A stretch of DNA of 64,000 nucleotides from Luteimonas huabeiensis HB2 (GTDB lineage: Bacteria > Pseudomonadota > Gammaproteobacteria > Xanthomonadales > Xanthomonadaceae): contig NZ_JAAN01000019.1 in NCBI RefSeq assembly GCF_000559025.1, positions 62,001-126,000 on the forward strand, given 5' to 3'. Shown piece by piece: positions 1 to 64,000 of this stretch. The translations under genes and the position numbers were made by a program. How positions within the stretch are numbered: position 1 is the first letter of the stretch; each line of letters starts with the position of its first letter. The notes under the pieces are model-generated. The model did no database searches. It saw only the letters and a list, made by a program, of their open reading frames with translations, and had not been told where the DNA came from.

Positions 1-1196
1 AGCCAGCCGATGACGATGGCGTTGACCAGGTCGATCGAGAAGCCGCACACCAGCGGCACGACGATGAACGCTTGGCGCGCCGCGCCGAACTCCCTGGTCA
101 CGGCGGTCATGTTGGCAACAGCCGTCGCGGTCGAACCCAGCGCAATGCCGCCGAACCCCGCGCACACGACGGTGGCCTCATAGTCGCGCCCCATGGCACG
201 GAACACCACCAGCAGCACGTAGGCGACGGTCAGAGTGATCTGCACGAGCATGGCGACCGTGATGAACACCAGAACCGGCTCCAGCTCCCAGAGCCTCAGC
301 CCCATCAGCGCCAGGGTCAAAAACAGTCCCAGGCAGATATCCGAGATCAGCGCCAGGCCCGGCTGCATGCTCGGGAAGTTCCAGAGCCGACCCCTGCCGT
401 TGGTGGTCAACAGATCCGCAGCGGCCCGCAGCACGATGCCGGCCAGCAGGCATCCCACGAAGCTCGGCAGCTTCAAGGGCGACAAAGCCGCCAACTGCGT
501 AATGCCGTGTCCCAGCATCAGGGTGCAGTTGAGCCAGAAAACCGCCAGCAAGGCGCCGTGGTAGTCCAGGTGCGCGCGCGCTTCATCGCGGTGCAGCACG
601 CCTACTTCCAGTTCGGTTTCACCCGAAGGCCTGACGTGGTGGCGGCGCATCAGAAAGGCGGCAAGGGGGCCGCCGATCATGCACGCGGCGATGAGCCCGA
701 TCGTGTTCGCGGCCAGACCCAGCTCCTGGGCGTTGCCGATGCCCAGGTGCTCCGAGAAGTGGCCCGACCAGGCGACGGTGGTGCCCACGCCGCCGGTGAG
801 CGAGATGGAGCCGACCATCAGCCCGGCGCGGGGGTCCATCCCGAAGGCACTGGCCAGCCCCATCCCGGTGGCGTTCTGCAGGAGGATGAAGACGACCGCC
901 AGCGCCGTCAGGACCAGGAAGGAGCGCCCCCCCGCGGCCAGCGTGCGCAGGTCGCTGTTCAGCCCGATGGCGGCAAAGAAGTACAGCAGCAGGACATCGC
1001 GGGTGCTCTGATCGAAGGCAACGGTGATGTCGGCGCCGTAGTGGAGTGCGCACACGACCAGAGCCCCGAGCACGCCGCCAACCAGCGCTTCGGGAATGCT
1101 GTAGCGACGCAGCCAGCCCACGCGGGCGATCAGGCCCTTGCCGCCGAACAGCAGCAGGATCGCCAGCGTCACTCCAAGGAAGGCATCGACCTGCAT
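1..1196 (-). CDS. gltS: Sodium/glutamate symporter GltS, C-terminus cut by window edge
   Basis: Inner-membrane secondary transporter that imports glutamate together with sodium. About 398 codons are visible before the left edge, close to the roughly 400 residues usual for GltS, so only a few C-terminal residues are missing. The protein is hydrophobic throughout, with family-like glycine-rich stretches such as LTGGVGTTVAWSGHF and GFGGIALGSTATAVANM. The ATG overlaps the lpxR stop as TGATG, which suggests coupled translation at the end of the leftward gene train. A decayed second copy lies at 26305-26475. The intact gene contains two copies of TCCTGCTGCTGT (983-994 and 1148-1159, minus strand), and that copy is deleted between the corresponding points. 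Confidence 0.88.
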   Translation of the reverse strand, partial: MQVDAFLGVTLAILLLFGGKGLIARVGWLRRYSIPEALVGGVLGALVVCALHYGADITVAFDQSTRDVLLLYFFAAIGLNSDLRTLAAGGRSFLVLTALAVVFILLQNATGMGLASAFGMDPRAGLMVGSISLTGGVGTTVAWSGHFSEHLGIGNAQELGLAANTIGLIAACMIGGPLAAFLMRRHHVRPSGETELEVGVLHRDEARAHLDYHGALLAVFWLNCTLMLGHGITQLAALSPLKLPSFVGCLLAGIVLRAAADLLTTNGRGRLWNFPSMQPGLALISDICLGLFLTLALMGLRLWELEPVLVFITVAMLVQITLTVAYVLLVVFRAMGRDYEATVVCAGFGGIALGSTATAVANMTAVTREFGAARQAFIVVPLVCGFSIDLVNAIVIGW

Positions 1197-2296
1197 CAGA
1201 AGTGCCTCCCGATGGTGACGGTGCCGTAGACCGGGATGTCGCGCTGGCCCCGGAACTCACGCGTGCGGTGGTAGCGCGCTAAGGCGAGCCGCCATTGACC
1301 GACGTACATGGCGACGCCATAGCCGATGTCGGCCACGAAGGGGCGCTTGTCGACACTGTGGCTTGATTTGAACGTGTTGCCATCCAGGGTGATGTCGTGC
1401 AGCACCCAGCGCGCATCGAGCGCAACGAACAAGTGCCCGTTCCAGGCTCCGTCGGGCCGCAGGCGCACCGGCGAGGTGTTCTCCCCGGCAGGTCGCAAAG
1501 GGGCCGTGCCGAAGTCATCGGGCAGGCGCAGGCCGAAGCGCCACTCGCCACCCACGTTGGCATAGGTCGCGAAGTTGCCCAGGCTGGCGCCCCAATGCCG
1601 CGTGAGGTCCCACCCCCAGCCATCGACATCCTCGCGCCGTGCGACACGCGTGCGCCGTTCATGGATCACCTGCAGCACGGGTTCATTGCGCAACTGGTGG
1701 TGCCAGCCATGGAATCGGTCGACATCGATGACGTCGTGCCACCAGCTTTGGGTCTGCTTCGCGTACGCGGCGGGGCCGACGATGCCGAAGCGGATCTGCG
1801 ACGTGCGCAGTTGGTCACCCTTGCGTGCGTTGTAGCCCATGCTGAACATCAACGCCCCGGCATAGGGGCGGTCGTCGGTGATGAGGTCGGTGCGGAGATG
1901 GTCGGTGGGCGTGTACATCACCTGCCCCAATCCGATCGTCATGTTCTGCTCGTCGAAGCCGTCGGGACGCAGCCAGGCCAGATAGTGGTTCAGGTTGCGG
2001 GCCAGGCGCGGCAGGCAGGGATCGTCCACATAGTCCACCAGATTCGGAGACACCCAACTGAGCAGGAACCCGTTGGTGTAGCCCTGGTCCTGCTCCACAC
2101 CGCCGAACATGTCGTTGTCGACACGCAGGTTCAAGGTGCCTGTCGAGCGCAGCGGATCGCTCCCGCTGCACCTGGCATCCTGTGCCACTGCGTGCGTCGC
2201 CGGTGCGAGCAGCATGACCCACCAGGCACAGGCCCATGCGGAGCGGCGCAAGCGCTCCCACGACGGAGAAGGTGCACGTCGGGGCGGCGTCGGCAT
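1196..2296 (-). CDS. lpxR: Lipid A 3'-O-deacylase LpxR-like outer-membrane protein
   Basis: 366 residues of the LpxR/DUF2219 family, outer-membrane beta-barrels that remove the 3'-acyloxyacyl chain of lipid A. The conserved active-site block is present early in the mature protein (DNDMFGG...DQGYTNG), followed by YAGALMF and a histidine-containing WWHDVIDVDRFHGWHHQL segment matching the family's catalytic region. The N-terminus has a basic stretch, a hydrophobic core and an A-x-A cleavage region, as for an exported protein. I chose the ATG at 2294-2296, just after the stress-protein stop (TGAGATG). Longer readings would run back through that gene. The C-terminus ends in GRHF, typical of a barrel's last strand. 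Confidence 0.85.
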   Translation of the reverse strand: MPTPPRRAPSPSWERLRRSAWACAWWVMLLAPATHAVAQDARCSGSDPLRSTGTLNLRVDNDMFGGVEQDQGYTNGFLLSWVSPNLVDYVDDPCLPRLARNLNHYLAWLRPDGFDEQNMTIGLGQVMYTPTDHLRTDLITDDRPYAGALMFSMGYNARKGDQLRTSQIRFGIVGPAAYAKQTQSWWHDVIDVDRFHGWHHQLRNEPVLQVIHERRTRVARREDVDGWGWDLTRHWGASLGNFATYANVGGEWRFGLRLPDDFGTAPLRPAGENTSPVRLRPDGAWNGHLFVALDARWVLHDITLDGNTFKSSHSVDKRPFVADIGYGVAMYVGQWRLALARYHRTREFRGQRDIPVYGTVTIGRHF

Positions 2297-2297
2297 C

Positions 2298-2780
2298 TCA
2301 GGTCGCCGCGGTCGCAGAGGACGGCGGGTTGGCCTGCTTCTGGCGCACCAGCATGACGGGCACCGGTGCGATGCGTGCCACCTGTTCGGCATCGCTGCCC
2401 AGCAGCAGCCGGTCCACGCCCCGGCGCCCATGGGTTCCCAGCACCACCAGATCGCATTGGCTGGCCTCGGCTTGTTTCGCAATGAGTTCCGACACGCGAT
2501 CACCCTTGCTTTCCAGTAGAACGGTTTCGACCGGAACGCCCCGCTGACGCAGCTCCGCCGCGGCCTCGTCCAGCAGCGCCTGTCCGGCTGCCAGAAAGCG
2601 GGGCCGGACTTCCTGGATGTAGACCATGGGGCGCTCGAAGCCGTTGCTGTGCCTCATCTCCTCGATGATGTTGAGCAGCACGATGGTCGCTCCGCTCATA
2701 CCGGACAGATGTGACGCATGGTCCAGCGCCAGACGTGCTGTGGCGCTGCCATCGAGTGGAACCAGAACGCGTGCGTACAT
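2298..2780 (-). CDS. Universal stress protein, UspA family
   Basis: 160 residues, one Usp domain. The start MYARVLVPLDGS and the ATP-binding signature G-x2-G-x9-G-S (GTHGRRGVDRLLLGSDAEQV) are both clear, so this is probably an ATP-binding Usp. These cytoplasmic proteins help survival under starvation or low oxygen. I chose the ATG at 2778-2780 because GAGGAG lies 7 bases upstream; a TTG five codons earlier lies within that ribosome-binding region. The gene follows an acetate-kinase remnant and precedes lpxR with a 1-base gap. Usp genes are common members of Anr/Fnr-controlled sets, which fits the FNR site at 23241. Confidence 0.92.
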   Translation of the reverse strand: MYARVLVPLDGSATARLALDHASHLSGMSGATIVLLNIIEEMRHSNGFERPMVYIQEVRPRFLAAGQALLDEAAAELRQRGVPVETVLLESKGDRVSELIAKQAEASQCDLVVLGTHGRRGVDRLLLGSDAEQVARIAPVPVMLVRQKQANPPSSATAAT

Positions 2781-2796
2781 ACCGTATCTCCTCAAG

Positions 2797-3118
2797 TCAT
2801 GAAATCGTGGAAGGGGCTGTGCTCAGCAGATGCCGCGCGTCCCGCGCGGCGATCCACTCCTCGTTGGTCGGCTCGACGCCCCCCAGCCGCGGCTTGGGGG
2901 CGTGGAGACGGCATAAGCGTTGGTGGCCCGCGCCAATTCGATATGGAAGCGGCGTGACACGCGCGGGCTGAAGCCGCGCACCTGGCCACGCCACACCGGT
3001 GCGTGTTGCAGGGACTCGGCACCCACGTCGGGCACCGCCGCTCTGATGCTCGAAAAGCGATAGTCAAGCAAGCCGAGAAGAGCTCCGGCACCATGGCTGA
3101 AGAAGATCCAGGCTCGAC
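2797..3118 (-). pseudogene. Acetate kinase remnant (centre deleted, frames broken)
   Basis: No intact gene fits here, but the minus strand holds both ends of an acetate kinase. Near 2820-2885 one frame reads GVEPTNEEWIAARDARHLL, almost the same as the C-terminus of the intact ackA in this window (GVEPTNEEWVAARAALTLC). Near 2985-3118 there are traces of the N-terminus: a GSSS triplet (the kinase has NCGSSSIKF) and, in another frame, SLQHAPVWRGQVRGF, which resembles PLARTPLWNGKVQGI. Roughly 300 central codons are gone. It lies just after the frameshifted phaC, so the whole 2.8-5.0 kb block looks like a decaying duplicate. The C-terminal match is firm; the N-terminal alignment is weaker. Confidence 0.75.
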
Positions 3119-3125
3119 CATGACT

Positions 3126-5004
3126 TCACTGGCACCGGGCTCCAGGCTCAGTGACAGACTGACTGCCAGCGTCTGCTGGCAGCGGGGTGTCCGTGCACGT
3201 GCCCAAAGATGGGTTCTTCGTGGGAACGGCATCCTGTTCGGAGCCGCCCGGTTGCCTGACGTACGCCCCGGGCGCATCGCAGACCGGACGCAGCCCTTTT
3301 CTGGCGTTGCCCATCCTGGGCGCAGCAACCATCTTGGACGAGCGTGCCCGCAGCCACTCGAACCAAGCGGTCCACCAGGAGCCTTCCTGCCGGGGCGCCG
3401 AGGCCTGCCACTCGTCCGGACCCATGTAATTTTCACCCGTTGCGCGGGTGCGCAGTTGGTAGTGCCGCCGGGGATGCCCAGGTTCGCTGACGATCCCGGC
3501 GTTGTGTCCGCCGTTGGTCAGGACGAAGGTGATCTCGGCCGGCGAGAACAGGTGCAGTTTGAACACTGAGCGCCAGGGGGCGACGTGGTCCGTGGTGGTA
3601 CCCACGCAGAAAATCGGCAGCGTGAGATCGCCCAGCGACGTCGGACGGCCGCCGACTGGGTAGAGGCCGGCGCTGAAGTCGTTGTTCAGGTACAGCCGCC
3701 GCAGGTACTGCGAATGCATCTTGGCGGGCATGTGCGTGCCATCCGCGTTCCAGGCCATCAGGTCGTTCATCGGCTTGCGTTCGCCAAGCAGATATTCGTT
3801 GACCAGACGCGACCACACCATGTCGTAGGGGCGCAGCATCTTGAAAGCGCCGCTCATTTGTTCGGCGGTGAGATAGCCGGTCTCGTCCATCAACGCTTCG
3901 AGCATCGACACCTGGCTTTCGTTGATGAACAAGCCAAGTTCGCCCGGTTCGCTGAAGTCCGTCTGCGCGGCCAGCAACGTCAGCGACGCCAGGCGCTGGT
4001 CGCCGTCGCGCGCCATCGCGCTGGCGCCAATCGCCAGCAGCGTGCCGCCCAGGCAGTATCCGGTTGCATGTTGCATGGATTTTGTGCCCGGGGACGATCG
4101 CATTGACGGCATCGAGCGCGGCATGCAGTCCGAATCGCAGGTACTCGTTCATGCCCAGGTCGCGGTCTTCTCTGCCTGGGTTCTTCCACGAGATGCAGAA
4201 GACCGTATGGCCCTGGTCGACCAGATGCCGGATGAGGGAATTCTGCGGCGACAGGTCGAGGATGTAGTACTTCATGATCCAGGCAGGCACGATCAGGATC
4301 GGTTCGGCATGAACTTTTTCTGTCGTGGGCGCGTACTGGATGAGTTCGATCAGATCGTTCCTGAGAACGACCTTCCCGGGCGTCGTGGCAAGATTGCGCC
4401 CGACCTCGAAACGTTCGGCACCCGCCGGCGGCCGGCCAGACCACTGGCGGAAAAGGTCATCCAGGAAGTACTCGAAACCCCGCGCGAGATTTGCGCCATT
4501 CTCTGCCTGGGTCTGCCGCAACACGACGGGATTGAGCGCGGCCACATTGGCCGGCGAAAGCATCTCCAGCCACTGCCTGGCGCAGAACTCCACCAGGCGC
4601 CGATGCTTCGGATCCACGCCCCAGACCCCTCGTGTAGCCTGTTCCCACCATTGGCTCTGCAACTGGTAGCCGCGGCGCCACAGGTTGTAGGGCCAGGCAT
4701 CCCAAGAGGCATCGTTGAAGCGCCGGTCACCCGATGGCGGCAACACGGGCAGTTCCCGGCCTTCGGTCATCGCCTCGATCCCATCACGGAGGAGGTCCAG
4801 GCACTGCTCTAACTGCGCCCGGGCCAGATCGGACAAGGCTGCCCGCTTGCCCGGGCTGGTAGCCAGATGAGTGAGCCAGTCCATCCAGGCCAGCATCGGT
4901 GACTCGGGCGACAGCGAGGACCAGACTCTTGCCCAAGCCGCATGAACCTCGGTATCGAGCGCTTCGATCGACTCGGGAGATGGTTGACTTTCTTCGTTGC
5001 TCAT
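3126..5004 (-). pseudogene. phaC: PHA synthase phaC, frameshifted by a 7-base duplication
   Basis: Homologous over its whole length to the intact PHA synthase at 21438-23198, but in two frames. The first runs from MSNEESQPS (ATG 5002-5004) through KIHAT and then breaks; the second resumes at GYCLGGTLLAIG, so the break falls exactly before the G-x-C-x-G-G nucleophile box. The cause is a tandem ATGCAAC (4063-4076); removing one copy restores KIHATGYCLGG. The downstream half keeps the catalytic Asp (TTTDHVAPW) and His (NGGHNAGIVSEPG). The normal end near APGAYV is also lost, and reading continues about 40 residues to 3126. As written, the product stops working before its active site. Confidence 0.93.
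4063..4076. repeat. 7-base tandem duplication inactivating phaC
   Basis: Two adjacent copies of GTTGCAT on the plus strand (ATGCAAC on the coding strand). The intact paralogue has one copy-equivalent at this point. The extra 7 bases shift the frame immediately upstream of the catalytic cysteine box. Loss of one copy would restore the gene, so slippage could in principle reverse it. Confidence 0.92.
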
Positions 5005-5167
5005 CGGGATAAAGCGCCTCCTGACGCCAGCGCTGTTGTGTGTAGTGGTGGGTTGGCGGGGCACGCACGCCGCGACGCTCGGGCCAGTAGCCACCCGGGA
5101 GCGCGTTTCCCGCTCGGCTTCGCGCGTGTGCACAACCGGTTCAGATGCAAAGGCCGGCAGATCTCAT

Positions 5168-6385
5168 TCATGCCTCGACGCCAGTCCGGCACAGGGTCAG
5201 TGCGGCCCGCGCCGCGACCCATTCCTCGTTCGTCGGCTCGACGCCGACGATGACTTCGCTGTCGGCGGCGGATATGACGGGCGCGTTGGCCAGATTGGCG
5301 GGCGGGTCGAGCCGCAATGGCAGGAAGCCCAGGGACTCGCAGACGCGGCGGCGTATCTCGGGACTGTGTTCGCCAACGCCGGCGGTGAAGACCAGCAGGT
5401 CCAGTCCGCCCAGCACGGCGACCAACGCGCCGATTTCACGGACGATGCGGCGCACGTAAAGCGAGAGCGCGTCACGCGCGCGGGCGGCGTCTTCGTCGTT
5501 GCCGGTTTCCTTCTGCAGCAGCACACGCGGCTCGGCCGAGATGCCGGACACGCCGAGCAGCCCCGATTCGTGGTACAGGATGTGCGCCACTTGCTCCAGG
5601 CTCAGCTTCTCGATCTCCATCAGGTAGATCACGGCGCCCGGATCGAGCGCGCCGGTGCGGGTGCCCATCATCAGGCCGTCGAGGGCGGAGAAGCCCATGG
5701 TCGTCGCAACGCTGTGCAAGCCACGCATCGCGCACAGGCTGGCGCCGCTGCCGAGATGGGCGACGATGACCCGGCCGCTGGCCAGGTCTCCGTGGCGTTC
5801 GGGCAGCGCGGCCGCCATGTATTCGTAGGACAGCCCGTGGAATCCGTAGCGGCGCAATCCGCGCGCCCAGGCGGCGTGCGGCAGGGGCAGTAGCTGCTCC
5901 ACCTTCGGCAACGTACGGTGGAAGGCGGTATCGAAGCAGGCAACCTGGACGATGTCCGGGTGTTCGCGCAACAGGATGTCCATGGCCTCCAGCGCAAACG
6001 GCTGATGCAGCGGGGCCAGCGGGACGTAGCTGCGCAGGTCGGCCAGCGTCTGCGCATCGACGCGGGTGGGCGCCGAGTACTTGGTGCCGCCGTGCACCAC
6101 GCGGTGCGCTACCGCAACCACACGCCGCCCGTTCAAGCGCGTCCGGATGCGCTCGCGGATGACCTGGAGCGCCGCGGAATGTGGATGCCCTGCGTCCAGT
6201 TCGACGCGGTGCGGGGCAACGCCGGTTTCGCCGAAGTCCGGCGCCGGTCCGCCGATGCCCTGCACCTTGCCATTCCACAACGGCGTGCGCGCAAGCGGGT
6301 GTACATCGGCTGCGAACAGCGCGAACTTGATGCTTGACGAACCGCAGTTCAGCACCAGGATCAAGCTTTCGGTCGGCTCGGTCAT
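5168..6385 (-). CDS. ackA: Acetate kinase
   Basis: 405 residues, the usual length for AckA, which makes ATP and acetate from acetyl phosphate and ADP in the cytoplasm. All hallmark blocks are present: NCGSSSIKF at the N-terminus, CFDTAFHRTLP, YGFHGLSYEY, HLGSGASLCA, MGTRTGALDPG, FTAGVGEHSPEIR and the C-terminal GVEPTNEEW. The ATG (6383-6385) overlaps the stop of the HdeD gene as ATGA. The phosphotransacetylase fusion upstream in the same train supplies acetyl phosphate, so the two form a substrate-level ATP module beside the PHB genes. A 163-base gap follows before the broken phaC. Butyrate or propionate kinase activity cannot be excluded. Confidence 0.95.
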   Translation of the reverse strand: MTEPTESLILVLNCGSSSIKFALFAADVHPLARTPLWNGKVQGIGGPAPDFGETGVAPHRVELDAGHPHSAALQVIRERIRTRLNGRRVVAVAHRVVHGGTKYSAPTRVDAQTLADLRSYVPLAPLHQPFALEAMDILLREHPDIVQVACFDTAFHRTLPKVEQLLPLPHAAWARGLRRYGFHGLSYEYMAAALPERHGDLASGRVIVAHLGSGASLCAMRGLHSVATTMGFSALDGLMMGTRTGALDPGAVIYLMEIEKLSLEQVAHILYHESGLLGVSGISAEPRVLLQKETGNDEDAARARDALSLYVRRIVREIGALVAVLGGLDLLVFTAGVGEHSPEIRRRVCESLGFLPLRLDPPANLANAPVISAADSEVIVGVEPTNEEWVAARAALTLCRTGVEA

Positions 6386-6948
6386 GCTTTGCCCAACCTG
6401 CGCAAGCGGAAAGCGGCCACGACTTGCAACACACCGTAGATCAGCGCCGACGCGCCGATCCACAGCGTGGTGACCACCAGACCAGACAGCGGGTAGAGCG
6501 CGAACAGTACGCCCATCAGCACCGCAAGTAGGCCACTGAGAATCAGCAGCCATTCGTGTCGCGCGCGCTTACGCACGCGGATCGCGAACACGATGCGGTA
6601 GATACCGCTGATCGCCAGCCACACCGCGACGAGCAATAGCAAGGTGCCGGCCATGTTCAGCGGGTCGAGCGTGGCCATGATGCCGAATGCCAAGGACACC
6701 AGCGCATAGAACACCGCCCAGCCGCGCGAGACCGGCGCCGAGCCCCGGATGGCCCCGGCCAGAACCACGACCCCTTCAGCGATGGCCAGCACGCCCAACC
6801 ACAACGTCAGCACGGCTGCTGCGCCAAGGGGTGACAACAGTGCCAGCAAGCCAAACATGATCGCCAATAGGCCCAGCAGAAGCAGCACCCACCAGTTGCG
6901 CGACAAAATGCCGGAAAGCGTGTCGGCGAGATCAGGTTTGTCGTTCAT
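6382..6948 (-). CDS. HdeD-family membrane protein (DUF308)
   Basis: 188 residues with about six hydrophobic segments in paired repeats, matching the HdeD/DUF308 family of inner-membrane proteins linked to acid resistance in E. coli. Typical segments are NWWVLLLLGLLAIMFG, LTLWLGVLAIAEGV and VTTLWIGASALIYGV. I prefer the ATG giving MNDKPDLAD; a start four codons earlier (6960) is possible. The gene overlaps ackA by four bases, so HdeD and AckA are likely co-translated. A link between proton or acid stress and acetate production is reasonable but inferred. Confidence 0.85.
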   Translation of the reverse strand: MNDKPDLADTLSGILSRNWWVLLLLGLLAIMFGLLALLSPLGAAAVLTLWLGVLAIAEGVVVLAGAIRGSAPVSRGWAVFYALVSLAFGIMATLDPLNMAGTLLLLVAVWLAISGIYRIVFAIRVRKRARHEWLLILSGLLAVLMGVLFALYPLSGLVVTTLWIGASALIYGVLQVVAAFRLRRLGKA

Positions 6949-6975
6949 GGGCGTTCTCATTCGGTTGGCGGGAGG

Positions 6976-7728
6976 TCATTGGGCGGTGTAGCCGCCATCG
7001 GCGGTCAATGCCGCGCCGGTAATGAAGCTGGCGCCGTCGGACAGGAGAAAGGCCGTTGCGTGCGCGATTTCCTCGGCGTTGCCGAGACGGCCGATGGGGT
7101 GCAGCCCGACCAATTCGGTGCGCACCGAGGCGTCCAGGTTATCGAGGATGGGTGTGTCCACGTAACCTGGATGCAACGAATTCACGCGCACGCCCTTTGC
7201 CGAGTAGGCCAGCGCGGCGGAACGGGTCAGCCCGGTAACGGCATGTTTGGCGGCGTTGTAGGCCGGCGCGGTTGCGATACCTACCAAGCCGAGGATCGAG
7301 GACATGTTGACGACCGCCCCGCCGCCGGCGGCGAGGATGGCCGGGATCTGGTAGCGCAGGCCGTAGGCCACGCCGTTCAGGTTGACGTCGACCACTTGTT
7401 GCCACGCATCCAACGACATTTCGCCGACGGCCCCGGCCTGGCCGCCGATCCCGGCGTTGTTGACCGCGTAGTGCAGCCCGCCGAAACGTTGCACTGCCGT
7501 TTCGACGGCAGCCTGCACCTGATCGGCCTTGGACACGTCGCATAGATTGGCGATGGCCGTACCGCCGGCGGCGGTGATCGCGGCGACTACGCGCTGCACG
7601 CTTTCAGGATGGATGTCGGAGACGACCACTGACAGGCCGTTGGCAGCCAATAGCCGGGCGGTGGCTTCGCCGATGCCCGACGCGGCGCCGGTGACGAGGA
7701 CGGATTGGCCGGAGAAAGTGTATTTCAT
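6976..7728 (-). CDS. Short-chain dehydrogenase/reductase
   Basis: 250 residues, classical SDR. The cofactor motif TGAASGIG is near residue 12, NNAG in the middle, and the active site SSILG...YNAAK follows. The acidic residue after beta-2 (VVSDIHP) suggests NAD(H) preference. The start MKYTFSGQ is preceded by AGAGGA. It sits between the MaoC-phosphotransacetylase fusion and HdeD, so a 3-hydroxyacyl or 3-hydroxybutyrate substrate is plausible in this PHB setting. The sequence alone does not prove it, and the reductase of the synthesis pathway is the separate phaB. Confidence 0.85.
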   Translation of the reverse strand: MKYTFSGQSVLVTGAASGIGEATARLLAANGLSVVVSDIHPESVQRVVAAITAAGGTAIANLCDVSKADQVQAAVETAVQRFGGLHYAVNNAGIGGQAGAVGEMSLDAWQQVVDVNLNGVAYGLRYQIPAILAAGGGAVVNMSSILGLVGIATAPAYNAAKHAVTGLTRSAALAYSAKGVRVNSLHPGYVDTPILDNLDASVRTELVGLHPIGRLGNAEEIAHATAFLLSDGASFITGAALTADGGYTAQ

Positions 7729-7789
7729 GACAGTGGTTCCTCTGATTGGGTTGGGTGGGCGGCTCGCCTGCAACGTGGATGCGACCGCG

Positions 7790-9235
7790 TCACGGTGGAG
7801 CGGTCCGATAGCGGTGCGCCAGCATCAGTGCAATGGCGCAGGAGGCGATGCGCGATTGCCGCGAATCGGCACGACTGGTCAGAATGACCGGCACCTTGGC
7901 TCCCAGCACAATGCCGGCGCTGGCGGCCTCGCCCATGTACATGATCTGCTTGGCCAGCATGTTGCCGCTCTCCAGATCCGGTACCACGAGGATGTCGGCC
8001 TGCCCGGCCACTTTCGAGTTGATGCCCTTGGTGCGCGCAGCGGCGATCGACACAGCATTGTCAAAGGCCAGCGGTCCGTCGAGTACGCCGCCTGCGATCT
8101 GACCGCGATCGGCCATCTTGCACAGTGCTGCGGCATCCAGCGTGGCCGGCATCGTCGGATTGACCGTCTCCACCGCCGCCAGGATGGCCACCTTGGGCTC
8201 GGCCACGCCAATGGCATGGGCCAGGTCGATCGCGTTACGGATGATGTCGGCCTTCTGTTCCAAGCCGGGCGCAAGGTTGATGGCGGCATCGGTAACGATG
8301 AATGGACGCGGGTAATGCGGGGTTTGCAGCACGAAGCAATGGCTGATCCGGCGCTTGGTACGCAGGCCAGCGGCGCGATCCACCACCGCAGCCATCAGTT
8401 CATCGGTGTGCAGACTGCCCTTCATCAGCGCCTCCACCTCGCCGGACGCCGCCAGCTCAGCCGCCTGCCGTGCGGCATCATGGCTGTGGGCGGCATCGAT
8501 GATGGCGATGTCCGCCAGATTCAGGCCCGCCTCAGCCGCGACCGCCTCCAGTCGACCCCGTGGTGCGATCAGAATCGGCTCGATCAGACCGGCCTGGCGC
8601 GCCTCCAAGGCGGCAGAAAGGCTCACGGCATCGCATGGATGGACCACCGCCACCCGGATCGCGCCAAGCGGCGCGACGTGCGCCAGCAGGCGCTGCAGGC
8701 CGGCGTCCCCCTGCACGCCCATGCGGATCTCCGGTAGCGCGGCGCGCTCGCATTCGATCCGCTCGGCCGGCGCGACGACCTCCGCCCGGCCTTCGATGAC
8801 GTCCTCGCCCTGCTGGTTGACGCAACGGCAAGCGAACACGACGTGCTGCGTCTGCGCGTGCTTTTCCGTGACCTGCACCTGGACGGCCAGCGTATCGCCC
8901 ACCTTGACCGGCCGCAGAAAACGCAGGTCCTGGCTGACATAGACGGTGCCTGGCCCCGGAAGCTGGCTGCTCAAAACCGCGGAAATCAGCGACCCGCCCC
9001 ACATGCCGTGGGCGATTACGCCAAGCAATGGACTGGCGGCAGCAGACTGCGCGTCGACCTGCTGCGGCTTGAAGCCGACAGATTGCAGCATGAACAGCTG
9101 CATGTCCTGCGGGGTCAGCGTGCGCTGGATGCCCGCCGTGTCGCCGACGGCGATTTCGTCGAACGTGCGATTGCGCAGCACCGCCAGTGCGGCACTGGCG
9201 GGCGATACGGCAGAACCCGCATGTTGTGTCATCAT
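7790..9235 (-). CDS. MaoC-like hydratase / phosphate acetyltransferase fusion
   Basis: 481 residues in two parts. Residues about 20-155 are a MaoC-type hot-dog domain (RTFDEIAVGD, VIAHGMWGG, LRFLRPVKVGD). About 180-481 form a phosphate acetyl/butyryltransferase domain (EALMKGSLHTDEL, FIVTDAAINLAP, GPLAFDNAVS, VPDLESGNMLAKQ). The second domain should convert acyl-CoA plus phosphate into acyl phosphate for AckA. The hot-dog domain is unusual: related fusions read SGDVNPAHVD at the active site, but here the aligned stretch is SVGFKPQQVD, so catalytic Asp and His become Gly54 and Gln59. Hydratase activity is therefore doubtful. The start MMTQHAG follows GAGGAACC. Confidence 0.88.
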   Translation of the reverse strand: MMTQHAGSAVSPASAALAVLRNRTFDEIAVGDTAGIQRTLTPQDMQLFMLQSVGFKPQQVDAQSAAASPLLGVIAHGMWGGSLISAVLSSQLPGPGTVYVSQDLRFLRPVKVGDTLAVQVQVTEKHAQTQHVVFACRCVNQQGEDVIEGRAEVVAPAERIECERAALPEIRMGVQGDAGLQRLLAHVAPLGAIRVAVVHPCDAVSLSAALEARQAGLIEPILIAPRGRLEAVAAEAGLNLADIAIIDAAHSHDAARQAAELAASGEVEALMKGSLHTDELMAAVVDRAAGLRTKRRISHCFVLQTPHYPRPFIVTDAAINLAPGLEQKADIIRNAIDLAHAIGVAEPKVAILAAVETVNPTMPATLDAAALCKMADRGQIAGGVLDGPLAFDNAVSIAAARTKGINSKVAGQADILVVPDLESGNMLAKQIMYMGEAASAGIVLGAKVPVILTSRADSRQSRIASCAIALMLAHRYRTAPP

Positions 9236-9317
9236 TGGTGGTTCCTCGAAAGACTGCTCAGGCGCCAGAAATGCCCGTACAGGCGCACCGCCGTGCGCGA
9301 TTGGCGTCGGTGCAGAC

Positions 9318-11693
9318 TCATGGGCGCCGCCTGCCGCGCGGATTCGGCGTGGCCGAGGGCGCGCTCGGTACCTTGCGCGAGGAACTGGCCTTGGCCGGGT
9401 TCGGAGGAGCCGATTTCGGCGAAACCGTGTGCCGAGGGCTGCTCGCTGACGGCGCCGATGGCGGCTGCGCGGCCTGCGCCGCAGCCTCGGTCGAAGGCTG
9501 TGCCTGCCGCGCGGCCCGTTCGTACAGATCGAGCATCTGCTGCAGACGGGCCTGCTCGTCTTGCGACAGTGGATCGCCGGCGGTGACCACGTCGACGATC
9601 GCCTTGGCCGCCTGGCGTATCTCGTCGGCGGAGGCATCCCTGAGAAGGTAGGGGATGGCCGCCAGCGCCGCCTGGCTGTCGAGCCGCATCAGCAGCACTT
9701 GCTGGCGGCCAAGCTGGCGGAAGGCCTGGACGTCGATTTCGACGCGGCGCTCGGGCGGGACGAGTTCGGCGGCGTGGCGGAAATGCCGCTCGTCCGCCTC
9801 GCCGCGCGCGCTGAAGATGTGCGTGAGCGCGCGCATGGCCGCCTCCGGCGCGCCACCGACGAGAAAGCTTTCCTTCAGCTCCGCCAGCTTGTCGGCCATG
9901 AACTTTCGGTGTTCGGGCGTGTCGCCCGGGTGCTGGCGCGGCGAGCGCTCGTCGCGCATGTTCTGGCCGGTCAATGCTTGAACCCAAGGCAAGCTGTAGA
10001 GCGTGTCGAAGATCGTCGCGTAGATCTGGTCGCGGCTGTCGCGGTACTGATCGAGCATCGAGACCACCGCGTCCGACAGCGCCTGCTGCGCCTGGAGGAA
10101 AGGATTGTCGGCGGTGGCCGACTGGCGCTGCCCGCGGACCTGTGCCGCCGCCTCGCGGACAAAGCCGGCTAGCGGATGGTCATCCGACCACCACTCATAG
10201 GCCATGCGTGCCGGATGCAGCCGCTGCATCCACTGCGCGCAAAAAGGCGTGGAAAACGCGCGCACCCAGGGTTGCAGGTAGCTCTGGTACAGCGCCAGGT
10301 TGATCTCCGACACGTGCGCGGCCGCGGCAAAGCGCCGCTCGCTGCGCGGATCGGGCTTGACGATCGCGCGTACTTGCTCGACGCTGCTCAGGCTCAGCCT
10401 GAGCAAGAACGGGTCTTGGCTGGCGTCGGGCGGGCCGTCCTGCTGCGGCACGTCGCCGATCTCTGCCTTGAACACCCCGGCGGGCAACTGGTCGATGATG
10501 TCGATGTTGGCCGTGAACTTGCGGTGTTCCTTGCGGCCGACGCTACCGGAGACGAAGATGCCCAGGTGGCCAATGCTGTCGTGCGTGGCGTAGACGATGG
10601 TCTGGTCGTGGCCGAGGACGTCGTTGTCGTCGCGGTACAGGTCGGTGATCCAGCCCAGCGCCTGCGGCGGCGGGGTGATGTTGTCGCCGTAGGAGCAGAA
10701 CACCACGATCGGCGAGCGGATGTTGCGCAGGTCGATGCGCACGCCGTCGGAGGTGACCAGTTTGGCGGTGGCCAGCTTGTTGCCGATGAACAGGTTGTCG
10801 ACGATGTACTGCATCTCGACATCGTTGAGGAAGACGTGGCCGCCCCAGTATTTCTCGAACCCGAGATAGCGCGGCCCCTCGGTATCGACCTGGCTGTAGA
10901 GCTGGTACTGCTTCTTCCACAGCGTGTTGGCCGGATCGAGATTCTCGAAGTTCTTCACCAGCCAGGCGCCATCGAAGCGGCCGGCGCCGAGGTCGCTGGT
11001 CAGCGAGGTCAGCCAGCTTCCGCCGGTCAGACCACCGCCGTAGCGCATCGGGTTGTCGCCGGCCCAGTAGGACAGCGGCGCGCCGGCAACGATGATCGGG
11101 CCGAACAGATCGGGCCATACTGCCGCTGTCATCAGGATCTGCCAGCCCGCCTGGCAGTTGCCGATCACCGCCGGTTTGCCTACGCTTTGCGGATGCAGTT
11201 CGGCGACCTTGCGCATGAACGCTGCTTCGGCATGCATGACGTCCTCGATGGTCTGACCCGGAATGGGATCAGGAGAGAAGCCGACGAAATAGCAGGGATG
11301 CCCTGCGGCCAGTGCCGCGCCGATTTCGCTTTCAGGCTTGAAGCCGCCGATACCCGGCCCGTGGCCGGCACGGGGATCGACCACCACGAACGGGCGCTTA
11401 AGGGGGTCGACCGGTTGGTCGGCCAACGGCAGGATGCGCACCAGACCGTAGTTGACCGGGCGGGGAAGATCGGTGCCCTTCATCACCAGCTCGGCGGGGA
11501 AATCGAGGACGTTCGGTACTGCTTCCCGCAAGTGGGCCTGGTACTGGTTGCCGCGCTGGCGCTGTATGTCCGCATACAGCGCCAGACGCTGCCAGGTGTC
11601 GGTCGCATACTCGGTGGCCGCGCGGGCAAGGCCGATCGGGTCCTGCAGCAGCTGCCCCAGTGTCGGCCGATCTGAAGTTGCACTCTGGTTCAT
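9318..11693 (-). CDS. DUF3141 protein, PHA-synthase-like alpha/beta hydrolase
   Basis: 791 residues, matching large DUF3141 proteins often annotated as poly(3-hydroxyalkanoate) synthetase. The N-terminal part is an alpha/beta-hydrolase-like region (PFVVVDPRAGHGPGIGGF, then GNCQAGW near residue 185). GNCQAGW resembles the PHA-synthase box G-x-C-x-G-G except that its last Gly is Trp. A later GDNITPP and HDSIGHLGIF could supply the acid and histidine. The C-terminal third is helical and ends in a Pro/Ser/Ala-rich basic tail. The start MNQSATSDRP follows AAGGGAG. Its position directly after the thiolase supports a role in PHB granules; the biochemical activity is not established. Confidence 0.85.
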   Translation of the reverse strand: MNQSATSDRPTLGQLLQDPIGLARAATEYATDTWQRLALYADIQRQRGNQYQAHLREAVPNVLDFPAELVMKGTDLPRPVNYGLVRILPLADQPVDPLKRPFVVVDPRAGHGPGIGGFKPESEIGAALAAGHPCYFVGFSPDPIPGQTIEDVMHAEAAFMRKVAELHPQSVGKPAVIGNCQAGWQILMTAAVWPDLFGPIIVAGAPLSYWAGDNPMRYGGGLTGGSWLTSLTSDLGAGRFDGAWLVKNFENLDPANTLWKKQYQLYSQVDTEGPRYLGFEKYWGGHVFLNDVEMQYIVDNLFIGNKLATAKLVTSDGVRIDLRNIRSPIVVFCSYGDNITPPPQALGWITDLYRDDNDVLGHDQTIVYATHDSIGHLGIFVSGSVGRKEHRKFTANIDIIDQLPAGVFKAEIGDVPQQDGPPDASQDPFLLRLSLSSVEQVRAIVKPDPRSERRFAAAAHVSEINLALYQSYLQPWVRAFSTPFCAQWMQRLHPARMAYEWWSDDHPLAGFVREAAAQVRGQRQSATADNPFLQAQQALSDAVVSMLDQYRDSRDQIYATIFDTLYSLPWVQALTGQNMRDERSPRQHPGDTPEHRKFMADKLAELKESFLVGGAPEAAMRALTHIFSARGEADERHFRHAAELVPPERRVEIDVQAFRQLGRQQVLLMRLDSQAALAAIPYLLRDASADEIRQAAKAIVDVVTAGDPLSQDEQARLQQMLDLYERAARQAQPSTEAAAQAAQPPSAPSASSPRHTVSPKSAPPNPAKASSSRKVPSAPSATPNPRGRRRP

Positions 11694-11723
11694 GGCTTCG
11701 GTCTCCCTTCGCGGCAATCTCGT

Positions 11724-12902
11724 TCAGCGCTCGATAGCCAGCGCAACGCCCTGACCGCCGCCGATGCACAGCGTTGCCAAGCCCTTCTTGCCATCCCGGC
11801 GAATCAGCTCATGGATCAGGCTGACCAGAATGCGCGCGCCGGAAGCGCCGATCGGGTGGCCGAGCGCGATCGCGCCGCCGTTGACGTTGACCTTGTCCAT
11901 GTCCCAACCGAGGTCCTTCGATACCGCCAGCGACTGCGCCGCGAAGGCTTCGTTGGCCTCGATCAGGTCCAGCTCATCCAGGCTCCAGCCGGCCTTTTCC
12001 AGCGTCTTGCGCGTGGCCGGCACCGGGCCGATGCCCATGATCGCCGGATCGACGCCGGCGCTGGCCCAGGCCTTGATCCAGGCCAGCACCGGCAGGCCCA
12101 GGGCCTTAACCTTCTCGGCACTGGCCAGCAGCAGCACTGCGGCGCCATCGTTGATCGTGGAGGCGTTGCCGGCGGTGACCGTGCCGTCCTTCTTGAAGGC
12201 GGGCCTGAGCTTGGCGAGCGATTCGAGGGTGGTTCCGGCGCGCGGCTGTTCGTCGGTGTCGAACACCAGGGGGTCGCCCTTGCGCTGGGGAATCGAGACC
12301 GGCGTGATCTCGTCGCGGAAGCGGCCGCTGGCGACCGCGTTGATCGCCTTTTCCTGCGAGGCGGCGGCGAAGGCGTCCTGCTGCTCGCGGCTCAGGCCGT
12401 ACTTCTCGGCCAGGTTCTCGGCGGTGATGCCCATGTGGTAGTCGTTGAAGGCGTCGGTCAGGCCGTCGCGGATCAGGCTGTCCTCCAATTGCGCGTGGCC
12501 CAGGCGCAGACCGGTGCGTGCCTTGGGCAGCACGTAGGGGGCCAGGCTCATGCTCTCCTGGCCCCCGGCGAGGATCAGGTCCGCGTCGCCCAGGGCGATG
12601 GCCTGCGCGGCCAGGTGCACGGCCTTGAGGCCGGAACCGCAGAGTTTGTTGATCGTCATCGACGGCACATCGAACGGCAGCCCCGCCTGCACGGCGGCCT
12701 GGCGGGCCGGGTTCTGGCCGCTGCCGGCGGTGAGGATCTGGCCGAGAATCACTTCGTCGACCTGCTCGGGGACAACGCCGGTGCCTCCAAGGATGCCGCG
12801 GATCAGGTGTGCGCCCAGTTCGGGGGCGGGCAGGCCGGACAGGCTGCCCTGGAAGGCGCCGATCGCGGTACGGGTAGCCGCAACGATGGCAATGTCGCGC
12901 AT
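11724..12902 (-). CDS. phaA: Acetyl-CoA C-acetyltransferase (beta-ketothiolase)
   Basis: 392 residues, standard length for biosynthetic thiolases that join two acetyl-CoA into acetoacetyl-CoA, the first step to PHB. The nucleophile is in NKLCGSG (Cys88), the histidine in [14 protein letters not shown] (His349) and the second cysteine in LCIGGGQG (Cys379). The ATG at 12900-12902 gives [15 protein letters not shown], the classic start of this family. It lies 68 bases after phaB and 30 before the DUF3141 gene, all in the same direction. Confidence 0.95.
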
Positions 12903-12970
12903 GGTGTGTCCTTGTGTGTGCGTGGGAGACGGGAAAAAGGGCACCGGACCGGGGCGATCCGGCGATTGCA

Positions 12971-13723
12971 TCAGTACATGTGCTGGCCGCCGTTCATCGA
13001 CACGTTGCTGCCGGTCATGAACGCGGCGGCATCGCTGGCGATGAAGGCGACCAGTGCCGCGATCTCGTCGGGCCGGCCCAGGCGCCCCACCGGAATGCCG
13101 GAGACGACCTGCTTGACGACGTCTTCGGGCATCTGCGTGACCATGCTCGTGGCCAGGTAGCCGGGCGACACGGTATTCACCGTCACGCCCTTGCGCGCGA
13201 CTTCCTGCGCCAGCGCCTTGGTGAAGCCGTGGATACCGGCCTTGGCGGCGGAGTAGTTGGTCTGCCCGAACTGCCCCTTGCTGCCGTTGATCGAAGAGAT
13301 GTTGATGACCCGCCCCCAGGCGCGTTCGAGCATGCCGTCGATGAAAGGCTTGGTCACGTGAAACATCGAATCGAGGTTCACGCGCAGCACGGAATCCCAG
13401 TTCTCCTTGCTGAGCTTGCGGAACGTCGCATCGCGGGTGATGCCGGCGTTGTTGACGAGGATGTCCACGCGATGGCCATCGGCATGGATGCGTTCGGCCA
13501 TGCGCTGGCACGACGTCCAGTCCGCGACGTCCACGTCGTAGGAATGGAAGGTGTAGCCGCCCTCAAGTTCCTTCTGAAGCCAGGCATTGGCGGCTTCGTC
13601 GGTGCGCGAGTGGGTGACCAGCACCCTGTGGCCTGCGTCATGAAGAGCCCGAGCGATGGCTTCACCCAGCCCCCCCATGCCGCCGGTCACCAGGGCCGTG
13701 CGTTGTTGGGCTGTTGCGTTCAT
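12971..13723 (-). CDS. phaB: Acetoacetyl-CoA reductase
   Basis: 250 residues, an SDR of the PhaB type that reduces acetoacetyl-CoA to (R)-3-hydroxybutyryl-CoA with NADPH. Features include [12 protein letters not shown] (cofactor), [10 protein letters not shown], and the active site [22 protein letters not shown] with Ser, Tyr and Lys in place. The C-terminal GQHMY is typical of PhaB. Its start overlaps the phasin stop (ATGA), so granule protein and reductase are translated together. It links thiolase (next gene) to PHA synthase (first gene of the train). Confidence 0.95.
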
Positions 13724-14181
13724 GCCTTCTTCTCGCTTGTGTTGCTGCCGCCGCTGGCCATTGACGCGGCAGCCGTCCAGCTATCGGTCCACTGCTTGAA
13801 GAAGTCCTGCACCGGCAGTCCATTGCCAAGGTTGCCGACCGTCTCGCCCACCGACTTCTGCCAGGCTTGCAGCGCCTGCTGCAGGCCGCTCGCGAACGAG
13901 GTCTGGTTCTTCAGGGCGATCTGGTTGACCAGTTGCATGTCGCCCGTGCGCTTCTGGAACAGGCGCCAGAACGACTCGCTGGGTAGCGTGACGAGCGCCT
14001 GCCAGTTGCCCGCGCGCATCAGCCCCTCGATCTCGGCGGTGGTTTCGGCGATGTTTTCAGCGCTGGCGCGCTGCACGGCTTCCAGCCATTGGTGGCCGGA
14101 CTCCTGCAACAGGCGGGTGATGCGCAATTGCAGTTCGACGTTGGCCTTGTACAGATCCAGGGATAGCGTTTCGGTGCTCAC
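13720..14181 (-). CDS. phaP: Phasin-family granule protein
   Basis: 153 residues, helical, low in cysteine and rich in Ala, Gln, Glu and Leu, matching small phasins that coat PHA granules. Typical stretches are LYKANVELQLRITRLLQESG and LKNQTSFASGLQQALQAWQK. The start is GTG (14179-14181) with AAGGAA six bases upstream, giving MSTETLSLDLYK; no suitable ATG fits. The gene ends in a lysine-rich tail (NTSEKKA) and overlaps phaB by four bases. A long reading upstream in this frame is only a shadow of the permease gene. Confidence 0.85.
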   Translation of the reverse strand: MSTETLSLDLYKANVELQLRITRLLQESGHQWLEAVQRASAENIAETTAEIEGLMRAGNWQALVTLPSESFWRLFQKRTGDMQLVNQIALKNQTSFASGLQQALQAWQKSVGETVGNLGNGLPVQDFFKQWTDSWTAAASMASGGSNTSEKKA

Positions 14182-14225
14182 GTGATTTCCTTTTGAGTGA
14201 TGAAAACCCCGGTGCGGGGCAGTAC

Positions 14226-15350
14226 CTATGCCATCTGACCGATAGCCTTGCGAAAGCGCCGAAGCGACAGCACGAACAGCACCGTGCCGATCACGAACAA
14301 CGCCAGAAAGGGTTTCCAGACCACATCCAGGCCCGCCCCGCGAAATAGGATGGCCTGGCCGAGATCGACGAAATGGGTGGTCGGCGTGAGCAGCATCAGG
14401 TTTTGCACGAGCTCGGGCATGCTCTCGCGCGGCGTGGAGCCACCGGAAAGCATGTTCATGGGCATCAGCGTCAGCATCAGCAGCAGCCCGAACTGCGGCA
14501 TGCTGCGCGCGAGCGTGGCCATGTAGATGCCCAGCGAGGTCATGGCGAACAGGCACAGAACGGCGCCGCACAGAAACAGCGTGATGGAGCCTTCGATGGG
14601 GACGTGAAGAAGGCCACGGATCACCAGGTGGATCGACATGGCGGTGGCCAGCAGCACCACCAGGCTCATCGACCAGATCTTGGAAATCATGATCTCGCCG
14701 GGCGTGACCGGCATGACCAGCAGATGTTCGATCGTGCCGTGTTCGCGCTCGCGGATCAGGGCGGCGCCGGTCAGGATGATCGAGAGCATGGCCACTGAGT
14801 TGATGATCTCGGCGATGCCACCGAACCAGGACTTCTCCAGCGTGGGGTTGAAGCGCGCGCGCAGCGCCAGATCGACGGGCAGCGTCTGCGCAGGGCGGTA
14901 GCGCTGCACGAACTCGTTGATCTCGCCCATCACCACCTGCTGGATGTGGCCGTTGCCGGAGAACGCCTGGCTCATGCGCGTGGCGTCGATGTTCAGTTGG
15001 AACTCGGGATTGCGCCCGGCCAGCACGTCGCGCTGGAAGTTCGGCGGGATGTTCAGCACGAAGGTGTATTCGCCGCTGTCCATGCCCGCATCCATCTCGC
15101 CGAGCGTGATCATCTTCGGGCGCACGAACTCGGGTGGATAGAAGGCCGACGCGATGCGCGCCGACAGCGGCGACTGGTCCTCGTCGACGATCGCAATCGA
15201 GGCGTTGTGCAGGGTTTCGGGCAGCGCCGTGGCGGCGGTGTAGATCGACGCGGTGAAGACGTAGACGATCAGCACGAGCATGATCGGGTCGCGCGCCAAG
15301 CTCCACAATTCCTTGCGGCCCAGGCGCAGAATGTTCTTGATCCTGCGCAT
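14226..15350 (-). CDS. ABC-2 type permease, YhhJ-like
   Basis: 374 residues of the ABC-2 permease family. One N-terminal helix (LVLIVYVFTASIYTAA) is followed by a periplasmic domain of about 150 residues and then about five C-terminal helices, containing the family motif ALIREREHGTIEHLLVMPV. It matches E. coli YhhJ, encoded directly after rbbA just as here (1-base gap, TGAGATG). With RbbA, the HlyD-like adaptor and the outer-membrane channel it should form an exporter spanning both membranes. The substrate is unknown. Confidence 0.88.
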   Translation of the reverse strand: MRRIKNILRLGRKELWSLARDPIMLVLIVYVFTASIYTAATALPETLHNASIAIVDEDQSPLSARIASAFYPPEFVRPKMITLGEMDAGMDSGEYTFVLNIPPNFQRDVLAGRNPEFQLNIDATRMSQAFSGNGHIQQVVMGEINEFVQRYRPAQTLPVDLALRARFNPTLEKSWFGGIAEIINSVAMLSIILTGAALIREREHGTIEHLLVMPVTPGEIMISKIWSMSLVVLLATAMSIHLVIRGLLHVPIEGSITLFLCGAVLCLFAMTSLGIYMATLARSMPQFGLLLMLTLMPMNMLSGGSTPRESMPELVQNLMLLTPTTHFVDLGQAILFRGAGLDVVWKPFLALFVIGTVLFVLSLRRFRKAIGQMA

Positions 15351-15351
15351 C

Positions 15352-18099
15352 TCAACGCTCCTGCTTCTTGAGCAGCGCCACTGCGGCGGCCAGGATGACC
15401 GGTACGGCCGCCAGCATGGGCCACAGCGCGCTTTGCAGATCGGAGAAATCCAGAGCCTTGCTGAAGACGCCGCGGCTGATGTTGAACATGTGCGTGGCCG
15501 GATAGATCTCGCCGACGACGCGCGCGGTGCCTTCCATGGACGACACGGGGTTGATCAGGCCCGCCAACTGGATGGCTGGAAGCATGGTGCCGATCATGGT
15601 GAAGAACATCGCCGCGATCTGACTGCGCGTAATCGTCGAAGCAAGCAGCCCCATGCCGGTGGCGATGATGCAGAAGAAGAACGTCGCCAGCGACAGCGTC
15701 ATGAAGCTGCCGGTGATGGGCACGCCAAATACCGTGACCGCCAACAGGCTCATGCTCAGAAAATTGATCATCGCCAGCAAGACGTAGGGCAACTGCTTGC
15801 CGAGCAGGAACTCGGTGCGGGTGACTGGCGTGACGTACAGGTTGATGATCGAGCCCAGTTCCTTCTCGCGCACGACGGCCAGCGCGGTCAGCATCGCCGG
15901 CAGCATCAGCAGCAGCAACGGCACGACCGCGGGGACCATGGCCTTGAGGCTTTCGATGTCTGGGTTGTAGCGGTACCGCGGCTGGGCGGTTGCCGGCCCG
16001 GAGGTATCGGCGCCCAGCCGGATTCTCGCCTGTTCGGCCAGCCAATGCTGGTGCATGCCCTGCACGTAGCCCTGAATGGTCTCGGCGCGCGTGGGCATGG
16101 ACCCGTCGATCCATGCGCCGACTTCGGCGTCGCGCCCTCGCAGGACGTCACGCCCGAAGCCCGGCGGAATCTCGACCGCCAGGGAGATCTCGCCGCGCCG
16201 CATGCGCCGGTCCAGGTCTTCGTAATCGGCCAGCGGGGGTTGCTCCAGGAAGTACCGGGAACCGGCCAGGTTGAGCGTGTAGTTCTGGCTGATGCTGCTT
16301 TGATCTCGGTCGAGCACGGCATAGCGCAGGTCCTCGACGTCCATGGAGATACCGAAGCCGATCACGAACATCAGGATCAGCGAACCGGCGAGCGCCAGCG
16401 TGGCGCGCACCGGGTCGCGTCGCAGTTCGAGCGCTTCGCGCCAGCTATAGCTCAGCAGCCGTTGCAGACTGAACGCGCGGCGCCTGCCTGGGTGCGGCGC
16501 GGCCGGCGCGGGCGCGGGTTCAGACACGGGTGCGGGCGTCGCTGCGTCGGACTGGCCGCCGCTGGCCTCGACCAGATAGCCGATGAAGGCTTCTTCGAGC
16601 GTCCTGGCGCCGCGCTTTTCCACCAGTCTGGCCGGCGCGTCGCTATCGAGCACCTTGCCGGCGTGCATCATCGACATGCGGTCGCAGCGCGCAGCCTCGT
16701 TCATGAAATGGGTCGAGATGAAGATGGTGACCTTGTCGCGCCGCGACAGCTCGACCAGCAGGCGCCAGAAGTTATCGCGCGCGACGGGATCCACGCCGGA
16801 GGTCGGTTCATCCAGAATCAGCAGATCGGGCTTGTGCACCATCGCCACGGCCAGCGACAGGCGCTGGCGCATGCCCAGCGGAATGGCATCGGGCAGGCGA
16901 TCCACCACGTCGCCCAGCCCGAAACGCTCGACCATCTCGTCCACTCGCGCCTGGACTTCGCTTTCCGGCACGTGGAACAGCTGCGCATGCAGCACCAGGT
17001 TCTGCCGGACGGTCAGCTCGCCATACAGCGAGAAAGCCTGTGACATGTAGCCGACGCGGCGGCGCGTGTCGATGTCCTTGGGGTCCACTTCATGGCCGAA
17101 CAGCCAGGCCCGACCTTCGGTGGCGGGCAGCAGGCCCGTCAGCATCTTCATCGTGGTCGACTTGCCGCAGCCATTGGAGCCGAGAAAGCCGAAGATTTCG
17201 CCACGGCGGATGCGGAAGGACACGTGATCCACCGCAGTGAAATCGCCAAAGCGCATGGTCAGGCCCTGCGCCTCGATGGCGATGTCGTCCTCGTCGGCTT
17301 GCAGCGGCGGGATCGTCACCGGCTCATGCCCGCGCGTCTTTTCCGACGGCAACAAGCGGATGAAGGCCTGTTCCAGGTCGGCGCTGTCGGTACGTTCCAG
17401 CAGTTCGGCGGGCGTTCCCGTGGCCAGCACTTTGCCGTCGTCCATCGCCACCAGCCAGTCGAAGCGCTGGGCCTCGTCCATATAAGCCGTGGCCACCAGC
17501 ACGCTCATGTTGGGACGATCGATGCGGATGCGGTCGATCAGATCCCAGAACTGCGCCCGCGCCAGCGGATCGACGCCGGTGGTCGGCTCGTCGAGCAGCA
17601 GGAAATCTGGGTCGTGGATCAGGGCGCAACACAGGCCGAGCTTCTGCTTCATGCCGCCGGAGAGCTTGCCGGCGGGACGATCGAGGAAGGGATGCAGGCC
17701 GGTGCTGCGGGTCAGATCGTCGATGCGCCGGCGCCGTTCGGCCGCGCCGTGGCCGAACAGGCGCGCGAAGAACTGCAGGTTCTCCTCGACCGACAGCGTG
17801 GGATAAAGGTTCTTGCCCAGCCCCTGCGGCATGTAGGCGATGCGGGGGCAGACGTCGTCGCGGTGCGACTTCTGCGACATGTCCCCACCCAAGACTTCGA
17901 TGCGTCCCTCCTGCATGGCGCGCGCTCCCGCCAGCAGCGACATCAGGCTGGACTTGCCCACGCCGTCAGGACCGATCAGACCCACCATGCAGCCGGCGGG
18001 CACGTCCAGACTCAGATCCTCGATCGCCACGGTCTTGCCGTAGCGCAGCGTCACGCTGGATATCTGTGCGACAGGCTCGGTGGCTTGAGGGGGCGTCAT
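15352..18099 (-). CDS. rbbA: RbbA-type ABC transporter: two ATPase domains fused to permease
   Basis: 915 residues, the size of E. coli RbbA (YhiH). Two ABC ATPase domains are visible, each with Walker A (GPDGVGKS near residue 43; GSNGCGKS near 307), LSGGMKQK or equivalent signature, and Walker B ([26 protein letters not shown]). After a Pro/Ala linker comes an ABC-2 permease with an N-terminal helix, a periplasmic loop and several C-terminal helices, including [19 protein letters not shown]. coli RbbA was described as ribosome-associated, but its gene neighbours always form an exporter. The gene starts 3 bases after the hlyD stop. Confidence 0.9.
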
Positions 18100-18102
18100 G
18101 GA

Positions 18103-19182
18103 CTACTCCGCCAGCCGGGTCGTCAGCGCCGCGGGCCAAGGCGCTTGCGGATCGAGCTTGACCCATGCCACGCCGGGCAGGCCGGTCTTGACCTGCTCCA
18201 GATGCTCGCGCAGCAATTCCGGCGGAATCTGTGCCCTGATGCGAAACATCAGCTTCTGGCGTTCCGAGGCCGTCTCGACCGTCTTGGGGGTGAACTGCGC
18301 GACGCTGGAGACGAACGAGACCTTGGCCGGAATCGGCAGCTCGGGTGCTGCATCCAGCACGATGCGCACCTCATTGCCCAGGGCGACGCGACCGGCGAAC
18401 TCGCTGGGCAGGAAGAACGTCATGTAGACGTCGGACAGGTCGATGACATTCAGCACACGGCCACCCGCCCCAAGGACTTCGCCGGGTTGCGCCACACGAA
18501 ACTGCACGCGCCCATCGCGTGGGCTCTTGAGTTCGCTGTCGCGGATGTCGGCCTCAATGCGGGCCACTGTCGCCGTGGCCGCCTCGACTGCCGATCGAGC
18601 GCCCACCAGTTGCGCCTTGGCGGCATTGACAGCGGCCAGCGCCGCATTGGCCTGGGCCCGGGTCGCGGCCAGGGCGGCTTGTGCGCCACGCACGGCAGCG
18701 CGGTCGTCGTCCAGTTCCTGGATCGAGGCCGCCCCCTCGCTGGACAGCGTCTCCGAACGTGCCCGCCGTCGTTGCGCCGCATCCAGTTCGGATTCGCGTT
18801 GGCCGACCAGGGCCTGGGCAGCGACGGCGTCGCTCTCGCGTAGGGCAACCTGCGCCTCGGCCGCGGCCACGTTGTTCTCCGCCTGGCGCAGCGCCGCCAC
18901 GACCTCGTCGCGCTGTGCGCGAAGGGAGTCCAGCTGCATCGTGACCAGCGGCGTGCCGGCGGCGACGAAGTCGCCTTCGCGCACCAGGATGTCCTCTATG
19001 CGGCCCGGCAGTTTGGTGGCTACGTCGATTTCGGTGGCCTCGATGCGGCCGTTGCCACTGACGAAGCCGTCGCCTGGGCCGTTGTCCGACAGCGTCTGCC
19101 ATGCCCACCAGGCCAGCAGGGCGACACCGACGACCGCGGCAGCGATCAGGAGCTTCTTCTTCAGGGAGGGGGAGATATCCAT
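18103..19182 (-). CDS. HlyD-family membrane fusion protein, YhiI-like
   Basis: 359 residues: a single N-terminal membrane helix ([19 protein letters not shown]), lipoyl-like half motifs, a long alpha-helical hairpin rich in Ala, Gln and Arg (about residues 80-215) and a beta-barrel domain ([18 protein letters not shown]). It should bridge the RbbA/YhhJ inner-membrane pump to the outer-membrane channel encoded upstream. The start [10 protein letters not shown] lies after a GA-rich stretch. The order adaptor, RbbA, YhhJ matches the E. coli yhiI-rbbA-yhhJ operon. Confidence 0.9.
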
Positions 19183-19198
19183 GTGCGATCCGGGACGA

Positions 19199-20635
19199 TC
19201 AGGGAGTGGGGACGGAAGTGCCGCCGCCGAGGGCGGCATATAGCGCGACTTGACTGGATAGCAGTGCGCGCCGCGCCTGCACCAGTTGCTGTTCGGCCGC
19301 GAGCAGGTCGCGCTGGGCGTCCAGCACTTCCAGATAGGCGGCCGATCCGTTGTCGTAGCGCAGCTGCGCCAGCCGCGCGCGCTCGGCCTGCGCGTCCAGG
19401 GCGGTGCGCGCGGTCTGCAGCTGTTCACCCAGCCAGCGGCGCGCGGCCAGCGCGTCGGCCACCTCGCGGAATGCGGTCTGGATATTCTTCTCGTACTCGG
19501 CCACGGCGATGTCGCGGCGGATCTGGCTCAGATCGAGGTTGGCGCGGCGGCGGCCGCCGTCGAAGATCGGCAGCGACAGCACCGGCGCGAAGGTCCAGGC
19601 GCGGCTGCCGGACTCGAACAGGCCGTCGAGTTCGGCGCTGGCACTGCCCCAGGTGCCGGTCAGCGCGATGCGCGGGAAGAACGCCGCGCGCGCGGCGCCG
19701 ATGTTGGCGTGGGCGCCGCGCAACGCATGCTCGGCGGCGGCGATGTCCGGCCGCGCCACCAGCAGGGTCGAGGGCAGGCCGGGTGCCAGTTCGGCCAGAA
19801 CCAGGGTTTCGTCGAAGGGGGCCGCCTCCGGCAACGGCCCCGGATGCGCGCCGATCAATTGTCCCAGCGCGTGAAGCTGGCTGGCGCGCGCCAGTTCCAG
19901 TTGCGCCAGCAGCGCCTGCGCCTGGGTCAGCAGGGTTTGCACCTGGGTCAGTTCCAGCTTCGAGGTTGCGCCGACCTCGTGGCGGCGGCTGAAGATGCGG
20001 TAGGACTCCTGGCGCGTTTCGACCGTGTGCCGGGCCAAAGCGACGCGCTCGTCCAGTTCGCGCAGGCCGTGGTAGCCGTCGGCGACCTGGGCGACCAGCG
20101 CCAGTTCGACCGCGCGGCGCCCGGCATCGGTGGCGAGCCACGCCTGCAGGGCCGATTCCTTCAGGCTGCGCACGCGTCCCCACAGATCCAGTTCCCAACT
20201 GCTCAGGCCGACTTCGGCGCGGTACTCGCCGCTGACCACCGATTGGCCGGTGAGGTTGAGGTCGCCCGGTACGCGCGCACGCGCGCCCTGGGCGCCGATC
20301 CCGATCCCGGGGAACTGGTCGGCGCGCTGGATGCGGAACGCCGCGCGCGCCTCCTCCGTGCGCAGCGCGGCGATGCGCAGGTCGCGGTTGTTGGCCAGCG
20401 CGGTCTCGATCAGGCGCTGCAGCGCCGGGTCGCGGAAATAGTCGCGCCAGGGCAGCGTGGTGGCGTCGACGCCCGGGGCATCGGCCGCGACGTAGCCGAG
20501 CCATGCGTCGGGCACGGGAAGCGGTGGCGTTTCGTAGCGCGGCGCCATTGAGGCGCAACCGGCCAGCGCCGCGGCGAGAAGACCCGCACAGGCCCGGGGC
20601 AGCAGGGGGGTCGTCCGGGGGGGGGAAGAGGTCAT
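19199..20635 (-). CDS. Outer-membrane efflux lipoprotein (TolC/NodT family)
   Basis: 478 residues. The lipoprotein signal ends in LAAALAGC, and two OEP repeats follow, with typical [11 protein letters not shown] and the late [19 protein letters not shown] block. It should form the outer-membrane channel of the exporter encoded by the next three genes. Unlike the E. coli yhiI operon, the channel gene is included here, so the cluster is self-sufficient for export. It lies 36 bases after fabI and 16 before hlyD. Confidence 0.92.
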
Positions 20636-20671
20636 GGTCGGTATCGGCTCGGCACGTGCGAAAGGGGCTGG

Positions 20672-21436
20672 CTAGTTGAGGATGTGGTAGCCGCCATCCA
20701 CGTACAGCGTGGAGCCGGTGATGGCGCGGGCGCCGTCGCTGGCGAGGAAGGCGCACAGCGGGCCGACGTCGTCGGTGGACAGGGTTCCGCGCATCGGCGC
20801 CCGTGCCGCGCTGTCGGCGACCAGGGCATCGAAGGCGCTCAACCCGGAGGCGGCCCGGGTCGGGATGGGGCCGGGCGAGATGGCGTTGACGCGAATGCCG
20901 GCGGGGCCGAGTTCGGCGGCGAGATAGCGCGTGGCCGATTCCAGCGCGGCCTTCACCGGCCCCATGATCCCGTAGTGCGGAATCACCTCGGCGCCGCCCA
21001 GGTAGCTCATCGTGATCAGGCTGCCGCCGTCGGGCATCAGCGGTTCGGCCAGGCGCGCCAGGCGAACGAAGGAATGGCAGGAGACGTCCATCGCCAAGCC
21101 GAACCCCTCGCGCGAGCTGTCGGTCACGCGGCCGTGCAGATCCGGCTTCGGCGCGAAGGCGATGGAATGGAGCACGAAGTCAAGCCCCCCCCAGCGCTCG
21201 GCGACCTCTTCGAACAGGGCCTGCATTTGGCCGTCGTCCTGCACGTCGAGAGGGCGGCGGATCTCCGCGCCCAGCGCATCGAGCAGGGGCTCGACATGCG
21301 GCCGCGACTTGTCGGAGTGCCAGGTGCCGCCGAGCGTGGCGCCGGCCGCATCCATCGACTTGGCGCACGACCAGGCGATGCTGTGGTGGTTGGCGATGCC
21401 GATGATCAGGCCCTTCTTGCCGTCGAGGATGCCCAC
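20672..21436 (-). CDS. fabI: Enoyl-[ACP] reductase FabI
   Basis: 254 residues. The nucleotide motif GIANHHSIAW and the active site SYLGGAEVIPHYGIMGPVKA are typical, with the two tyrosines ten residues apart and Lys seven after the second, as in FabI. It reduces trans-2-enoyl-ACP in fatty acid synthesis. The start is GTG (21434-21436) with GGAGAAG eight bases upstream, one base after the phaC stop. This is unlikely to be the cell's only FabI; as a member of a PHA operon it may divert or replenish acyl chains, which is inference. As an extra FabI it could also affect sensitivity to FabI inhibitors. Confidence 0.92.
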   Translation of the reverse strand: MGILDGKKGLIIGIANHHSIAWSCAKSMDAAGATLGGTWHSDKSRPHVEPLLDALGAEIRRPLDVQDDGQMQALFEEVAERWGGLDFVLHSIAFAPKPDLHGRVTDSSREGFGLAMDVSCHSFVRLARLAEPLMPDGGSLITMSYLGGAEVIPHYGIMGPVKAALESATRYLAAELGPAGIRVNAISPGPIPTRAASGLSAFDALVADSAARAPMRGTLSTDDVGPLCAFLASDGARAITGSTLYVDGGYHILN

Positions 21437-21437
21437 G

Positions 21438-23198
21438 TCACTTCTCCATGACGTAGCGACCGGGGGCGTCGTCCACGGCCTTGTAGCCTTTGGCCGGTGC
21501 GCCGGTGGCCGGTGGCTTGACGGGTTCACCCGAGCGCTTCCGCAGCCAGGCGACCCATTCCGGCCACCACGAGCCCTCCTGCACCTGGGTGGTCTGCACC
21601 CATTCCTCGGGAGACTGGTAATGGTTGCCGCCGGCCGGGCGGGTGCGCGCGCGGTAGCGGCGGTTCGGGCGGCCCGGCTCGCTGACGATGCCGGCGTTGT
21701 GCCCGCCGCTGGTCAGCACGAAGGTGATCTCCGCCGGCGACAGGTTGTGCAACTTGTAGACCGAGCGCCACGGCGCAACGTGGTCGGTCTCGGTGCCGAC
21801 GCAGAACGTCGGCAGGGTGATGCCGCCCAGCGACACCGGCCGCCCGTCCACCGGGTAGCGGCCTTCGCTGAGGTCGTCATTGAGGAACAGCCGGCGCAGG
21901 TATTGCGAATGCATCTTGGCCGGCATCCGCGTGGCGTCGGCGTTCCAGGCCATCAGGTCGTTCATCGGCCGGCGCTCGCCAAGCAGGTAGACGTTGACCA
22001 GCTTCGACCACAGCAGGTCGTAGGAGCGCAGCATCTGGAACGCGCCGGCCATTTGCTCGGCGCGCAGGTAGCCTTTTTCCTGCATCTGCGCTTCAAGCAG
22101 GGTCACTTGGCTTTCGTCGATGAACAGCGCCAGTTCGCCGGGCTCGCTGAAGTCGGTCTGCGCGGTGAACAGGCTCAGTGAAGCCAGGCGCTCGTCGCCG
22201 TCGCGCGCCATCGCCGCCGCGGCGATCGACAGCAGCGTGCCGCCGAGGCAGTAGCCGGTGGCGTGGATCTTGCGTTTGGGCACGATCGCGTTGATCGCGT
22301 CCAGCGCGGCGCGGAAGCCCAGGTCGAGGTATTCGTCCATGCCCAGGTCGCGGTCGCCGGCGTCGGGGTTCTTCCACGAGATGCAGAACACCGTGTGGCC
22401 CTGGTCGACCAGGTACTTGATCAGCGAGTTGTGCGGCGACAGGTCGAGGATGTAGTACTTCATGATCCACGCCGGGACGATCAGGATCGGTTCCGGATGC
22501 ACCTTTCCGGTGGTCGGCGCGTACTGGATCAGTTCGATCAGCCGGTTGCGCAGCACCACCTTGCCCGGGGTGATCGCGACATCGCGGCCGGGCACGAATG
22601 CCTCCGTGCCGGCGGGCGGTCGGCCGGCCAGCCGGCGCTCGATGTCGTCCGACAGATACGCCAAACCGCGCAGCAGGTTGGCCCCGCCTTCTTCCACGGT
22701 CCGCTTGAGCGCCACCGGGTTGCTGGCCAGTTGGTTGCCGGGCGAGAACATGTCCAGCCATTGCCGCGCGGCGAAGGCGGCCACGTTCTCGTGGTGGCGG
22801 TCCACGCCGGCGACGCCGCGGGTGGCGCCCTCCCACCAGCGCTGGTTGAGCAGGAACGCCTGATGCCACAGGTTGAACGGCCATTGCCGCCATTCCGGCG
22901 CGGCGAAGCGGCGGTCCCGCGCCGGCGGCTCGACGCAGGCGCGCGCCTCGCCGGGGCCGGCCATCAGGCATTCGCGCAGGTATCCGGCCAGGGCCGAGGC
23001 CTGTTCGAGCGCCAGCGCCGCCAGTTCGGACTGCTTGCCGGGCGAGGCGGCCAGATGCGAGGCCCAGTCCAGCCACGCCAGCAGCGCCGACTGCGGCGAG
23101 ACCGAGGCGAAGGCGTTGGCCATCGCGGCGCGCGCCTTGATGTCCATTGCGCTGGGGTCCAACGGTGCAGGGGGCATGCTCGGTTCAGACCAGTTCAT
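21438..23198 (-). CDS. phaC: PHA synthase, intact copy
   Basis: 586 residues from ATG 23196-23198 (MNWSEPSM). It polymerises (R)-3-hydroxyacyl-CoA at the granule surface. The N-terminal domain has PFNLWHQAFLL; the alpha/beta-hydrolase core has the nucleophile box GYCLGG (Cys317), Asp472 (TETDHVAPW) and His500 (SGGHNAG), all intact. It resembles class I synthases in length. It is the first gene of the leftward train and sits about 45 bases from the FNR box. The start is uncertain: no strong ribosome-binding site precedes any candidate, and the predicted transcript start (23206) leaves a very short leader for this ATG, so 23177 or 23147 are alternatives. Confidence 0.93.
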   Translation of the reverse strand: MNWSEPSMPPAPLDPSAMDIKARAAMANAFASVSPQSALLAWLDWASHLAASPGKQSELAALALEQASALAGYLRECLMAGPGEARACVEPPARDRRFAAPEWRQWPFNLWHQAFLLNQRWWEGATRGVAGVDRHHENVAAFAARQWLDMFSPGNQLASNPVALKRTVEEGGANLLRGLAYLSDDIERRLAGRPPAGTEAFVPGRDVAITPGKVVLRNRLIELIQYAPTTGKVHPEPILIVPAWIMKYYILDLSPHNSLIKYLVDQGHTVFCISWKNPDAGDRDLGMDEYLDLGFRAALDAINAIVPKRKIHATGYCLGGTLLSIAAAAMARDGDERLASLSLFTAQTDFSEPGELALFIDESQVTLLEAQMQEKGYLRAEQMAGAFQMLRSYDLLWSKLVNVYLLGERRPMNDLMAWNADATRMPAKMHSQYLRRLFLNDDLSEGRYPVDGRPVSLGGITLPTFCVGTETDHVAPWRSVYKLHNLSPAEITFVLTSGGHNAGIVSEPGRPNRRYRARTRPAGGNHYQSPEEWVQTTQVQEGSWWPEWVAWLRKRSGEPVKPPATGAPAKGYKAVDDAPGRYVMEK

Positions 23199-23618
23199 GT
23201 TGTGGTGCAGCAATCATGAGGGCTTCGGAGGGGAGGAGCATTGATCCAAATCAAAAAACAACCTGATGGTCGGATGTTTCAATGGCAGGCAGGCCTCGAC
23301 GCGAAATTCCCCGGTATCCCCCGCGTGGCTTGGACGGCATGGAAGGAGCGCCGCAAGCATGAAACAACTATTTGGTCGTTTTGTGTAGTATAGCACTCCC
23401 TTCTCACGACCTGATGATCGATTTCATGTCGACTCGTCCCGTGGACGGCTGCGAGGAGTGGGGTTCCGTCTCCCGGCCGGCCAAGAAGCGCCGTCCCGAC
23501 AGCGGATGCCTGGGCGGGCCTGTCCAATGCCACCAGCAACCCTCCCGTCGGCAGCCTGCCGTTAACATGCTGTGTTTTGGCGACGCGAAGGCGCGTCGCG
23601 TCATCGAGAGGAAGCGCC
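23199..23618. other. Divergent intergenic region phaC/tetR
   Basis: About 420 bases between the leftward phaC and the rightward tetR. The left part holds the FNR/ANR site and a matching -10 for phaC. The rest contains no gene I recognise; open frames crossing it lack ribosome-binding sites. An AT-rich patch near 23370-23400 (TTGGTCGTTTTGTGTAGTATAG) could hold a promoter for tetR or for a short transcript, but I cannot assign it firmly. Confidence 0.6.
23213..23254 (-). promoter_or_regulatory. FNR/ANR-dependent promoter of the PHA gene train
   Basis: A perfect FNR/ANR palindrome, TTGATCCAAATCAA, lies at 23241-23254, centre 23247.5. On the minus strand CATGAT at 23213-23218 is a plausible -10, its centre 32 bases away, exactly the spacing of a class II FNR promoter (site at -41.5). 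The predicted transcript start is about 23206. A Crp/Fnr regulator with FNR-type recognition residues is encoded at 26706-27425. Low-oxygen activation of the train is therefore predicted. Confidence 0.85.
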
Positions 23619-24263
23619 TTGACCACCGCAGTCCGCCGGAAAACCCCAACGAGCAAGCGCCGTCGTCGCTACCTGCCGTCCGCCGAGCGCAAGCCGGAGA
23701 TCCTCGATGCGGCGTTCGTCGAGTTCTCGAACCGGGGTTACACGTCCACCACGGTCGAGGCCATCGCCGCCCGTGCCGGGCTGTCGAAGGCGGGGATCTA
23801 TGCGCACTACAAGAGCAAGGAAGATATCTTCGAAGACCTGCTGATGACGGTGTTGGTTCCGTCCGAACGGGGCGAAATCTCCCTGGACAGGGACAACGCG
23901 CTGGAATCGATCGTCGAATCCTATCTCGATGGCGTTTATCTCGCGCTGGAACAGCCGAAGACTCTGGCGACCTTCCGGCTGCTCGTGCTCGAAAGCCGGC
24001 GCATCCCTGCCGCCCTGCTCCGGCGCTGGCACGACAGGATCATGGCGTGCCAGTTGCTGAACGACCGGGCCCTCCTCGACGAGTGCATCCGGCGTGGCAT
24101 CATCCGCCGCGGGGTGATGACGGACAGCCGGTTGCTGGTCGGTACCCCGGCCGTGAGCTGGATATGCCATCACCTGCTGTTCGGGGAAGACACGTTCATA
24201 CCGCTGGCGGAGATGCGCCAGGATCACAAGCGCATGCTGATGGAGTTGCTGTCGCCGAGATAG
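23619..24263 (+). CDS. TetR-family transcriptional regulator
   Basis: 214 residues. The helix-turn-helix is clear (TSTTVEAIAARAGLSKAGIYAHYKSKEDIF), after a basic N-terminal tail. The C-terminal ligand domain resembles AefR-like TetR proteins. I chose the TTG at 23619 because AGAGGA lies just upstream; another TTG at 23577 is possible. It is divergent from phaC and followed 62 bases later by the lipase gene, so it may control the PHA promoter, the lipase or both. Confidence 0.88.
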   Translation: MTTAVRRKTPTSKRRRRYLPSAERKPEILDAAFVEFSNRGYTSTTVEAIAARAGLSKAGIYAHYKSKEDIFEDLLMTVLVPSERGEISLDRDNALESIVESYLDGVYLALEQPKTLATFRLLVLESRRIPAALLRRWHDRIMACQLLNDRALLDECIRRGIIRRGVMTDSRLLVGTPAVSWICHHLLFGEDTFIPLAEMRQDHKRMLMELLSPR

Positions 24264-24325
24264 TCGGCCACCGGCTCGCTGGCAATGGTGCCCGGGCGTC
24301 GCGCGGATGGATCCTGCGATCGGCC

Positions 24326-26314
24326 ATGTTGGCGCTGGCGTCGCTGCTGCTGAGCGGTTGCGCGATCCTGCGCGAGCTCGGCCCGGCGGTCGAGATCGAA
24401 CCGATGACGCCCGGCGAATACATCGCCCTCAAGCGCGGCGACATCCTCACCAGCGGCAAGTTCAGTGCCGCCACCCTGGAGACGATCCGCGTCGCGGGCC
24501 TGGATGGCGATGGCGAAGCCTGCACCAGGCCCGAAGCCGTGGCCTGCATCCAGACCCTAGCCGACGCGGCCGGCCTGTCCGACGAACGGCGACATTCGGC
24601 CCTGTCCGAACTGTGGTTGCGACAAGCCCAGTCTTTGCCCGCGGCCACGAAAGGCGTGGTGCCCGATGCCGGCGACGCGCGCATCGGCGCGTGGCTGGAG
24701 GTCGCCCGGCATGCCTACGCCTACCTGTTCTTCAGCGAACGCACACCCGGATCCCGCGCGTTCGAGGACCGCCAGACGCAGGTGCGGGACTACTACAACC
24801 TGGCGGTGCAGGAGGCGTCGTCGTTGTTGTTTGCCCGCCTGGAGCGAGGCGACAGAACCCCGGTCGACGGCGTACTGCGGCTGGGCGGATGGAACTTCCG
24901 CGCGGACCTGTCCGGCCTGCGCCTGCCGGGCCAGGGTGCGCAGTTGCAGGACCTGCTGCCGGCTTCGTCGCTGGGATTCGCCGGGTTGCGCAGCACCTAC
25001 CGACGCGACGGTTTCGGTGCCGAACTGGTGGCGGTGATGGCCGACGACCCGGTCGCGTCCGTGTCGGGCGCCGATGCAGCGGGCGCCGGACGGCCTGCGC
25101 GGCCACCGGTCCCGCTATGGAGCGAAATACCGGAAACGGCGGTCACCGCGCTGCTGCGTTTCCCGGGCGAGAATCTCGCCCAGGTGTTGTCCACGCACGA
25201 CGCCCAGCTCTCCGCCCACGATCCGTATCGCGAGGAAAAGATCGAACTGCACGGCCAGGATGTGCCCTTGGCGGCCAACTTCACTGCCGGTTATGGACTG
25301 TGGCTGGCGCGTTCCGGTTTTGCCCGCCAGTCGCTGCGGAGCCTGCTCGGCAAGGACCAGGGCATCGACCGCCCGCGCCTGTTCCTGATGCAGCCCTACG
25401 ACCCCCAGCGTCGGGTGATCCTCATGGTCCACGGGCTGGCGAGCAGTCCGGAAGCCTGGGTCAACCTGGCCAACGAGTTGATGGGCGACAAACAGATCCG
25501 CCAGCACTTCCAGATCTGGCAGTTCTACTACCCGACCAACATGCCGATCCCGGTCAGCCATCATGCGATCCGCCAAACCCTGGCGGACGTGCTGAAGTAT
25601 TTCGACCCGCAGGGCACGGCCCCGGCCTCGCGCGACATGGTGCTGGTCGGACACAGCATGGGCGGCGTCATCGCTCGGTTGATGGTGTCCTCGACCGTGG
25701 GGGATGGGTTGTGGAACCGGCTGTTCGACGGCCGCGCGCTCGATGACGGCAGGATGCAGCGTTTGCGTGAGCGAATCGGCCCGATGCTGCATTTCGAACC
25801 GGAGCCCGAGGTGGACCGGGCCATCTTCATCGCCAGCCCGCATCGCGGCACCGACGTTGCCGGCAGTCGCCTGGGCCGCTGGATCGGCGGTTTCGTGCGC
25901 CTGCCGCTCACCTTGCTGGAAGGCTTTGGCGACGTGATCCAGGATCTGGCGCATGCCGGCCAGGCGCAGGCCGCGCAGCCGCAGCCGAAGATCCCCAACA
26001 GCATCGACAATCTCGACAAATCCGATCCGTTCGTCCAGGCGGCTGCCGATTTGCCGATCTCCCCATGCGTGCATTACCACTCGATCATCGGTCACTACGA
26101 CCCCGAGAAGCCGCTGGCCGAGTCCGACGATGGCGTGGTGCCCTACTGGAGTTCGCACCTGGACGGCGCCGAATCCGAAAAAGTCATCCGCTCCTTCCAT
26201 AGCGTGCAGGAGACCGCGGCGGCGATTATCGAGATCCGCCGCATCCTGCACGAAGACGTCCTGGAGCACGGCAGCGCCCCGGCTGCGGCCGAAGCGGGGG
26301 TGGGATGCCGATGA
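24326..26314 (+). CDS. Lipoprotein alpha/beta hydrolase (lipase-like)
   Basis: 662 residues from ATG 24326. A short signal ends in LLLSGC, so this is a predicted lipoprotein. The first 330 residues are not recognised. The C-terminal half is an alpha/beta hydrolase with oxyanion region MVHGLASSPEAW, nucleophile elbow VGHSMGGV, a later IASPHRGTD and a likely acid/histidine near DDGVVPYWSS and SFHSVQ. It could hydrolyse lipids or polyesters in the envelope. The frame stays open upstream for about 950 bases across tetR, but that part is a shadow. The stop overlaps an ATG of the gltS remnant (ATGA). Confidence 0.85.
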   Translation: MLALASLLLSGCAILRELGPAVEIEPMTPGEYIALKRGDILTSGKFSAATLETIRVAGLDGDGEACTRPEAVACIQTLADAAGLSDERRHSALSELWLRQAQSLPAATKGVVPDAGDARIGAWLEVARHAYAYLFFSERTPGSRAFEDRQTQVRDYYNLAVQEASSLLFARLERGDRTPVDGVLRLGGWNFRADLSGLRLPGQGAQLQDLLPASSLGFAGLRSTYRRDGFGAELVAVMADDPVASVSGADAAGAGRPARPPVPLWSEIPETAVTALLRFPGENLAQVLSTHDAQLSAHDPYREEKIELHGQDVPLAANFTAGYGLWLARSGFARQSLRSLLGKDQGIDRPRLFLMQPYDPQRRVILMVHGLASSPEAWVNLANELMGDKQIRQHFQIWQFYYPTNMPIPVSHHAIRQTLADVLKYFDPQGTAPASRDMVLVGHSMGGVIARLMVSSTVGDGLWNRLFDGRALDDGRMQRLRERIGPMLHFEPEPEVDRAIFIASPHRGTDVAGSRLGRWIGGFVRLPLTLLEGFGDVIQDLAHAGQAQAAQPQPKIPNSIDNLDKSDPFVQAAADLPISPCVHYHSIIGHYDPEKPLAESDDGVVPYWSSHLDGAESEKVIRSFHSVQETAAAIIEIRRILHEDVLEHGSAPAAAEAGVGCR

Positions 26315-26475
26315 CGGTGAAGATCGATGCCTTCGTCGGCTTCACGCTGGCGATCCTGCTGCTGTACTTCTTCGCCGCTCTCGGCCTCAATACTGACATG
26401 CGCATGCTGGCACGCGGCGGGTGCCCGTTGCTGGGTGCCGTCGGCGCCGACGGGGAGGACGCTTCGGCGATCTAG
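26305..26475 (+). pseudogene. gltS remnant with internal deletion
   Basis: A 56-codon frame, MPMTVKIDAFVGFTLAILL joined directly to LYFFAALGLNTDMRMLARGG, then unrelated sequence to a TAG. The intact gltS in this window begins MQVDAFLGVTLAILLLFGG and, 55 codons later, continues with LLLYFFAAIGLNSDLRTLAAGG. The junction falls in TCCTGCTGCTGT, which occurs twice in the intact gene at both ends of the missing segment and once here, so the in-frame loss is explained by recombination between short repeats. The remnant is clearly non-functional. Confidence 0.88.
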
Positions 26476-26705
26476 CCCTCAATTCCGGCGAGCCGTAGAA
26501 TTATCCAAAGACGGCCACTTCGCGTGGTCGTCTCCATCCCGGGTCAGTTTCAAATCGGCGCCGGCACGTGCAGCCCAGTTGCGGCCTCTGGGCCACATCA
26601 GCCCCTGCGCGCGCCACGGACCGTGATGGCGGGGACTTTTCGCAGGCCAAACGCCACATACTTAGGGCGACGTTCGCGGGAAAATATGTCGACAGAAAAC
26701 CGATC

Positions 26706-27425
26706 ATGGCAATGACCGCCCCTGGCACGACTTCGCCAGCAATTTCCTCCAGCCAAGACACCGACCTGGACCACTTGGACCACCTGCTGACGCCAAAGCA
26801 GCGCGCACGCCTGGAAAGCATTGCTTCGGCATTGAAGTACACATGCCGCGACCAGATCGTGTATCACCAGGGGCAGGTCGCCGACGCGCTCTATTTCCTT
26901 GATCTGGGCATGGTCGAACTCACCACCTACCAGAAGAGCGACGGCGACCGGCACATTGTCGCATTCTTGTATCCCGGCGACCTGTTCGGACTGTCCGAAG
27001 ATGGACGCTACCTCAACACCGTGCGCACGCTGGCGCCAACCAAGTTGTACCGGCTGCCACTGGACGATCTGCAGCGCCTGCTGGTGCAGGACGCCCGGCT
27101 GCAACTGCTTTTCCTCGCCAAGGCCGCCCAGGAGCTACGCAAGGCACAACGCCAGAAGATCGTCCTCGGCCAGCGCGACCCATGCCGCCGCCTGGCTTCG
27201 TTTTTGCTCGAGTTCCTGCGCAGTAACCAGTACTACGATCCGGAAACCCGGATCGTTTCCCTGCCAATGAACCGCCGGGACATCGCCGACTACCTGGCGT
27301 TGACCCATGAAAGCGTGTCCCGGGCCCTGGCCAAGCTGGAAACCGAGGGTATGGTCCAGCGCCAGTCGCCCCGGCTAGTCCGCCTGAAGGATATGCGCGC
27401 GTTGAACGACCTTGCCACGTACTGA
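26706..27425 (+). CDS. Crp/Fnr-family regulator with FNR-type DNA recognition
   Basis: 239 residues. An N-terminal cyclic-nucleotide-like beta-roll (YHQGQVADALYFLDLGMVEL, FLYPGDLFGLSEDGRY) is followed by a dimer helix and a winged helix-turn-helix. The recognition helix reads THESVSRALAKLE, with the E-x2-S-R pattern that reads TTGAT half-sites. The cysteine cluster of FNR/ANR is absent (only one N-terminal Cys), so it is not itself an iron-sulfur oxygen sensor of that type and more resembles Dnr- or FixK-like members. The TTGAT-N4-ATCAA site 3.5 kb away is an obvious candidate target. Confidence 0.9.
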   Translation: MAMTAPGTTSPAISSSQDTDLDHLDHLLTPKQRARLESIASALKYTCRDQIVYHQGQVADALYFLDLGMVELTTYQKSDGDRHIVAFLYPGDLFGLSEDGRYLNTVRTLAPTKLYRLPLDDLQRLLVQDARLQLLFLAKAAQELRKAQRQKIVLGQRDPCRRLASFLLEFLRSNQYYDPETRIVSLPMNRRDIADYLALTHESVSRALAKLETEGMVQRQSPRLVRLKDMRALNDLATY

Positions 27426-27718
27426 AACATCCAGGGGCGCCCGGCGGCCTTTCGCCGCTCGGTTCGGCAGCACCTCAGCCCCGTCAGGGCGCCATGATCC
27501 CGATGACCAGCGCCGCATTCTTGTCAGACTTGCCGGGCTTTGGTCTGCCTGGGCAATGAGGACTTGCCCCATCAATGCCTCCTTACCAGCCGCAACCCCC
27601 CCCCTTCGATGGTGAAGTTCGCGCGCGACTGACTGCTCCGCGCTCCTTTGACGGTGCAATAGATCGTCGCAACATCGAACTGGCGCCGCGGCGAATTGAC
27701 GGCATCACCGGAAATCAA
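27426..27718. other. Intergenic region between crp/fnr and araC genes
   Basis: 293 bases between convergent genes. No convincing gene. The minus strand holds a short stretch that in two frames reads MGQVLIAQADQSP and KSDKNAALVIGIMAP, possibly the end of a decayed gene I cannot name. There is a run of nine C (27596-27604). No clear terminator was found. Confidence 0.5.
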
Positions 27719-28786
27719 CTATTTCCTGGCATCGGAATCTGCCTTGGTGGGGCGATGTGCATGTGATTGTTCTGTCCTTGTCGCGTGCAGCCTTTTCCAT
27801 TGCAACGGAGATGTACCGTGGTATTCCCGAAAGGCCTTGGAGAACGCGGCCAAGTTTCGATACCCGAGCATGCCAGAAAGTCGCGTGATGTCGATGGACG
27901 AAGCCTGCAAATGCCAGCAGGCTGTCTGCATCTTCACCTCGTTGAGCAATTGCTTGAAATTCAGATGCTCGTCCTGCAGCCTGCGTTGCAGCGTGCGCGG
28001 GTGCATTTCCAGGAGTGCCGCGATATGTGGCAGTGAGTGCCGACGTGCGCCGATGGTTTGCAGGATGAGGCTGCGTACCTGCAGTTCGAGACTGTCCCGA
28101 CAGCGTGCCAGGTGCTCGCGCAGGTAAGCGTCGATGCATTCGTCGTCTGCACGTGACACCGGTTGTACCGGGCACGCCAGCCACTTCTCGTCATAGACCA
28201 GGCAATCCTGTTCCTGGTCGAACAGCACCTCGCAGCCAAAATGCCGTTGGTACACCTTCAGTGGCGCAACGGGGCTGTGGCTGATCTCCACCCGCAGCGG
28301 CCACACACCTGGCCCGCCCAGTTCCTGTGCCAGCCGGGCGAAAGTCGCCAAGGCCATCTCCCGGTGCTGTTGCGCGCGCAGCGCTGGTGCGTGGAAGTGC
28401 TCGATCAGACGGATATGGGCCTGCTTGCCGTGGCACTGCATGCGCCAATGCTCGGCGGTGTGGTGCAAGGTGATGAAGTGCTGCGTGGTGACGAAGGCAG
28501 CGCCCAGGTTCGGCTCGCTCGCCAGCAGCTTGCCCAGCAGCCCGAGCATGACGATGCCTTGGTGCGAAGCGACGCGCATGCCGAAATCGGCACACTCCAG
28601 TTGCCGGGCAGCGTTGTCCAGCACGCGGATGACGCGACTCAGATCGACCAGGCAATCGCCCTCGTGCAGTGCAGCAAGTGACAGTCCGACTTCGTCCAGC
28701 AAGGTTGCCGGATCGCCGCCCAAAGTTGCGACTTCTTCCTCGAAGCCTGTCAGACAAGCTATCCGCACTTGGTACGAAATACCCAT
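27719..28786 (-). CDS. AraC-family regulator with arabinose-binding-like domain
   Basis: 355 residues. About 200 N-terminal residues match the OruR/ArgR-type sensing domain (DFGMRVASHQGIVMLGLLGKLL), and the C-terminus has the AraC double helix-turn-helix (LLEMHPRTLQRRLQDEHLNFKQLL; SSIDITRLSGMLGYRNLAAFSKAFREYHGTSP, here quoted in part). The ATG (28784-28786) faces the SDR gene at 28893 across 106 bases. This arrangement makes it the likely activator of the SDR-BVMO-SDR-FadL cassette. Confidence 0.9.
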   Translation of the reverse strand: MGISYQVRIACLTGFEEEVATLGGDPATLLDEVGLSLAALHEGDCLVDLSRVIRVLDNAARQLECADFGMRVASHQGIVMLGLLGKLLASEPNLGAAFVTTQHFITLHHTAEHWRMQCHGKQAHIRLIEHFHAPALRAQQHREMALATFARLAQELGGPGVWPLRVEISHSPVAPLKVYQRHFGCEVLFDQEQDCLVYDEKWLACPVQPVSRADDECIDAYLREHLARCRDSLELQVRSLILQTIGARRHSLPHIAALLEMHPRTLQRRLQDEHLNFKQLLNEVKMQTACWHLQASSIDITRLSGMLGYRNLAAFSKAFREYHGTSPLQWKRLHATRTEQSHAHRPTKADSDARK

Positions 28787-28826
28787 TTGTCACCCCTCCC
28801 TATCGTCCAAGTCGATCCTGTTGCTT

Positions 28827-28843
28827 TTGTCGTGAAATGACAA
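28827..28843. promoter_or_regulatory. Inverted repeat in araC/SDR divergent promoter region
   Basis: TTGTC-GTGAAAT-GACAA lies about in the middle of the 106-base gap between the divergent araC and SDR genes. It may be an operator. AraC proteins more often bind direct repeats, so the assignment to this regulator is tentative. Confidence 0.35.
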
Positions 28844-28892
28844 GTCTCTGATGCCGGTTGCGCGTAGCTTCCCCCGTCGGAGGAGGGAGACA

Positions 28893-29711
28893 ATGAGAGA
28901 CTTCAAGGGCAAGGTTGCCGTCGTTACCGGCGGCGGCGGGACGGGCATCGGCAATGCCCTGGTCGTGGAACTGGCGCGCGCCGGCGCGCAGGTCGCGTTC
29001 TGCGACATCGCCCATCTCGACAAGACCGAGCGCGACATCGCCGGCTTCGATGCACCGCATTTTGCCGCGACGGTGGACATGGCAGAGCGCAGCCAGATCG
29101 ACGCCTTCATCGCCGAGGTGATCGCGCGTTTCGGCCATATCGACCTGCTCGTCAACAATGCCGGCATCGCCCTCGGCGACCGCGTGTTCGACGAACTCGG
29201 CGATGCCGATTTCGACAGGATCACCGACATCAATTACTGGGGCGTGGTGCATACCACCCGCCGTTGCTACCCGTCGCTGGTTCAGCGGCCCGAGGCGGCA
29301 ATCGTTAATATCTCCAGTGCCCAGGGCATCCTCGCCTTGCCGTACCTCGTGCCCTATTGCACCACCAAGTTCGCGGTTCGCGGCTTCACCGATGCGCTGC
29401 GTGCAGAGCATCGCATCCGCGGCATCGGGAACGTGACCGTTCATACCGTACATCCGGGGCGCGTCGCCACCAACATCACGCTCAACGCCGACTATCAAGG
29501 TCCGTCATCGGGCAAGTTCCACGCCAATTTGCAGAAAGGTACACCGCCCGCGAAAGCCGCCAGGACGATCCTGCGCGGCGTCAGGCGCAACACGGCCCGC
29601 ATCTTCATCAGCGACGGCATCGTCCATGACTGGCTCGCCCGCCTACTGCCCAATGCCTACATCCATCTGGTTCGCATGGAAATGCGACGTCAGGGCATCG
29701 CGCCGCGTTGA
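28893..29711 (+). CDS. Short-chain dehydrogenase/reductase (first gene of oxidation cassette)
   Basis: 272 residues. The cofactor motif is TGGGGTGIG, then LVNNAGIA, and the active site NISSAQGILALPYLVPYCTTK with Ser, Tyr and Lys. The C-terminal 30 residues are basic and amphipathic (RLLPNAYIHLVRMEMRR), as in SDRs acting on lipids or membrane-bound substrates. The start MRDFKG has GGAGG just upstream. It is followed 55 bases later by the BVMO. A role in oxidising an alcohol or reducing a ketone of a long-chain or cyclic substrate is inferred. Confidence 0.9.
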   Translation: MRDFKGKVAVVTGGGGTGIGNALVVELARAGAQVAFCDIAHLDKTERDIAGFDAPHFAATVDMAERSQIDAFIAEVIARFGHIDLLVNNAGIALGDRVFDELGDADFDRITDINYWGVVHTTRRCYPSLVQRPEAAIVNISSAQGILALPYLVPYCTTKFAVRGFTDALRAEHRIRGIGNVTVHTVHPGRVATNITLNADYQGPSSGKFHANLQKGTPPAKAARTILRGVRRNTARIFISDGIVHDWLARLLPNAYIHLVRMEMRRQGIAPR

Positions 29712-29766
29712 TGCCGCCCCGTCGGCTCGGGACGGGAAAACAACCAATTTTGGGAGGGAAACGAGA

Positions 29767-31239
29767 ATGATCGAATATGACGTCGTGATCGTCGGCGCCG
29801 GTTTGTCCGGCATCGGCATGGCGTGCCATCTGGCGCGCGAAGCGCCGGGCATCCGTTTCGGACTGCTCGAACGCCGGCAGCGCATCGGCGGTACCTGGGA
29901 TCTATTCCGCTATCCGGGCATCCGCTCGGATTCGGACATGTTTACCTTCGGCTATGCCTTCCGCCTGTGGAAAAGCGACAAGACCCTGGCCGACGCCAAC
30001 GCCATCCGCCAGTACGTCGAGGACACCGCCGCCGAATACGGGGTGCAGGACAAGATCCGCTTTGGCCTGCGCGTGACGAAGGCGAGCTGGTCGAGCGAAC
30101 GCAATCAATGGACGCTGCATGCCCTGGAGGAGGCCTCCGGCCAAACGCACGAGATCTGCGCCCCTTTCGTCATCTTCTGCACCGGCTACTACAGCCATGA
30201 CGCCGGCTACCAGCCTGAGTTTCCGGGCCGCGAGCGGTTCAGCGGCGAGTTCATTCATCCGCAGCATTGGCCGGAAGAACTCGACTACCGCGGCAAGCGC
30301 GCGATCATCGTCGGCAGTGGCGCCACCGCCGTGACCCTGGTGCCGGCGATGGTGCGCGACGGCGCCGGCCACGTGACCATGCTGCAACGTTCGCCCAGCT
30401 ACATCATGACGATCCCGAGCGAAGACGCTCTGGTGCGGCTGATGCGTCGCTTCCTGCCGGAAGAGCGCGTGCTGGCACAGGCACGCACGCGCAGCCTCTG
30501 GATCCAGCGAATGATCTACAAAGTGTCGCGGCGCTGGCCAAAACTGATGCGCAAGTTCCTGCTGCGCAACGTACGCAAGCAGGTTGGGCCGAATGTGGAC
30601 ATGCGCCACTTCACACCGGACTACCAACCCTGGGACCAACGCCTGTGCCTAGTGCCGAACGGTGATTTGTTCCAGGTATTGCGCGAAGGCAAGGCCTCCA
30701 TCGTCACCGACCGGATCGAAACCTTCACCGAACACGGCATCCGCCTGCAATCCGGCACGGAACTGGAAGCGGACATCATCATTTCCGCCACCGGCCTGCG
30801 CCTGGAAATCTTCGGCGGCACCGCGGTGGAAGTAGATGGAACGCCCGTCCAGATCCGTGATCGCGTTACCTACAAGGGTGTGCTGGCCGAAGGCGTGCCC
30901 AATGCCGGTTTCGTGTTCGGCTACACCAATTTGCCGTGGACGCTGCGCGCCGATCTGGTTTCCAGCTACCTGTGCCGGCTGTTGAACCACATGCGGGCGA
31001 ACGGCTTTGCCCGCGTCACCCCGAATGCGCCGGCGCAGGTTCGGCTGGGGAGCAGCATCCTGGATTCGATGCAATCCGGCTATGTGCAGCGCGGCGATGC
31101 GGTGTTGCCACGCCAGGGCCGCGACGCGCCCTGGCGGGTGGTCATGGACTACAACTTCGACGGGGCCATGCTCGGCCAGCCGATCGAAGATGACGCACTG
31201 TCCTTCCAGGCGGAAGCCACCACGGAGACGACACGATGA
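29767..31239 (+). CDS. Flavin-dependent Baeyer-Villiger-type monooxygenase
   Basis: 490 residues. The first FAD motif is GAGLSG (residues 10-15), the NADPH motif is GSGATA (183-188), and between them lies FSGEFIHPQHWP (158-169), which fits the BVMO fingerprint F-x-G-x3-H-x3-W-P. It should use NADPH and oxygen to turn a ketone into an ester or lactone, or otherwise oxygenate a hydrophobic substrate. The ATG (29767) follows GGGAGGG. Its stop overlaps the start of the next SDR (ATGA). Confidence 0.92.
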   Translation: MIEYDVVIVGAGLSGIGMACHLAREAPGIRFGLLERRQRIGGTWDLFRYPGIRSDSDMFTFGYAFRLWKSDKTLADANAIRQYVEDTAAEYGVQDKIRFGLRVTKASWSSERNQWTLHALEEASGQTHEICAPFVIFCTGYYSHDAGYQPEFPGRERFSGEFIHPQHWPEELDYRGKRAIIVGSGATAVTLVPAMVRDGAGHVTMLQRSPSYIMTIPSEDALVRLMRRFLPEERVLAQARTRSLWIQRMIYKVSRRWPKLMRKFLLRNVRKQVGPNVDMRHFTPDYQPWDQRLCLVPNGDLFQVLREGKASIVTDRIETFTEHGIRLQSGTELEADIIISATGLRLEIFGGTAVEVDGTPVQIRDRVTYKGVLAEGVPNAGFVFGYTNLPWTLRADLVSSYLCRLLNHMRANGFARVTPNAPAQVRLGSSILDSMQSGYVQRGDAVLPRQGRDAPWRVVMDYNFDGAMLGQPIEDDALSFQAEATTETTR

Positions 31240-32054
31240 ACGCCTGGAACCACGCCATCGTCACCGGCGGCGGCAGCGGGCTTGGCCTGGGCTTCGCCCT
31301 GCGCCTGCTGCGTCGCGGTTGCAAGGTCAGCGTATTCGACCGCAACTTGTCGCAACCCGTGCGTGAACAACTGCTGCAAGCCGCGCAAAGCGGCAATGCC
31401 AAATTGCAGGATTTCAGTGTCGATGTCAGCGACTGGAACGGCGTCGAAACGGTGGTCAACGCCACCATCGAAACCTTCGGCAGCCCGGATTTGGTCATCC
31501 ACTGCGCCGGCATCACCTTCAACCGAGATTTGAGCAAGACCGGCGCGGAGGATTTTCGCGAGGTGGTCGACATCAACCTGAAAGGAAGCTTCCACATTGC
31601 CAAGGCAGTGTTGCCGCACATGCAACCCGGCAGCCGGCTGGCATTGGTTGCCTCGATGGCGGGCCTGACCGGCAATTACGGCCTGAGCGCCTATGGTTCG
31701 TCCAAGTTCGGCGTGGTCGGACTGGCGGCGACGCTGCGCTACGAATACGAACCACGCGGCATCGGCATCAGCTGCATCTGCCCGCCGGAGGTGCGCACGC
31801 CGATGGTGGCGATGGAGCGCTCGCCTGGAAACCACGACGAAATCTCGTTGATTCTCAAGGATATGGCCGGATCGTTGGAGATCGATGAAGCCGTGGACGA
31901 GATGTTCGCGCGGCTTGGGCGCGGGCAGTGGATGATCATTCCCGGACGTAAAGCGAAGCTGGTTGCGCTGCTTTTCCGGTATTTCCCTGCATTGCACTTC
32001 GCTTCCGCCAAGTGGCTGGTGAAGCGGGCGATGTGCAGGCTTCAAGGCACATGA
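31236..32054 (+). CDS. Short-chain dehydrogenase/reductase (third gene of cassette)
   Basis: 272 residues. The cofactor motif is TGGGSGLGLG, the middle motif is HCAGIT instead of NNAG, and the active site VASMAGLTGNYGLSAYGSSK has Ser, Tyr and Lys. The C-terminus is hydrophobic and basic (KLVALLFRYFPALHFASAKWLVKRA), suggesting membrane association. It resembles SDRs of the 3-dehydrosphinganine reductase type in layout, but the substrate is not known. It is translationally coupled to the BVMO. Confidence 0.9.
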   Translation: MNAWNHAIVTGGGSGLGLGFALRLLRRGCKVSVFDRNLSQPVREQLLQAAQSGNAKLQDFSVDVSDWNGVETVVNATIETFGSPDLVIHCAGITFNRDLSKTGAEDFREVVDINLKGSFHIAKAVLPHMQPGSRLALVASMAGLTGNYGLSAYGSSKFGVVGLAATLRYEYEPRGIGISCICPPEVRTPMVAMERSPGNHDEISLILKDMAGSLEIDEAVDEMFARLGRGQWMIIPGRKAKLVALLFRYFPALHFASAKWLVKRAMCRLQGT

Positions 32055-32204
32055 CCCGGCCACGGAGTCACTGGCTAGGAGGATTTCGACCTGCAATGCG
32101 CGGGATAGATTCGCGCCGGCGCGACGGGAATTTCACGAGAGGAGGCGTCATCACAATCAGTTAGTTTGTTTCAATTTTCCATCCATACAAATGGCGGAGG
32201 GGCC

Positions 32205-33587
32205 ATGAACATGTGGACGATAAAGAATGCGCTGGCCATGTCGGTTGGCGTGGCATGTGCGGCAGCGGGCGGTGTGGCTTATGGCTCGGCGCTCGATCGC
32301 TCGGGGCAGTCGCTGTTGGGATTCCTGGAACGGGGAAACTACTTCGAATTCGGCGGCTCGCTGCTCGACGCAAGCGTGAAAGGCGTGGACATGAGCGGCA
32401 ATCCCACTGGCAATGTCGCCAACGCCTACAATTTTGTTGGGGCAACCATCAAGTTTCAGCCGTTCGACAAGGTATCGGTTGGGTTCATTTATGACGAGCC
32501 CTTCGGTGCCGCAGCCGAATACGAGGGGGAGAATGATTTCGTTACCAGTCCGACCGATGCGGTATTTGCGGGGCTGCCCGTGGTCACCGGCCCGAGCATC
32601 GTGTCGGACGGGCAGTTGGCGGCCTACGGACTGGACGCCGGGATTTCCGGAGGCACCAAGGTCGAGGTGGAAACCAGCACCCTTTCCGCAATCGTTGGGT
32701 ATCAGCCGACGGAGAACTGGAACATTTACGGCGGCGCGGTGTACCAGAAAGTCGAAGGGAGCGTGAGATTGCGCGGATCGACGTATTCCATGTTCAACGG
32801 CTACGACATGAGCCTGCCTTCCACACACGAATGGGGCTGGCTGGCCGGTGTCGCCTACGAAATCCCCGACATTGCATTGAAAATTTCGTTGACCTATCGA
32901 TCCGAGATCGACTACGACGCCAACATGCGGGAATCCTTGCCATTGGTCGCAGCGGTCGGCGCAAACAGCGCAGAACTTGGCGGACTGATCCAGCAATTGG
33001 TCCTGAACGGAAGCATCCCGGCGGAAACCGGGCAGGCCATCGGCGCTGCCCTCGGTAATTTGGCGGGGGGCTTTGCCGCTGGCACCACGAAGGTGGTCAC
33101 GCCACAGTCGGTGAACCTCGATTTTCAGACTGGCATCATGGCCGACACGCTCCTGTTCGGCAACGTCCGCTGGGTGCAGTGGTCGAAATTTTCGATCCAG
33201 CCGGCGATGTTCGGTCAACTGGCGAAGGCGGTCGGCCCGGTGATCGGCAGGCCGGACGGCTTCAATCTCGACGATTATTCCAAGGATCAGTGGTCCGCCG
33301 ACCTTGGCTTGGCACGCAGGTTCAATCAGGCCATTGTCGGTTCGGTGTCGGTCGGCTGGGATGGTGGTGCCGGCAATCCCGTTTCCTCGCTTGGCCCGGT
33401 CGAGGGGTATTGGAATGTCGGGCTGGGCGTTCGTTACAGCCTGACCCCGAAGGTCGAACTGTCCGGTGGCGTGAAGTACTTCTGGTTTGGCGACGCGGAG
33501 GCCCAAACCGGTGCGCACAGCTACGCGGGCGAGTTCAAGGACAACAACGCCGTGGCCGCGGGCGTGAAGCTGGGGGTACATTTCTAG
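32205..33587 (+). CDS. FadL/TodX-family outer-membrane transporter
   Basis: 460 residues. A signal peptide (ALAMSVGVACAAAGGVAYGSA) precedes a mature protein starting LDRSGQSLLGFLERGNYFEFG and ending in a barrel strand GVKLGVHF. The N-terminal plug typical of E. coli FadL is short or altered. The family imports long-chain fatty acids, hydrocarbons and related hydrophobic molecules, which fits the SDR-BVMO-SDR genes just upstream. The start at 32205 has GGAGG close upstream; ATG 32211 is an alternative. A 150-base gap separates it from the SDR, so it may have its own promoter. Confidence 0.88.
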   Translation: MNMWTIKNALAMSVGVACAAAGGVAYGSALDRSGQSLLGFLERGNYFEFGGSLLDASVKGVDMSGNPTGNVANAYNFVGATIKFQPFDKVSVGFIYDEPFGAAAEYEGENDFVTSPTDAVFAGLPVVTGPSIVSDGQLAAYGLDAGISGGTKVEVETSTLSAIVGYQPTENWNIYGGAVYQKVEGSVRLRGSTYSMFNGYDMSLPSTHEWGWLAGVAYEIPDIALKISLTYRSEIDYDANMRESLPLVAAVGANSAELGGLIQQLVLNGSIPAETGQAIGAALGNLAGGFAAGTTKVVTPQSVNLDFQTGIMADTLLFGNVRWVQWSKFSIQPAMFGQLAKAVGPVIGRPDGFNLDDYSKDQWSADLGLARRFNQAIVGSVSVGWDGGAGNPVSSLGPVEGYWNVGLGVRYSLTPKVELSGGVKYFWFGDAEAQTGAHSYAGEFKDNNAVAAGVKLGVHF

Positions 33588-33693
33588 GGGGCATCTTTGT
33601 TGCGGCCATTGGCGATCTTTGTACGCTGTTGTGCAGCCTTGGAGAAACTGGTGCAGTTCAAGCTCGAACTTGATTGGTCGAGAAAGTCAGTGG

Positions 33694-33721
33694 CGCCATT
33701 CCCGCGAAAGCGGGAATGGCG
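33694..33721. repeat. Perfect hairpin with GAAA loop at cargo/core junction
   Basis: CGCCATTCCCGC-GAAA-GCGGGAATGGCG, a 12-base-pair stem. It lies between fadL and the convergent relaxase gene. No T-run follows on either strand, so it is a weak intrinsic terminator. The ATTCCCGC...GCGGGAAT core resembles dispersed palindromic repeats of proteobacterial chromosomes. Confidence 0.8.
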
Positions 33722-33781
33722 AGAAATCAGGGCTTCGTGGACGCGTCTGGAGCCTTGCTTGGCTGTTGCTACCTTCGGTGT

Positions 33782-35653
33782 CTAATTTTTGAGGGGAATA
33801 GGACTCAGAACGAGATACGGATTATTGGGAGGCATGTCTTGAAAAAGTACACCGGTATCGTCCAGAAGATAGCCATGCAGTCGCCGAGTCTTGCGTGGGC
33901 CGGTGACTTCACAGGTCCAGATGTTCAATCCGTTGGGTTGTTTGCGATGTAGCTGTAGCCGCTCGAAACGCTTCTGCACCCACTGCCAATCCTGCTGGCT
34001 CTCTTGCTTGGCCAGCGTCGCCACCTGCAGGTGTTCTTGTGCGTAGCGCTGGAACAGTCCTGGACTGACCAAGTATGCGGTATCGCTCACGGTATGCACG
34101 AGCGCCTTCGCATCGTTGATGATGAGCCGGCGCGAGGCGACTCCCTGTTTCAGCCACGCCATGAAATGCTCGCCGGATGGCTGCGCCGTCGAGGACGATG
34201 GTGCGGGTGCGAGTGCGGGCGACGGGGATGGAAATACCGCCATCGATGGCATGGGCGTTTCAGGGTGCGCGACAGGCACCACGTCCGCGGTGGCCAGCGC
34301 ATCCTGCTGGGTGGCGGACGAATCGCCCATTCCCACCATCGCCAGCAGATCCTCCATGACGTCGGGCATGGCCTGGGCCAGGGGTGTAGGAATCGGGTCA
34401 GCAGTGCTGCCGCTTTCCCATGGCGGGGATTCCTGCTCTCCCGCGGTCGATTTCGCCACGACCTCCGGCGAGGATGCCGCAGCGGTATCCTTCTCGGCAG
34501 GTGATGTGTCGATCACTACCGTGCCCGCGAACGGCGTCGGCCGCTCGCCAGCCTCCCAGATCAGCGCGGGAGCGAGGCGCAGCAGCGTGAATAAGTGGGA
34601 CCAGCCGGTGTTGCTGGTCACGGTCGCCCGCCAGACCGCCTTGCCGTCCAGTGTGGGCTGCAACATGCCGTGGTCCTGCAGCACGTTGAAGACGGCGGTG
34701 TTGTTCGCAGGAATGCCATCGATGCCCTGCGACAGCAGGTGGGCGCGCAGCTTGTCGGAGACCGTCTTGCTCACCAGCCACAGTGCGTCCTCGGTGAGCC
34801 AGCCATCGGAGGCCTCGGGCTGATTGAGTTTCAACTCTTCCTTGAGCAGATAGCGCAACCCGTCAAGCAGCTTGCGTTGCAGCGCGTGTTTCGGCGCAGC
34901 CATGGCGCGGGCCAGATCGCCGCCCAGTTCCTGGGCCACGGAAGCGCGGTCGGCCTGCACGACCAGTTCGCCCAGGACGCCGGCGTGCTCGTATTGCCCG
35001 GCCAGGACGTAGAGCAGCGGTGCCCACAGGGACGGATAGCCGCTGAGCCAGTCCAGGATGTGGCGATCGAGCAGTTGACGGTAGAGCAACCCCGTCGCGG
35101 CGCTGTGCAGCCGATACTCGCGGTCGTCGCGATAGCGGAATCGGTATGGCTGGAGCAGCGGGCCATGCCACGGATGCCACACAGAGCCGTCGGCCAGCTC
35201 GACGTGCAGATCGACGGCGATCTTGCCGATGTCATGGAGCAGCGCGGCATAGGCGACGGCGGCGGTCCAGGCCTCGGACTGCGCCGCCTGGTCTTCGGGA
35301 CTGGCACCAATGGGCAGCAGATGGGACTGCCGCAGCTTCAGGCTGTAGGCGACGATTTCCAAGCCGTGGTCCAGCATGCCGCCGGGATAAGCGTGATGAT
35401 GCGCCTCGGAAGCCGGGAAGGCCTGAACCAGCTCGGCGTAGCGTTCCAGCGGCGCCCCGTACAAGGTGGCGAACTGCTTGCGTGAGAGCGACGTACGCTG
35501 CCAGATGTGTTCCAGCAGCTTCTGTCGGCGCGGCGTAGCCAGCAGCGATGCGGCCGACTCGGGCCGCATCAACCCTTTCGGGAGGTCTGTGGCGGGTGTT
35601 GCCGACGGTGTGGAAGCGGCCGGGGGCCGTTTCCACTGAAACAGGGAGAGCAT
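33782..35653 (-). CDS. traI: MOBH-family relaxase, TraI of ICEclc type
   Basis: 623 residues. The N-terminal TraI_2 domain carries the HD-type metal motifs of MOBH relaxases: HHHAYPGGMLDH (about 85-96) and LLHDIGK (138-144). A Pro/Ser/Ala-rich linker (about 400-500) leads to the conserved C-terminal domain (FMAWLKQGVASRRLIINDAKA). It should nick the ICE at oriT and lead the strand into the recipient. I chose the ATG at 35651-35653 (MLSLFQWKRP). In ICEclc the relaxase gene opens the conserved core and faces the variable cargo, the same layout seen here. Confidence 0.92.
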   Translation of the reverse strand: MLSLFQWKRPPAASTPSATPATDLPKGLMRPESAASLLATPRRQKLLEHIWQRTSLSRKQFATLYGAPLERYAELVQAFPASEAHHHAYPGGMLDHGLEIVAYSLKLRQSHLLPIGASPEDQAAQSEAWTAAVAYAALLHDIGKIAVDLHVELADGSVWHPWHGPLLQPYRFRYRDDREYRLHSAATGLLYRQLLDRHILDWLSGYPSLWAPLLYVLAGQYEHAGVLGELVVQADRASVAQELGGDLARAMAAPKHALQRKLLDGLRYLLKEELKLNQPEASDGWLTEDALWLVSKTVSDKLRAHLLSQGIDGIPANNTAVFNVLQDHGMLQPTLDGKAVWRATVTSNTGWSHLFTLLRLAPALIWEAGERPTPFAGTVVIDTSPAEKDTAAASSPEVVAKSTAGEQESPPWESGSTADPIPTPLAQAMPDVMEDLLAMVGMGDSSATQQDALATADVVPVAHPETPMPSMAVFPSPSPALAPAPSSSTAQPSGEHFMAWLKQGVASRRLIINDAKALVHTVSDTAYLVSPGLFQRYAQEHLQVATLAKQESQQDWQWVQKRFERLQLHRKQPNGLNIWTCEVTGPRKTRRLHGYLLDDTGVLFQDMPPNNPYLVLSPIPLKN

Positions 35654-35884
35654 GTGGGCATCCTGGTGGCGGGCCGGCCGGGAGGCCTTTTTGCCTTTTC
35701 GAGGTAGGGCCTTTCCCCTTGCACCCCATTCCCTTGCCATTTCGGCCCTTTACAGCCTTTGGGTATAGGGCGACGGGTGCTGACCGTCCACCGCCAAAGC
35801 GGGTTGCGGCAGGGCCGGATTGATACAGGAAGGCGGGCTGTTCACGCCCTACGATGGCCCGATTCTTGGACTCGGGAGGACGCC
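35654..35884. other. Noncoding region upstream of relaxase, candidate oriT area
   Basis: About 230 bases between divergent traI and prlF without a convincing gene. It contains several short imperfect inverted repeats, for example GCCCT...AGGGC around 35745-35770. In ICEclc a transfer origin lies near the relaxase gene, so this is the natural place to look. I cannot identify a nick site. Confidence 0.35.
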
Positions 35885-35891
35885 ATGGGAG

Positions 35892-35926
35892 CTTACCTTG
35901 ACGAAGTAAGGGATTTTCCTTACGAT
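35892..35926 (+). promoter_or_regulatory. prlF promoter with two overlapping palindromes
   Basis: -35 TTGACG (35898-35903), 17-base spacer, -10 TACGAT (35921-35926). Two palindromes overlap it and share one arm: CTTAC...GTAAG (35892-35910) and GTAAGG-GATTTT-CCTTAC (35906-35923). E. coli PrlF-YhaV is known to repress its own promoter through palindromes, so this fits autoregulation. Confidence 0.8.
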
Positions 35927-35953
35927 ACAGGCATCGCTTTCAGGAGAGCCACC

Positions 35954-36271
35954 ATGTCTGTCATTCATGAAGTTGCCACACTGACTTCCAAGGGCCAAAT
36001 CACGCTGCCCAAGTCCATCCGGCAGGCGCTGGGGGTGGATACCGGCGGCAAGGTCGCCTTCGACCTGCGTGACGGCGAAGTCGTCGTTACACGTGCCGAT
36101 GCCGAGCACGAAGACCCCGCTATCGGGGCGTTCCTGAACCTGCTTGCCCGTGATATCGAAGCTGGCCGGAACATCCGTGGTCTGCCTGAGGAGCTGGCTC
36201 GCACGATGCTGGAACATGCGGGTCACAAGGTGGCCTTGGGCGATGACTTCGATGAGGACGTGGAAATCTGA
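35954..36271 (+). CDS. prlF: PrlF-type antitoxin (AbrB fold)
   Basis: 105 residues, close to E. coli PrlF. The AbrB/SpoVT fold is clear (ATLTSKGQITLPKSIRQALGV, GGKVAFDLRDGEVVVTRA). It should bind and neutralise YhaV and repress the promoter upstream. I chose ATG 35954, with AGGAGA eight bases upstream and downstream of the predicted promoter. An in-frame ATG at 35885 with GGGAGGA before it would add 23 residues but would place the promoter inside the gene. The stop overlaps the toxin start (TGATG). Confidence 0.93.
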   Translation: MSVIHEVATLTSKGQITLPKSIRQALGVDTGGKVAFDLRDGEVVVTRADAEHEDPAIGAFLNLLARDIEAGRNIRGLPEELARTMLEHAGHKVALGDDFDEDVEI

Positions 36272-36729
36272 TGCAGCAGCATGGCTGGACACTGCTATTC
36301 CACGACAACCTGATTGAGCAGATGATGAAGCTGCGCGCAGCCGTGCTACGCGCGCAGGAGAACGACCCGGAGGGCTTTGAGTCCAACGCCAATGTCAAGT
36401 TCTTCCGGACCTTGATCCAGTTGATGCAAGACGTGGTGCCGGGCGATCCGGCGCGCGACGAATATCGTCAGGGCAACACGATGGGATCTGCCTACCGCCA
36501 CTGGCGGCGGGCCAAGCTCGGAAGACGATACCGGCTGTTCTTCCGGTACGACTCGAAGGCGAAGGTCATCGTGTACGCCTGGGTCAACGATGAACAGACC
36601 CTGCGGTCTTCGGGTAGCAAATCGGACCCGTATGTCGTGTTCGAGAAAATGCTCGGGCGCGGAAATCCGCCAGACGATTGGAACGCGCTGGTGCAGGCAA
36701 GCAAGCAGGATTGGAACAAACTGGAGTAG
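36271..36729 (+). CDS. yhaV: YhaV-family toxin (RelE-like RNase)
   Basis: 152 residues, matching YhaV. Typical features are WTLLFHDNLIEQM at the N-terminus, the region HWRRAKLGRRYRLFFRYDSK and AWVNDEQTLRSSGSKSDPYVVF. YhaV cleaves RNA in a translation-linked way and stops growth unless PrlF is present. As part of the ICE it likely acts as an addiction module that punishes loss of the element. It starts on the stop codon of prlF. Confidence 0.93.
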   Translation: MQQHGWTLLFHDNLIEQMMKLRAAVLRAQENDPEGFESNANVKFFRTLIQLMQDVVPGDPARDEYRQGNTMGSAYRHWRRAKLGRRYRLFFRYDSKAKVIVYAWVNDEQTLRSSGSKSDPYVVFEKMLGRGNPPDDWNALVQASKQDWNKLE

Positions 36730-36757
36730 GCAATTCCTCATGTAGCAGGAGACGACC

Positions 36758-37123
36758 ATGAACACGGCGACTCGTATCAGCACCGCAGAACGCCTCGGCC
36801 GCAGCTTCGGTCGTGGATGGCGCGCCTACGCGCGGGGCGAACGGCGGGTGTCGAACTGGTTGGCATCCAAGGGGATGCCGGTGGCTGGGGCCACCGCGCT
36901 GCTGTGGGGGATCAAGCTGGCTGCGCTGGGACTACTGCTCTACGTTGCTTTTTGGATCGCACTCGTGTTGCTGGCCTTGGCGGCGGCGGGATGGGCTGCT
37001 GCTGCCAATACCTCGGATGAAGATGAGTGGCCTTTCACCGACCTCACCGAGCTGCGCAAGACGCCGGGCTACGATCCCAATCTGTACAACGACACGTCGC
37101 ACGAGTTGTACAACGACGACTGA
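36758..37123 (+). CDS. DUF3742 protein of conjugative elements
   Basis: 121 residues. A basic N-terminal part (RLGRSFGRGWRAYARGERR) is followed by two hydrophobic segments (about 40-85) and an acidic tail (ELRKTPGYDPNLYNDTSHELYNDD). This family is found next to the secretion genes of PFGI-1/ICEclc-type elements; the function is unknown. It is convergent with traG, with an 11-base gap. Confidence 0.85.
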   Translation: MNTATRISTAERLGRSFGRGWRAYARGERRVSNWLASKGMPVAGATALLWGIKLAALGLLLYVAFWIALVLLALAAAGWAAAANTSDEDEWPFTDLTELRKTPGYDPNLYNDTSHELYNDD

Positions 37124-37134
37124 TCGGCCTCGTG

Positions 37135-38655
37135 CTACTTCAGCTTGCCTCCGGTGAGCGCCCCGGCGCCCTTGCCGCCAGCTTGGCCGGCGCTCTTGCT
37201 GCCATCGGAAAGCCCCTGGATGACGTGCCCGGCACGAATCCCAACCCAGGTGAGGCTCGCCAGCCAGAATCCCGGCAGGACCAGGAACATCGTGCCCATG
37301 ACGAACATCAGGAGCATGTCGCCGAAGGCATTGTTCAATCCCACCAGCGGGTCGAAGTTCGTGTGCGGCCGGTTCCAGCCGAACCCCCAGCCATAAAGCG
37401 CATCCAAGATCGTCGAATCGACCCAGCGTGCGAGCTGGAACCAGAAGTCCGTGAAGAACAGCGCGAACTGCACAACGCTGACGGTGATGACCGTCTTCAG
37501 GTCATAGGTGCCAACGACCAACACGAGCGGGATGCAGATGACCAGCGCCATCTTGAGCAAGGCAAGCACCATCGGCAGGGCCTGTCGAACGACGTCCATG
37601 GCGGGAAACGCGGCAATGGCGCCGACTGCCATCCCAACATCGCCCGTGGCCCGCGTCACGATGTTCGGCAGCGTCTTGTCGATCTGGCCGCCGTAGTCGG
37701 TATAGACGCTGCCCTGGTTTAATTTCTGCTGCCGTGGTGACGCGATGACGCGGATCACCGAGTCGTCCACCTCGGCCCGGGTCAAGAATCCGGCCCAGCC
37801 CGCCAGGCGATTCAACAGGCTGGGGTCCACCTGGCCCAGCAGCCGCGCCCGCAGGCCGTTGCTGCCATCGGCCCACCACTGCCTGCAGGTCGGATAGCCT
37901 CCACCGCTGGCCACCTGCGCCAGCCCCGCGTCGCGGTTACTGTCGTAGGGCCAGTCATCGCGCGGCGTGCTGGAACGGTACGTGTCGTAGTAGCCACCCG
38001 TGTCCGTGAAAAACCTCGATCCGATCCAAGTGACGTCGTGCATCTGCTGCTCATCGAGATCCGGGCGCTGCATGAACAGCTTGGCGCGCGCCGGTCCGTA
38101 GCAGTCGCGCGAGAAATCCGCCACCTCCTGCGCCAGCACCGGGTCGTCAATGCGGGTAGAGTCAATCTCCATGCGCATCTGCCGCAGGTCTGTTCCACAC
38201 GGAATCGCGGCAACCGAGGCGCCCGTGACGGCGCGCGAAAGCGCGTGCATGAAACCCCACCATACCGGCACCTTCGCCGACTGGTTGTTGAGCGTGCTGA
38301 ACGACTGCGACCAGCCGGTGTCCGTGGGCTGCGGCACGCTGACCTGGCACTGGGCCGAGCGCGAGCTGTCGTATTGGATGGTGCTGAGGTCCACGTCGAT
38401 GAACGGAATTCCGGCGAACATCACCACCACGATGGCGACGAACACCCGGTTCTCGATGCGCGCCGCCGAAAGCACGCCCTTGTTGCCTTCGTCGGCGCCT
38501 TCCGCACGGGCCTTCAGCCACTCCTGCACGATGACGGCGACGAAAGGCAGCGCGAATACCCCGCTGGATACCAGCACGGCCCAGATGCCGTTATTGACGA
38601 TCCAGGACACCAGCGTCAGGTAGTACTCCAGGTAGTCGGTCGTGAAAAGCGTCAT
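37135..38655 (-). CDS. traG: TraG-like inner-membrane conjugation protein
   Basis: 506 residues of the TraG N-terminal family. It begins with an aromatic membrane segment (YLEYYLTLVSWIVNNGIW), has a second helix (NRVFVAIVVVMFAGIPFIDVDL), a periplasmic part with several cysteines, and a C-terminal group of helices (MVLALLKMALVICIPLVLVVG; MLLMFVMGTMFLVLPGFW). It ends in a Gly/Lys-rich tail. In F-like systems TraG acts in pilus assembly and mating-pair stabilisation. It is the last gene of the third secretion operon. Confidence 0.88.
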   Translation of the reverse strand: MTLFTTDYLEYYLTLVSWIVNNGIWAVLVSSGVFALPFVAVIVQEWLKARAEGADEGNKGVLSAARIENRVFVAIVVVMFAGIPFIDVDLSTIQYDSSRSAQCQVSVPQPTDTGWSQSFSTLNNQSAKVPVWWGFMHALSRAVTGASVAAIPCGTDLRQMRMEIDSTRIDDPVLAQEVADFSRDCYGPARAKLFMQRPDLDEQQMHDVTWIGSRFFTDTGGYYDTYRSSTPRDDWPYDSNRDAGLAQVASGGGYPTCRQWWADGSNGLRARLLGQVDPSLLNRLAGWAGFLTRAEVDDSVIRVIASPRQQKLNQGSVYTDYGGQIDKTLPNIVTRATGDVGMAVGAIAAFPAMDVVRQALPMVLALLKMALVICIPLVLVVGTYDLKTVITVSVVQFALFFTDFWFQLARWVDSTILDALYGWGFGWNRPHTNFDPLVGLNNAFGDMLLMFVMGTMFLVLPGFWLASLTWVGIRAGHVIQGLSDGSKSAGQAGGKGAGALTGGKLK

Positions 38656-38670
38656 GACCCGAATCTCCTA

Positions 38671-39018
38671 TCAGCCCTGCAACAGCAGGCTGGCCTCCAG
38701 CGCCACGATGGCGACGGCACCGGCGATCTCGCTGCGCACCAGGCGGCGACGCGCCTGCGCGTCGGTCTCGCGCGCCAGCAGCCGGCGGCGCATCCACAAC
38801 CATCCGTAGGCCGTCGCCCCGTACAGGCACAGCCGCCACAGCAGGAAGTAGCCAGCCGCGGCCGCCAGCCACCGTTCCCAGCCGGCAACACTGCCGACCA
38901 GGTAGATGCCGGCGACGTTGGCGCCCACGGCCGCGGCGGCGATTGCCACCGTCCACAGCAGTGCCTTCGCGGCGCGCCGGCTGAACAGCCAGCGCGGACG
39001 CAGCCAGGTCGCGCTCAT
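38671..39018 (-). CDS. Small membrane protein of the secretion operon
   Basis: 115 residues with about three hydrophobic segments and many arginines (SRRAAKALLWTVAIAAAAVGA; WWLAAAAGYFLLWRLCLYG-like). I do not recognise a named family. It overlaps the preceding gene by four bases (ATGA) and is followed by traG after 15 bases, so it belongs to the same unit. A chaperone-like or accessory role for TraG is only a guess. Confidence 0.75.
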   Translation of the reverse strand: MSATWLRPRWLFSRRAAKALLWTVAIAAAAVGANVAGIYLVGSVAGWERWLAAAAGYFLLWRLCLYGATAYGWLWMRRRLLARETDAQARRRLVRSEIAGAVAIVALEASLLLQG

Positions 39019-40409
39019 GGCCGACTCCCCGGATTGCCCTTCTGCAACTGGTCGAGACGGTCGGGCACCGGATCGCCCTCGTAGATGCCGCGCGATCCAG
39101 CCGCGCGCGTGCTGTGACGCTGGATGATGGCCATGGGCGAGTTGTTGGCCAGCTCACGACGCAGTTCCAACTCGGTCTTGAGGTTGCGGATTTCCTGATC
39201 GAGGGTGTCGCTCTCGTGGTTCACTGCCTCGACCGCCAACTGGTTCGCCGCGACGTTGGGTTCCTTCTTGCCGGTCAGCAGGGTCCGCTGGAGAAGCAAT
39301 GCCTTCTCCAGAACCGACGACAGCGCGACCTCGGACGCCAGGCGCCGCGCCAGCAGGTCCTGGTCCGGCTCGTCGCGCAGCGCCTCGATGACGCCGCGCG
39401 TGATGGGCAGTGAGGTGCTGCCGGCTGCACGCAGGTTCTCGAACGTCGTGTTGCGCGTTCCCGAGATCAGCTCCTGCAAGGCTTCCAGCTTCGTCTCGTA
39501 TTCCTCCTGGATCAGCGGCGTCAGTCCGACGCCGGGCACCGTCTCGGTCTTGGTGCAGGAATCGCAGGTGCGCTGCTCCTGCTCGCCGAGAACCCGCGTC
39601 GCCCATTCGATCGCTTGCTGCGGCGAGGTCCAGGTCTGGCAGGACAGGCTCGCACAACTGGCGGGCGTGATGGAGGACGTATCCGTCACGCCGCGGCCGT
39701 TGACCAGGTTGTAGCCCGCGCGGGTGACATCGCCGACCACCCGGATCGCGGGCTGGCCAGCGCCGCCGGCATTGCTGCCGCCGACCCAGGGCACGCCGTC
39801 GTTGCCGCGGCGCGTCTCGGCCTGCTCGATCGCCGAAACGGCATCCGTGCTCGACACGGCATCGCGCAAGGCCATGCCTTCGGCCATCTGGCTCCAGCCC
39901 AACTGTCCGCCCGCCATGTCGGCCATCCTCTCGGCCATGGCGCGGCACGTCAGCTTGGAGCGGTCGAAGTCCATCCGCGCTTGCAGCACGCCGTTGGTGA
40001 GCAGGTTGTAGAGGCCCGGATCGGCGCGTTGAATGATCAGCGCAGGCAGGGACGCCACGGCACTCGTCGCGCTCTGGATCACGTTGCCCATGATCTGTTG
40101 GAAGCCGTTCGTGATGCCGTTGAGCTGATTGCGCAGCGTGGTCTGGATGCTCATGTCGCCGCAGATGAGGTTGCTGTTCCAGCCCACGCCGACGCCGATC
40201 GAGCGCATGCCGGCCGCACGTCCCATCGACACCGCACTGCCGCCACCGATGGAGTACATCACCTCATCACCGATGACGGGGCCGCTGGTCTGGAAGCCGG
40301 TCTGCGCCCACGCGAGCCCGCAGCCCAGAGCAAGCGAGCCGGCCAGTGTGGTCGGGCGCAGCAGGCGGCGCGCCTTGGTCGAAAGGTTCATCAGTTCAGG
40401 ACGCTTCAT
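39015..40409 (-). CDS. ICE secretion protein, TIGR03755 type
   Basis: 464 residues. Signal peptide LAGSLALGCGLAWAQ, then a glycine-rich mature start (GDEVMYSIGGGSAVSMG), a Cys-containing middle and a long helical C-terminal part. It matches the TIGR03755 (PFL_4711-like) conserved proteins of ICEs, probably comparable to TraH of F-like systems in pilus assembly. I chose MKRPELMN; a longer start exists nine codons upstream. A gap of 10 bases separates it from the TraU-like gene. Confidence 0.85.
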   Translation of the reverse strand: MKRPELMNLSTKARRLLRPTTLAGSLALGCGLAWAQTGFQTSGPVIGDEVMYSIGGGSAVSMGRAAGMRSIGVGVGWNSNLICGDMSIQTTLRNQLNGITNGFQQIMGNVIQSATSAVASLPALIIQRADPGLYNLLTNGVLQARMDFDRSKLTCRAMAERMADMAGGQLGWSQMAEGMALRDAVSSTDAVSAIEQAETRRGNDGVPWVGGSNAGGAGQPAIRVVGDVTRAGYNLVNGRGVTDTSSITPASCASLSCQTWTSPQQAIEWATRVLGEQEQRTCDSCTKTETVPGVGLTPLIQEEYETKLEALQELISGTRNTTFENLRAAGSTSLPITRGVIEALRDEPDQDLLARRLASEVALSSVLEKALLLQRTLLTGKKEPNVAANQLAVEAVNHESDTLDQEIRNLKTELELRRELANNSPMAIIQRHSTRAAGSRGIYEGDPVPDRLDQLQKGNPGSRP

Positions 40410-40419
40410 CGCCGTACCC

Positions 40420-41367
40420 TCAATTGAAATCGACACTGCCGAGGAACACCTGGCCGCGGCGCTCGCAGCACGAATACGGCCGCCACAGCGCCCAGGCGTA
40501 GTCGCCCTGCTGGGCCTGGGTCAGGAAGCCGGTGCGCGGGAAAACCGAGCAGGACGAGGACAGGACTGGCGTGAGTTCCTGCCACTTGCCGGTCGAGGCA
40601 TCGCCCTCCATCAGCGCGCCGGCCGGCCAGTAGCCGTCGCTGGAGTTGGCGAGTAGCGGTTGATAGACGTGGATCTGCCCGCGGCGCGTGACGACATCGC
40701 CCGCGCGCTGGGCCACCACGGCGCCGGCCTTGTGGTCGTCGGTCTGGTGCAGGAAACCGCCGCGGGGATACACATTGCCCCAGAGGTTCAGGGTGGTACG
40801 CCCGCCGACCTCGCGCATGCCCGGAATCAGCGCTTCCGGGTAGGCCATCTCGGGCACGTTGTAGCGCCAGGCCAGCGTATCCAGAGTGCTGAGCAGATAC
40901 GGCATGAATGCCGTGCCCGCGCCTTCGCAGAAGTAGCCGGAAGACGAGACGAACTGGTTGAACACCTCCACGCCGGGGTGACCGATGACGTCCGCGTTCT
41001 TGAACTTCGCGAGATTGTTTTCGTGGTCTTCGTTCGTGGTTCCGTCCCCGCCGGCCTGGGCCGAAGGATTGGGCGTGCTCATGGCGCGCACCTCAACCCA
41101 GGGGTTCTCGCCGGTGTTCGAGTACGACGACACCACCGCATCGGGGATGTAGTGGCGCACCTTGACGGAGGTGCGCACCGTGCAGCCCGTCCACGTGCAG
41201 AAGAGCCAGTAGCAGATGCCTACCACGCGGTACTCAAGGCAGTCTGGCGACGCCACCGAACCTACGATGCTCGCGGTATTCACGGCGTAGCTGCTCGTGG
41301 CGCCGAGCAGCAGAACGGAGGCGACTACCCCGCGCAGACGGCGCAGAAGATCGAATGGGCGGATCAC
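40420..41367 (-). CDS. TraU-like ICE protein, TIGR03756 type
   Basis: 315 residues with a signal peptide (VASVLLLGATSSYAVNT) and many cysteines (SPDCLEYRVVGICYWLFCTWTGC, quoted in part; SSCSVFPR; YSCCERRGQVF). It matches the TIGR03756 family, which resembles TraU, needed for mating-pair formation in the periplasm. The many cysteines suggest disulphide bonds made with help of the DsbA-like protein at 41992-42753. It overlaps the preceding gene (ATGA). Confidence 0.87.
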   Translation of the reverse strand: MIRPFDLLRRLRGVVASVLLLGATSSYAVNTASIVGSVASPDCLEYRVVGICYWLFCTWTGCTVRTSVKVRHYIPDAVVSSYSNTGENPWVEVRAMSTPNPSAQAGGDGTTNEDHENNLAKFKNADVIGHPGVEVFNQFVSSSGYFCEGAGTAFMPYLLSTLDTLAWRYNVPEMAYPEALIPGMREVGGRTTLNLWGNVYPRGGFLHQTDDHKAGAVVAQRAGDVVTRRGQIHVYQPLLANSSDGYWPAGALMEGDASTGKWQELTPVLSSSCSVFPRTGFLTQAQQGDYAWALWRPYSCCERRGQVFLGSVDFN

Positions 41368-41810
41368 GGTTCGGTCCTCCGATGCTGTTCGATGCGCGCG
41401 ACGGCGCGAGCCACGTCCGGCTCGCCATAGACCACGTAGCGCAGGTCAACCACGACGGCCGGGATGCTGGTGATGCCCAGGCTCCATGCGTCGGTGACGC
41501 CCTGGTAAGCGGAAGCGATGCGACGCTGGAGGTCGGCACCGCCGCTGCCGAGCCGGCGCTTGACGATGGCCGTCGCCTGTTTGGGGTCGGCAGGCAGTTC
41601 CGCAGAAAGCTCAGCTTCGATCCGGGGCGCTGCGTCCAACTCGATCAGCCGTTCGCCGCCCATGGTCTTGACTGGGTGATGGCTGTCGGTGACGACCAGC
41701 ACGTCGGCGGCGAAGGCGGCCGGGCCGAGGATGGCAAGAGAAGCCGGCAGCGCAAAGGCCAGGACGAGGGTTCGCCAGCCCGATGCGAACCTGGAAATGG
41801 ATGCTGGCAT
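41364..41810 (-). CDS. ICE secretion protein, TIGR03757 type
   Basis: 148 residues. Signal peptide LVLAFALPASLAILGPAAFAADV, then a small domain with thioredoxin-like SIPAVVVDLRYVVYG, as in TrbC/TraW-type proteins. It matches TIGR03757. It is the first gene of the third secretion operon; the ATTGTTTG motif lies 61 bases upstream. Confidence 0.85.
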   Translation of the reverse strand: MPASISRFASGWRTLVLAFALPASLAILGPAAFAADVLVVTDSHHPVKTMGGERLIELDAAPRIEAELSAELPADPKQATAIVKRRLGSGGADLQRRIASAYQGVTDAWSLGITSIPAVVVDLRYVVYGEPDVARAVARIEQHRRTEP

Positions 41811-41870
41811 GTCGCGTGCCCCGGAAGTGGATCAGGGCCGTAGTCAAACGCGAACCCGGTGCTGTCCCAA

Positions 41871-41878
41871 CAAACAAT
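41871..41878 (-). promoter_or_regulatory. Shared ATTGTTTG core upstream of third operon
   Basis: Coding-strand context GCGATGCGCATTGTTTGTTGG. The same core, in similar context, is found upstream of the other two secretion operons (50518-50525 and 56629-56636). It is a candidate activator site; no standard sigma-70 -35/-10 pair accompanies it. Confidence 0.55.
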
Positions 41879-41927
41879 GCGCATCGCGGACTGCCCGCAT
41901 ACCTGCTTGTCTTGCGCCAATGAAGAA

Positions 41928-41947
41928 GCGGAGGCCGAGGCCTCCGC
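41928..41947 (-). terminator. Hairpin after second secretion operon
   Basis: GCGGAGGC-CTCG-GCCTCCGC on the minus strand, 8-base-pair stem, 45 bases after the stop of the DsbA-like gene. The following sequence (TTCTTCATTGG) is only moderately T-rich, so termination may be partial. Confidence 0.6.
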
Positions 41948-41991
41948 AGCAACCGATGAAGTGACGGAGCCGAAGCCCTACGGGCGACGGG

Positions 41992-42753
41992 CTACCTTGG
42001 CGCTTCGGAAGCGTCGGCTGGAGTCCCGGTGCTGGGTACGTCGGCCGTGTCGTCGGTCGCGAGCATGTCCATGGCCGACAGCAAGGCATCGCCCTCGATC
42101 GGCCCCTGCAGCAGAATCGCCTGGCCGGTCTGGCGATCGTGCAGGCGCAGCGACGGCGTGGCGGTCACGCCGCTCTTGGTGGCTTCCACGGCCTGGGCGC
42201 GGATGACCGTATCGGCCCGCTCGGTTGCCAAGCACTGTTCGATGGCCGGCGTCGATTCGGGATAGCGAAGGCCATCGGGCAGGCCCTGACCGTCGCTGCG
42301 CGTGTGGGCATAGACCCACTCGACGGCTTGCCAGAACGCGGCATGCCCGCCCGCTTCGGCGGCGCACTCGGTCAGGCGTGCCTCGGCCAACGCGGCCGGC
42401 TCGTGCGCGGCCAGCGGCAGGTGGTGCCATTGCAGGGCCACGTCGGCGTTGTTCCCGACCCACCGCTTGAGCTGCGGAAAGTACTCTTTGCAGAACGGGC
42501 ATTCCAGGTCGGCATAGAACGTAAGCGTGAAACGGCTCTCCGAGCTTCCCATCAACCACGGCGGCCCGTCAGTTCCTGTGCTGGCGACCGTGGAGGCAGG
42601 CTGCGGCGAGGACTCACCTGGCGGCCGGAGCACGAGCCAGATCAGCAGCAGGGCGCCCAACCCAGCGGCGACGGCCCAAGGCCAGCGAGGCCGCGGGCGC
42701 CGACGACGGAACGCCTGCACCTGGATAGGAATGGAGGGACGATTCTGTTCCAT
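41992..42753 (-). CDS. DsbA/DsbC-like thiol-disulphide protein of the ICE
   Basis: 253 residues. One N-terminal membrane helix (WPWAVAAGLGALLLIWLVL) anchors a periplasmic thioredoxin-fold domain with the redox motif CPFC in YADLECPFCKEYFPQLKRW and a cis-proline region GVTATPSLRLHD. It probably forms or repairs disulphides of the Cys-rich secretion proteins encoded next to it. It is the last gene of the second operon, 13 bases after the VirB4-like gene. Confidence 0.88.
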   Translation of the reverse strand: MEQNRPSIPIQVQAFRRRRPRPRWPWAVAAGLGALLLIWLVLRPPGESSPQPASTVASTGTDGPPWLMGSSESRFTLTFYADLECPFCKEYFPQLKRWVGNNADVALQWHHLPLAAHEPAALAEARLTECAAEAGGHAAFWQAVEWVYAHTRSDGQGLPDGLRYPESTPAIEQCLATERADTVIRAQAVEATKSGVTATPSLRLHDRQTGQAILLQGPIEGDALLSAMDMLATDDTADVPSTGTPADASEAPR

Positions 42754-42766
42754 GACGGTCTCCGGC

Positions 42767-45634
42767 TTACGCCAATTCCAGGGCCGGCGACTCGATGCCG
42801 CGTGCCTGGTCGATCTTCTCGGCCACCTTGAAAGCCGCTTCCAGTTCGGTGCAGCCGTACTGCTGCATGAGCTGGTAACGGTCGGCCTTCTCCTCGGGTT
42901 CGGTTTGCGCCAACGCCAAGAAGAGACTTGGAGGCACAGCCCGGAAAAGCACTTCCATGCTCTTGGAGAGGATGACGCCCTCGGTGAACTTGCCGGCCTC
43001 TTTGCGTGCCGACAGCATCAGCGCCTTCTGCGCTGGCGAAAGTTCGCGGAACCGCGCGATCTTCTCCACCTCGTCTGGCGGCATCGACAGGCAGATCCAC
43101 CACTCGATCATGTTGAGCATGGGCTCCGCGGCGCGCGGCAGGTCGTCGATATTTTGTGTGGCGAGCCAGAACCAGGCCCCCAACTTGCGCCACATTTTCG
43201 TGATCTTCACGACGTAGGGCGCGAGCAGCGGATTTTTCGTGATGATGTGACCTTCATCGGTCACGTTGATGATTGGCCGCCCCAGGAACTGATCGCGTTC
43301 GGCAATGTTGTTGACCGTGCTGATGAGGCTGATGTACGCGATCGATAGCTGCGCGTTGTAGCCCTCGCGAGCATAGGTCGCCAGATCGACCAGCGTGATG
43401 TCGGCCTCGGGCCACGGTGTGCCGTCGCGGTCGAACATCTCGCCGTCCGTCCCTTGACAGAACATGTCCATTGCATCCGCCATTTCCAGCAGCCGCACGC
43501 GCCGCATCTCAGGCAACGTCGAATCCTGGCCGCGGGCACGCAGCGCATTGCGCACGTCGCGCGTCAGCACCGTGCGCTTCTCGGCAACGCAGCGTTCGGC
43601 CGCATCGAGGATGCACTGGCGGATCAGCGAGCGATCGGCTCGTGTCATCCGAGCCTCTTCCTTGTCTTCGCCACCAGTGATCATCAGGCGCGCCGTGATC
43701 TCCAGTTCGCCCAGCACGTCGCGCTGCTCGTCGGCCTCCATCGCCGAGGCGTCCGGCGGCAGGTCCTCGTCCAGCGCATCGGCGTCGAGGGTTTGCACGT
43801 CGCTCGGTGTTTCGATCAGCCGGCGCGCGTCTGCGAATGGCGCGAGGCTGATGCCCGACCCTGGAGCCAGCTTCACCCGATTCACGGTGAGGCCAAGGCG
43901 CCGGGCGAAGTCGCTGAACAGACCGAAGCTGTTGCCTGCTTCCACGATGAACAGCCGCGGCCGGTAGATGGCCGTGACCTGGTTCAGCAGGTTATTGAGC
44001 GTGGCGCTCTTGCCGGAGCCGGTGGGGCCGAACAGGAACAGATGAGCGTTCATCTGCCGGTCCAGGCGGTTGAGCGGGTCGAAAGTGATCGGGCCGCCGC
44101 CGCGATTGAAGAAGGTGTTGCCCGGATGGCCGGTGCCCTGGCTGCGGCCCCAGGTCGGGGAGAGATTTGCCACATGCTGGGCGAACATCAGTTGGGTGAA
44201 CCAGTTCCGCCGATCCTGCGCTGGGTTGTAGCTGCACGGCAGCCAGCGCAGGTAGCTGTTCAATGGTGCAACTTCATCGTCCTCGCGCACGGGCTGCAGG
44301 CCCGCGTTGAGCATCACGTTGGCGAGATCCAGGCCGCGCCGGTCGAGTTCGGCTTCGTCGCGTCCGCGCAAGTAGAAGACCAAGGTGCCTCGATAGAGCT
44401 TGTGCGCACTGCCAATGAGCGAGCGGGCCTCCTGCACATCCTTCAGCGTCTGCTCCGATGCCAGCGTTTCCCCGACGGCCTTCTTCGCGAGGTGGTTGAG
44501 GTGCGATTCGAGGATGTCCTGGGGCGTCGCCACCATCGTCAGACACATGGTCGTGTCCTCGGGCATCTGGTCGAACAGCGTGTTGATTGCATCGCCCTTG
44601 CGGGTTTCGCCGGTCAGGTGCCCCGTACCGGGCGGCATGCGCAGCCGGTCGGTTACCAGCACGCGATGCGGCATGCCATCGAAGTACCAGGTGCCGTGCC
44701 CGGCATCGGATCGAGGCTGGCCGAAGAACAGCCGTTGGCTGAAATCCCGCCCGCTCGCCAGTTCGATCTCGCCTTCCTCCACCTCGTCGGGATAGCGGGC
44801 CAGCGCATAGAAGCGTTCCCGATCCTCAGCATCGGACCCGAGCATCGTGGGACGTGGGTTGAACCACCGCAGCAGCCAGTTGTGAACGTCGGCCGCGCCC
44901 ATGCGCCGGGCCTGGATGCCGGCGTTCGCCAGCCCGCCGCACAGGCGGTCGCAGACGATGTTCAGCATCTGCTCGGGGGTCTGTCCGCGGCGGTTCGCCT
45001 GGCCGGTGGCCCGGCGATAGACCACCATGCGCACGCGCCGCGTCTGGCCGCGCCAGCGCAGCCGCGTGACCACCGTGTCCTCGAACAGGCCTCCGGGCTT
45101 GGCCACCGCGCGCAGGTGGTGGCCGAAGAAGCGAAGGTAGAACTCGGTGAAGGCCGTGCCACGGGCGCGCGGCTGCACGTAGTCGCGCAGGGTCTGCATG
45201 TACTGGTCGAAGCTGGGCTCGTCCTGCGCGTAGAGCTGTAGCACCCAGGGGTTCTCGTCCAGTTCGTCAAACGAGTCCTGGAGCGCGTTTTCGAGCGCAT
45301 CGCGGGCATGCGCGAGCCAGCCGGGCTCCCGGCCCTCGGTTCCCAGCGGCACCAACTCGTAGAACGCCGCGACCGATTGCCCGTCCTCCAGTAGCATGGA
45401 CTTCGACTGCGGCAGGAACTCCACCCACGGCAGCAGTTCCGCGAACGACGGCGCGACGTCGTACAGTGCTTGCTCGTCCGCCATGGTCGCCGGCCTGTGG
45501 CCCTGGACAGCCGTTCCAGGTTCGGGGATGCCGGCCTGGCGCAAGGCATCGACGTGTCGCTGCCAGCCGTCCGGCTGCTCGTCATCGCCACCACCGGATG
45601 CGGCCAGCTTCGGCCAGGGGAGTTTCCAGCGCAT
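42767..45634 (-). CDS. VirB4-like conjugative transfer ATPase (TIGR03744)
   Basis: 955 residues. The N-terminal TraC/VirB4 domain is followed by an ATPase core with Walker A GPTGSGKS (536-543) and a late Walker-B-like VTDEGHII. It powers assembly of the type IV secretion channel at the inner membrane. The size agrees with the ICE-type TraC family. It starts on the stop codon of the lipoprotein gene (TGATG) and is the largest gene of the second operon. Confidence 0.94.
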   Translation of the reverse strand: MRWKLPWPKLAASGGGDDEQPDGWQRHVDALRQAGIPEPGTAVQGHRPATMADEQALYDVAPSFAELLPWVEFLPQSKSMLLEDGQSVAAFYELVPLGTEGREPGWLAHARDALENALQDSFDELDENPWVLQLYAQDEPSFDQYMQTLRDYVQPRARGTAFTEFYLRFFGHHLRAVAKPGGLFEDTVVTRLRWRGQTRRVRMVVYRRATGQANRRGQTPEQMLNIVCDRLCGGLANAGIQARRMGAADVHNWLLRWFNPRPTMLGSDAEDRERFYALARYPDEVEEGEIELASGRDFSQRLFFGQPRSDAGHGTWYFDGMPHRVLVTDRLRMPPGTGHLTGETRKGDAINTLFDQMPEDTTMCLTMVATPQDILESHLNHLAKKAVGETLASEQTLKDVQEARSLIGSAHKLYRGTLVFYLRGRDEAELDRRGLDLANVMLNAGLQPVREDDEVAPLNSYLRWLPCSYNPAQDRRNWFTQLMFAQHVANLSPTWGRSQGTGHPGNTFFNRGGGPITFDPLNRLDRQMNAHLFLFGPTGSGKSATLNNLLNQVTAIYRPRLFIVEAGNSFGLFSDFARRLGLTVNRVKLAPGSGISLAPFADARRLIETPSDVQTLDADALDEDLPPDASAMEADEQRDVLGELEITARLMITGGEDKEEARMTRADRSLIRQCILDAAERCVAEKRTVLTRDVRNALRARGQDSTLPEMRRVRLLEMADAMDMFCQGTDGEMFDRDGTPWPEADITLVDLATYAREGYNAQLSIAYISLISTVNNIAERDQFLGRPIINVTDEGHIITKNPLLAPYVVKITKMWRKLGAWFWLATQNIDDLPRAAEPMLNMIEWWICLSMPPDEVEKIARFRELSPAQKALMLSARKEAGKFTEGVILSKSMEVLFRAVPPSLFLALAQTEPEEKADRYQLMQQYGCTELEAAFKVAEKIDQARGIESPALELA

Positions 45635-46074
45635 CAGTAGTCCTCCACGCGCTCGCCCGGCATGGCGTACTGCACGCGCTGGTACAGGGGGAAGACCGTC
45701 GTGTAGCCCGGAACCGGCACGGGGTCCGTACCCGCCAGGTGCGGGTACACATACATGACGAGATCGGGGTTGGGCAGGCGCTGGAACTGGCGATAGACCT
45801 CGTTGCGCGCGGTGCGCGTGTAGCGCATCTGCTCGGCGGGCGCGGCCTGCACATCGGCCTCGGTCAGCGGCCGGCGCAGGCCCTGGCGTGCGTCGAGCAG
45901 TTGCCTGCGCGCCACCTGGCCGGCGCCACCGCCGCCGTCACCGGCGTTCTGCTGCCAGATGTCCATCATCGTGCTGTCGCCGTGGGGCAGCAGCTTTTCC
46001 TTGCTGGTGGCGCAGCCGCCGAGCGCCGCGACGGCGAGGGCCAGCGCCAGGCCCTTAGTCAAGTTCGAGAGCAT
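45634..46074 (-). CDS. Conjugation lipoprotein, TIGR03751 type
   Basis: 146 residues. A lipoprotein signal ends in VAALGGC, and the mature part has YRQFQRLPNPDLVMYVYPHLAG and PLYQRVQYAMPGE. It matches TIGR03751 and probably serves as the VirB7/TraV-like outer-membrane component. It overlaps the end of the VirB10-like gene, as is common in this operon type. Confidence 0.88.
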   Translation of the reverse strand: MLSNLTKGLALALAVAALGGCATSKEKLLPHGDSTMMDIWQQNAGDGGGGAGQVARRQLLDARQGLRRPLTEADVQAAPAEQMRYTRTARNEVYRQFQRLPNPDLVMYVYPHLAGTDPVPVPGYTTVFPLYQRVQYAMPGERVEDY

Positions 46075-47464
46075 GGCTTTCTCCTGCGCGGTGATCGACC
46101 TTGCGGCCTTCGGGATCGAAGTCGATGGCGAGCGGCTTTTCGAGGTGGACGGCGACCTTGGCGCCCGGCTGCACATAGACGGCGGCGAACGCCTGGCCGT
46201 ACAGCTTGTTCACCCAATCAGCCATGTCGCGCACGCCGCCGGCGAGGATGCGGCCCATCGCCTCGTTGCCCGAGATGCCGACGCTGCCGATGGAGCCATC
46301 GGCGCCCACGTAGGAGACCTGGCCGCTGTCGCTGTCGATGAGCGAGGCCACGCCGGCGCCCGCCGCGGTGATCAGCGCCTGCGAGCCGAGGTACTGCTGG
46401 GCATTGCTGCGACGCTCACCGCTGACGCAGGGGATGCCGTAGGGATCGCTGATCCAGCCCAGCCCATCGCGCTGCTGCTCGCTCTGCTGGTTGCCGTCGC
46501 GGTCCTCGGGAATGGTGCGGATCGTGCCGTCGTGGAAAACGAAGGTGATGCTGCGCACCTGGCCGCGCACGCACGAGAGCGTCCAGTCGCCGGAGGCGGT
46601 GCCGGAGAACACGGCGCCGGCTACATCGGGGATGTCGATGCCATTGGCGGTCAGGTTGTCCGCGCCGACAAGAACTTTGAACGGATACGGATCGTTGACC
46701 GTTCCGTCGATCGGCACGCGGCCGATCAGCGCCGTCATCGCCACGGAGCCCATCAGCGTCGAGTTGGTCGGCACGGTATAGACCGGCTTGGCGCTCTTCA
46801 CGCCTGCGGCGCGGGCGCCAGCGTTCACCACGGATTCCGCCGTTGCCTCCAGCGTGCTCTGCGCCGGACCGAAGCTCGTGGGAAAGCTCAGGCTGCCGCT
46901 GGACGAGCCGCGCCCTTCAGCCTTCTTCGCGTCGTCCGGTTCCACCCAGCGCGTGCCGCCTTCCATGCCCGCCTCGTCGCCGTCGCGCAGACCCAGGCCT
47001 ACGGGCAGATCGGCATGGCCACCACCGCGTCCGCCGATGCTGTCCAGGCGTCGCTGCAGGTCGGCGAGCAGCCCCTCGGTCTGCTGGCGCTCGGCGGCCG
47101 ACTGTTGCTGGTCGCGGCGCAGATTGGAGCGTTCGGCCTCCAGCGCGGAGGTGATGCGCTGGTCGATGGAGTTCTCGCGCTGGCGCAGCCGTTGGTTCTC
47201 TTCGCGCTGCGACTTGTTGTCCGAGAGCGCGGTCTGAAGCTCGGTGCGCAGTTGCTTCACCTGCGCAACGAGTGTCGCCACGGTGTCGCGGGGCGTATCG
47301 CCCTCGATGCCCAGTGCTTTCATCTCCTCGGGGGTGAGCTGGGCGCTCGCGTCGGTCCGCGTCGGCGCCGTCTCCCCGCCACCGGAGAAGAGCCGGATGC
47401 CGACGAACAGCACCAGGACGGCCACGGGGATCATCAGCCACTTGAGGAGGCCGTTACTGCGCAT
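46055..47464 (-). CDS. VirB10/TraB-like channel protein (TIGR03752)
   Basis: 469 residues. An N-terminal inner-membrane helix (WLMIPVAVLVLFVGIRLF) precedes a long coiled coil (about 60-145, Gln/Glu/Arg-rich) and a C-terminal TraB-like domain (GRVPIDGTVNDPYPFKVLVG, VHLEKPLAIDFDPEGRKV). It should span the periplasm and connect inner and outer membrane parts of the channel. It overlaps genes on both sides. Confidence 0.9.
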   Translation of the reverse strand: MRSNGLLKWLMIPVAVLVLFVGIRLFSGGGETAPTRTDASAQLTPEEMKALGIEGDTPRDTVATLVAQVKQLRTELQTALSDNKSQREENQRLRQRENSIDQRITSALEAERSNLRRDQQQSAAERQQTEGLLADLQRRLDSIGGRGGGHADLPVGLGLRDGDEAGMEGGTRWVEPDDAKKAEGRGSSSGSLSFPTSFGPAQSTLEATAESVVNAGARAAGVKSAKPVYTVPTNSTLMGSVAMTALIGRVPIDGTVNDPYPFKVLVGADNLTANGIDIPDVAGAVFSGTASGDWTLSCVRGQVRSITFVFHDGTIRTIPEDRDGNQQSEQQRDGLGWISDPYGIPCVSGERRSNAQQYLGSQALITAAGAGVASLIDSDSGQVSYVGADGSIGSVGISGNEAMGRILAGGVRDMADWVNKLYGQAFAAVYVQPGAKVAVHLEKPLAIDFDPEGRKVDHRAGESHALELD

Positions 47465-48365
47465 GGCGGACCTCCTTGCTGTCCGGTGCCTCGGCGTCCG
47501 GTTGCGGGAGGTGCGCGGTTGGATCGAAGCGATGGATGGCGGGAAGCAGAGACTGCGCGAGGCCGCGCCCGCGCGTCACCAGGTACAGAACCGTCGTGTC
47601 CTCGGGCGTCCCACGTGGGCCTAGCACATCGTGCTGGAAGGTCGCGGTGAGGAAATCGCCTTGCAGCACGCGCGGATCGAGACTGATCCAGCCGCTGCTG
47701 CTGTTGGTGAGACGCACGGCGGTGACCCACTGGTCTTCCAGACGCCACGAGGCGAGCGCAAGCGCGCGCACTGGCATCGTCGGCATCAGCGTGCCGAGGT
47801 TCAGGTCGCGGCGCAGGTTGACTCGCATGACGCCAGGCAGCGGTTCGACCGTGCGCAGCGGCGCATAGAGGTTCTGCGCGGCGAAGCGCGTCAGTACGAC
47901 CGGCACCGGGGTTTCGCGTTGCGCCGACCGCGCTCCTGCCCGGGAACGCATCGCAGCCTCGTCGTCGCTGTCCGACAGGTCGCCATAGCGCGCCTGCGTG
48001 TTTGCGCCTTCGACGATGCGGACGGGCTCCAGCGCAGGTTCACCGTCCTTCGCGGGTTCGGCTGCGATGTCCAGCAGGATCAGGGCGCCGGTGTCCGCGT
48101 CTTGCAGTTGCAGCCGCGTGGGTTCGATCGGCTCGCTGGCACGGAGGTACACGGCACCGCCCGCACTCTGTACGCGCAGACGCTCGCCGACGCCCGCGGG
48201 TACGCCAACCCGGACGTTCCTGTCGATGAACACGATGCGCTCCTGTCCGACCTTCAGCGGCACGGCCAGCGGCATGCGTTCCCAGTGCAGAATCTCCACC
48301 GCCTGGGCAACGGGTGCCGCGACCACGATCAGCAGCCCCAGCAGAGCGAGTACAGGGTGCTTCAT
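47454..48365 (-). CDS. TraK-like secretin-associated ICE protein (TIGR03749)
   Basis: 303 residues with signal peptide LLGLLIVVAAPVAQAVE and a mainly beta mature protein (RVGVPAGVGERLRVQSAGGAVYL). It matches TIGR03749, which in position and layout corresponds to TraK, the secretin-like layer of the core complex. It overlaps the preceding gene by four bases and the VirB10-like gene by eleven. Confidence 0.87.
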   Translation of the reverse strand: MKHPVLALLGLLIVVAAPVAQAVEILHWERMPLAVPLKVGQERIVFIDRNVRVGVPAGVGERLRVQSAGGAVYLRASEPIEPTRLQLQDADTGALILLDIAAEPAKDGEPALEPVRIVEGANTQARYGDLSDSDDEAAMRSRAGARSAQRETPVPVVLTRFAAQNLYAPLRTVEPLPGVMRVNLRRDLNLGTLMPTMPVRALALASWRLEDQWVTAVRLTNSSSGWISLDPRVLQGDFLTATFQHDVLGPRGTPEDTTVLYLVTRGRGLAQSLLPAIHRFDPTAHLPQPDAEAPDSKEVRHAQ

Positions 48366-49057
48366 GGGGTTTCTCCTTGAGACGCTTGCGGAGCCAGGCC
48401 GCCCTGGGCGGGCGCGGGGCGCGCCGGCTCGGGCGTGCCGATGCGCTGAGGCGTCCCGTCGTAGCAGTCGAGCGCCAGCCCGAACGGATTGCGGGCGGGG
48501 TCGATGTCCACCTTGGTGACCTTGATGGGGTAGCGCACCAGGGCGCGCTTGACCTGCTCGGCGCCGTAGTACTCGTCGGCGCTGATGTCCAGCGTCACCA
48601 CCCAGTCACGATCGGAGACGATGCGCACGCGCGCCGTGGGATCGTCGCCGTAGCCGCGGCCGGGGATTTCATAGATGCCGCGCACGCGCTGCCGCAACTC
48701 ACCCGTGCTGCGGCGGTAGTCGTAATCGGCCTTGAGGAACGCCTGGCAGGATGGCGTGAGGTATGCCGAGAGTGCGTACAGGTTGCGCGGATAGTCTTCC
48801 TCGCCGTTCGTGGGCCAGCGGTTGAGCGTCTGGAATACGTAGAAAGTGAAGGCATAGACCGACTCGGGCGGAACCTCCCACCACTTCCTTGTGCTGCCGG
48901 AACGCAGATCGGGGGGCACATGGATGGTCAGGTCGCGCGGGGCGCTCCACCAGCCGCCGCCCATGACCAGGGCGACGATCACCAACGCACCGGCGCCAAG
49001 GCGCAGCGTCTTGATGTGCGCCTGCAGATGGGTGATCTCGTTCTTGAAACGGCTCAT
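48362..49057 (-). CDS. TraE-like ICE protein (TIGR03746)
   Basis: 231 residues. Short cytoplasmic N-terminus, one helix (LGAGALVIVALVMGGGWW), then a periplasmic domain with VYAFTFYVFQTLNRWPTNGEEDY. It matches TIGR03746 (PFL_4703-like), comparable to TraE/VirB8-like proteins that bridge the channel. It ends in a Pro/Ala-rich tail and overlaps both neighbours as ATGA. Confidence 0.87.
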   Translation of the reverse strand: MSRFKNEITHLQAHIKTLRLGAGALVIVALVMGGGWWSAPRDLTIHVPPDLRSGSTRKWWEVPPESVYAFTFYVFQTLNRWPTNGEEDYPRNLYALSAYLTPSCQAFLKADYDYRRSTGELRQRVRGIYEIPGRGYGDDPTARVRIVSDRDWVVTLDISADEYYGAEQVKRALVRYPIKVTKVDIDPARNPFGLALDCYDGTPQRIGTPEPARPAPAQGGLAPQASQGETP

Positions 49058-49452
49058 CGAGTGCTCCTGCGTGTGGTCCAGAAGCCCGAGCGCGAGATCA
49101 GCACATGGCCGCCCACCCAGCCGGCCATCAACGGATGGCGGGTGGCAATGCGCCACTGAAGCTGGCGATACAGCCAGGTATCGGGCCGGCCGCGTTTGAG
49201 CCGACGCAGGATGCCGCCGCCCACGAACACGCCGAGGGCCACGCCCAGGACGACGAACGTGGGTGCGATCGCGATCGTGCGGAATACCCATGACAGTGGC
49301 GCGCCGACCAGCAGGCCGGCGCCACCCGAAAGGCCGCAGCAAATCCACAGCTCGTCGGCGGTGAGGCCGCGCACCACCACCGGGTGGCGATTCAAGCGAT
49401 GCGGAAGGAACGTCACCGTTCCGTCCGCACGGACGTGCTGGTGTTCGGACAT
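49054..49452 (-). CDS. TraL-like ICE membrane protein (TIGR03750)
   Basis: 132 residues. LPHRLNRHPVVVRGLTADEL is the conserved start of this family, followed by two helices (WICCGLSGGAGLLVGAPLSW; TFVVLGVALGVFVGGGIL) and a basic end. It corresponds to TIGR03750 (DUF3487), with TraL-like position in the operon. Confidence 0.88.
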   Translation of the reverse strand: MSEHQHVRADGTVTFLPHRLNRHPVVVRGLTADELWICCGLSGGAGLLVGAPLSWVFRTIAIAPTFVVLGVALGVFVGGGILRRLKRGRPDTWLYRQLQWRIATRHPLMAGWVGGHVLISRSGFWTTRRSTR

Positions 49453-49465
49453 GGCCTGTCCTCGC

Positions 49466-49825
49466 TCAGAGGATGCCGGTGGCTTCGGTGAGCAGCCAGA
49501 TGCCGATCACGAGCAGGACGGCGCCGATCGCCACGGTCAAGCCGAACTGGCCCCAGGTCTTGCGGCCGGTATGGATCTCGGCATATGTCCCGTAGGCGTG
49601 GTAGCAGACGCCCACGAACATGGAGGCCACCACCAGCAAGGCCACGAGCATGACGATGTCGTAGCCGTAGTTGCGGATGGTCTCCATGATGCCGTTGCCC
49701 GTGCCACGGCTCGGGTTCTCGATCGTCGGCAGGCCCTGCGCGAACGAGAGCGCGGGAAGCGTGAAGGCGCCCAGGGCAATGGCAGCGCGCTGGGTAAAAC
49801 GGGAAGAGAGGTTGCGGCTTTGCAT
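49466..49825 (-). CDS. Pilin-like ICE membrane protein (TIGR03745)
   Basis: 119 residues. A signal peptide (AIALGAFTLPALSFAQG) leads to a mature protein with two helices (DIVMLVALLVVASMFVGVCY; LTVAIGAVLLVIGIWLL). Size and layout resemble conjugative pilins (TraA/VirB2). It matches TIGR03745 (DUF2976). The ATG lies at 49823-49825. Confidence 0.86.
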   Translation of the reverse strand: MQSRNLSSRFTQRAAIALGAFTLPALSFAQGLPTIENPSRGTGNGIMETIRNYGYDIVMLVALLVVASMFVGVCYHAYGTYAEIHTGRKTWGQFGLTVAIGAVLLVIGIWLLTEATGIL

Positions 49826-49845
49826 GATCAGTCCTTTCAGGTGGT

Positions 49846-50079
49846 TCAGGAGAGGAGGAAGAAACTCAGGACGAGGTACATCGCGATGAAGCGGATGCAG
49901 ACGCCCACGAACTGGCGCTGGTTGAGGCGGTTCTCCGCCCAGCCCACGTAGGCCGTTCGGATGGCCCACACGCCCCAGACGAGCAGGACCGCGAACACGA
50001 CGCCGACCAGGACGGTCGCCATCGCGGAAGGCGCGATGCCGCTGTTGGCTTGAAACGCCGAGACCTGGGCGCCGTTCAT
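49846..50079 (-). CDS. Small ICE membrane protein (TIGR03758)
   Basis: 77 residues with two hydrophobic segments (MATVLVGVVFAVLLVWGVWA; FIAMYLVLSFFLL). It matches TIGR03758 (DUF3262), found directly before the pilin-like gene in ICEs of this type. Function unknown. It overlaps the RAQPRD gene (ATGA). Confidence 0.85.
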   Translation of the reverse strand: MNGAQVSAFQANSGIAPSAMATVLVGVVFAVLLVWGVWAIRTAYVGWAENRLNQRQFVGVCIRFIAMYLVLSFFLLS

Positions 50080-50456
50080 GGCTTGCCCTCCGCAGTCGGC
50101 GGCGGCGATGGCTCGATGGCCCGCTCGGTGCGGTAGTCGCCGGCCAGTTCCGAGGGATCGCGCGGTTGGGCGCGCGACGGCGTGAGGTGCGCCTGGATAC
50201 CGGCGCGCACGCGCGCCAGGTCAGCCAGAAGCCGTGGGTAGTCGAAGTGGTAGCGTTCGCCCGGCCTGACGGGGGCATGCACGGCGCTGTCCGCGACGGT
50301 GCGCTCCAGCGCGTCGAGCTGGCGCAGCGCGGAGGCCAGTTCCTGACGCTGTGCTGGGGATTCGGAGAGGGCCGTCGGCGACTGGCCCATCAGGAGGGCC
50401 GTCACGAGGAGAATGGGCACGCCGCGATGCGCAGCGCGCCAGGTTAAAGCCACCAT
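50076..50456 (-). CDS. RAQPRD-family ICE protein (TIGR01690)
   Basis: 126 residues. A signal peptide is followed by a helical region and the name-giving motif in SRAQPRDPSELAGDY. Periplasmic, function unknown, typical first gene of this operon in ICEclc/PFGI-1-type elements. The ATTGTTTG core lies 62 bases upstream of its start. Confidence 0.9.
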   Translation of the reverse strand: MVALTWRAAHRGVPILLVTALLMGQSPTALSESPAQRQELASALRQLDALERTVADSAVHAPVRPGERYHFDYPRLLADLARVRAGIQAHLTPSRAQPRDPSELAGDYRTERAIEPSPPPTAEGKP

Positions 50457-50517
50457 CGCGCCATTCCTGTGTGATCAGCAATGGGTTGATCGTGGAGATC
50501 AGGGCGGCTTCAGGCCG

Positions 50518-50525
50518 CAAACAAT
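50518..50525 (-). promoter_or_regulatory. Shared ATTGTTTG core upstream of second operon
   Basis: Coding-strand context GCGGGTTCCTATTGTTTGCGG, followed at once by a small hairpin (GCGGC-CTGAA-GCCGC). It lies in the 98-base gap between the first and second secretion operons. See also 41871-41878 and 56629-56636. Confidence 0.55.
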
Positions 50526-50554
50526 AGGAACCCGCACCCGACCGGATTGATGGC

Positions 50555-51304
50555 CTAGAGGTACTTCTTGAAGCTGGCCGCCGTCAGGCTTACTGCCAGT
50601 CCCAGCAACGCGGCGCTCGGCAGCAGGATCAGCAGCGGATGCACCGAGATCGGCAGAGCCAGGTAGGTCACCCACGGCAGCACGGCGAGCGGCATCAGAC
50701 TCGCCTTCGCCCGGTGGTAGATGAAGCCGGATTCCCGGCCCGCGCCGAAGCGGCGCACGTCCCTCCGCACGAGACCGTCGATCAAGCCGACGAAGGCTGC
50801 CGTGAAGATCAGCGGTAGCGTGAGCACCAGGACCAGCAGACGCACGAGGAAGGTCAGTGTCGTGAAGGCCGCTGCGATCAGATAGCTCTCGGTCCAGACA
50901 TAGACCTGGCTGATGTAATAGCGGAAGTTGCGGGCCTGACCATGGCTGGGCGCGCGGGCTCGTTCGGCGGTCTGGCTCATGCGCTCCAGCAGTCCCGTGC
51001 GCACGAAGACCCACTCGTAGCCGGTATCCACCAGATCGTGCGCGGTGCGCCCTGGCTCCTGCACGACCACGCTGCGCGTGAAGTGGTTGGACAGGTTTCC
51101 CAACTCGTACTGCAGCATCTGCCGGGAGTGATGCCAGCCCTGGTCCTTCCAGAAAATGTGCATGCCGACACACTCCATCACGATCGAGAACAGCAGCGAG
51201 CCGATCAGCACACCAAGCAACCGAAACGGCAAGGTGATGGTGCCGACGATCAGGCCTTGCCGACGGTTCTGTTCCCGCTGCGTGGCGGTGGCGGCGTCGC
51301 TCAT
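50555..51304 (-). CDS. ICE membrane protein, TIGR03747 type (DUF4400)
   Basis: 249 residues. Four or so helices (LPFRLLGVLIGSLLFSIVME; FLVRLLVLVLTLPLIFTAAF; LLILLPSAALLGLAVSL) with cytoplasmic basic parts. It matches TIGR03747. It overlaps traD (ATGA) and is always found beside it, so it may help the coupling protein dock to the channel; this role is inferred. Confidence 0.86.
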   Translation of the reverse strand: MSDAATATQREQNRRQGLIVGTITLPFRLLGVLIGSLLFSIVMECVGMHIFWKDQGWHHSRQMLQYELGNLSNHFTRSVVVQEPGRTAHDLVDTGYEWVFVRTGLLERMSQTAERARAPSHGQARNFRYYISQVYVWTESYLIAAAFTTLTFLVRLLVLVLTLPLIFTAAFVGLIDGLVRRDVRRFGAGRESGFIYHRAKASLMPLAVLPWVTYLALPISVHPLLILLPSAALLGLAVSLTAASFKKYL

Positions 51305-53484
51305 GGCGCTGCCTCGTCGCTGGCCGTGCCGTCCACGCTGGCGGCTGGCGCTTCGGTTGTCGCCTCGTCGAGCAGATCCTTGGGCAGGGCCACATCCTGC
51401 AAGACCGGGGAGCTGGTGAACTCCCACCACTGCGTGGCCTCGCTGTAGCTCTGGCGCATGTATCCGGCCAGTTGCTGCAGGTCTGCCGGCATCACTTCGT
51501 CCGGGTCTGGCGCCGGCAGTGGCATGCGAACCTTCCAAAGCTGGCCGCCCTGCAGCAGCGCGAAGCACTGTCCTTTGGGCAGGCCGACTACATGCGATGG
51601 ATCGATCATCGGCACGCTGGACATGCTGATGCGGTCCTGCGTGTTCGAGGTGAAGTCGGTCGCGCCGCGGATGTCCGAGCTGTCCGTCGCACCGGAGACG
51701 ATGGTGGTGGTATAGACCTCGACCTTCGGCAGTTGCTTGGTCAGCAATTCGGCGGTGGCCGTCTCCCGCACCCGAAGCATGAACAGATTGTTGAAGTTCC
51801 CGATGACCTGACCGGCCTTCGCACGGTTGCCGATGCGGGCCTCGATGTCAGAGAGGGTCTGCGTGTACGCGGTGACTTGCAGCCCGGCGCCACCGCCCTT
51901 GTTGATCAACGGCACGAATTCGTCGCCCATGAGTTCATTGAATTCATCCGCATGGACGTTGATCGGCACGCGCGCGCCAGCCGAAGCATCAGGCAGACCG
52001 TCGTCGATCCCGTGCTTATAGATATGGCCTGCGACCGATACCAGGTCGGAGAACATGGAGTTGCCGACCGCTGCGGCGACCTCGGCGTCGGATAGCGCGT
52101 CCAGGCCCACATAGACGACGGCGCGCTTCCTGATCACCTGCATCCAATCGAAAATCGGGCGCGGGTCCGCCAGGTCGGAGTAGTTCGGGGCCAGGAGCTG
52201 CGCGATCTTGCCGCTGGTCAGCTTCTCCAACAGGGGCAGGAGCGAAGCGACGATCTTGTCGAAGTAGGTCTTGTCGTAGCGGACCGCCGAGCGCAGTCCG
52301 TCGAGCACCGGGTCGTAGTTGCGAGCCTGGCTCAGGTACTGCTCCAAGGCCACGACGCGCTTCTCGCGCCCGATCATGTTCCTGGGAATGTTCTTCTCGT
52401 TGAGCTTCGCCTCTATCTGGACGATCACCTCCCAGGCCTTGGGCTCGGTCTTGGCGAAGTAGTGCTGGGCGTACTCGATGAACAGCGCGTCGATGTTGAT
52501 GACGTGCCGCTGGATCAGCATGTAGTCCGGGCGCTGCCCCAGTTCCACCAGGGCGCGGGCGATGATGTTGACGAAGCGCCATGCGAACTCGCGGAACGCC
52601 GCGCTGTTGCCTTCTCCCGAGAGTTGCCCCGCAACGCGGGTCGCCACTTCGCTGATGCGCCCGAAGCGGCCGACGGCGTTGTAGCGCGCGGAAATGTCGG
52701 GCCAGCCCAAATGGAAGACATAGAACTCGCCTTCGCGGCCTGCGCGCTTCGCCTCGACGTACATCCGCTTCAGGAGATCGGCATCGCCCTTGGGGTCGAT
52801 GACGATCACGACTTCGTGCTCGCCCGCATCGTTCTTGCGCCGGATGTCCTGGGTCACGAACAACTCGGCAAGGCGCGTCTTGCCCACGCGCGTGGTGCCC
52901 AGGACCAGGGAATGTCCGACGCGCTCGCCGAGCGGCAGGCTGACGTCCCCTTCGTCTGGTTCGATGCCGTGCAGGCGCGGTAGTCCTCCAACGGGCGGCA
53001 GAGGCCGTACCGGGTTGAATGGCACATCCCAACTCGTGAGCGCGGACAGGCGAGACAGCGGGAACGGCGCGAACTCCAGCCGTTCCTCCAGGCGCCGCGC
53101 CAGCCGGTAGGCTGGTGTCGGCTCCACGTAGCGGCGGAACTCCGGCCGATACGTCTGCATCAGCCTATGGGTGTGCTTCTGCTCCCACAGGAAGCCGCGG
53201 CCCACGAACAGGCGTTGCTGGCTGACGGGCACGTCCTTGTTCGTCATCACGTAGCGAGGCAGGCGGCGGATGTTGCGCCGGTAGCGCAGGATGGTGCGGG
53301 CGTCGCGGTAGCGGATCGCGCCGTAGGCGCCGAACGCCAGCGCGCTGCCGACGCCCATCGACGGGCTCAGCGCGAGCGACCACGGGGCCACCAGGCACAG
53401 AAACGCGGCGCCTGCACACGCCGCGACGGTGTATAGCTCCACCGCGGGACGAAGCAGAACCTCAACCGGCAGTTTCCCCGACAT
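51301..53484 (-). CDS. traD: Conjugative coupling ATPase TraD (TIGR03743)
   Basis: 727 residues. Two N-terminal membrane segments (about 15-58), then a VirD4-like motor domain with Walker A GTTRVGKT (196-203), VIVIDPKGDADLLKRMY and a Walker-B-like NVHADEFNELMGDEF. It brings the relaxase-DNA complex to the secretion channel and pumps DNA. The C-terminal 60 residues are acidic and variable, as expected for a relaxosome-docking tail. Confidence 0.95.
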   Translation of the reverse strand: MSGKLPVEVLLRPAVELYTVAACAGAAFLCLVAPWSLALSPSMGVGSALAFGAYGAIRYRDARTILRYRRNIRRLPRYVMTNKDVPVSQQRLFVGRGFLWEQKHTHRLMQTYRPEFRRYVEPTPAYRLARRLEERLEFAPFPLSRLSALTSWDVPFNPVRPLPPVGGLPRLHGIEPDEGDVSLPLGERVGHSLVLGTTRVGKTRLAELFVTQDIRRKNDAGEHEVVIVIDPKGDADLLKRMYVEAKRAGREGEFYVFHLGWPDISARYNAVGRFGRISEVATRVAGQLSGEGNSAAFREFAWRFVNIIARALVELGQRPDYMLIQRHVINIDALFIEYAQHYFAKTEPKAWEVIVQIEAKLNEKNIPRNMIGREKRVVALEQYLSQARNYDPVLDGLRSAVRYDKTYFDKIVASLLPLLEKLTSGKIAQLLAPNYSDLADPRPIFDWMQVIRKRAVVYVGLDALSDAEVAAAVGNSMFSDLVSVAGHIYKHGIDDGLPDASAGARVPINVHADEFNELMGDEFVPLINKGGGAGLQVTAYTQTLSDIEARIGNRAKAGQVIGNFNNLFMLRVRETATAELLTKQLPKVEVYTTTIVSGATDSSDIRGATDFTSNTQDRISMSSVPMIDPSHVVGLPKGQCFALLQGGQLWKVRMPLPAPDPDEVMPADLQQLAGYMRQSYSEATQWWEFTSSPVLQDVALPKDLLDEATTEAPAASVDGTASDEAAP

Positions 53485-53488
53485 GGCT

Positions 53489-54037
53489 TCATTGCTCGAT
53501 GCCGGTGGCCGTGATCAGCGCCGGGTAGTGCCGCAGGCCCAGGCGATCGGCCAGGTCGTCGCCTGCCACGGGGGCGAGCGGGACGCCTGGCGCCAGTGCG
53601 CGCAGCCGCGCGAGGGCCTGCACGGTCTCGACATTGACGACCAGCCCGACCGCGCCACGCTCGCGCAGCGAGGCGACACGGCGCTGCAACCAGGCCCGGG
53701 AAACCTCGTCGTCGCCGACGACCACGAATGGCCGCAGGCCCGGTGCCTCAATCACCCGCCGCGCAACGGTGCCGGGCGAGAGCTTGGCGCTGCGCACCGG
53801 CAGCATCGCGGCTTCGTCCGCGGGCGTGGCGGGAACCTGGGGCGTCGGGATGGGCGGTCGGACCGGGGCATCGGTACGCGGTTGGAGATTGAGGGCTTCG
53901 TAGTACGGCAGCGCCGACGTGCCGCCGCGGTCCTCGACCACGATCAGCGGCTCGCCGGCATGCGAGGCCAGCGGCAAAGCCGTCAGCAGCACGAGCAGGC
54001 CCTTCAAGGTGCGGTTGGCCAGATGGAGTTTCGTCAT
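53489..54037 (-). CDS. ICE protein TIGR03765 type
   Basis: 182 residues with signal peptide LLVLLTALPLASHAGEP and a small alpha/beta mature domain (PFVVVGDDEVSRAWLQRR; GLVVNVETVQALARLRAL). It matches the TIGR03765 (PFL_4695-like) family, encoded directly before traD in these elements. Function unknown. It overlaps the transglycosylase gene (ATGA). Confidence 0.86.
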   Translation of the reverse strand: MTKLHLANRTLKGLLVLLTALPLASHAGEPLIVVEDRGGTSALPYYEALNLQPRTDAPVRPPIPTPQVPATPADEAAMLPVRSAKLSPGTVARRVIEAPGLRPFVVVGDDEVSRAWLQRRVASLRERGAVGLVVNVETVQALARLRALAPGVPLAPVAGDDLADRLGLRHYPALITATGIEQ

Positions 54038-54624
54038 GGGGAAGCCTCCTGACGCGCGGCGAGCGCCGTGGTGGTTGGCCGCGTGCCCTGCACGCGGGCG
54101 AGGTGGCGGGAAACGCTCCGCCGATAGCGGGCTGCGGGCTCGCCACCCGCGGGGCGGTGGTAGCGGCCGATCGCCAACAGCCAGTCCTCGCCCGGGCTGT
54201 GCTGTTCCTTCAGGATCTCGGACGCGATAGCGAGGTTGCGGTACGGATCGAGCAAGTCGCACGCGCTGGTGAAGCGGTGCTTGTGGTAGCCGAGGTTGAT
54301 TTGACCCAGTCCTGCGTCGATGCGCGTGTGCGGCGTGGTACGCATCGCCTGCTGCAAGCCTGAGCAGGCCTCGGCGCGGGTGGCGAAGCGGCGCGACTGG
54401 CCGGCGACGTTGAGGGACCAGGGCCACGGGACGATGCGCCCGTTTCGCCGGATGCCGCTTTCTTGCAGGGCCACGGCGTAGAGCACGGTCGAGGGGATGC
54501 CCGCGCGCTTCGCGGCAAGCTGATAGGCCGGTGGCGGAACCTCCTGGGCAAGGGCCGCGCAGGCGTGGAGGCCAGCAGCGAGCACCAGTGCGCGCAGCGC
54601 CGCCGCTACGGCTGGCGCTGCCAT
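54034..54624 (-). CDS. Lytic transglycosylase of the conjugation system
   Basis: 196 residues. Signal peptide LVLAAGLHACAALAQE, then an SLT-like domain with catalytic Glu in VALQESGI and the typical GLGQINLGYHKHRF and DPYRNLAIASEIL. It cuts peptidoglycan locally so the channel can be built. It overlaps genes on both sides within the first secretion operon. Confidence 0.92.
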   Translation of the reverse strand: MAAPAVAAALRALVLAAGLHACAALAQEVPPPAYQLAAKRAGIPSTVLYAVALQESGIRRNGRIVPWPWSLNVAGQSRRFATRAEACSGLQQAMRTTPHTRIDAGLGQINLGYHKHRFTSACDLLDPYRNLAIASEILKEQHSPGEDWLLAIGRYHRPAGGEPAARYRRSVSRHLARVQGTRPTTTALAARQEASP

Positions 54625-55328
54625 TGGCCGTTCACCTCGCGCACGACTGCGGGCAGATCGCCGGGCAGGCCCAGCGACAGCCAGCGGCCGCCGTCATGGT
54701 TGAGCGTGATGGTGCCGCTGCGCACCCGTGCCGGATCGACGTTCGCGCGCTTGGCCCAGTCGCGGATGCGCGCGTCGTCCTGGCGACTGCCGACCATGTA
54801 CAGGTCGAACTCGGCTCCCGAGGATTGCAGGCGCTGCACGAGCTGGCCGCAGGCGGCGCAGCCGTCCTTGACGAACACCGCCGTGCGACCACTGCCGCGC
54901 CCGGCGGCGCCCGGCTTGTCATCGGGCAGGTTCACGCGCTGCATACCGGGGTTCAGGCGCTGCCAGGCGTCGTCGTAGGCACGCTGGTAGGCCAGCAGCT
55001 TTTCCACGCGGCGCGCTTCGACCTGTACCTGCAGCTCCGCGTAGCGCCGCCGCTCTTCGTCGGAACGGGCCTCGATGCCCAGCACGGACAGCGGGTCCAG
55101 GTTCGGCGAATAGACGCCGATCGGCCCCTCCATCAGTTCGCGATAGCGGGCGAACTCGTCGTCGCGCAGGCCCCATTCCTTCGCCAGCCGTGTGTCCTGG
55201 CTGTGCGCGATCTGGCTCTGGCTCGTGCGAGCAGGCTGCACGTTGGAGGCTTGCTGGGGCGGCTGCTGTGCCGAAGCCGGCAGGTGCAGCGCAGACAGCA
55301 GCAGGAGGAGGATGGCGTGGCGTTTCAT
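54606..55328 (-). CDS. ICE protein TIGR03759 type with CxxC motif
   Basis: 240 residues. Signal peptide LLLLLSALHLPASAQ; a middle part with EWGLRDDEFARYRELMEGPIG, typical of TIGR03759; a C-terminal thioredoxin-like part with DGCAACGQLVQRL. A redox or structural role in the periplasm is likely. It is the second CxxC protein of the system after the DsbA-like one. Confidence 0.86.
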   Translation of the reverse strand: MKRHAILLLLLSALHLPASAQQPPQQASNVQPARTSQSQIAHSQDTRLAKEWGLRDDEFARYRELMEGPIGVYSPNLDPLSVLGIEARSDEERRRYAELQVQVEARRVEKLLAYQRAYDDAWQRLNPGMQRVNLPDDKPGAAGRGSGRTAVFVKDGCAACGQLVQRLQSSGAEFDLYMVGSRQDDARIRDWAKRANVDPARVRSGTITLNHDGGRWLSLGLPGDLPAVVREVNGQWQRQP

Positions 55329-55344
55329 CGCGTGGCCCTCTGAT

Positions 55345-55986
55345 TCAAGGAATCGCCACGCGGCGAGTCTGCTCACCGGCCTGGAACACCGCGGCGTTTC
55401 CGTCGATGGCCTGCAAGCGCCAGGAGCCGACGGCATCCCCCGGCAGCAGCACCTGCACCTGGTCGGCGGTGAAATCGCCGACGCTCGGCGCGACGGATAC
55501 GCTGCGTTGGCCCGCGCGCAGCTCGGCACCCACGACGCGGAATGGCAATGGAGGTGGCACGAGGGTGGCCGCAACGGGTTTGGACGGGCGCGGCGGGTTC
55601 GGTTTGGTAGCACGCGCAGTTGCCTGGCGCGTCTTGATCTGCTCGACCTCTTCGCGCAGTGCTTGAAGGTCGGCGGCGGCCGCACGGTCACCCTGCGCCT
55701 GCTCGACCTTCGTGATGCGGGCTTCCAGGGCCTGGCGTGTCTCTTGCAGTCCCGCTGCCGTCGCGGGTGCAGGCCGCTGCTGCAGGGCCTGCGTGGTCTC
55801 CGCCAGGCCGGCAACCAGCGCTTCGAGGCGTTGCAGGCCGGAATCGACCCGCTCCCGGTCGGCAGGGTCGTTCATGGACTGGTAGCCCATGAGCACGAAA
55901 ACGCTGAGGCAGATCAGCCAGAGCCACAGCAGGCTCTGCGCCACCACGGAGGCGGTCGGACGCCGGGGAGTCCGCGGGGCGTTCAC
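55345..55986 (-). CDS. ICE membrane-anchored coiled-coil protein
   Basis: 213 residues from a GTG start (55984-55986, overlapping the PilL-like stop as GTGA). One helix (LLWLWLICLSVFVLMGYQS) anchors a periplasmic coiled coil (about 45-125) and a small beta domain (PLPFRVVGAELRAGQRSVSV, WRLQAIDGNAAVFQ). I do not recognise a named family with certainty; proteins like this follow PilL in ICEclc-type operons. Confidence 0.78.
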   Translation of the reverse strand: MNAPRTPRRPTASVVAQSLLWLWLICLSVFVLMGYQSMNDPADRERVDSGLQRLEALVAGLAETTQALQQRPAPATAAGLQETRQALEARITKVEQAQGDRAAAADLQALREEVEQIKTRQATARATKPNPPRPSKPVAATLVPPPLPFRVVGAELRAGQRSVSVAPSVGDFTADQVQVLLPGDAVGSWRLQAIDGNAAVFQAGEQTRRVAIP

Positions 55987-56525
55987 TGCCGGTCTCCGGC
56001 GAGCGGGAACGTCTGCACTGCCTCGGCGGCAGGCGGTTCGGGGGCCGGCGCCGCTGCAACGTCGCTGCCGGGCTGCTCGAAGCAAACCTGTCGTGCCCGA
56101 TCATCCGCGTGCAGTTCCCAGGCCGGTCCGGCCAGGGTCAGCAGCGCGTCGCGCAAGGTCATGGGGCCAAGATGTAGGTGCGCCACCGGCAACGGCAGTC
56201 CGTACAGATCGATCACCACATGTGCCGTTTGGCAAAGGCCGTAGCCGCTGCGCTTGAGCACATGCCGCAGCCCATCGCCGACAGTGGCGCGGGCATCCTC
56301 GGGCATGGACACGTCGATGGTCTGCAACAGCAAGTCGCGCTGTGCCGCTGTCGGTGCCAGCTCGACCAACGTGTAGCGGCCGTAGCGCACGACGGGAATG
56401 AACTCGGGTGCCTCGTGTTCGGTGGCCGCCGAGACTTCCTCGATGCCGTCGGATACGAGCGGCGCCGTGGTGGTCGCGCAGCCGCCAGCCAGCACCGACC
56501 AAAGCAGGCCAAGGAACCCGGTCAT
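55983..56525 (-). CDS. PilL-family ICE lipoprotein (TIGR03748)
   Basis: 180 residues. The lipobox is LAGGC. The mature part reads RYGRYTLVELAPTAAQRDLL and HVLKRSGYGLCQ, as in the PFGI-1-class PilL family (TIGR03748), named for similarity to a type IV pilus protein. I chose MTGFLGLLW because it starts a clean signal peptide; a start 15 codons earlier (56570) is possible. It is the first gene of the first secretion operon. Confidence 0.86.
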   Translation of the reverse strand: MTGFLGLLWSVLAGGCATTTAPLVSDGIEEVSAATEHEAPEFIPVVRYGRYTLVELAPTAAQRDLLLQTIDVSMPEDARATVGDGLRHVLKRSGYGLCQTAHVVIDLYGLPLPVAHLHLGPMTLRDALLTLAGPAWELHADDRARQVCFEQPGSDVAAAPAPEPPAAEAVQTFPLAGDRQ

Positions 56526-56628
56526 CAGGCGGCGTTCGGGGTGGTGAAACCAGGGTGGAGAGGGGCACATAGCTCGGCGTCCTGAAACATCGAGCCCTCA
56601 CCATCGCCGCTAGGGTCGCGCGCGGCAG

Positions 56629-56636
56629 CAAACAAT
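56629..56636 (-). promoter_or_regulatory. Shared ATTGTTTG core upstream of first operon
   Basis: Coding-strand context GTGATTCGCATTGTTTGCTG, upstream of the PilL-like gene (104 bases from the preferred start, 59 from the alternative). It is the third occurrence of the core (also 41871-41878 and 50518-50525). Confidence 0.55.
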
Positions 56637-56763
56637 GCGAATCACGCCCCGTCCGGTTTTCCGGGGCGGCATTGGGGAGGCGGTCATTCCCAGCAATCTC
56701 TCGCGATGCCCATCGGGCCATTGGCCAGGATGGTGAGCAGCCCGAACTTTGGAGATCAATGGT

Positions 56764-56789
56764 AAAAAAAAACGGCCCCGAAGGGCCGT
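56764..56789 (-). terminator. Intrinsic terminator after the 147-residue ICE gene
   Basis: On the minus strand ACGGCCC-TTCG-GGGCCGT, 7-base-pair stem with a UUCG loop, followed by a run of nine T. It lies 22 bases after the stop at 56812. This is a classic rho-independent terminator that separates the accessory module from the secretion operons. Confidence 0.95.
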
Positions 56790-56811
56790 CATGGTGCAGG
56801 GAATGCGCGGA

Positions 56812-57255
56812 TCAGTCGCGGGCCTTGATGAGGCCCGGATCGACGTCCGCGGTCCGGATGTGCGCCCAGCAGCGCACGAGTGCGCCGTTCTCGCCGACAG
56901 GGTGCTCGGTCACGACATCATCAGGTGCTTCGTCGAGGTTGCTTTCGTCGTAGCAGATCACCTTGATCTGTCCGGCGTCGCAGCACACCGAATGCACCTG
57001 GCCGTTGGTCATGTCGATCACGACGACCTGGGGAACCAGATCCAGTTCGTTGGCCGCCGACAGGATGGCGCTCTGTTCCGTCGCGTCGAAGAAGACAAAT
57101 GGGCCTTCATAGCCGGCCTCATCGGCCAGCGCCTGTGCCCGGTCGTAGTGGGCGCCGATGTGATACTCGGCATCCGTCACGGTGACGTCGAAGATGGGCA
57201 TGTCGGCCATGCCCGAAGCGTTGCGGCACGCGGCCGCGATACGTAGGGTTTTCAT
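56812..57255 (-). CDS. Conserved ICE protein, function unknown
   Basis: 147 residues with AAGGAG seven bases before the ATG. No signal peptide or helix. It reads FDVTVTDAEYHIGAHYDRAQ and TEHPVGENGALVRCWAHIRT, rich in Asp and Glu, with several cysteines (VHSVCCDAG). I do not know the family. It has its own terminator and probably its own promoter. Confidence 0.78.
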   Translation of the reverse strand: MKTLRIAAACRNASGMADMPIFDVTVTDAEYHIGAHYDRAQALADEAGYEGPFVFFDATEQSAILSAANELDLVPQVVVIDMTNGQVHSVCCDAGQIKVICYDESNLDEAPDDVVTEHPVGENGALVRCWAHIRTADVDPGLIKARD

Positions 57256-57283
57256 ACGATGACTCCTTGGGATGAGAATAAGC

Positions 57284-57318
57284 GCAGCCATGCCCGCGCA
57301 GAGCACGGGCATGGCTGC
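57284..57318 (-). repeat. 13-base-pair hairpin in gap before the 147-residue gene
   Basis: GCAGCCATGCCCG...CGGGCATGGCTGC with a 9-base loop; a second palindrome GCCGGC...GCCGGC lies at about 57339-57360. They lie between the helicase stop and the next start. No long T-run follows, so attenuator or processing site are both possible. Confidence 0.75.
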
Positions 57319-57374
57319 AGGGCGGGAAGGAACGAGAAAGCCGGCGGCGCGAGGGCCGGCGTATGGCTTGGGAA

Positions 57375-59654
57375 TCAGGCGGCGACCAGTTGCCGGGCCA
57401 GAGCGACCTCGACGGAATCGCCGTCCTGGTTGAGTACATCCAGCCCGGACTCGGGCACGTCGCCCGAGGTGGACTGCGAGACCATGATCTTCTTGGCCAT
57501 CAGTTCCAGGCAGGTCATCTGAGAGGAGCCGGCGTAGCCGAGGTAGATCACGCGCACGGGCTGTTTCTGCCCGATACGCCAGGAGCGGCGTGCCGCCTGC
57601 TGGAGCGAGTACACGTTGTAGCCGCTTTGCATGAACACGATCGTCGGGAAGTCCAACAGGTCCAATCCCGTCTTCACAAGCTCGGGGTTGGTGATGAGCA
57701 CGTCGATGCCACGGTCCAGTTGCTCGGCGATCCAGTCCTCGCGGCGGCTGGCATCCACGCTTGCGCGCAACACCGCCACCCGGAAGCCTTCCTGCTCCAG
57801 CAGCACCTTCAACCGGCTCGTCGTATCGCGCGTGCCGGTATAGACCGTGTAGGCCAGGACCTTGCGGCCCTGTGCCTTCTCTTCCTTGCAGATGTCGATC
57901 AGCTCGCGCTCTTTCGGCGTCACCTCGAACTCAGAGAACTGAGCCGGGACGAACGCCAAGGTGTTGCGCGTGCGCGGATGCACCACGGTCTCCGACCGGA
58001 AGCAGCAATCCGGCCAAGCCAGCAGCACGTTGAGGACCACGCCCAGCAAGGTCGTGTCGCGTCGCGCCAGAGCCTGTTTCAGCTCTGCGGTCAGCCGACT
58101 CGCCAGATCGCGGTAGGCCGCGGCTTGCGCCGTGTCCATCGCGACTTCACGGAACTCCTCGTCATACGGCGGCAGGACATTGCCACCGATGTCCTTGAGC
58201 TTGAGGAAGATCGTGAACGGCAGGATGCAACGCAACACGCCCTTGGGGCCGAAGCCCGGGGCCTTGACCGTTCTGACACTGACTTTCGTGCCTTTCGCGG
58301 TCTTGTGCGCCGTGCCGGTACTCTCGGAATAAATATCCCGAAGAATCCCGTGATCCCTCATGAACGCCATCGCGGCCGACGTCATGCTGCCGCTCGTGGT
58401 CGGGCGGTAGCCGTCTTCGATCATCCGCCCCGGGAGGGCTCGGAACAGCAGGTAGAACAGGTCGTCGCCGTAGCCGCCCATGAGCGTTCCGGTCAGCAGC
58501 AAGGTCTTGCGAGCCTTCGCCGCCAGTACGCCCATCGCCTGGCCCTGGGCACTACCACCGTTCTTGTACTCGTGGGCCTCATCGGCGATGAGCAGGTCGA
58601 ACGTGCCTTGTGGCAGGTAGCGCTTGATGAACTCGGACGGCTGGTAGCCGCCTTCTCCAAAACCGAACTCCATGTTGGCCATGGCACGTTCCATGCGCGT
58701 GGCCTGACGGTCGGAAAACACCAGCTCGCCGTTGCCGTCCATCAAGTTGATGAACTCGTGGATGTTGTCGCCCAGCATCGACGCCAGGAACCCGTCGCCG
58801 AACTTCTGCATCAGCTTCTGCGCGGTGACTTCCCCAATGGTCGGGATGCGCTTCAGCGCTTTGAGAACGGCCGAGGACTGATCGCTGCCGGACAGGCTGC
58901 GCGGGCGGATCAGCGTCCACAGGGGGGCGGCGCAATGGCTGCACTTCCTGCGGTACTCCTCTGCTTCGAGTTCGATCGGATTGACCGGCTCGCCGTCGAG
59001 ATCGGTGATGACCGTGCCGCAGTCCGGGCACGCTGCCACGTCGCCGTGGCGAGTACGCCGCGTGGTGAAGACAGGCTTCCAGTGGAACCCCATCCTCATC
59101 CTGACGCGGCCAAGGACAAAGAACTCCTGGCCCGAGGGCTGCACACCCAACTGCTCGCGCAGCTTGATGAGCTTGACCAAGGTGTCGGGGCCGTTGAGCA
59201 CCCACACCTTTGCGCCCGCTACCGTCTCCTGGATCTCGCGCCGCCACTTGTAAACCAGATGCGGGGGCGAAAGAACCAGGGTGCGGCGGTAGCCTTCGGC
59301 GTTGAGTACGGCGGCCGTGGCGATGCCGACGGTCGTTTTGCCGCAGCCCATTTCGCCATTGACGATCGCAGCGCGTTCGTTGCGATCGATCAGCAGCTCG
59401 GCGACGGCATGGACGACTTCGGCCTGAGCCTGGAACAGCTTGCGCTTGAGGCTGGCGACGATGAGTTGCCGGTGCGCCTGCGGCTGGCCGGCATAGACCG
59501 GCGGGTTGGCGCTGTTGAGGGCGTCGAGCAGTTCGTCGCCGAACTCACCGACGAAATCCTGAAGGCTCAGGGTCAGAGGGGAAGAATCCGCGTCGAGCAG
59601 TTCGCCTTGGACGGACGTGGCATCGGCAGCGGTAGTTTCGAGATCGAGGGACAT
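57375..59654 (-). CDS. DEAD/DEAH-box (SNF2-like) helicase of the ICE
   Basis: 759 residues. Walker A GEMGCGKTT (100-108), DEAH in LIADEAHEYKN (358-361), and a C-terminal helicase domain with the late motif QAARRSWRIGQKQPV typical of SNF2 enzymes. Between motifs I and II it carries a zinc-ribbon-like insert with CPDC (209-212) and CSHC (238-241). It lies beside a methyltransferase gene. Such pairs are common in ICEclc-type accessory modules; a role in DNA remodelling, replication or protection is likely but not shown. Confidence 0.88.
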   Translation of the reverse strand: MSLDLETTAADATSVQGELLDADSSPLTLSLQDFVGEFGDELLDALNSANPPVYAGQPQAHRQLIVASLKRKLFQAQAEVVHAVAELLIDRNERAAIVNGEMGCGKTTVGIATAAVLNAEGYRRTLVLSPPHLVYKWRREIQETVAGAKVWVLNGPDTLVKLIKLREQLGVQPSGQEFFVLGRVRMRMGFHWKPVFTTRRTRHGDVAACPDCGTVITDLDGEPVNPIELEAEEYRRKCSHCAAPLWTLIRPRSLSGSDQSSAVLKALKRIPTIGEVTAQKLMQKFGDGFLASMLGDNIHEFINLMDGNGELVFSDRQATRMERAMANMEFGFGEGGYQPSEFIKRYLPQGTFDLLIADEAHEYKNGGSAQGQAMGVLAAKARKTLLLTGTLMGGYGDDLFYLLFRALPGRMIEDGYRPTTSGSMTSAAMAFMRDHGILRDIYSESTGTAHKTAKGTKVSVRTVKAPGFGPKGVLRCILPFTIFLKLKDIGGNVLPPYDEEFREVAMDTAQAAAYRDLASRLTAELKQALARRDTTLLGVVLNVLLAWPDCCFRSETVVHPRTRNTLAFVPAQFSEFEVTPKERELIDICKEEKAQGRKVLAYTVYTGTRDTTSRLKVLLEQEGFRVAVLRASVDASRREDWIAEQLDRGIDVLITNPELVKTGLDLLDFPTIVFMQSGYNVYSLQQAARRSWRIGQKQPVRVIYLGYAGSSQMTCLELMAKKIMVSQSTSGDVPESGLDVLNQDGDSVEVALARQLVAA

Positions 59655-59757
59655 GGTGATGCTCCAAAGAAAATGGGGCATGCACCACCCCCAGCGGGGC
59701 GATGGCATGCCCCGTGGTGGGAAGAGAGACGGCGAACCGTCAGCGGTGGAGAAACAA

Positions 59758-60867
59758 TCAGCGGATGGTCAACACCTCGCCTCGTGTCGCGGAGCCAGGC
59801 GTCATGTCCCACGCGCGGATGACGGGAACAAACTTGTCGGTGAGGATGCGGGTCTCGGCGATCGAGCCGTCTTCGCGTTCGGTGAATTCCCGCTGGAGCG
59901 TCTTGTCCTTGTGGGTGTCACCTTTGACGACGAGCACGCGCCCCGCCTTGGAGCGCACGACGCCGGAGATCGCGCCCGCGGCCAGAGCCAGGGCGAGATG
60001 CCATTGGGACAGGGCCCGCGCCGGTGGACGCAGCGACTGCTGCGCGGCCCCCAGGTGCGTGTCCAGCGACGGCCAGAGACCTTGCAGGCGGCCAACTTCG
60101 TCGGCGAACTGCTCGGGCTCCATCGTCACGCGGAAGAAATGCTCCGGCTCGGCCGGGCTGGCAGGGACGATGTACGGCAGGAACGGCCATTCGCTCGGCA
60201 GTTCCTCGGCTTCGACTTCGCCCAGCCCAACCTGCAGCAGCAGATTGCGCACGGCCTTGACGCCATCGGGTACCTGCTCGCGCTGGCGCACCCGGCGTCC
60301 GAAGATGACCACCTGTTTGAACTGCGTTTCCACCGCTCGGTAGATCCTCAGGTCCGTATAGTGGCGAGTCAGCCAGCCGACCAACTCCGCGTCGAGCACG
60401 TAGCCGGGGACGATGAAGACCAGCACGCCGCCGTACTGCAACAGCGACAGGCTGCGCTGGTAGAACAGCTTTTCGAGGCGGGCACGGCCTTGGCCCTGGT
60501 AGCCGATGTTGCCGTTGACGTCCTTGGACAGGTCGCCATACGGCGGATTCAGCCACAGCAGCCCGAAGGACTGCTTGGAGATCATCGTATCCATCAGGTC
60601 TGCGTGCAGGCAGTGATCGACAAGGCCGCGGGCATGGCGCGCCCGCTCCGCATCGAACTCGACGGCGAACGCCTTGGCGTGCTCGCGCCCGAGGGCATGA
60701 GCGGCTTCGGCGATCGCCACGCCTTCGCCGGCGCAGGGATCGAGGATGCACATCGGCCCATCGCTGGGCATCAGTGCGTTGAGGGCTCTTTCGAGCGTGG
60801 GCTCATCCGTGGGGAAGTAGCCGTTGCGAATGAAATTGCGGGCGAGCCGCGGAAACATGAGAGCCAT
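59758..60867 (-). CDS. DNA N6-adenine-type methyltransferase-like protein (DUF6094)
   Basis: 369 residues. The SAM motif DPCAGEG (43-49) and the catalytic motif NPPY (107-110) match class I amino-methyltransferases acting on adenine in DNA. The C-terminal half lacks a known target-recognition domain. The start MALMFPRLARNF has CAGGAGA upstream. It could methylate ICE DNA to escape restriction or act with the helicase. Such DUF6094-like proteins are regular members of these elements. Confidence 0.85.
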   Translation of the reverse strand: MALMFPRLARNFIRNGYFPTDEPTLERALNALMPSDGPMCILDPCAGEGVAIAEAAHALGREHAKAFAVEFDAERARHARGLVDHCLHADLMDTMISKQSFGLLWLNPPYGDLSKDVNGNIGYQGQGRARLEKLFYQRSLSLLQYGGVLVFIVPGYVLDAELVGWLTRHYTDLRIYRAVETQFKQVVIFGRRVRQREQVPDGVKAVRNLLLQVGLGEVEAEELPSEWPFLPYIVPASPAEPEHFFRVTMEPEQFADEVGRLQGLWPSLDTHLGAAQQSLRPPARALSQWHLALALAAGAISGVVRSKAGRVLVVKGDTHKDKTLQREFTEREDGSIAETRILTDKFVPVIRAWDMTPGSATRGEVLTIR

Positions 60868-60896
60868 GGAAGTCTCCTGGTTGGCGGGGATGAATC

Positions 60897-60924
60897 GCGG
60901 AGGCACGCCAAGGCGTGCCTCCGC
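60897..60924 (-). repeat. Nearly perfect 28-base palindrome after a small ICE gene
   Basis: GCGGAGGCACGCC-AA-GGCGTGCCTCCGC, a 13-base-pair stem with a 2-base centre, 8 bases after the stop of the gene at 60932. Its strength suggests a terminator-like hairpin or a protein site. Confidence 0.8.
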
Positions 60925-60931
60925 AGGTGGC

Positions 60932-61582
60932 TCAAGCCGTTACCGCTTCCGGCGTCCAGATCCTGGCCGGGTACGGGTAGGCGGTGAGTACGTCACTGCG
61001 GATCAGGGAGCCCAGCGCCAAGGTCAGCGCCGGCACGTCGATAGCGAGCCGATGGCCTTCCAGCGGCCCGAGGGCGAACGGAAGGCGGGCCAGCATCTCG
61101 CGGGTTTGCAGCAGTTCCAGCACGGTCTCGCGCCAGTGATCGAGCAGCGGCAACGGGCAGGTGTCCCGCACCAGCATCCACAGGCGGTCGAGCCGGTGGG
61201 TACTGTCGCGTGGCAGCAGCGCCATCGCGCTGGCGTTGGCCTTGTCGGGCTTGACGCAGCGCCGGTCGAACAGCCACACGTTGGACAGCGAACCGAACAG
61301 CGTTCGCCGGTAGGCGCGCGTCATGCGCTTTTCCAGGCGATCGACGTTGCCGATGAATACCGGGATGCTGCCGCCCTGGTCCGTGATGACGTGGAACTGG
61401 TCCAGCCCTTGCTCGTCGCGCCCGAGGGTCAAGCGAGCAAGGAACTGCTGGATGGCGGTATCCCGCGCCCAGATAGACAGGAAGATCAGGTTGCCCTGGT
61501 CATCGCCGACGCAAGCGTCGGCCATCACGTCCGGGCATTCATCGATGCGATACAGCGTGGTGGAAGAAGGATTTGCGGGCAT
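60932..61582 (-). CDS. Conserved ICE protein, function unknown
   Basis: 216 residues, no signal peptide or membrane helix. It begins MPANPSSTTLYRIDECPDV and contains RMTRAYRRTLFGSLSNVWLFD and HWRETVLELLQTREML. I recognise no domain. It lies between two hairpins, so it is probably transcribed as its own short unit within the accessory module. Confidence 0.75.
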   Translation of the reverse strand: MPANPSSTTLYRIDECPDVMADACVGDDQGNLIFLSIWARDTAIQQFLARLTLGRDEQGLDQFHVITDQGGSIPVFIGNVDRLEKRMTRAYRRTLFGSLSNVWLFDRRCVKPDKANASAMALLPRDSTHRLDRLWMLVRDTCPLPLLDHWRETVLELLQTREMLARLPFALGPLEGHRLAIDVPALTLALGSLIRSDVLTAYPYPARIWTPEAVTA

Positions 61583-61620
61583 GGTGGTGTCCTCGGATGA
61601 ACGGGAACAGCACCGCCCGA

Positions 61621-61639
61621 TGGGGCAAGCACTGCCCCA
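61621..61639 (-). repeat. 7-base-pair hairpin in gap before the 216-residue gene
   Basis: TGGGGCA-AGCAC-TGCCCCA, 20 bases after the stop of the 86-residue gene at 61659. It is one of several different hairpins found in the gaps of this module. Confidence 0.65.
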
Positions 61640-61658
61640 AGGGGTGGAAGAAAATCGC

Positions 61659-61919
61659 TCAGTCCGGCTCGAACTGCCGGGTGTACGGGTTGAAGTGAAG
61701 CGCCTCGTCTACCGCGGTGATCGGCGTGAAGCCGTCCAGGTAGATGTTGTTGAGGTACTGGTCGCGGTAGGTCAGTGCCTGCCGCGCCTGTTCCTCGGTG
61801 AGGCCGTTGTCGATGAAGTACCCCAGCATTTCCTCGTCGGAGCACACTTCGTCGTTGGACAAACTCCCCTCGACGAGCTTCAACAGCGAGTGCGGGAGCG
61901 CAGCCAGGATCGGGTCCAT
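61659..61919 (-). CDS. Small acidic ICE protein, function unknown
   Basis: 86 residues, acidic, no membrane segment: MDPILAALPHSLLKLVEGSL and EEMLGYFIDNGLTEEQARQ, ending NPYTRQFEPD. No known domain seen. The predicted helices and small size fit a protein-binding factor. It is preceded by a GGAGG-like site and lies 15 bases after the next gene. Confidence 0.72.
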   Translation of the reverse strand: MDPILAALPHSLLKLVEGSLSNDEVCSDEEMLGYFIDNGLTEEQARQALTYRDQYLNNIYLDGFTPITAVDEALHFNPYTRQFEPD

Positions 61920-61934
61920 GTCGGTCCTCCTGGC

Positions 61935-62342
61935 TCAGGCCATCAGCACCGCGGCGGTTGCCGCGGATGCCGTGGGGATGCGCCGCCGTGTGTGGTAGGC
62001 GCGAACGCCTGCACGCCAGTCGGCGGACTGCTCCGGTGCAAGGTCCAGATAGGACAGCGGGCACGTGTAATAGTACGGGTGCATGGACTCGTCCAAGGGC
62101 TTGTAGCCCCACTGGCCGCCGCTGCGTTCGAGCAGATCGCAGCGGATGTAGCGCAAGCTCTGGCCCGGTGCCAGATCACGATGCACGCCTTCGACCTTGG
62201 CAGTCATTTCGACCACGGACCACAGCACGTTGCCGCGCAGGGCGTGGGCGATGACCTTCGCGCTGGTGCGCTCGGTTTCCTGCGGTGCGATCAATTCCGC
62301 GATCAGTTCAGTTCGCGATTGGTTTGAGAAGTACCAGCCCAT
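61935..62342 (-). CDS. Small ICE protein, DUF6927-like
   Basis: 135 residues starting MGWYFSNQSRTELIAELIAP, with AGGAGG six bases before the ATG. It contains VLWSVVEMTAKVEGVHRDL, LRYIRCDLLERSGGQWGYK and CPLSYLDLAP. It resembles the DUF6927 family found in ICEs; the function is not known. The short aromatic start and mixed alpha/beta pattern suggest a compact cytoplasmic domain. Confidence 0.75.
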   Translation of the reverse strand: MGWYFSNQSRTELIAELIAPQETERTSAKVIAHALRGNVLWSVVEMTAKVEGVHRDLAPGQSLRYIRCDLLERSGGQWGYKPLDESMHPYYYTCPLSYLDLAPEQSADWRAGVRAYHTRRRIPTASAATAAVLMA

Positions 62343-62445
62343 GAGAGGCCTCCTGAATAAGTTGAGCCGGAGGCCTCCCGCAGGGGAGAACCCCCGACGG
62401 GTGATGGAATGCCGCATGTGCGGCGATGGAATCCAGTGGCGGCTT

Positions 62446-62772
62446 TCAGTACGAACCGCAACCGGCCGGGCAGCAGCCCAGCGTGATCCCGTGCGAACAG
62501 CAGCCGTTTTCGGCAAGCCAGTCCTGGGTTTCCTGCCGCTCGGCAGGCGTTGCGTAGTCCCATTCCTGGGCTGCGATTTCCAGGGCCTGAGGGCGCTGGT
62601 CTTCCGGCAACCGACCGACTTGCGTGTCGATCTCCGAACTGAAAAGCGTGACCCAGTGTTCCCAGGACAGGCCGCAACCACGCTGGGCGTGCTCGGCGGC
62701 TGTCTTGCAAACAGCCCGCCACGCGGATTCATCCAGCGCGGACCGGGGGACATCGCAAGCGATGGTGGACAT
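62446..62772 (-). CDS. Small ICE protein with Cys-rich C-terminus
   Basis: 108 residues. The first 85 are mainly helical (AAEHAQRGCGLSWEHWVTLF, RPQALEIAAQEWDYATPAER). The last 19 contain five cysteines and a histidine (CCSHGITLGCCPAGCGSY), which could bind zinc or another metal. I know no family with this ending. It lies between GC-rich hairpins in both flanking gaps. Confidence 0.72.
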   Translation of the reverse strand: MSTIACDVPRSALDESAWRAVCKTAAEHAQRGCGLSWEHWVTLFSSEIDTQVGRLPEDQRPQALEIAAQEWDYATPAERQETQDWLAENGCCSHGITLGCCPAGCGSY

Positions 62773-62865
62773 GATGGAGACCTCCAGAAAAAAGCCGGGC
62801 CTCCCCCGCAGGGGGAAGGAACCCCGGCGGGTGGATGAAAAACACCGCGGATGCGGCGTCTGCGA

Positions 62866-63555
62866 TCACGCAGGTTGCAGTTCGGCCTCGCGGCTCCACT
62901 CCTGCGTCTTGGGGTTCATCTCGTAGCCCAGCTCGCGCAGGCGGGCAACCTGCGCGCGCAGGGTGCGGCGGTCGATGGTCGAATCCAGTCGCACGGTTTC
63001 GCCCAGCGGCCACAGCAAACTGAACAGCACTGCGTCCCCGTCTTCGGTGCCGCCAGAGGCAGCGGCCGCAGCGGGTGGCGGTGCATCCACGCCGAAGGGC
63101 GTGGTATCGACCAGCGGGTCCGCGGACGCCTGCACGGGCGCGGGCTTGGCGGGCCTGGACGTCTTGGCGGGCTTGGCCGGCGTTGCCGCAGGCTGCGTCC
63201 CCAGCTCTTCATCGAGCGGATCGACGTCCTGCGTGGCGAAGCTGCGTGCTTCGTCGCGGCTCAGTTTGTCGATGCCGTAGAGCGTCATCCCGTCCAGGCT
63301 GGCGCGGATCTCGAACCGCATGCCACCGCCGACCGGGTAGGACTTCGGGAAGATGTACCTGATGATGAATTCCCCGTCGTACTTGCCTTCGGGGTACTGC
63401 TCCAGTTCCGGGTCTTTGACCTCGAACGTACCGAGGTGCGTGGCGAGGCGGCCGACCGTGAACGGGCCGTTCTTGCCGCGAATGGTGCGCAGCGTGAGTT
63501 GGCCGGGGACGACGACGGGCGAGACCGATTTTTCGGGCGCCGATGTGACTGCCAT
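62866..63555 (-). CDS. DUF3275 protein of conjugative elements
   Basis: 229 residues starting MAVTSAPEKS. The N-terminal domain reads VPGQLTLRTIRGKNGPFTVG and KYDGEFIIRYIFPKSYPVGG, typical of DUF3275. An Ala/Pro/Lys-rich linker leads to a C-terminal part with LFSLLWPLGETVRLDSTIDR. The family occurs in ICE accessory modules near the single-strand-binding and replication genes; a DNA-related role is likely but not shown. Confidence 0.85.
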   Translation of the reverse strand: MAVTSAPEKSVSPVVVPGQLTLRTIRGKNGPFTVGRLATHLGTFEVKDPELEQYPEGKYDGEFIIRYIFPKSYPVGGGMRFEIRASLDGMTLYGIDKLSRDEARSFATQDVDPLDEELGTQPAATPAKPAKTSRPAKPAPVQASADPLVDTTPFGVDAPPPAAAAASGGTEDGDAVLFSLLWPLGETVRLDSTIDRRTLRAQVARLRELGYEMNPKTQEWSREAELQPA

Positions 63556-63581
63556 GATGGTTCTCCTGTTGACGAATAGGA

Positions 63582-63607
63582 AAAACGACAAGGCCCCGTG
63601 AGGGGCC
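63582..63607 (-). terminator. Hairpin terminator after the DUF3577-like gene
   Basis: On the minus strand GGCCCC-TCAC-GGGGCC followed by TTGTCGTTTTTCC. It lies 9 bases after the stop at 63616 and before the DUF3275 gene. The T-rich tail supports intrinsic termination. Confidence 0.8.
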
Positions 63608-63615
63608 ATGCCGGA

Positions 63616-64000
63616 TCAGAACGAAGCAGCCAATGCCGGCTCCTGCTCCTCGACTTCACCTGCGGGCTCGCGCTCGGCGGGCTCGTCCGGCTGGTCGGCA
63701 ACGGTGTCGGCGGCAACCTCGGCTTCGGGCGCGGGTGCGTCCTCGGCCTGCGGCGCCTCGGCTTGCGCCTGGCTCGTCGGATAGACCTGGGTGCCGTCGA
63801 TCTTGATCAGACCGATATGGACCAGCGTCGATTCCAGGCTCGCTCCCGGTTCCCCGGCGCGCTCGCCCTTGGTGCGGATGTACGGATCGACCTTCATGTC
63901 GTTCAGACGGAAGGCGATCAGCACCTTGCGGTCCCCTTCGATGGCCTGCACGCACCGGCGAACCAGGTGCTCGGCTTCAGGGGTGGAGACGATGGTGTCG
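63616..64000 (-). CDS. STY4534/DUF3577-like ICE replication protein, N-terminus beyond window
   Basis: About 128 codons are visible; the frame is open to the right edge (DTIVSTPEAEHLVRRCVQAIE...). The visible part has RKVLIAFRLNDMKVDPYIRT and LVHIGLIKIDGTQVYP, which resemble the STY4534/DUF3577 family of ICE proteins, followed by an acidic, Ala/Pro-rich tail. The start lies outside the window. Its position just before DUF3275 agrees with the usual gene order of these elements. Confidence 0.8.
   Translation of the reverse strand, partial: DTIVSTPEAEHLVRRCVQAIEGDRKVLIAFRLNDMKVDPYIRTKGERAGEPGASLESTLVHIGLIKIDGTQVYPTSQAQAEAPQAEDAPAPEAEVAADTVADQPDEPAEREPAGEVEEQEPALAASF

Follow-up and report, generated by a model that had tools for sequence, protein, structure and literature searches.

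Copies of a conserved bipartite element, probably a transfer-competence promoter element of the ICEclc family, upstream of three secretion operons in Luteimonas huabeiensis HB2

SetCD of SXT and AcaCD of IncC are FlhDC-like master activators of transfer operons. ICEclc serves as the model of all-or-none transfer by a small minority of cells; its regulator BisC has been likened to FlhC. Of nine ICEclc promoters with bimodal expression, eight were described as sharing a 27-bp motif; the bimodal promoters answer to BisDC and are, for the most part, active in the same cells, and the account of this motif names no further occurrence on ICEclc beyond the promoters (Sulser et al., 2022, PLoS Genet, PMC9286271); the BisDC binding sites on ICEclc were still awaiting confirmation in 2022, a situation that may have changed since. 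The shared-regulon idea is largely published already, and we take the co-expression of ICEclc promoters, their BisDC dependence and the transcript start of PinR from print.

The window analyzed here comprises 64,000 nt of Luteimonas huabeiensis HB2 (contig NZ_JAAN01000019.1, positions 62,001-126,000). Its element encodes homologs of bisR, alpA, parA, bisD, and bisC and has the hallmarks of the ICEclc family, namely the bisR-alpA-parA-bisD-bisC and ORF95213-inrR-topB block, a syntenic T4SS, and traI. As the initial annotation had it, the word ATTGTTTG lies in the gaps before three secretion operons, at 41871-41878 (gap 1), 50518-50525 (gap 2), and 56629-56636 (gap 3), always on the minus (coding) strand; these are its only copies in the window and in the 161,823 b of the contig, and 13 copies were counted in the genome (4.3 Mb). 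Dinucleotide shuffles of the window contain 0.63 copies on average, and three were reached in 1 of 100 shuffles. The first genes downstream, all on the minus strand, belong to the TIGR03757 family (41364..41810) and the RAQPRD family (50076..50456) or encode pilL2 of the pilL2-traD operon (55983..56570), and correspond to ORF57827, ORF67231, and ORF73676 of ICEclc, respectively. The distance from the 3' end of the core to the ATG is 61, 62, and 59 b, a tighter spacing than the proposed 60-100 b. ATTGTTTG is the only 8-mer common to all three 120-b gaps; any shared 8-mer was found in 25 of 20,000 Markov triples and in 308 of 20,000 triples of random real 120-b contig segments. Two further remarks of the initial annotation were borne out: gaps 1 and 3 have the longer match CGCATTGTTTG in common, and sigma-70 boxes are not prominent, the one match to the consensus (TTGACA and TATAAT, 16-18 b apart) between 41300 and 57400 being on the other strand and outside the gaps. 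The bare 8-mer was dropped as a genome-wide marker, being too frequent in LB400 (107 copies in 9.7 Mb) and in the ICEclc host genome G671 (30 copies); the longer element described below is specific, the 8-mer by itself is not.

The core forms the right end of a bipartite element of about 27 b, AA..CGG-N16-ATTGTTTG, that occupies 41871..41897, 50518..50544, and 56629..56655 on the minus strand of the window. We compared homologous gaps in 80 named related loci and found the conservation that the initial annotation had called for: the element is present, at a spacing to the start codon that hardly varies, in 61 of 66 TIGR03757, 72 of 73 RAQPRD, and 33 of 38 pilL2 gaps (14, 7, and 42 unusable gaps, respectively, were left out of these counts). 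In the 1.45 Mb of these loci, 166 of 168 same-strand cores fall inside the three gaps, and six cores lie on the other strand. A whole-element variant near the same place was found in 10 of the 11 gaps that lack the exact core. For the alignment of gaps, genes had to match from residue 1-2 at identities of at least 60, 60, and 70%, a filter that removed 9 of the 11 gaps lacking the exact core; in this alignment, the element is retained next to an upstream flank that has diverged, and the bases between core and ATG are likewise conserved. Presence, conservation, near-fixed spacing, and bipartite form, as well as the terminator-like hairpins discussed below, can be read directly from the DNA. Seven further clade members carry the element in 16 of 16 gaps at 52-84 b (p<=0.02 vs. 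shuffles), and it was found in none of 14 gaps of eight distant elements; this comparison leaves out genome G379, and its genomes outside the named loci may in part coincide with the 80 loci. Among the elements examined, the bipartite element is confined to the ICEclc clade. It is also kept in co-resident elements whose RAQPRD proteins are 50% identical, and 11 intra-operon gene starts in three elements gave no site (scores -7.4 to 1.4). Partial complementarity between the left and right boxes (dyad score 0.52 at the best axis and 0.08-0.45 at others) is suggestive only. Neither of two cores on contig C14 is clearly a promoter site: the one at 175011 lacks the left box, and the one at 109559 has a correctly spaced AATGCGG and no clear gene just downstream.

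Weaker variants were identified upstream of topB, inrR, int, ORF81655, ORF88400, and traI, and the sites of alpA and ORF88400 are weak. In the window, a diverged, weak copy TTTGGCGG lies at 35791..35798 on the minus strand, 58 b ahead of position 35740, where the traI relaxase gene starts (p=0.025; the control region ORF84835 reached p=0.04), and no traI site was found in G558, G567, and one C14 element; a Pint-like site lies on the opposite strand. A family profile, built from the three gap classes themselves, matches gaps 1 and 3 of the window, and its top three matches in ICEclc (G671) are the three gap sites, those of pilL and ORF57827 being the two strongest, followed by topB. The ICEclc scores of ORF81655 (15.0), traI (12.0), and Pint (10.6) are not set apart from those of unexplained matches (16.7, 14.9, 12.8, and 12.5). 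When EM was run at a width of 27 b on six published bimodal ICEclc promoters, with no family data, it landed on the element in five of the six, including P67231, the ortholog of gap 2; in PinR it missed the element in favor of a position 149 b upstream of the mapped start. The present element thus appears to overlap the published motif at least in part. The six-promoter model singles out neither the pilL site (8.4, below the untrained places 46188 with 9.2 and 59951 with 8.8) nor the ORF57827 site (0.2), and the rank of pilL may be the reason that no further motif was published for ICEclc. With the ORF57827 region added, the element was kept in four of seven regions, and ORF57827 and ORF81655 were placed elsewhere; de novo discovery on a single element is therefore fragile.

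The mapped PinR start provides the geometry. The published boxes, -35 TTGACT and -10 TGTCGATCCT, are described as RpoS-like in an account that names no activator site alongside them (Gaillard et al., 2010, PMC2892462). Both boxes were found unchanged, and a variant of the element lies at -43 to -36, overlapping or abutting the -35 box in the layout of an activator site. Taken alone, the variant is not significant in the ICEclc of LB400 (p=0.17), and reaches 0.005 in the window's own contig and 0.10 and 0.01 in the two C14 elements; we infer that it is the same element. The published legend gives 152 bp from the motif to the PinR start (PMC9286271). This distance (96204 minus 96052) does not prove that the site is the same, because the EM place (96192-96166) agrees with it equally well or more closely, and the published and present sites may thus differ at PinR. 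Transferred to the window, the PinR geometry predicts minus-strand transcript starts at 41835, 50482, and 56593, i.e., 25, 26, and 23 b before the respective ATGs.

We consider it probable that the three sites are copies of a transfer-competence promoter element of the ICEclc family, with BisDC as the most likely activator and transcript starts about 25 b before the first genes. The element's own BisDC would recognize AA..CGG-N16-ATTGTTTG through a putative contact directly 5' of a poor -35 box and would recruit host RNA polymerase to a non-consensus -10 (a poor fit in gap 1). Transcription would then start about 25 b before each first gene, and the three secretion operons, together with units that have variant sites, would be switched on together in the few BisDC-on cells. 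BisC homologs also occur in distant elements devoid of the element, for which reason we rejected a one-to-one link between the two. The initial proposal that an ICE activator turns on the three operons jointly gains from the conserved core and from the element in five of six bimodal promoters, and loses from published reporters at or near the equivalents of gaps 1 and 3, which are weak or not bimodal.

These reporters fit an arrangement that we regard as unlikely, in which the RAQPRD site is the sole active promoter, little or no transcription arises at the TIGR03757 and pilL sites, and their operons depend on read-through from promoters farther upstream, the transcript being cleaved at pilL. 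In ICEclc, the UR73676 reporter of the pilL region gave no bimodal signal, and P58432, which lies downstream of P67231 and may be the ORF57827 promoter, was weak or inconclusive; neither pilL nor ORF57827 is itself a listed regulon promoter. A transcript of 14.5 kb that begins at ORF81655 and is cleaved near ORF73676 has been proposed, arrays show an unchanged slope at pilL, and neither site is singled out by the six-promoter model. However, both sites are about as conserved across the family as the RAQPRD site and lead the profile matches in ICEclc, and RNA-seq coverage in print climbs upstream of ORF73676. Moreover, a terminator-like hairpin precedes the core in 29 of 32 distinct TIGR03757 flanks and 18 of 20 pilL flanks vs. 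none of 39 RAQPRD flanks; in the window, such hairpins lie on the minus strand at 41928..41947 and 56771..56790, 50 and 135 b upstream of the cores of gaps 1 and 3. This conservation suggests restarted transcription units before pilL and ORF57827.

It is improbable that the word is a plain core-promoter box for the stationary-phase sigma factor RpoS with no ICE activator involved: the core does adjoin the -35 position and PinR is RpoS-dependent (PMC3395598), whereas the left box AA..CGG, itself conserved, sits at approximately -66 to -60, beyond the usual core-promoter contacts, the element is limited to one ICE clade, and BisDC without the ICE is reported to have raised every tested promoter except PbisR. 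We give slightly less credit to sites that load or hold a sliding ParB-like BisD clamp in the manner of bisS and are not promoter elements as such, as loading sites need neither a near-fixed distance to the start codon nor a single orientation to the gene; palindromes resembling bisS boxes were looked for between parA and bisD, and none was shared. Coincidence of an 8-mer, or nothing more than shared ancestry of the gaps, which the abundance of the 8-mer in hosts such as LB400, the homology of the loci, and the conserved core-to-ATG stretch might favor, is made highly implausible by conservation over 80 loci amid diverged upstream sequence, whole-element variants, presence in the clade vs. absence in distant elements, persistence in diverged co-resident elements, and recurrence before unrelated genes such as topB.

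Under the promoter-element explanation favored here, activity at the pilL, ORF57827, and topB sites is inferred. A tentative reading, possible rather than probable, makes topB and each of the pilL-traD and TIGR03757 operons a separate unit that BisDC drives through a promoter element of its own, with terminators ahead of the two operons; in it, the 27-b element serves as a docking point beside the -35 box for the capture of the sliding BisD clamp by BisC. If so, the ICEclc map, with one 14.5-kb ORF81655 transcript and no pilL motif, would need redrawing, the TraD coupling-protein operon would join the directly controlled units, and one BisDC could fire all three such ICEs of this genome. An element in fixed relation to a mapped start throughout the family provides predicted starts and bases to change.

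The motif of Sulser et al. (PMC9286271) is the same kind of element at the same kind of promoters, compared here via its promoters; to that account the present analysis adds family-conserved sites before ORF73676 (pilL), ORF91884 (topB), and ORF57827, of which the first two are apparently new and the third perhaps so. At PinR, the published -35 box is shared with the overlapping element variant, whereas the published account describes RpoS-like boxes (PMC2892462). The proposed system is alike in outline to SetCD and AcaCD, in that an FlhC-like activator would switch on transfer operons.

The initial annotation placed a core, ATTGTTTG, on the coding strand ahead of all three secretion operons, and this placement holds: the 64-kb window contains three copies of the octamer, all on the minus strand, which encodes the secretion genes, with no further copy in 161,823 b of the window's contig and 13 copies genome-wide. 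Curated family models identify the minus-strand first genes of operons 1, 2 and 3 as TIGR03757 (start 41810), RAQPRD (start 50456) and pilL2 (start 56570), and the first base of the core lies 68, 69 and 66 b from the respective ATG. It is the sole 8-mer common to the three 120-b gaps (gaps 1 to 3); by chance, any common 8-mer appeared in 25 of 20,000 Markov triples and 308 of 20,000 random real triples.

The core is also conserved in related ICEs, as the annotation had proposed to check. A single scan for the TIGR03746 protein family in named genomes gave 373 confirmed places, of which 80 loci were kept; in these, the exact core precedes RAQPRD in 72 of 73, TIGR03757 in 61 of 66 and pilL in 33 of 38 usable gaps, counts that are not independent events since the loci are homologous. 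Throughout these loci (1.45 Mb), 166 of 168 same-strand copies fall inside the three gap classes, and six copies lie on the opposite strand. Ten of the 11 gaps lacking the exact core retain a variant of the longer element around the same place; the pilL gap of locus L070 has neither near the usual place. Two Pseudomonas loci (L116 and L122) each carry two minus-strand cores, 944 b apart, outside the three gaps. Gaps trimmed at positions counted from the start codon were aligned (distinct sequences: 18, 43 and 34, after a filter that removed nine of the 11 core-less gaps); in these alignments the core takes 1st, 1st and 4th place out of 156-157 windows of eight columns, with a mean majority frequency of 0.996-1.0 versus 0.58-0.78 upstream of the element; the value of 0.90-0.92 between core and ATG means that the downstream stretch is conserved as well.

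The three gap classes share, in addition, AA..CGG at about -23 to -17 relative to the core, 16 b separating CGG from ATTGTTTG, giving an element of 27 b; in several classes CTG follows it. Scanning the window's element and its relatives with a profile built on these sites gave further matches, the firmest of which is CTTGTTTG (L003:12089-12096, or 76089-76096 in window numbering; 93977 in ICEclc), a strong copy 81 b upstream of the topoisomerase gene topB, where an extra promoter was already suspected (PMC2892462). The topB regions reach the test floor (p=0.005) in four of four cases, namely LB400 and the three ICEs of the window's genome, and score 27.0 and 26.1 in genomes G558 and G567. The inrR operon site of the window's element, TTTGTTGA, lies 63-73 b from the start in every element tested, with p=0.005 in the window's ICE, 0.010 and 0.100 in the two elements of a second contig (C14), and 0.169 in LB400. 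The first gene of this operon (ORF95213 equivalent, L003:13340-14122) matches Pfam AcaB, named a transcriptional regulator, and the next, at the inrR position, matches DUF3158. The remaining matches are ATTGATTG at the ORF81655 equivalent, just right of the window; TTTGGCGG at traI (35791-35798), found in LB400, the window's ICE and one C14 element and not found in the other C14 element, G558 or G567; and ATAGTTGC, an int-like site on the opposite strand resembling Pint of ICEclc. None of 11 within-operon starts (VirB4, TraD, BisC and InrR in three elements) carried the element; ORF84835, a control region in LB400, gave p=0.04.

The element of Paraburkholderia xenovorans LB400 is described as nearly identical to ICEclc (PMC6050381). 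Genome G671, which we take to be P. knackmussii B13, holds two 100% copies of a test stretch, and with 73676 as numbering anchor its gene ends equal the ICEclc ORF numbers 100033, 98147, 97571, 95213, 91884, 73676, 68987, 67231, 59888, 57827 and 53587. There, cores precede ORF73676 (at 74342), ORF67231 (67683) and ORF57827 (58342), the first being the presumed pilL (PMC2892462). These three sites rank best across ICEclc, partly by construction because the profile was built from their classes, and topB comes next; ORF81655, traI and Pint (10.6-15.0) score no better than unexplained places (12.5-16.7). When EM was applied to six bimodal promoters from the literature, family data excluded, it returned this element in five (alpA, ORF88400, ORF81655, ORF67231 and int) and a different place at inrR. 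Under that model pilL (8.4) and topB (6.8) stay within background and ORF57827 scores 0.2, so the case for these three rests on family-wide conservation rather than on ICEclc alone.

The inrR transcript start was mapped 25 b upstream of the start codon of ORF95213, with PinR boxes TTGACT (-35) and TGTCGATCCT (-10) (PMC2892462); both are unchanged in LB400, and the -10 box in G671 too. A variant core occupies -43 to -36 relative to this start, and its spacing and matches in relatives suggest that it is likely the same element. If so, transferring the PinR geometry predicts starts at 41835, 50482 and 56593 (25, 26 and 23 b upstream of the respective ATG), and such a short leader would explain the near-constant distance from core to start codon. 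The published PinR site may differ from this variant, since the motif-to-start distance of 152 bp (S3 legend, PMC9286271) agrees with the EM place (96192-96166, which is 149 b upstream of the 96017 start) no less well than with our core measured from the other RACE position, 96,204 (Table 1, PMC2892462).

Terminator-like hairpins with T-runs lie on the minus strand at 41947-41928 (gap 1, 50 b upstream of the core) and 56790-56771 (gap 3, 135 b upstream). Single matches mean little (11 in the scanned region versus 6.6 in shuffles); among distinct core-bearing flanks, hairpins occur in 29 of 32 of gap-1 type and 18 of 20 of gap-3 type (0-1 in shuffles), in none of 39 RAQPRD flanks, and visibly by eye in ICEclc. 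This conservation speaks for operons 1 and 3 being restarted units, in which case the RT-PCR break at ORF73676-74436 (PMC2892462) would be termination rather than cleavage. The published ICEclc findings that speak against restart are the UR73676 reporter, the result for P58432 and the flat slope of the arrays.

On the favored reading, the element acts as an activator site adjoining a poor -35 box. Its reader would be BisDC, as clade, regulon membership and position suggest; perhaps BisC captures BisD as a sliding clamp, a detail that comes from sentences citing the work. In seven further close elements, each of the 16 examined gaps bears the element (p 0.02 or less); in eight distant ones, whose VirB4 is 37-49% identical, none of 14 does. 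DUF2857/BisC is present in 17 of 22 genomes, distant ones included with weaker scores; thus, the element is a feature of the ICEclc clade and not of every BisC-bearing element. C14 holds two further ICEclc-type ICEs in tandem (about 50-210 kb; L015-L021, L140), each with its own bisR-alpA-parA-bisD-bisC block and element versions; with three such ICEs in one genome, cross-activation is possible. Another C14 core (109559-109566), between the tandem elements, has AATGCGG at the right spacing and no clear gene just downstream.

In the passages searched, no paper other than Sulser et al. (2022; PMC9286271) was found to describe the motif. According to that paper, eight of the nine ICEclc promoters with bimodal activity share a 27-bp motif, BisDC activates every tested promoter except PbisR in the absence of the ICE, and most bimodal promoters are co-expressed in the same cells. 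The shared activator proposed in the annotation is thus largely published for ICEclc, with recognition by BisDC as the inferred part. The element before pilL and topB is not reported in the available part of that motif account. P58432 is said there to bear the motif, and the 58342 site is the only profile match above 3.1 in ICEclc 59150-58250; this ORF57827 site may already be the published P58432 motif. Promoter P67231 of ICEclc corresponds to gap 2.
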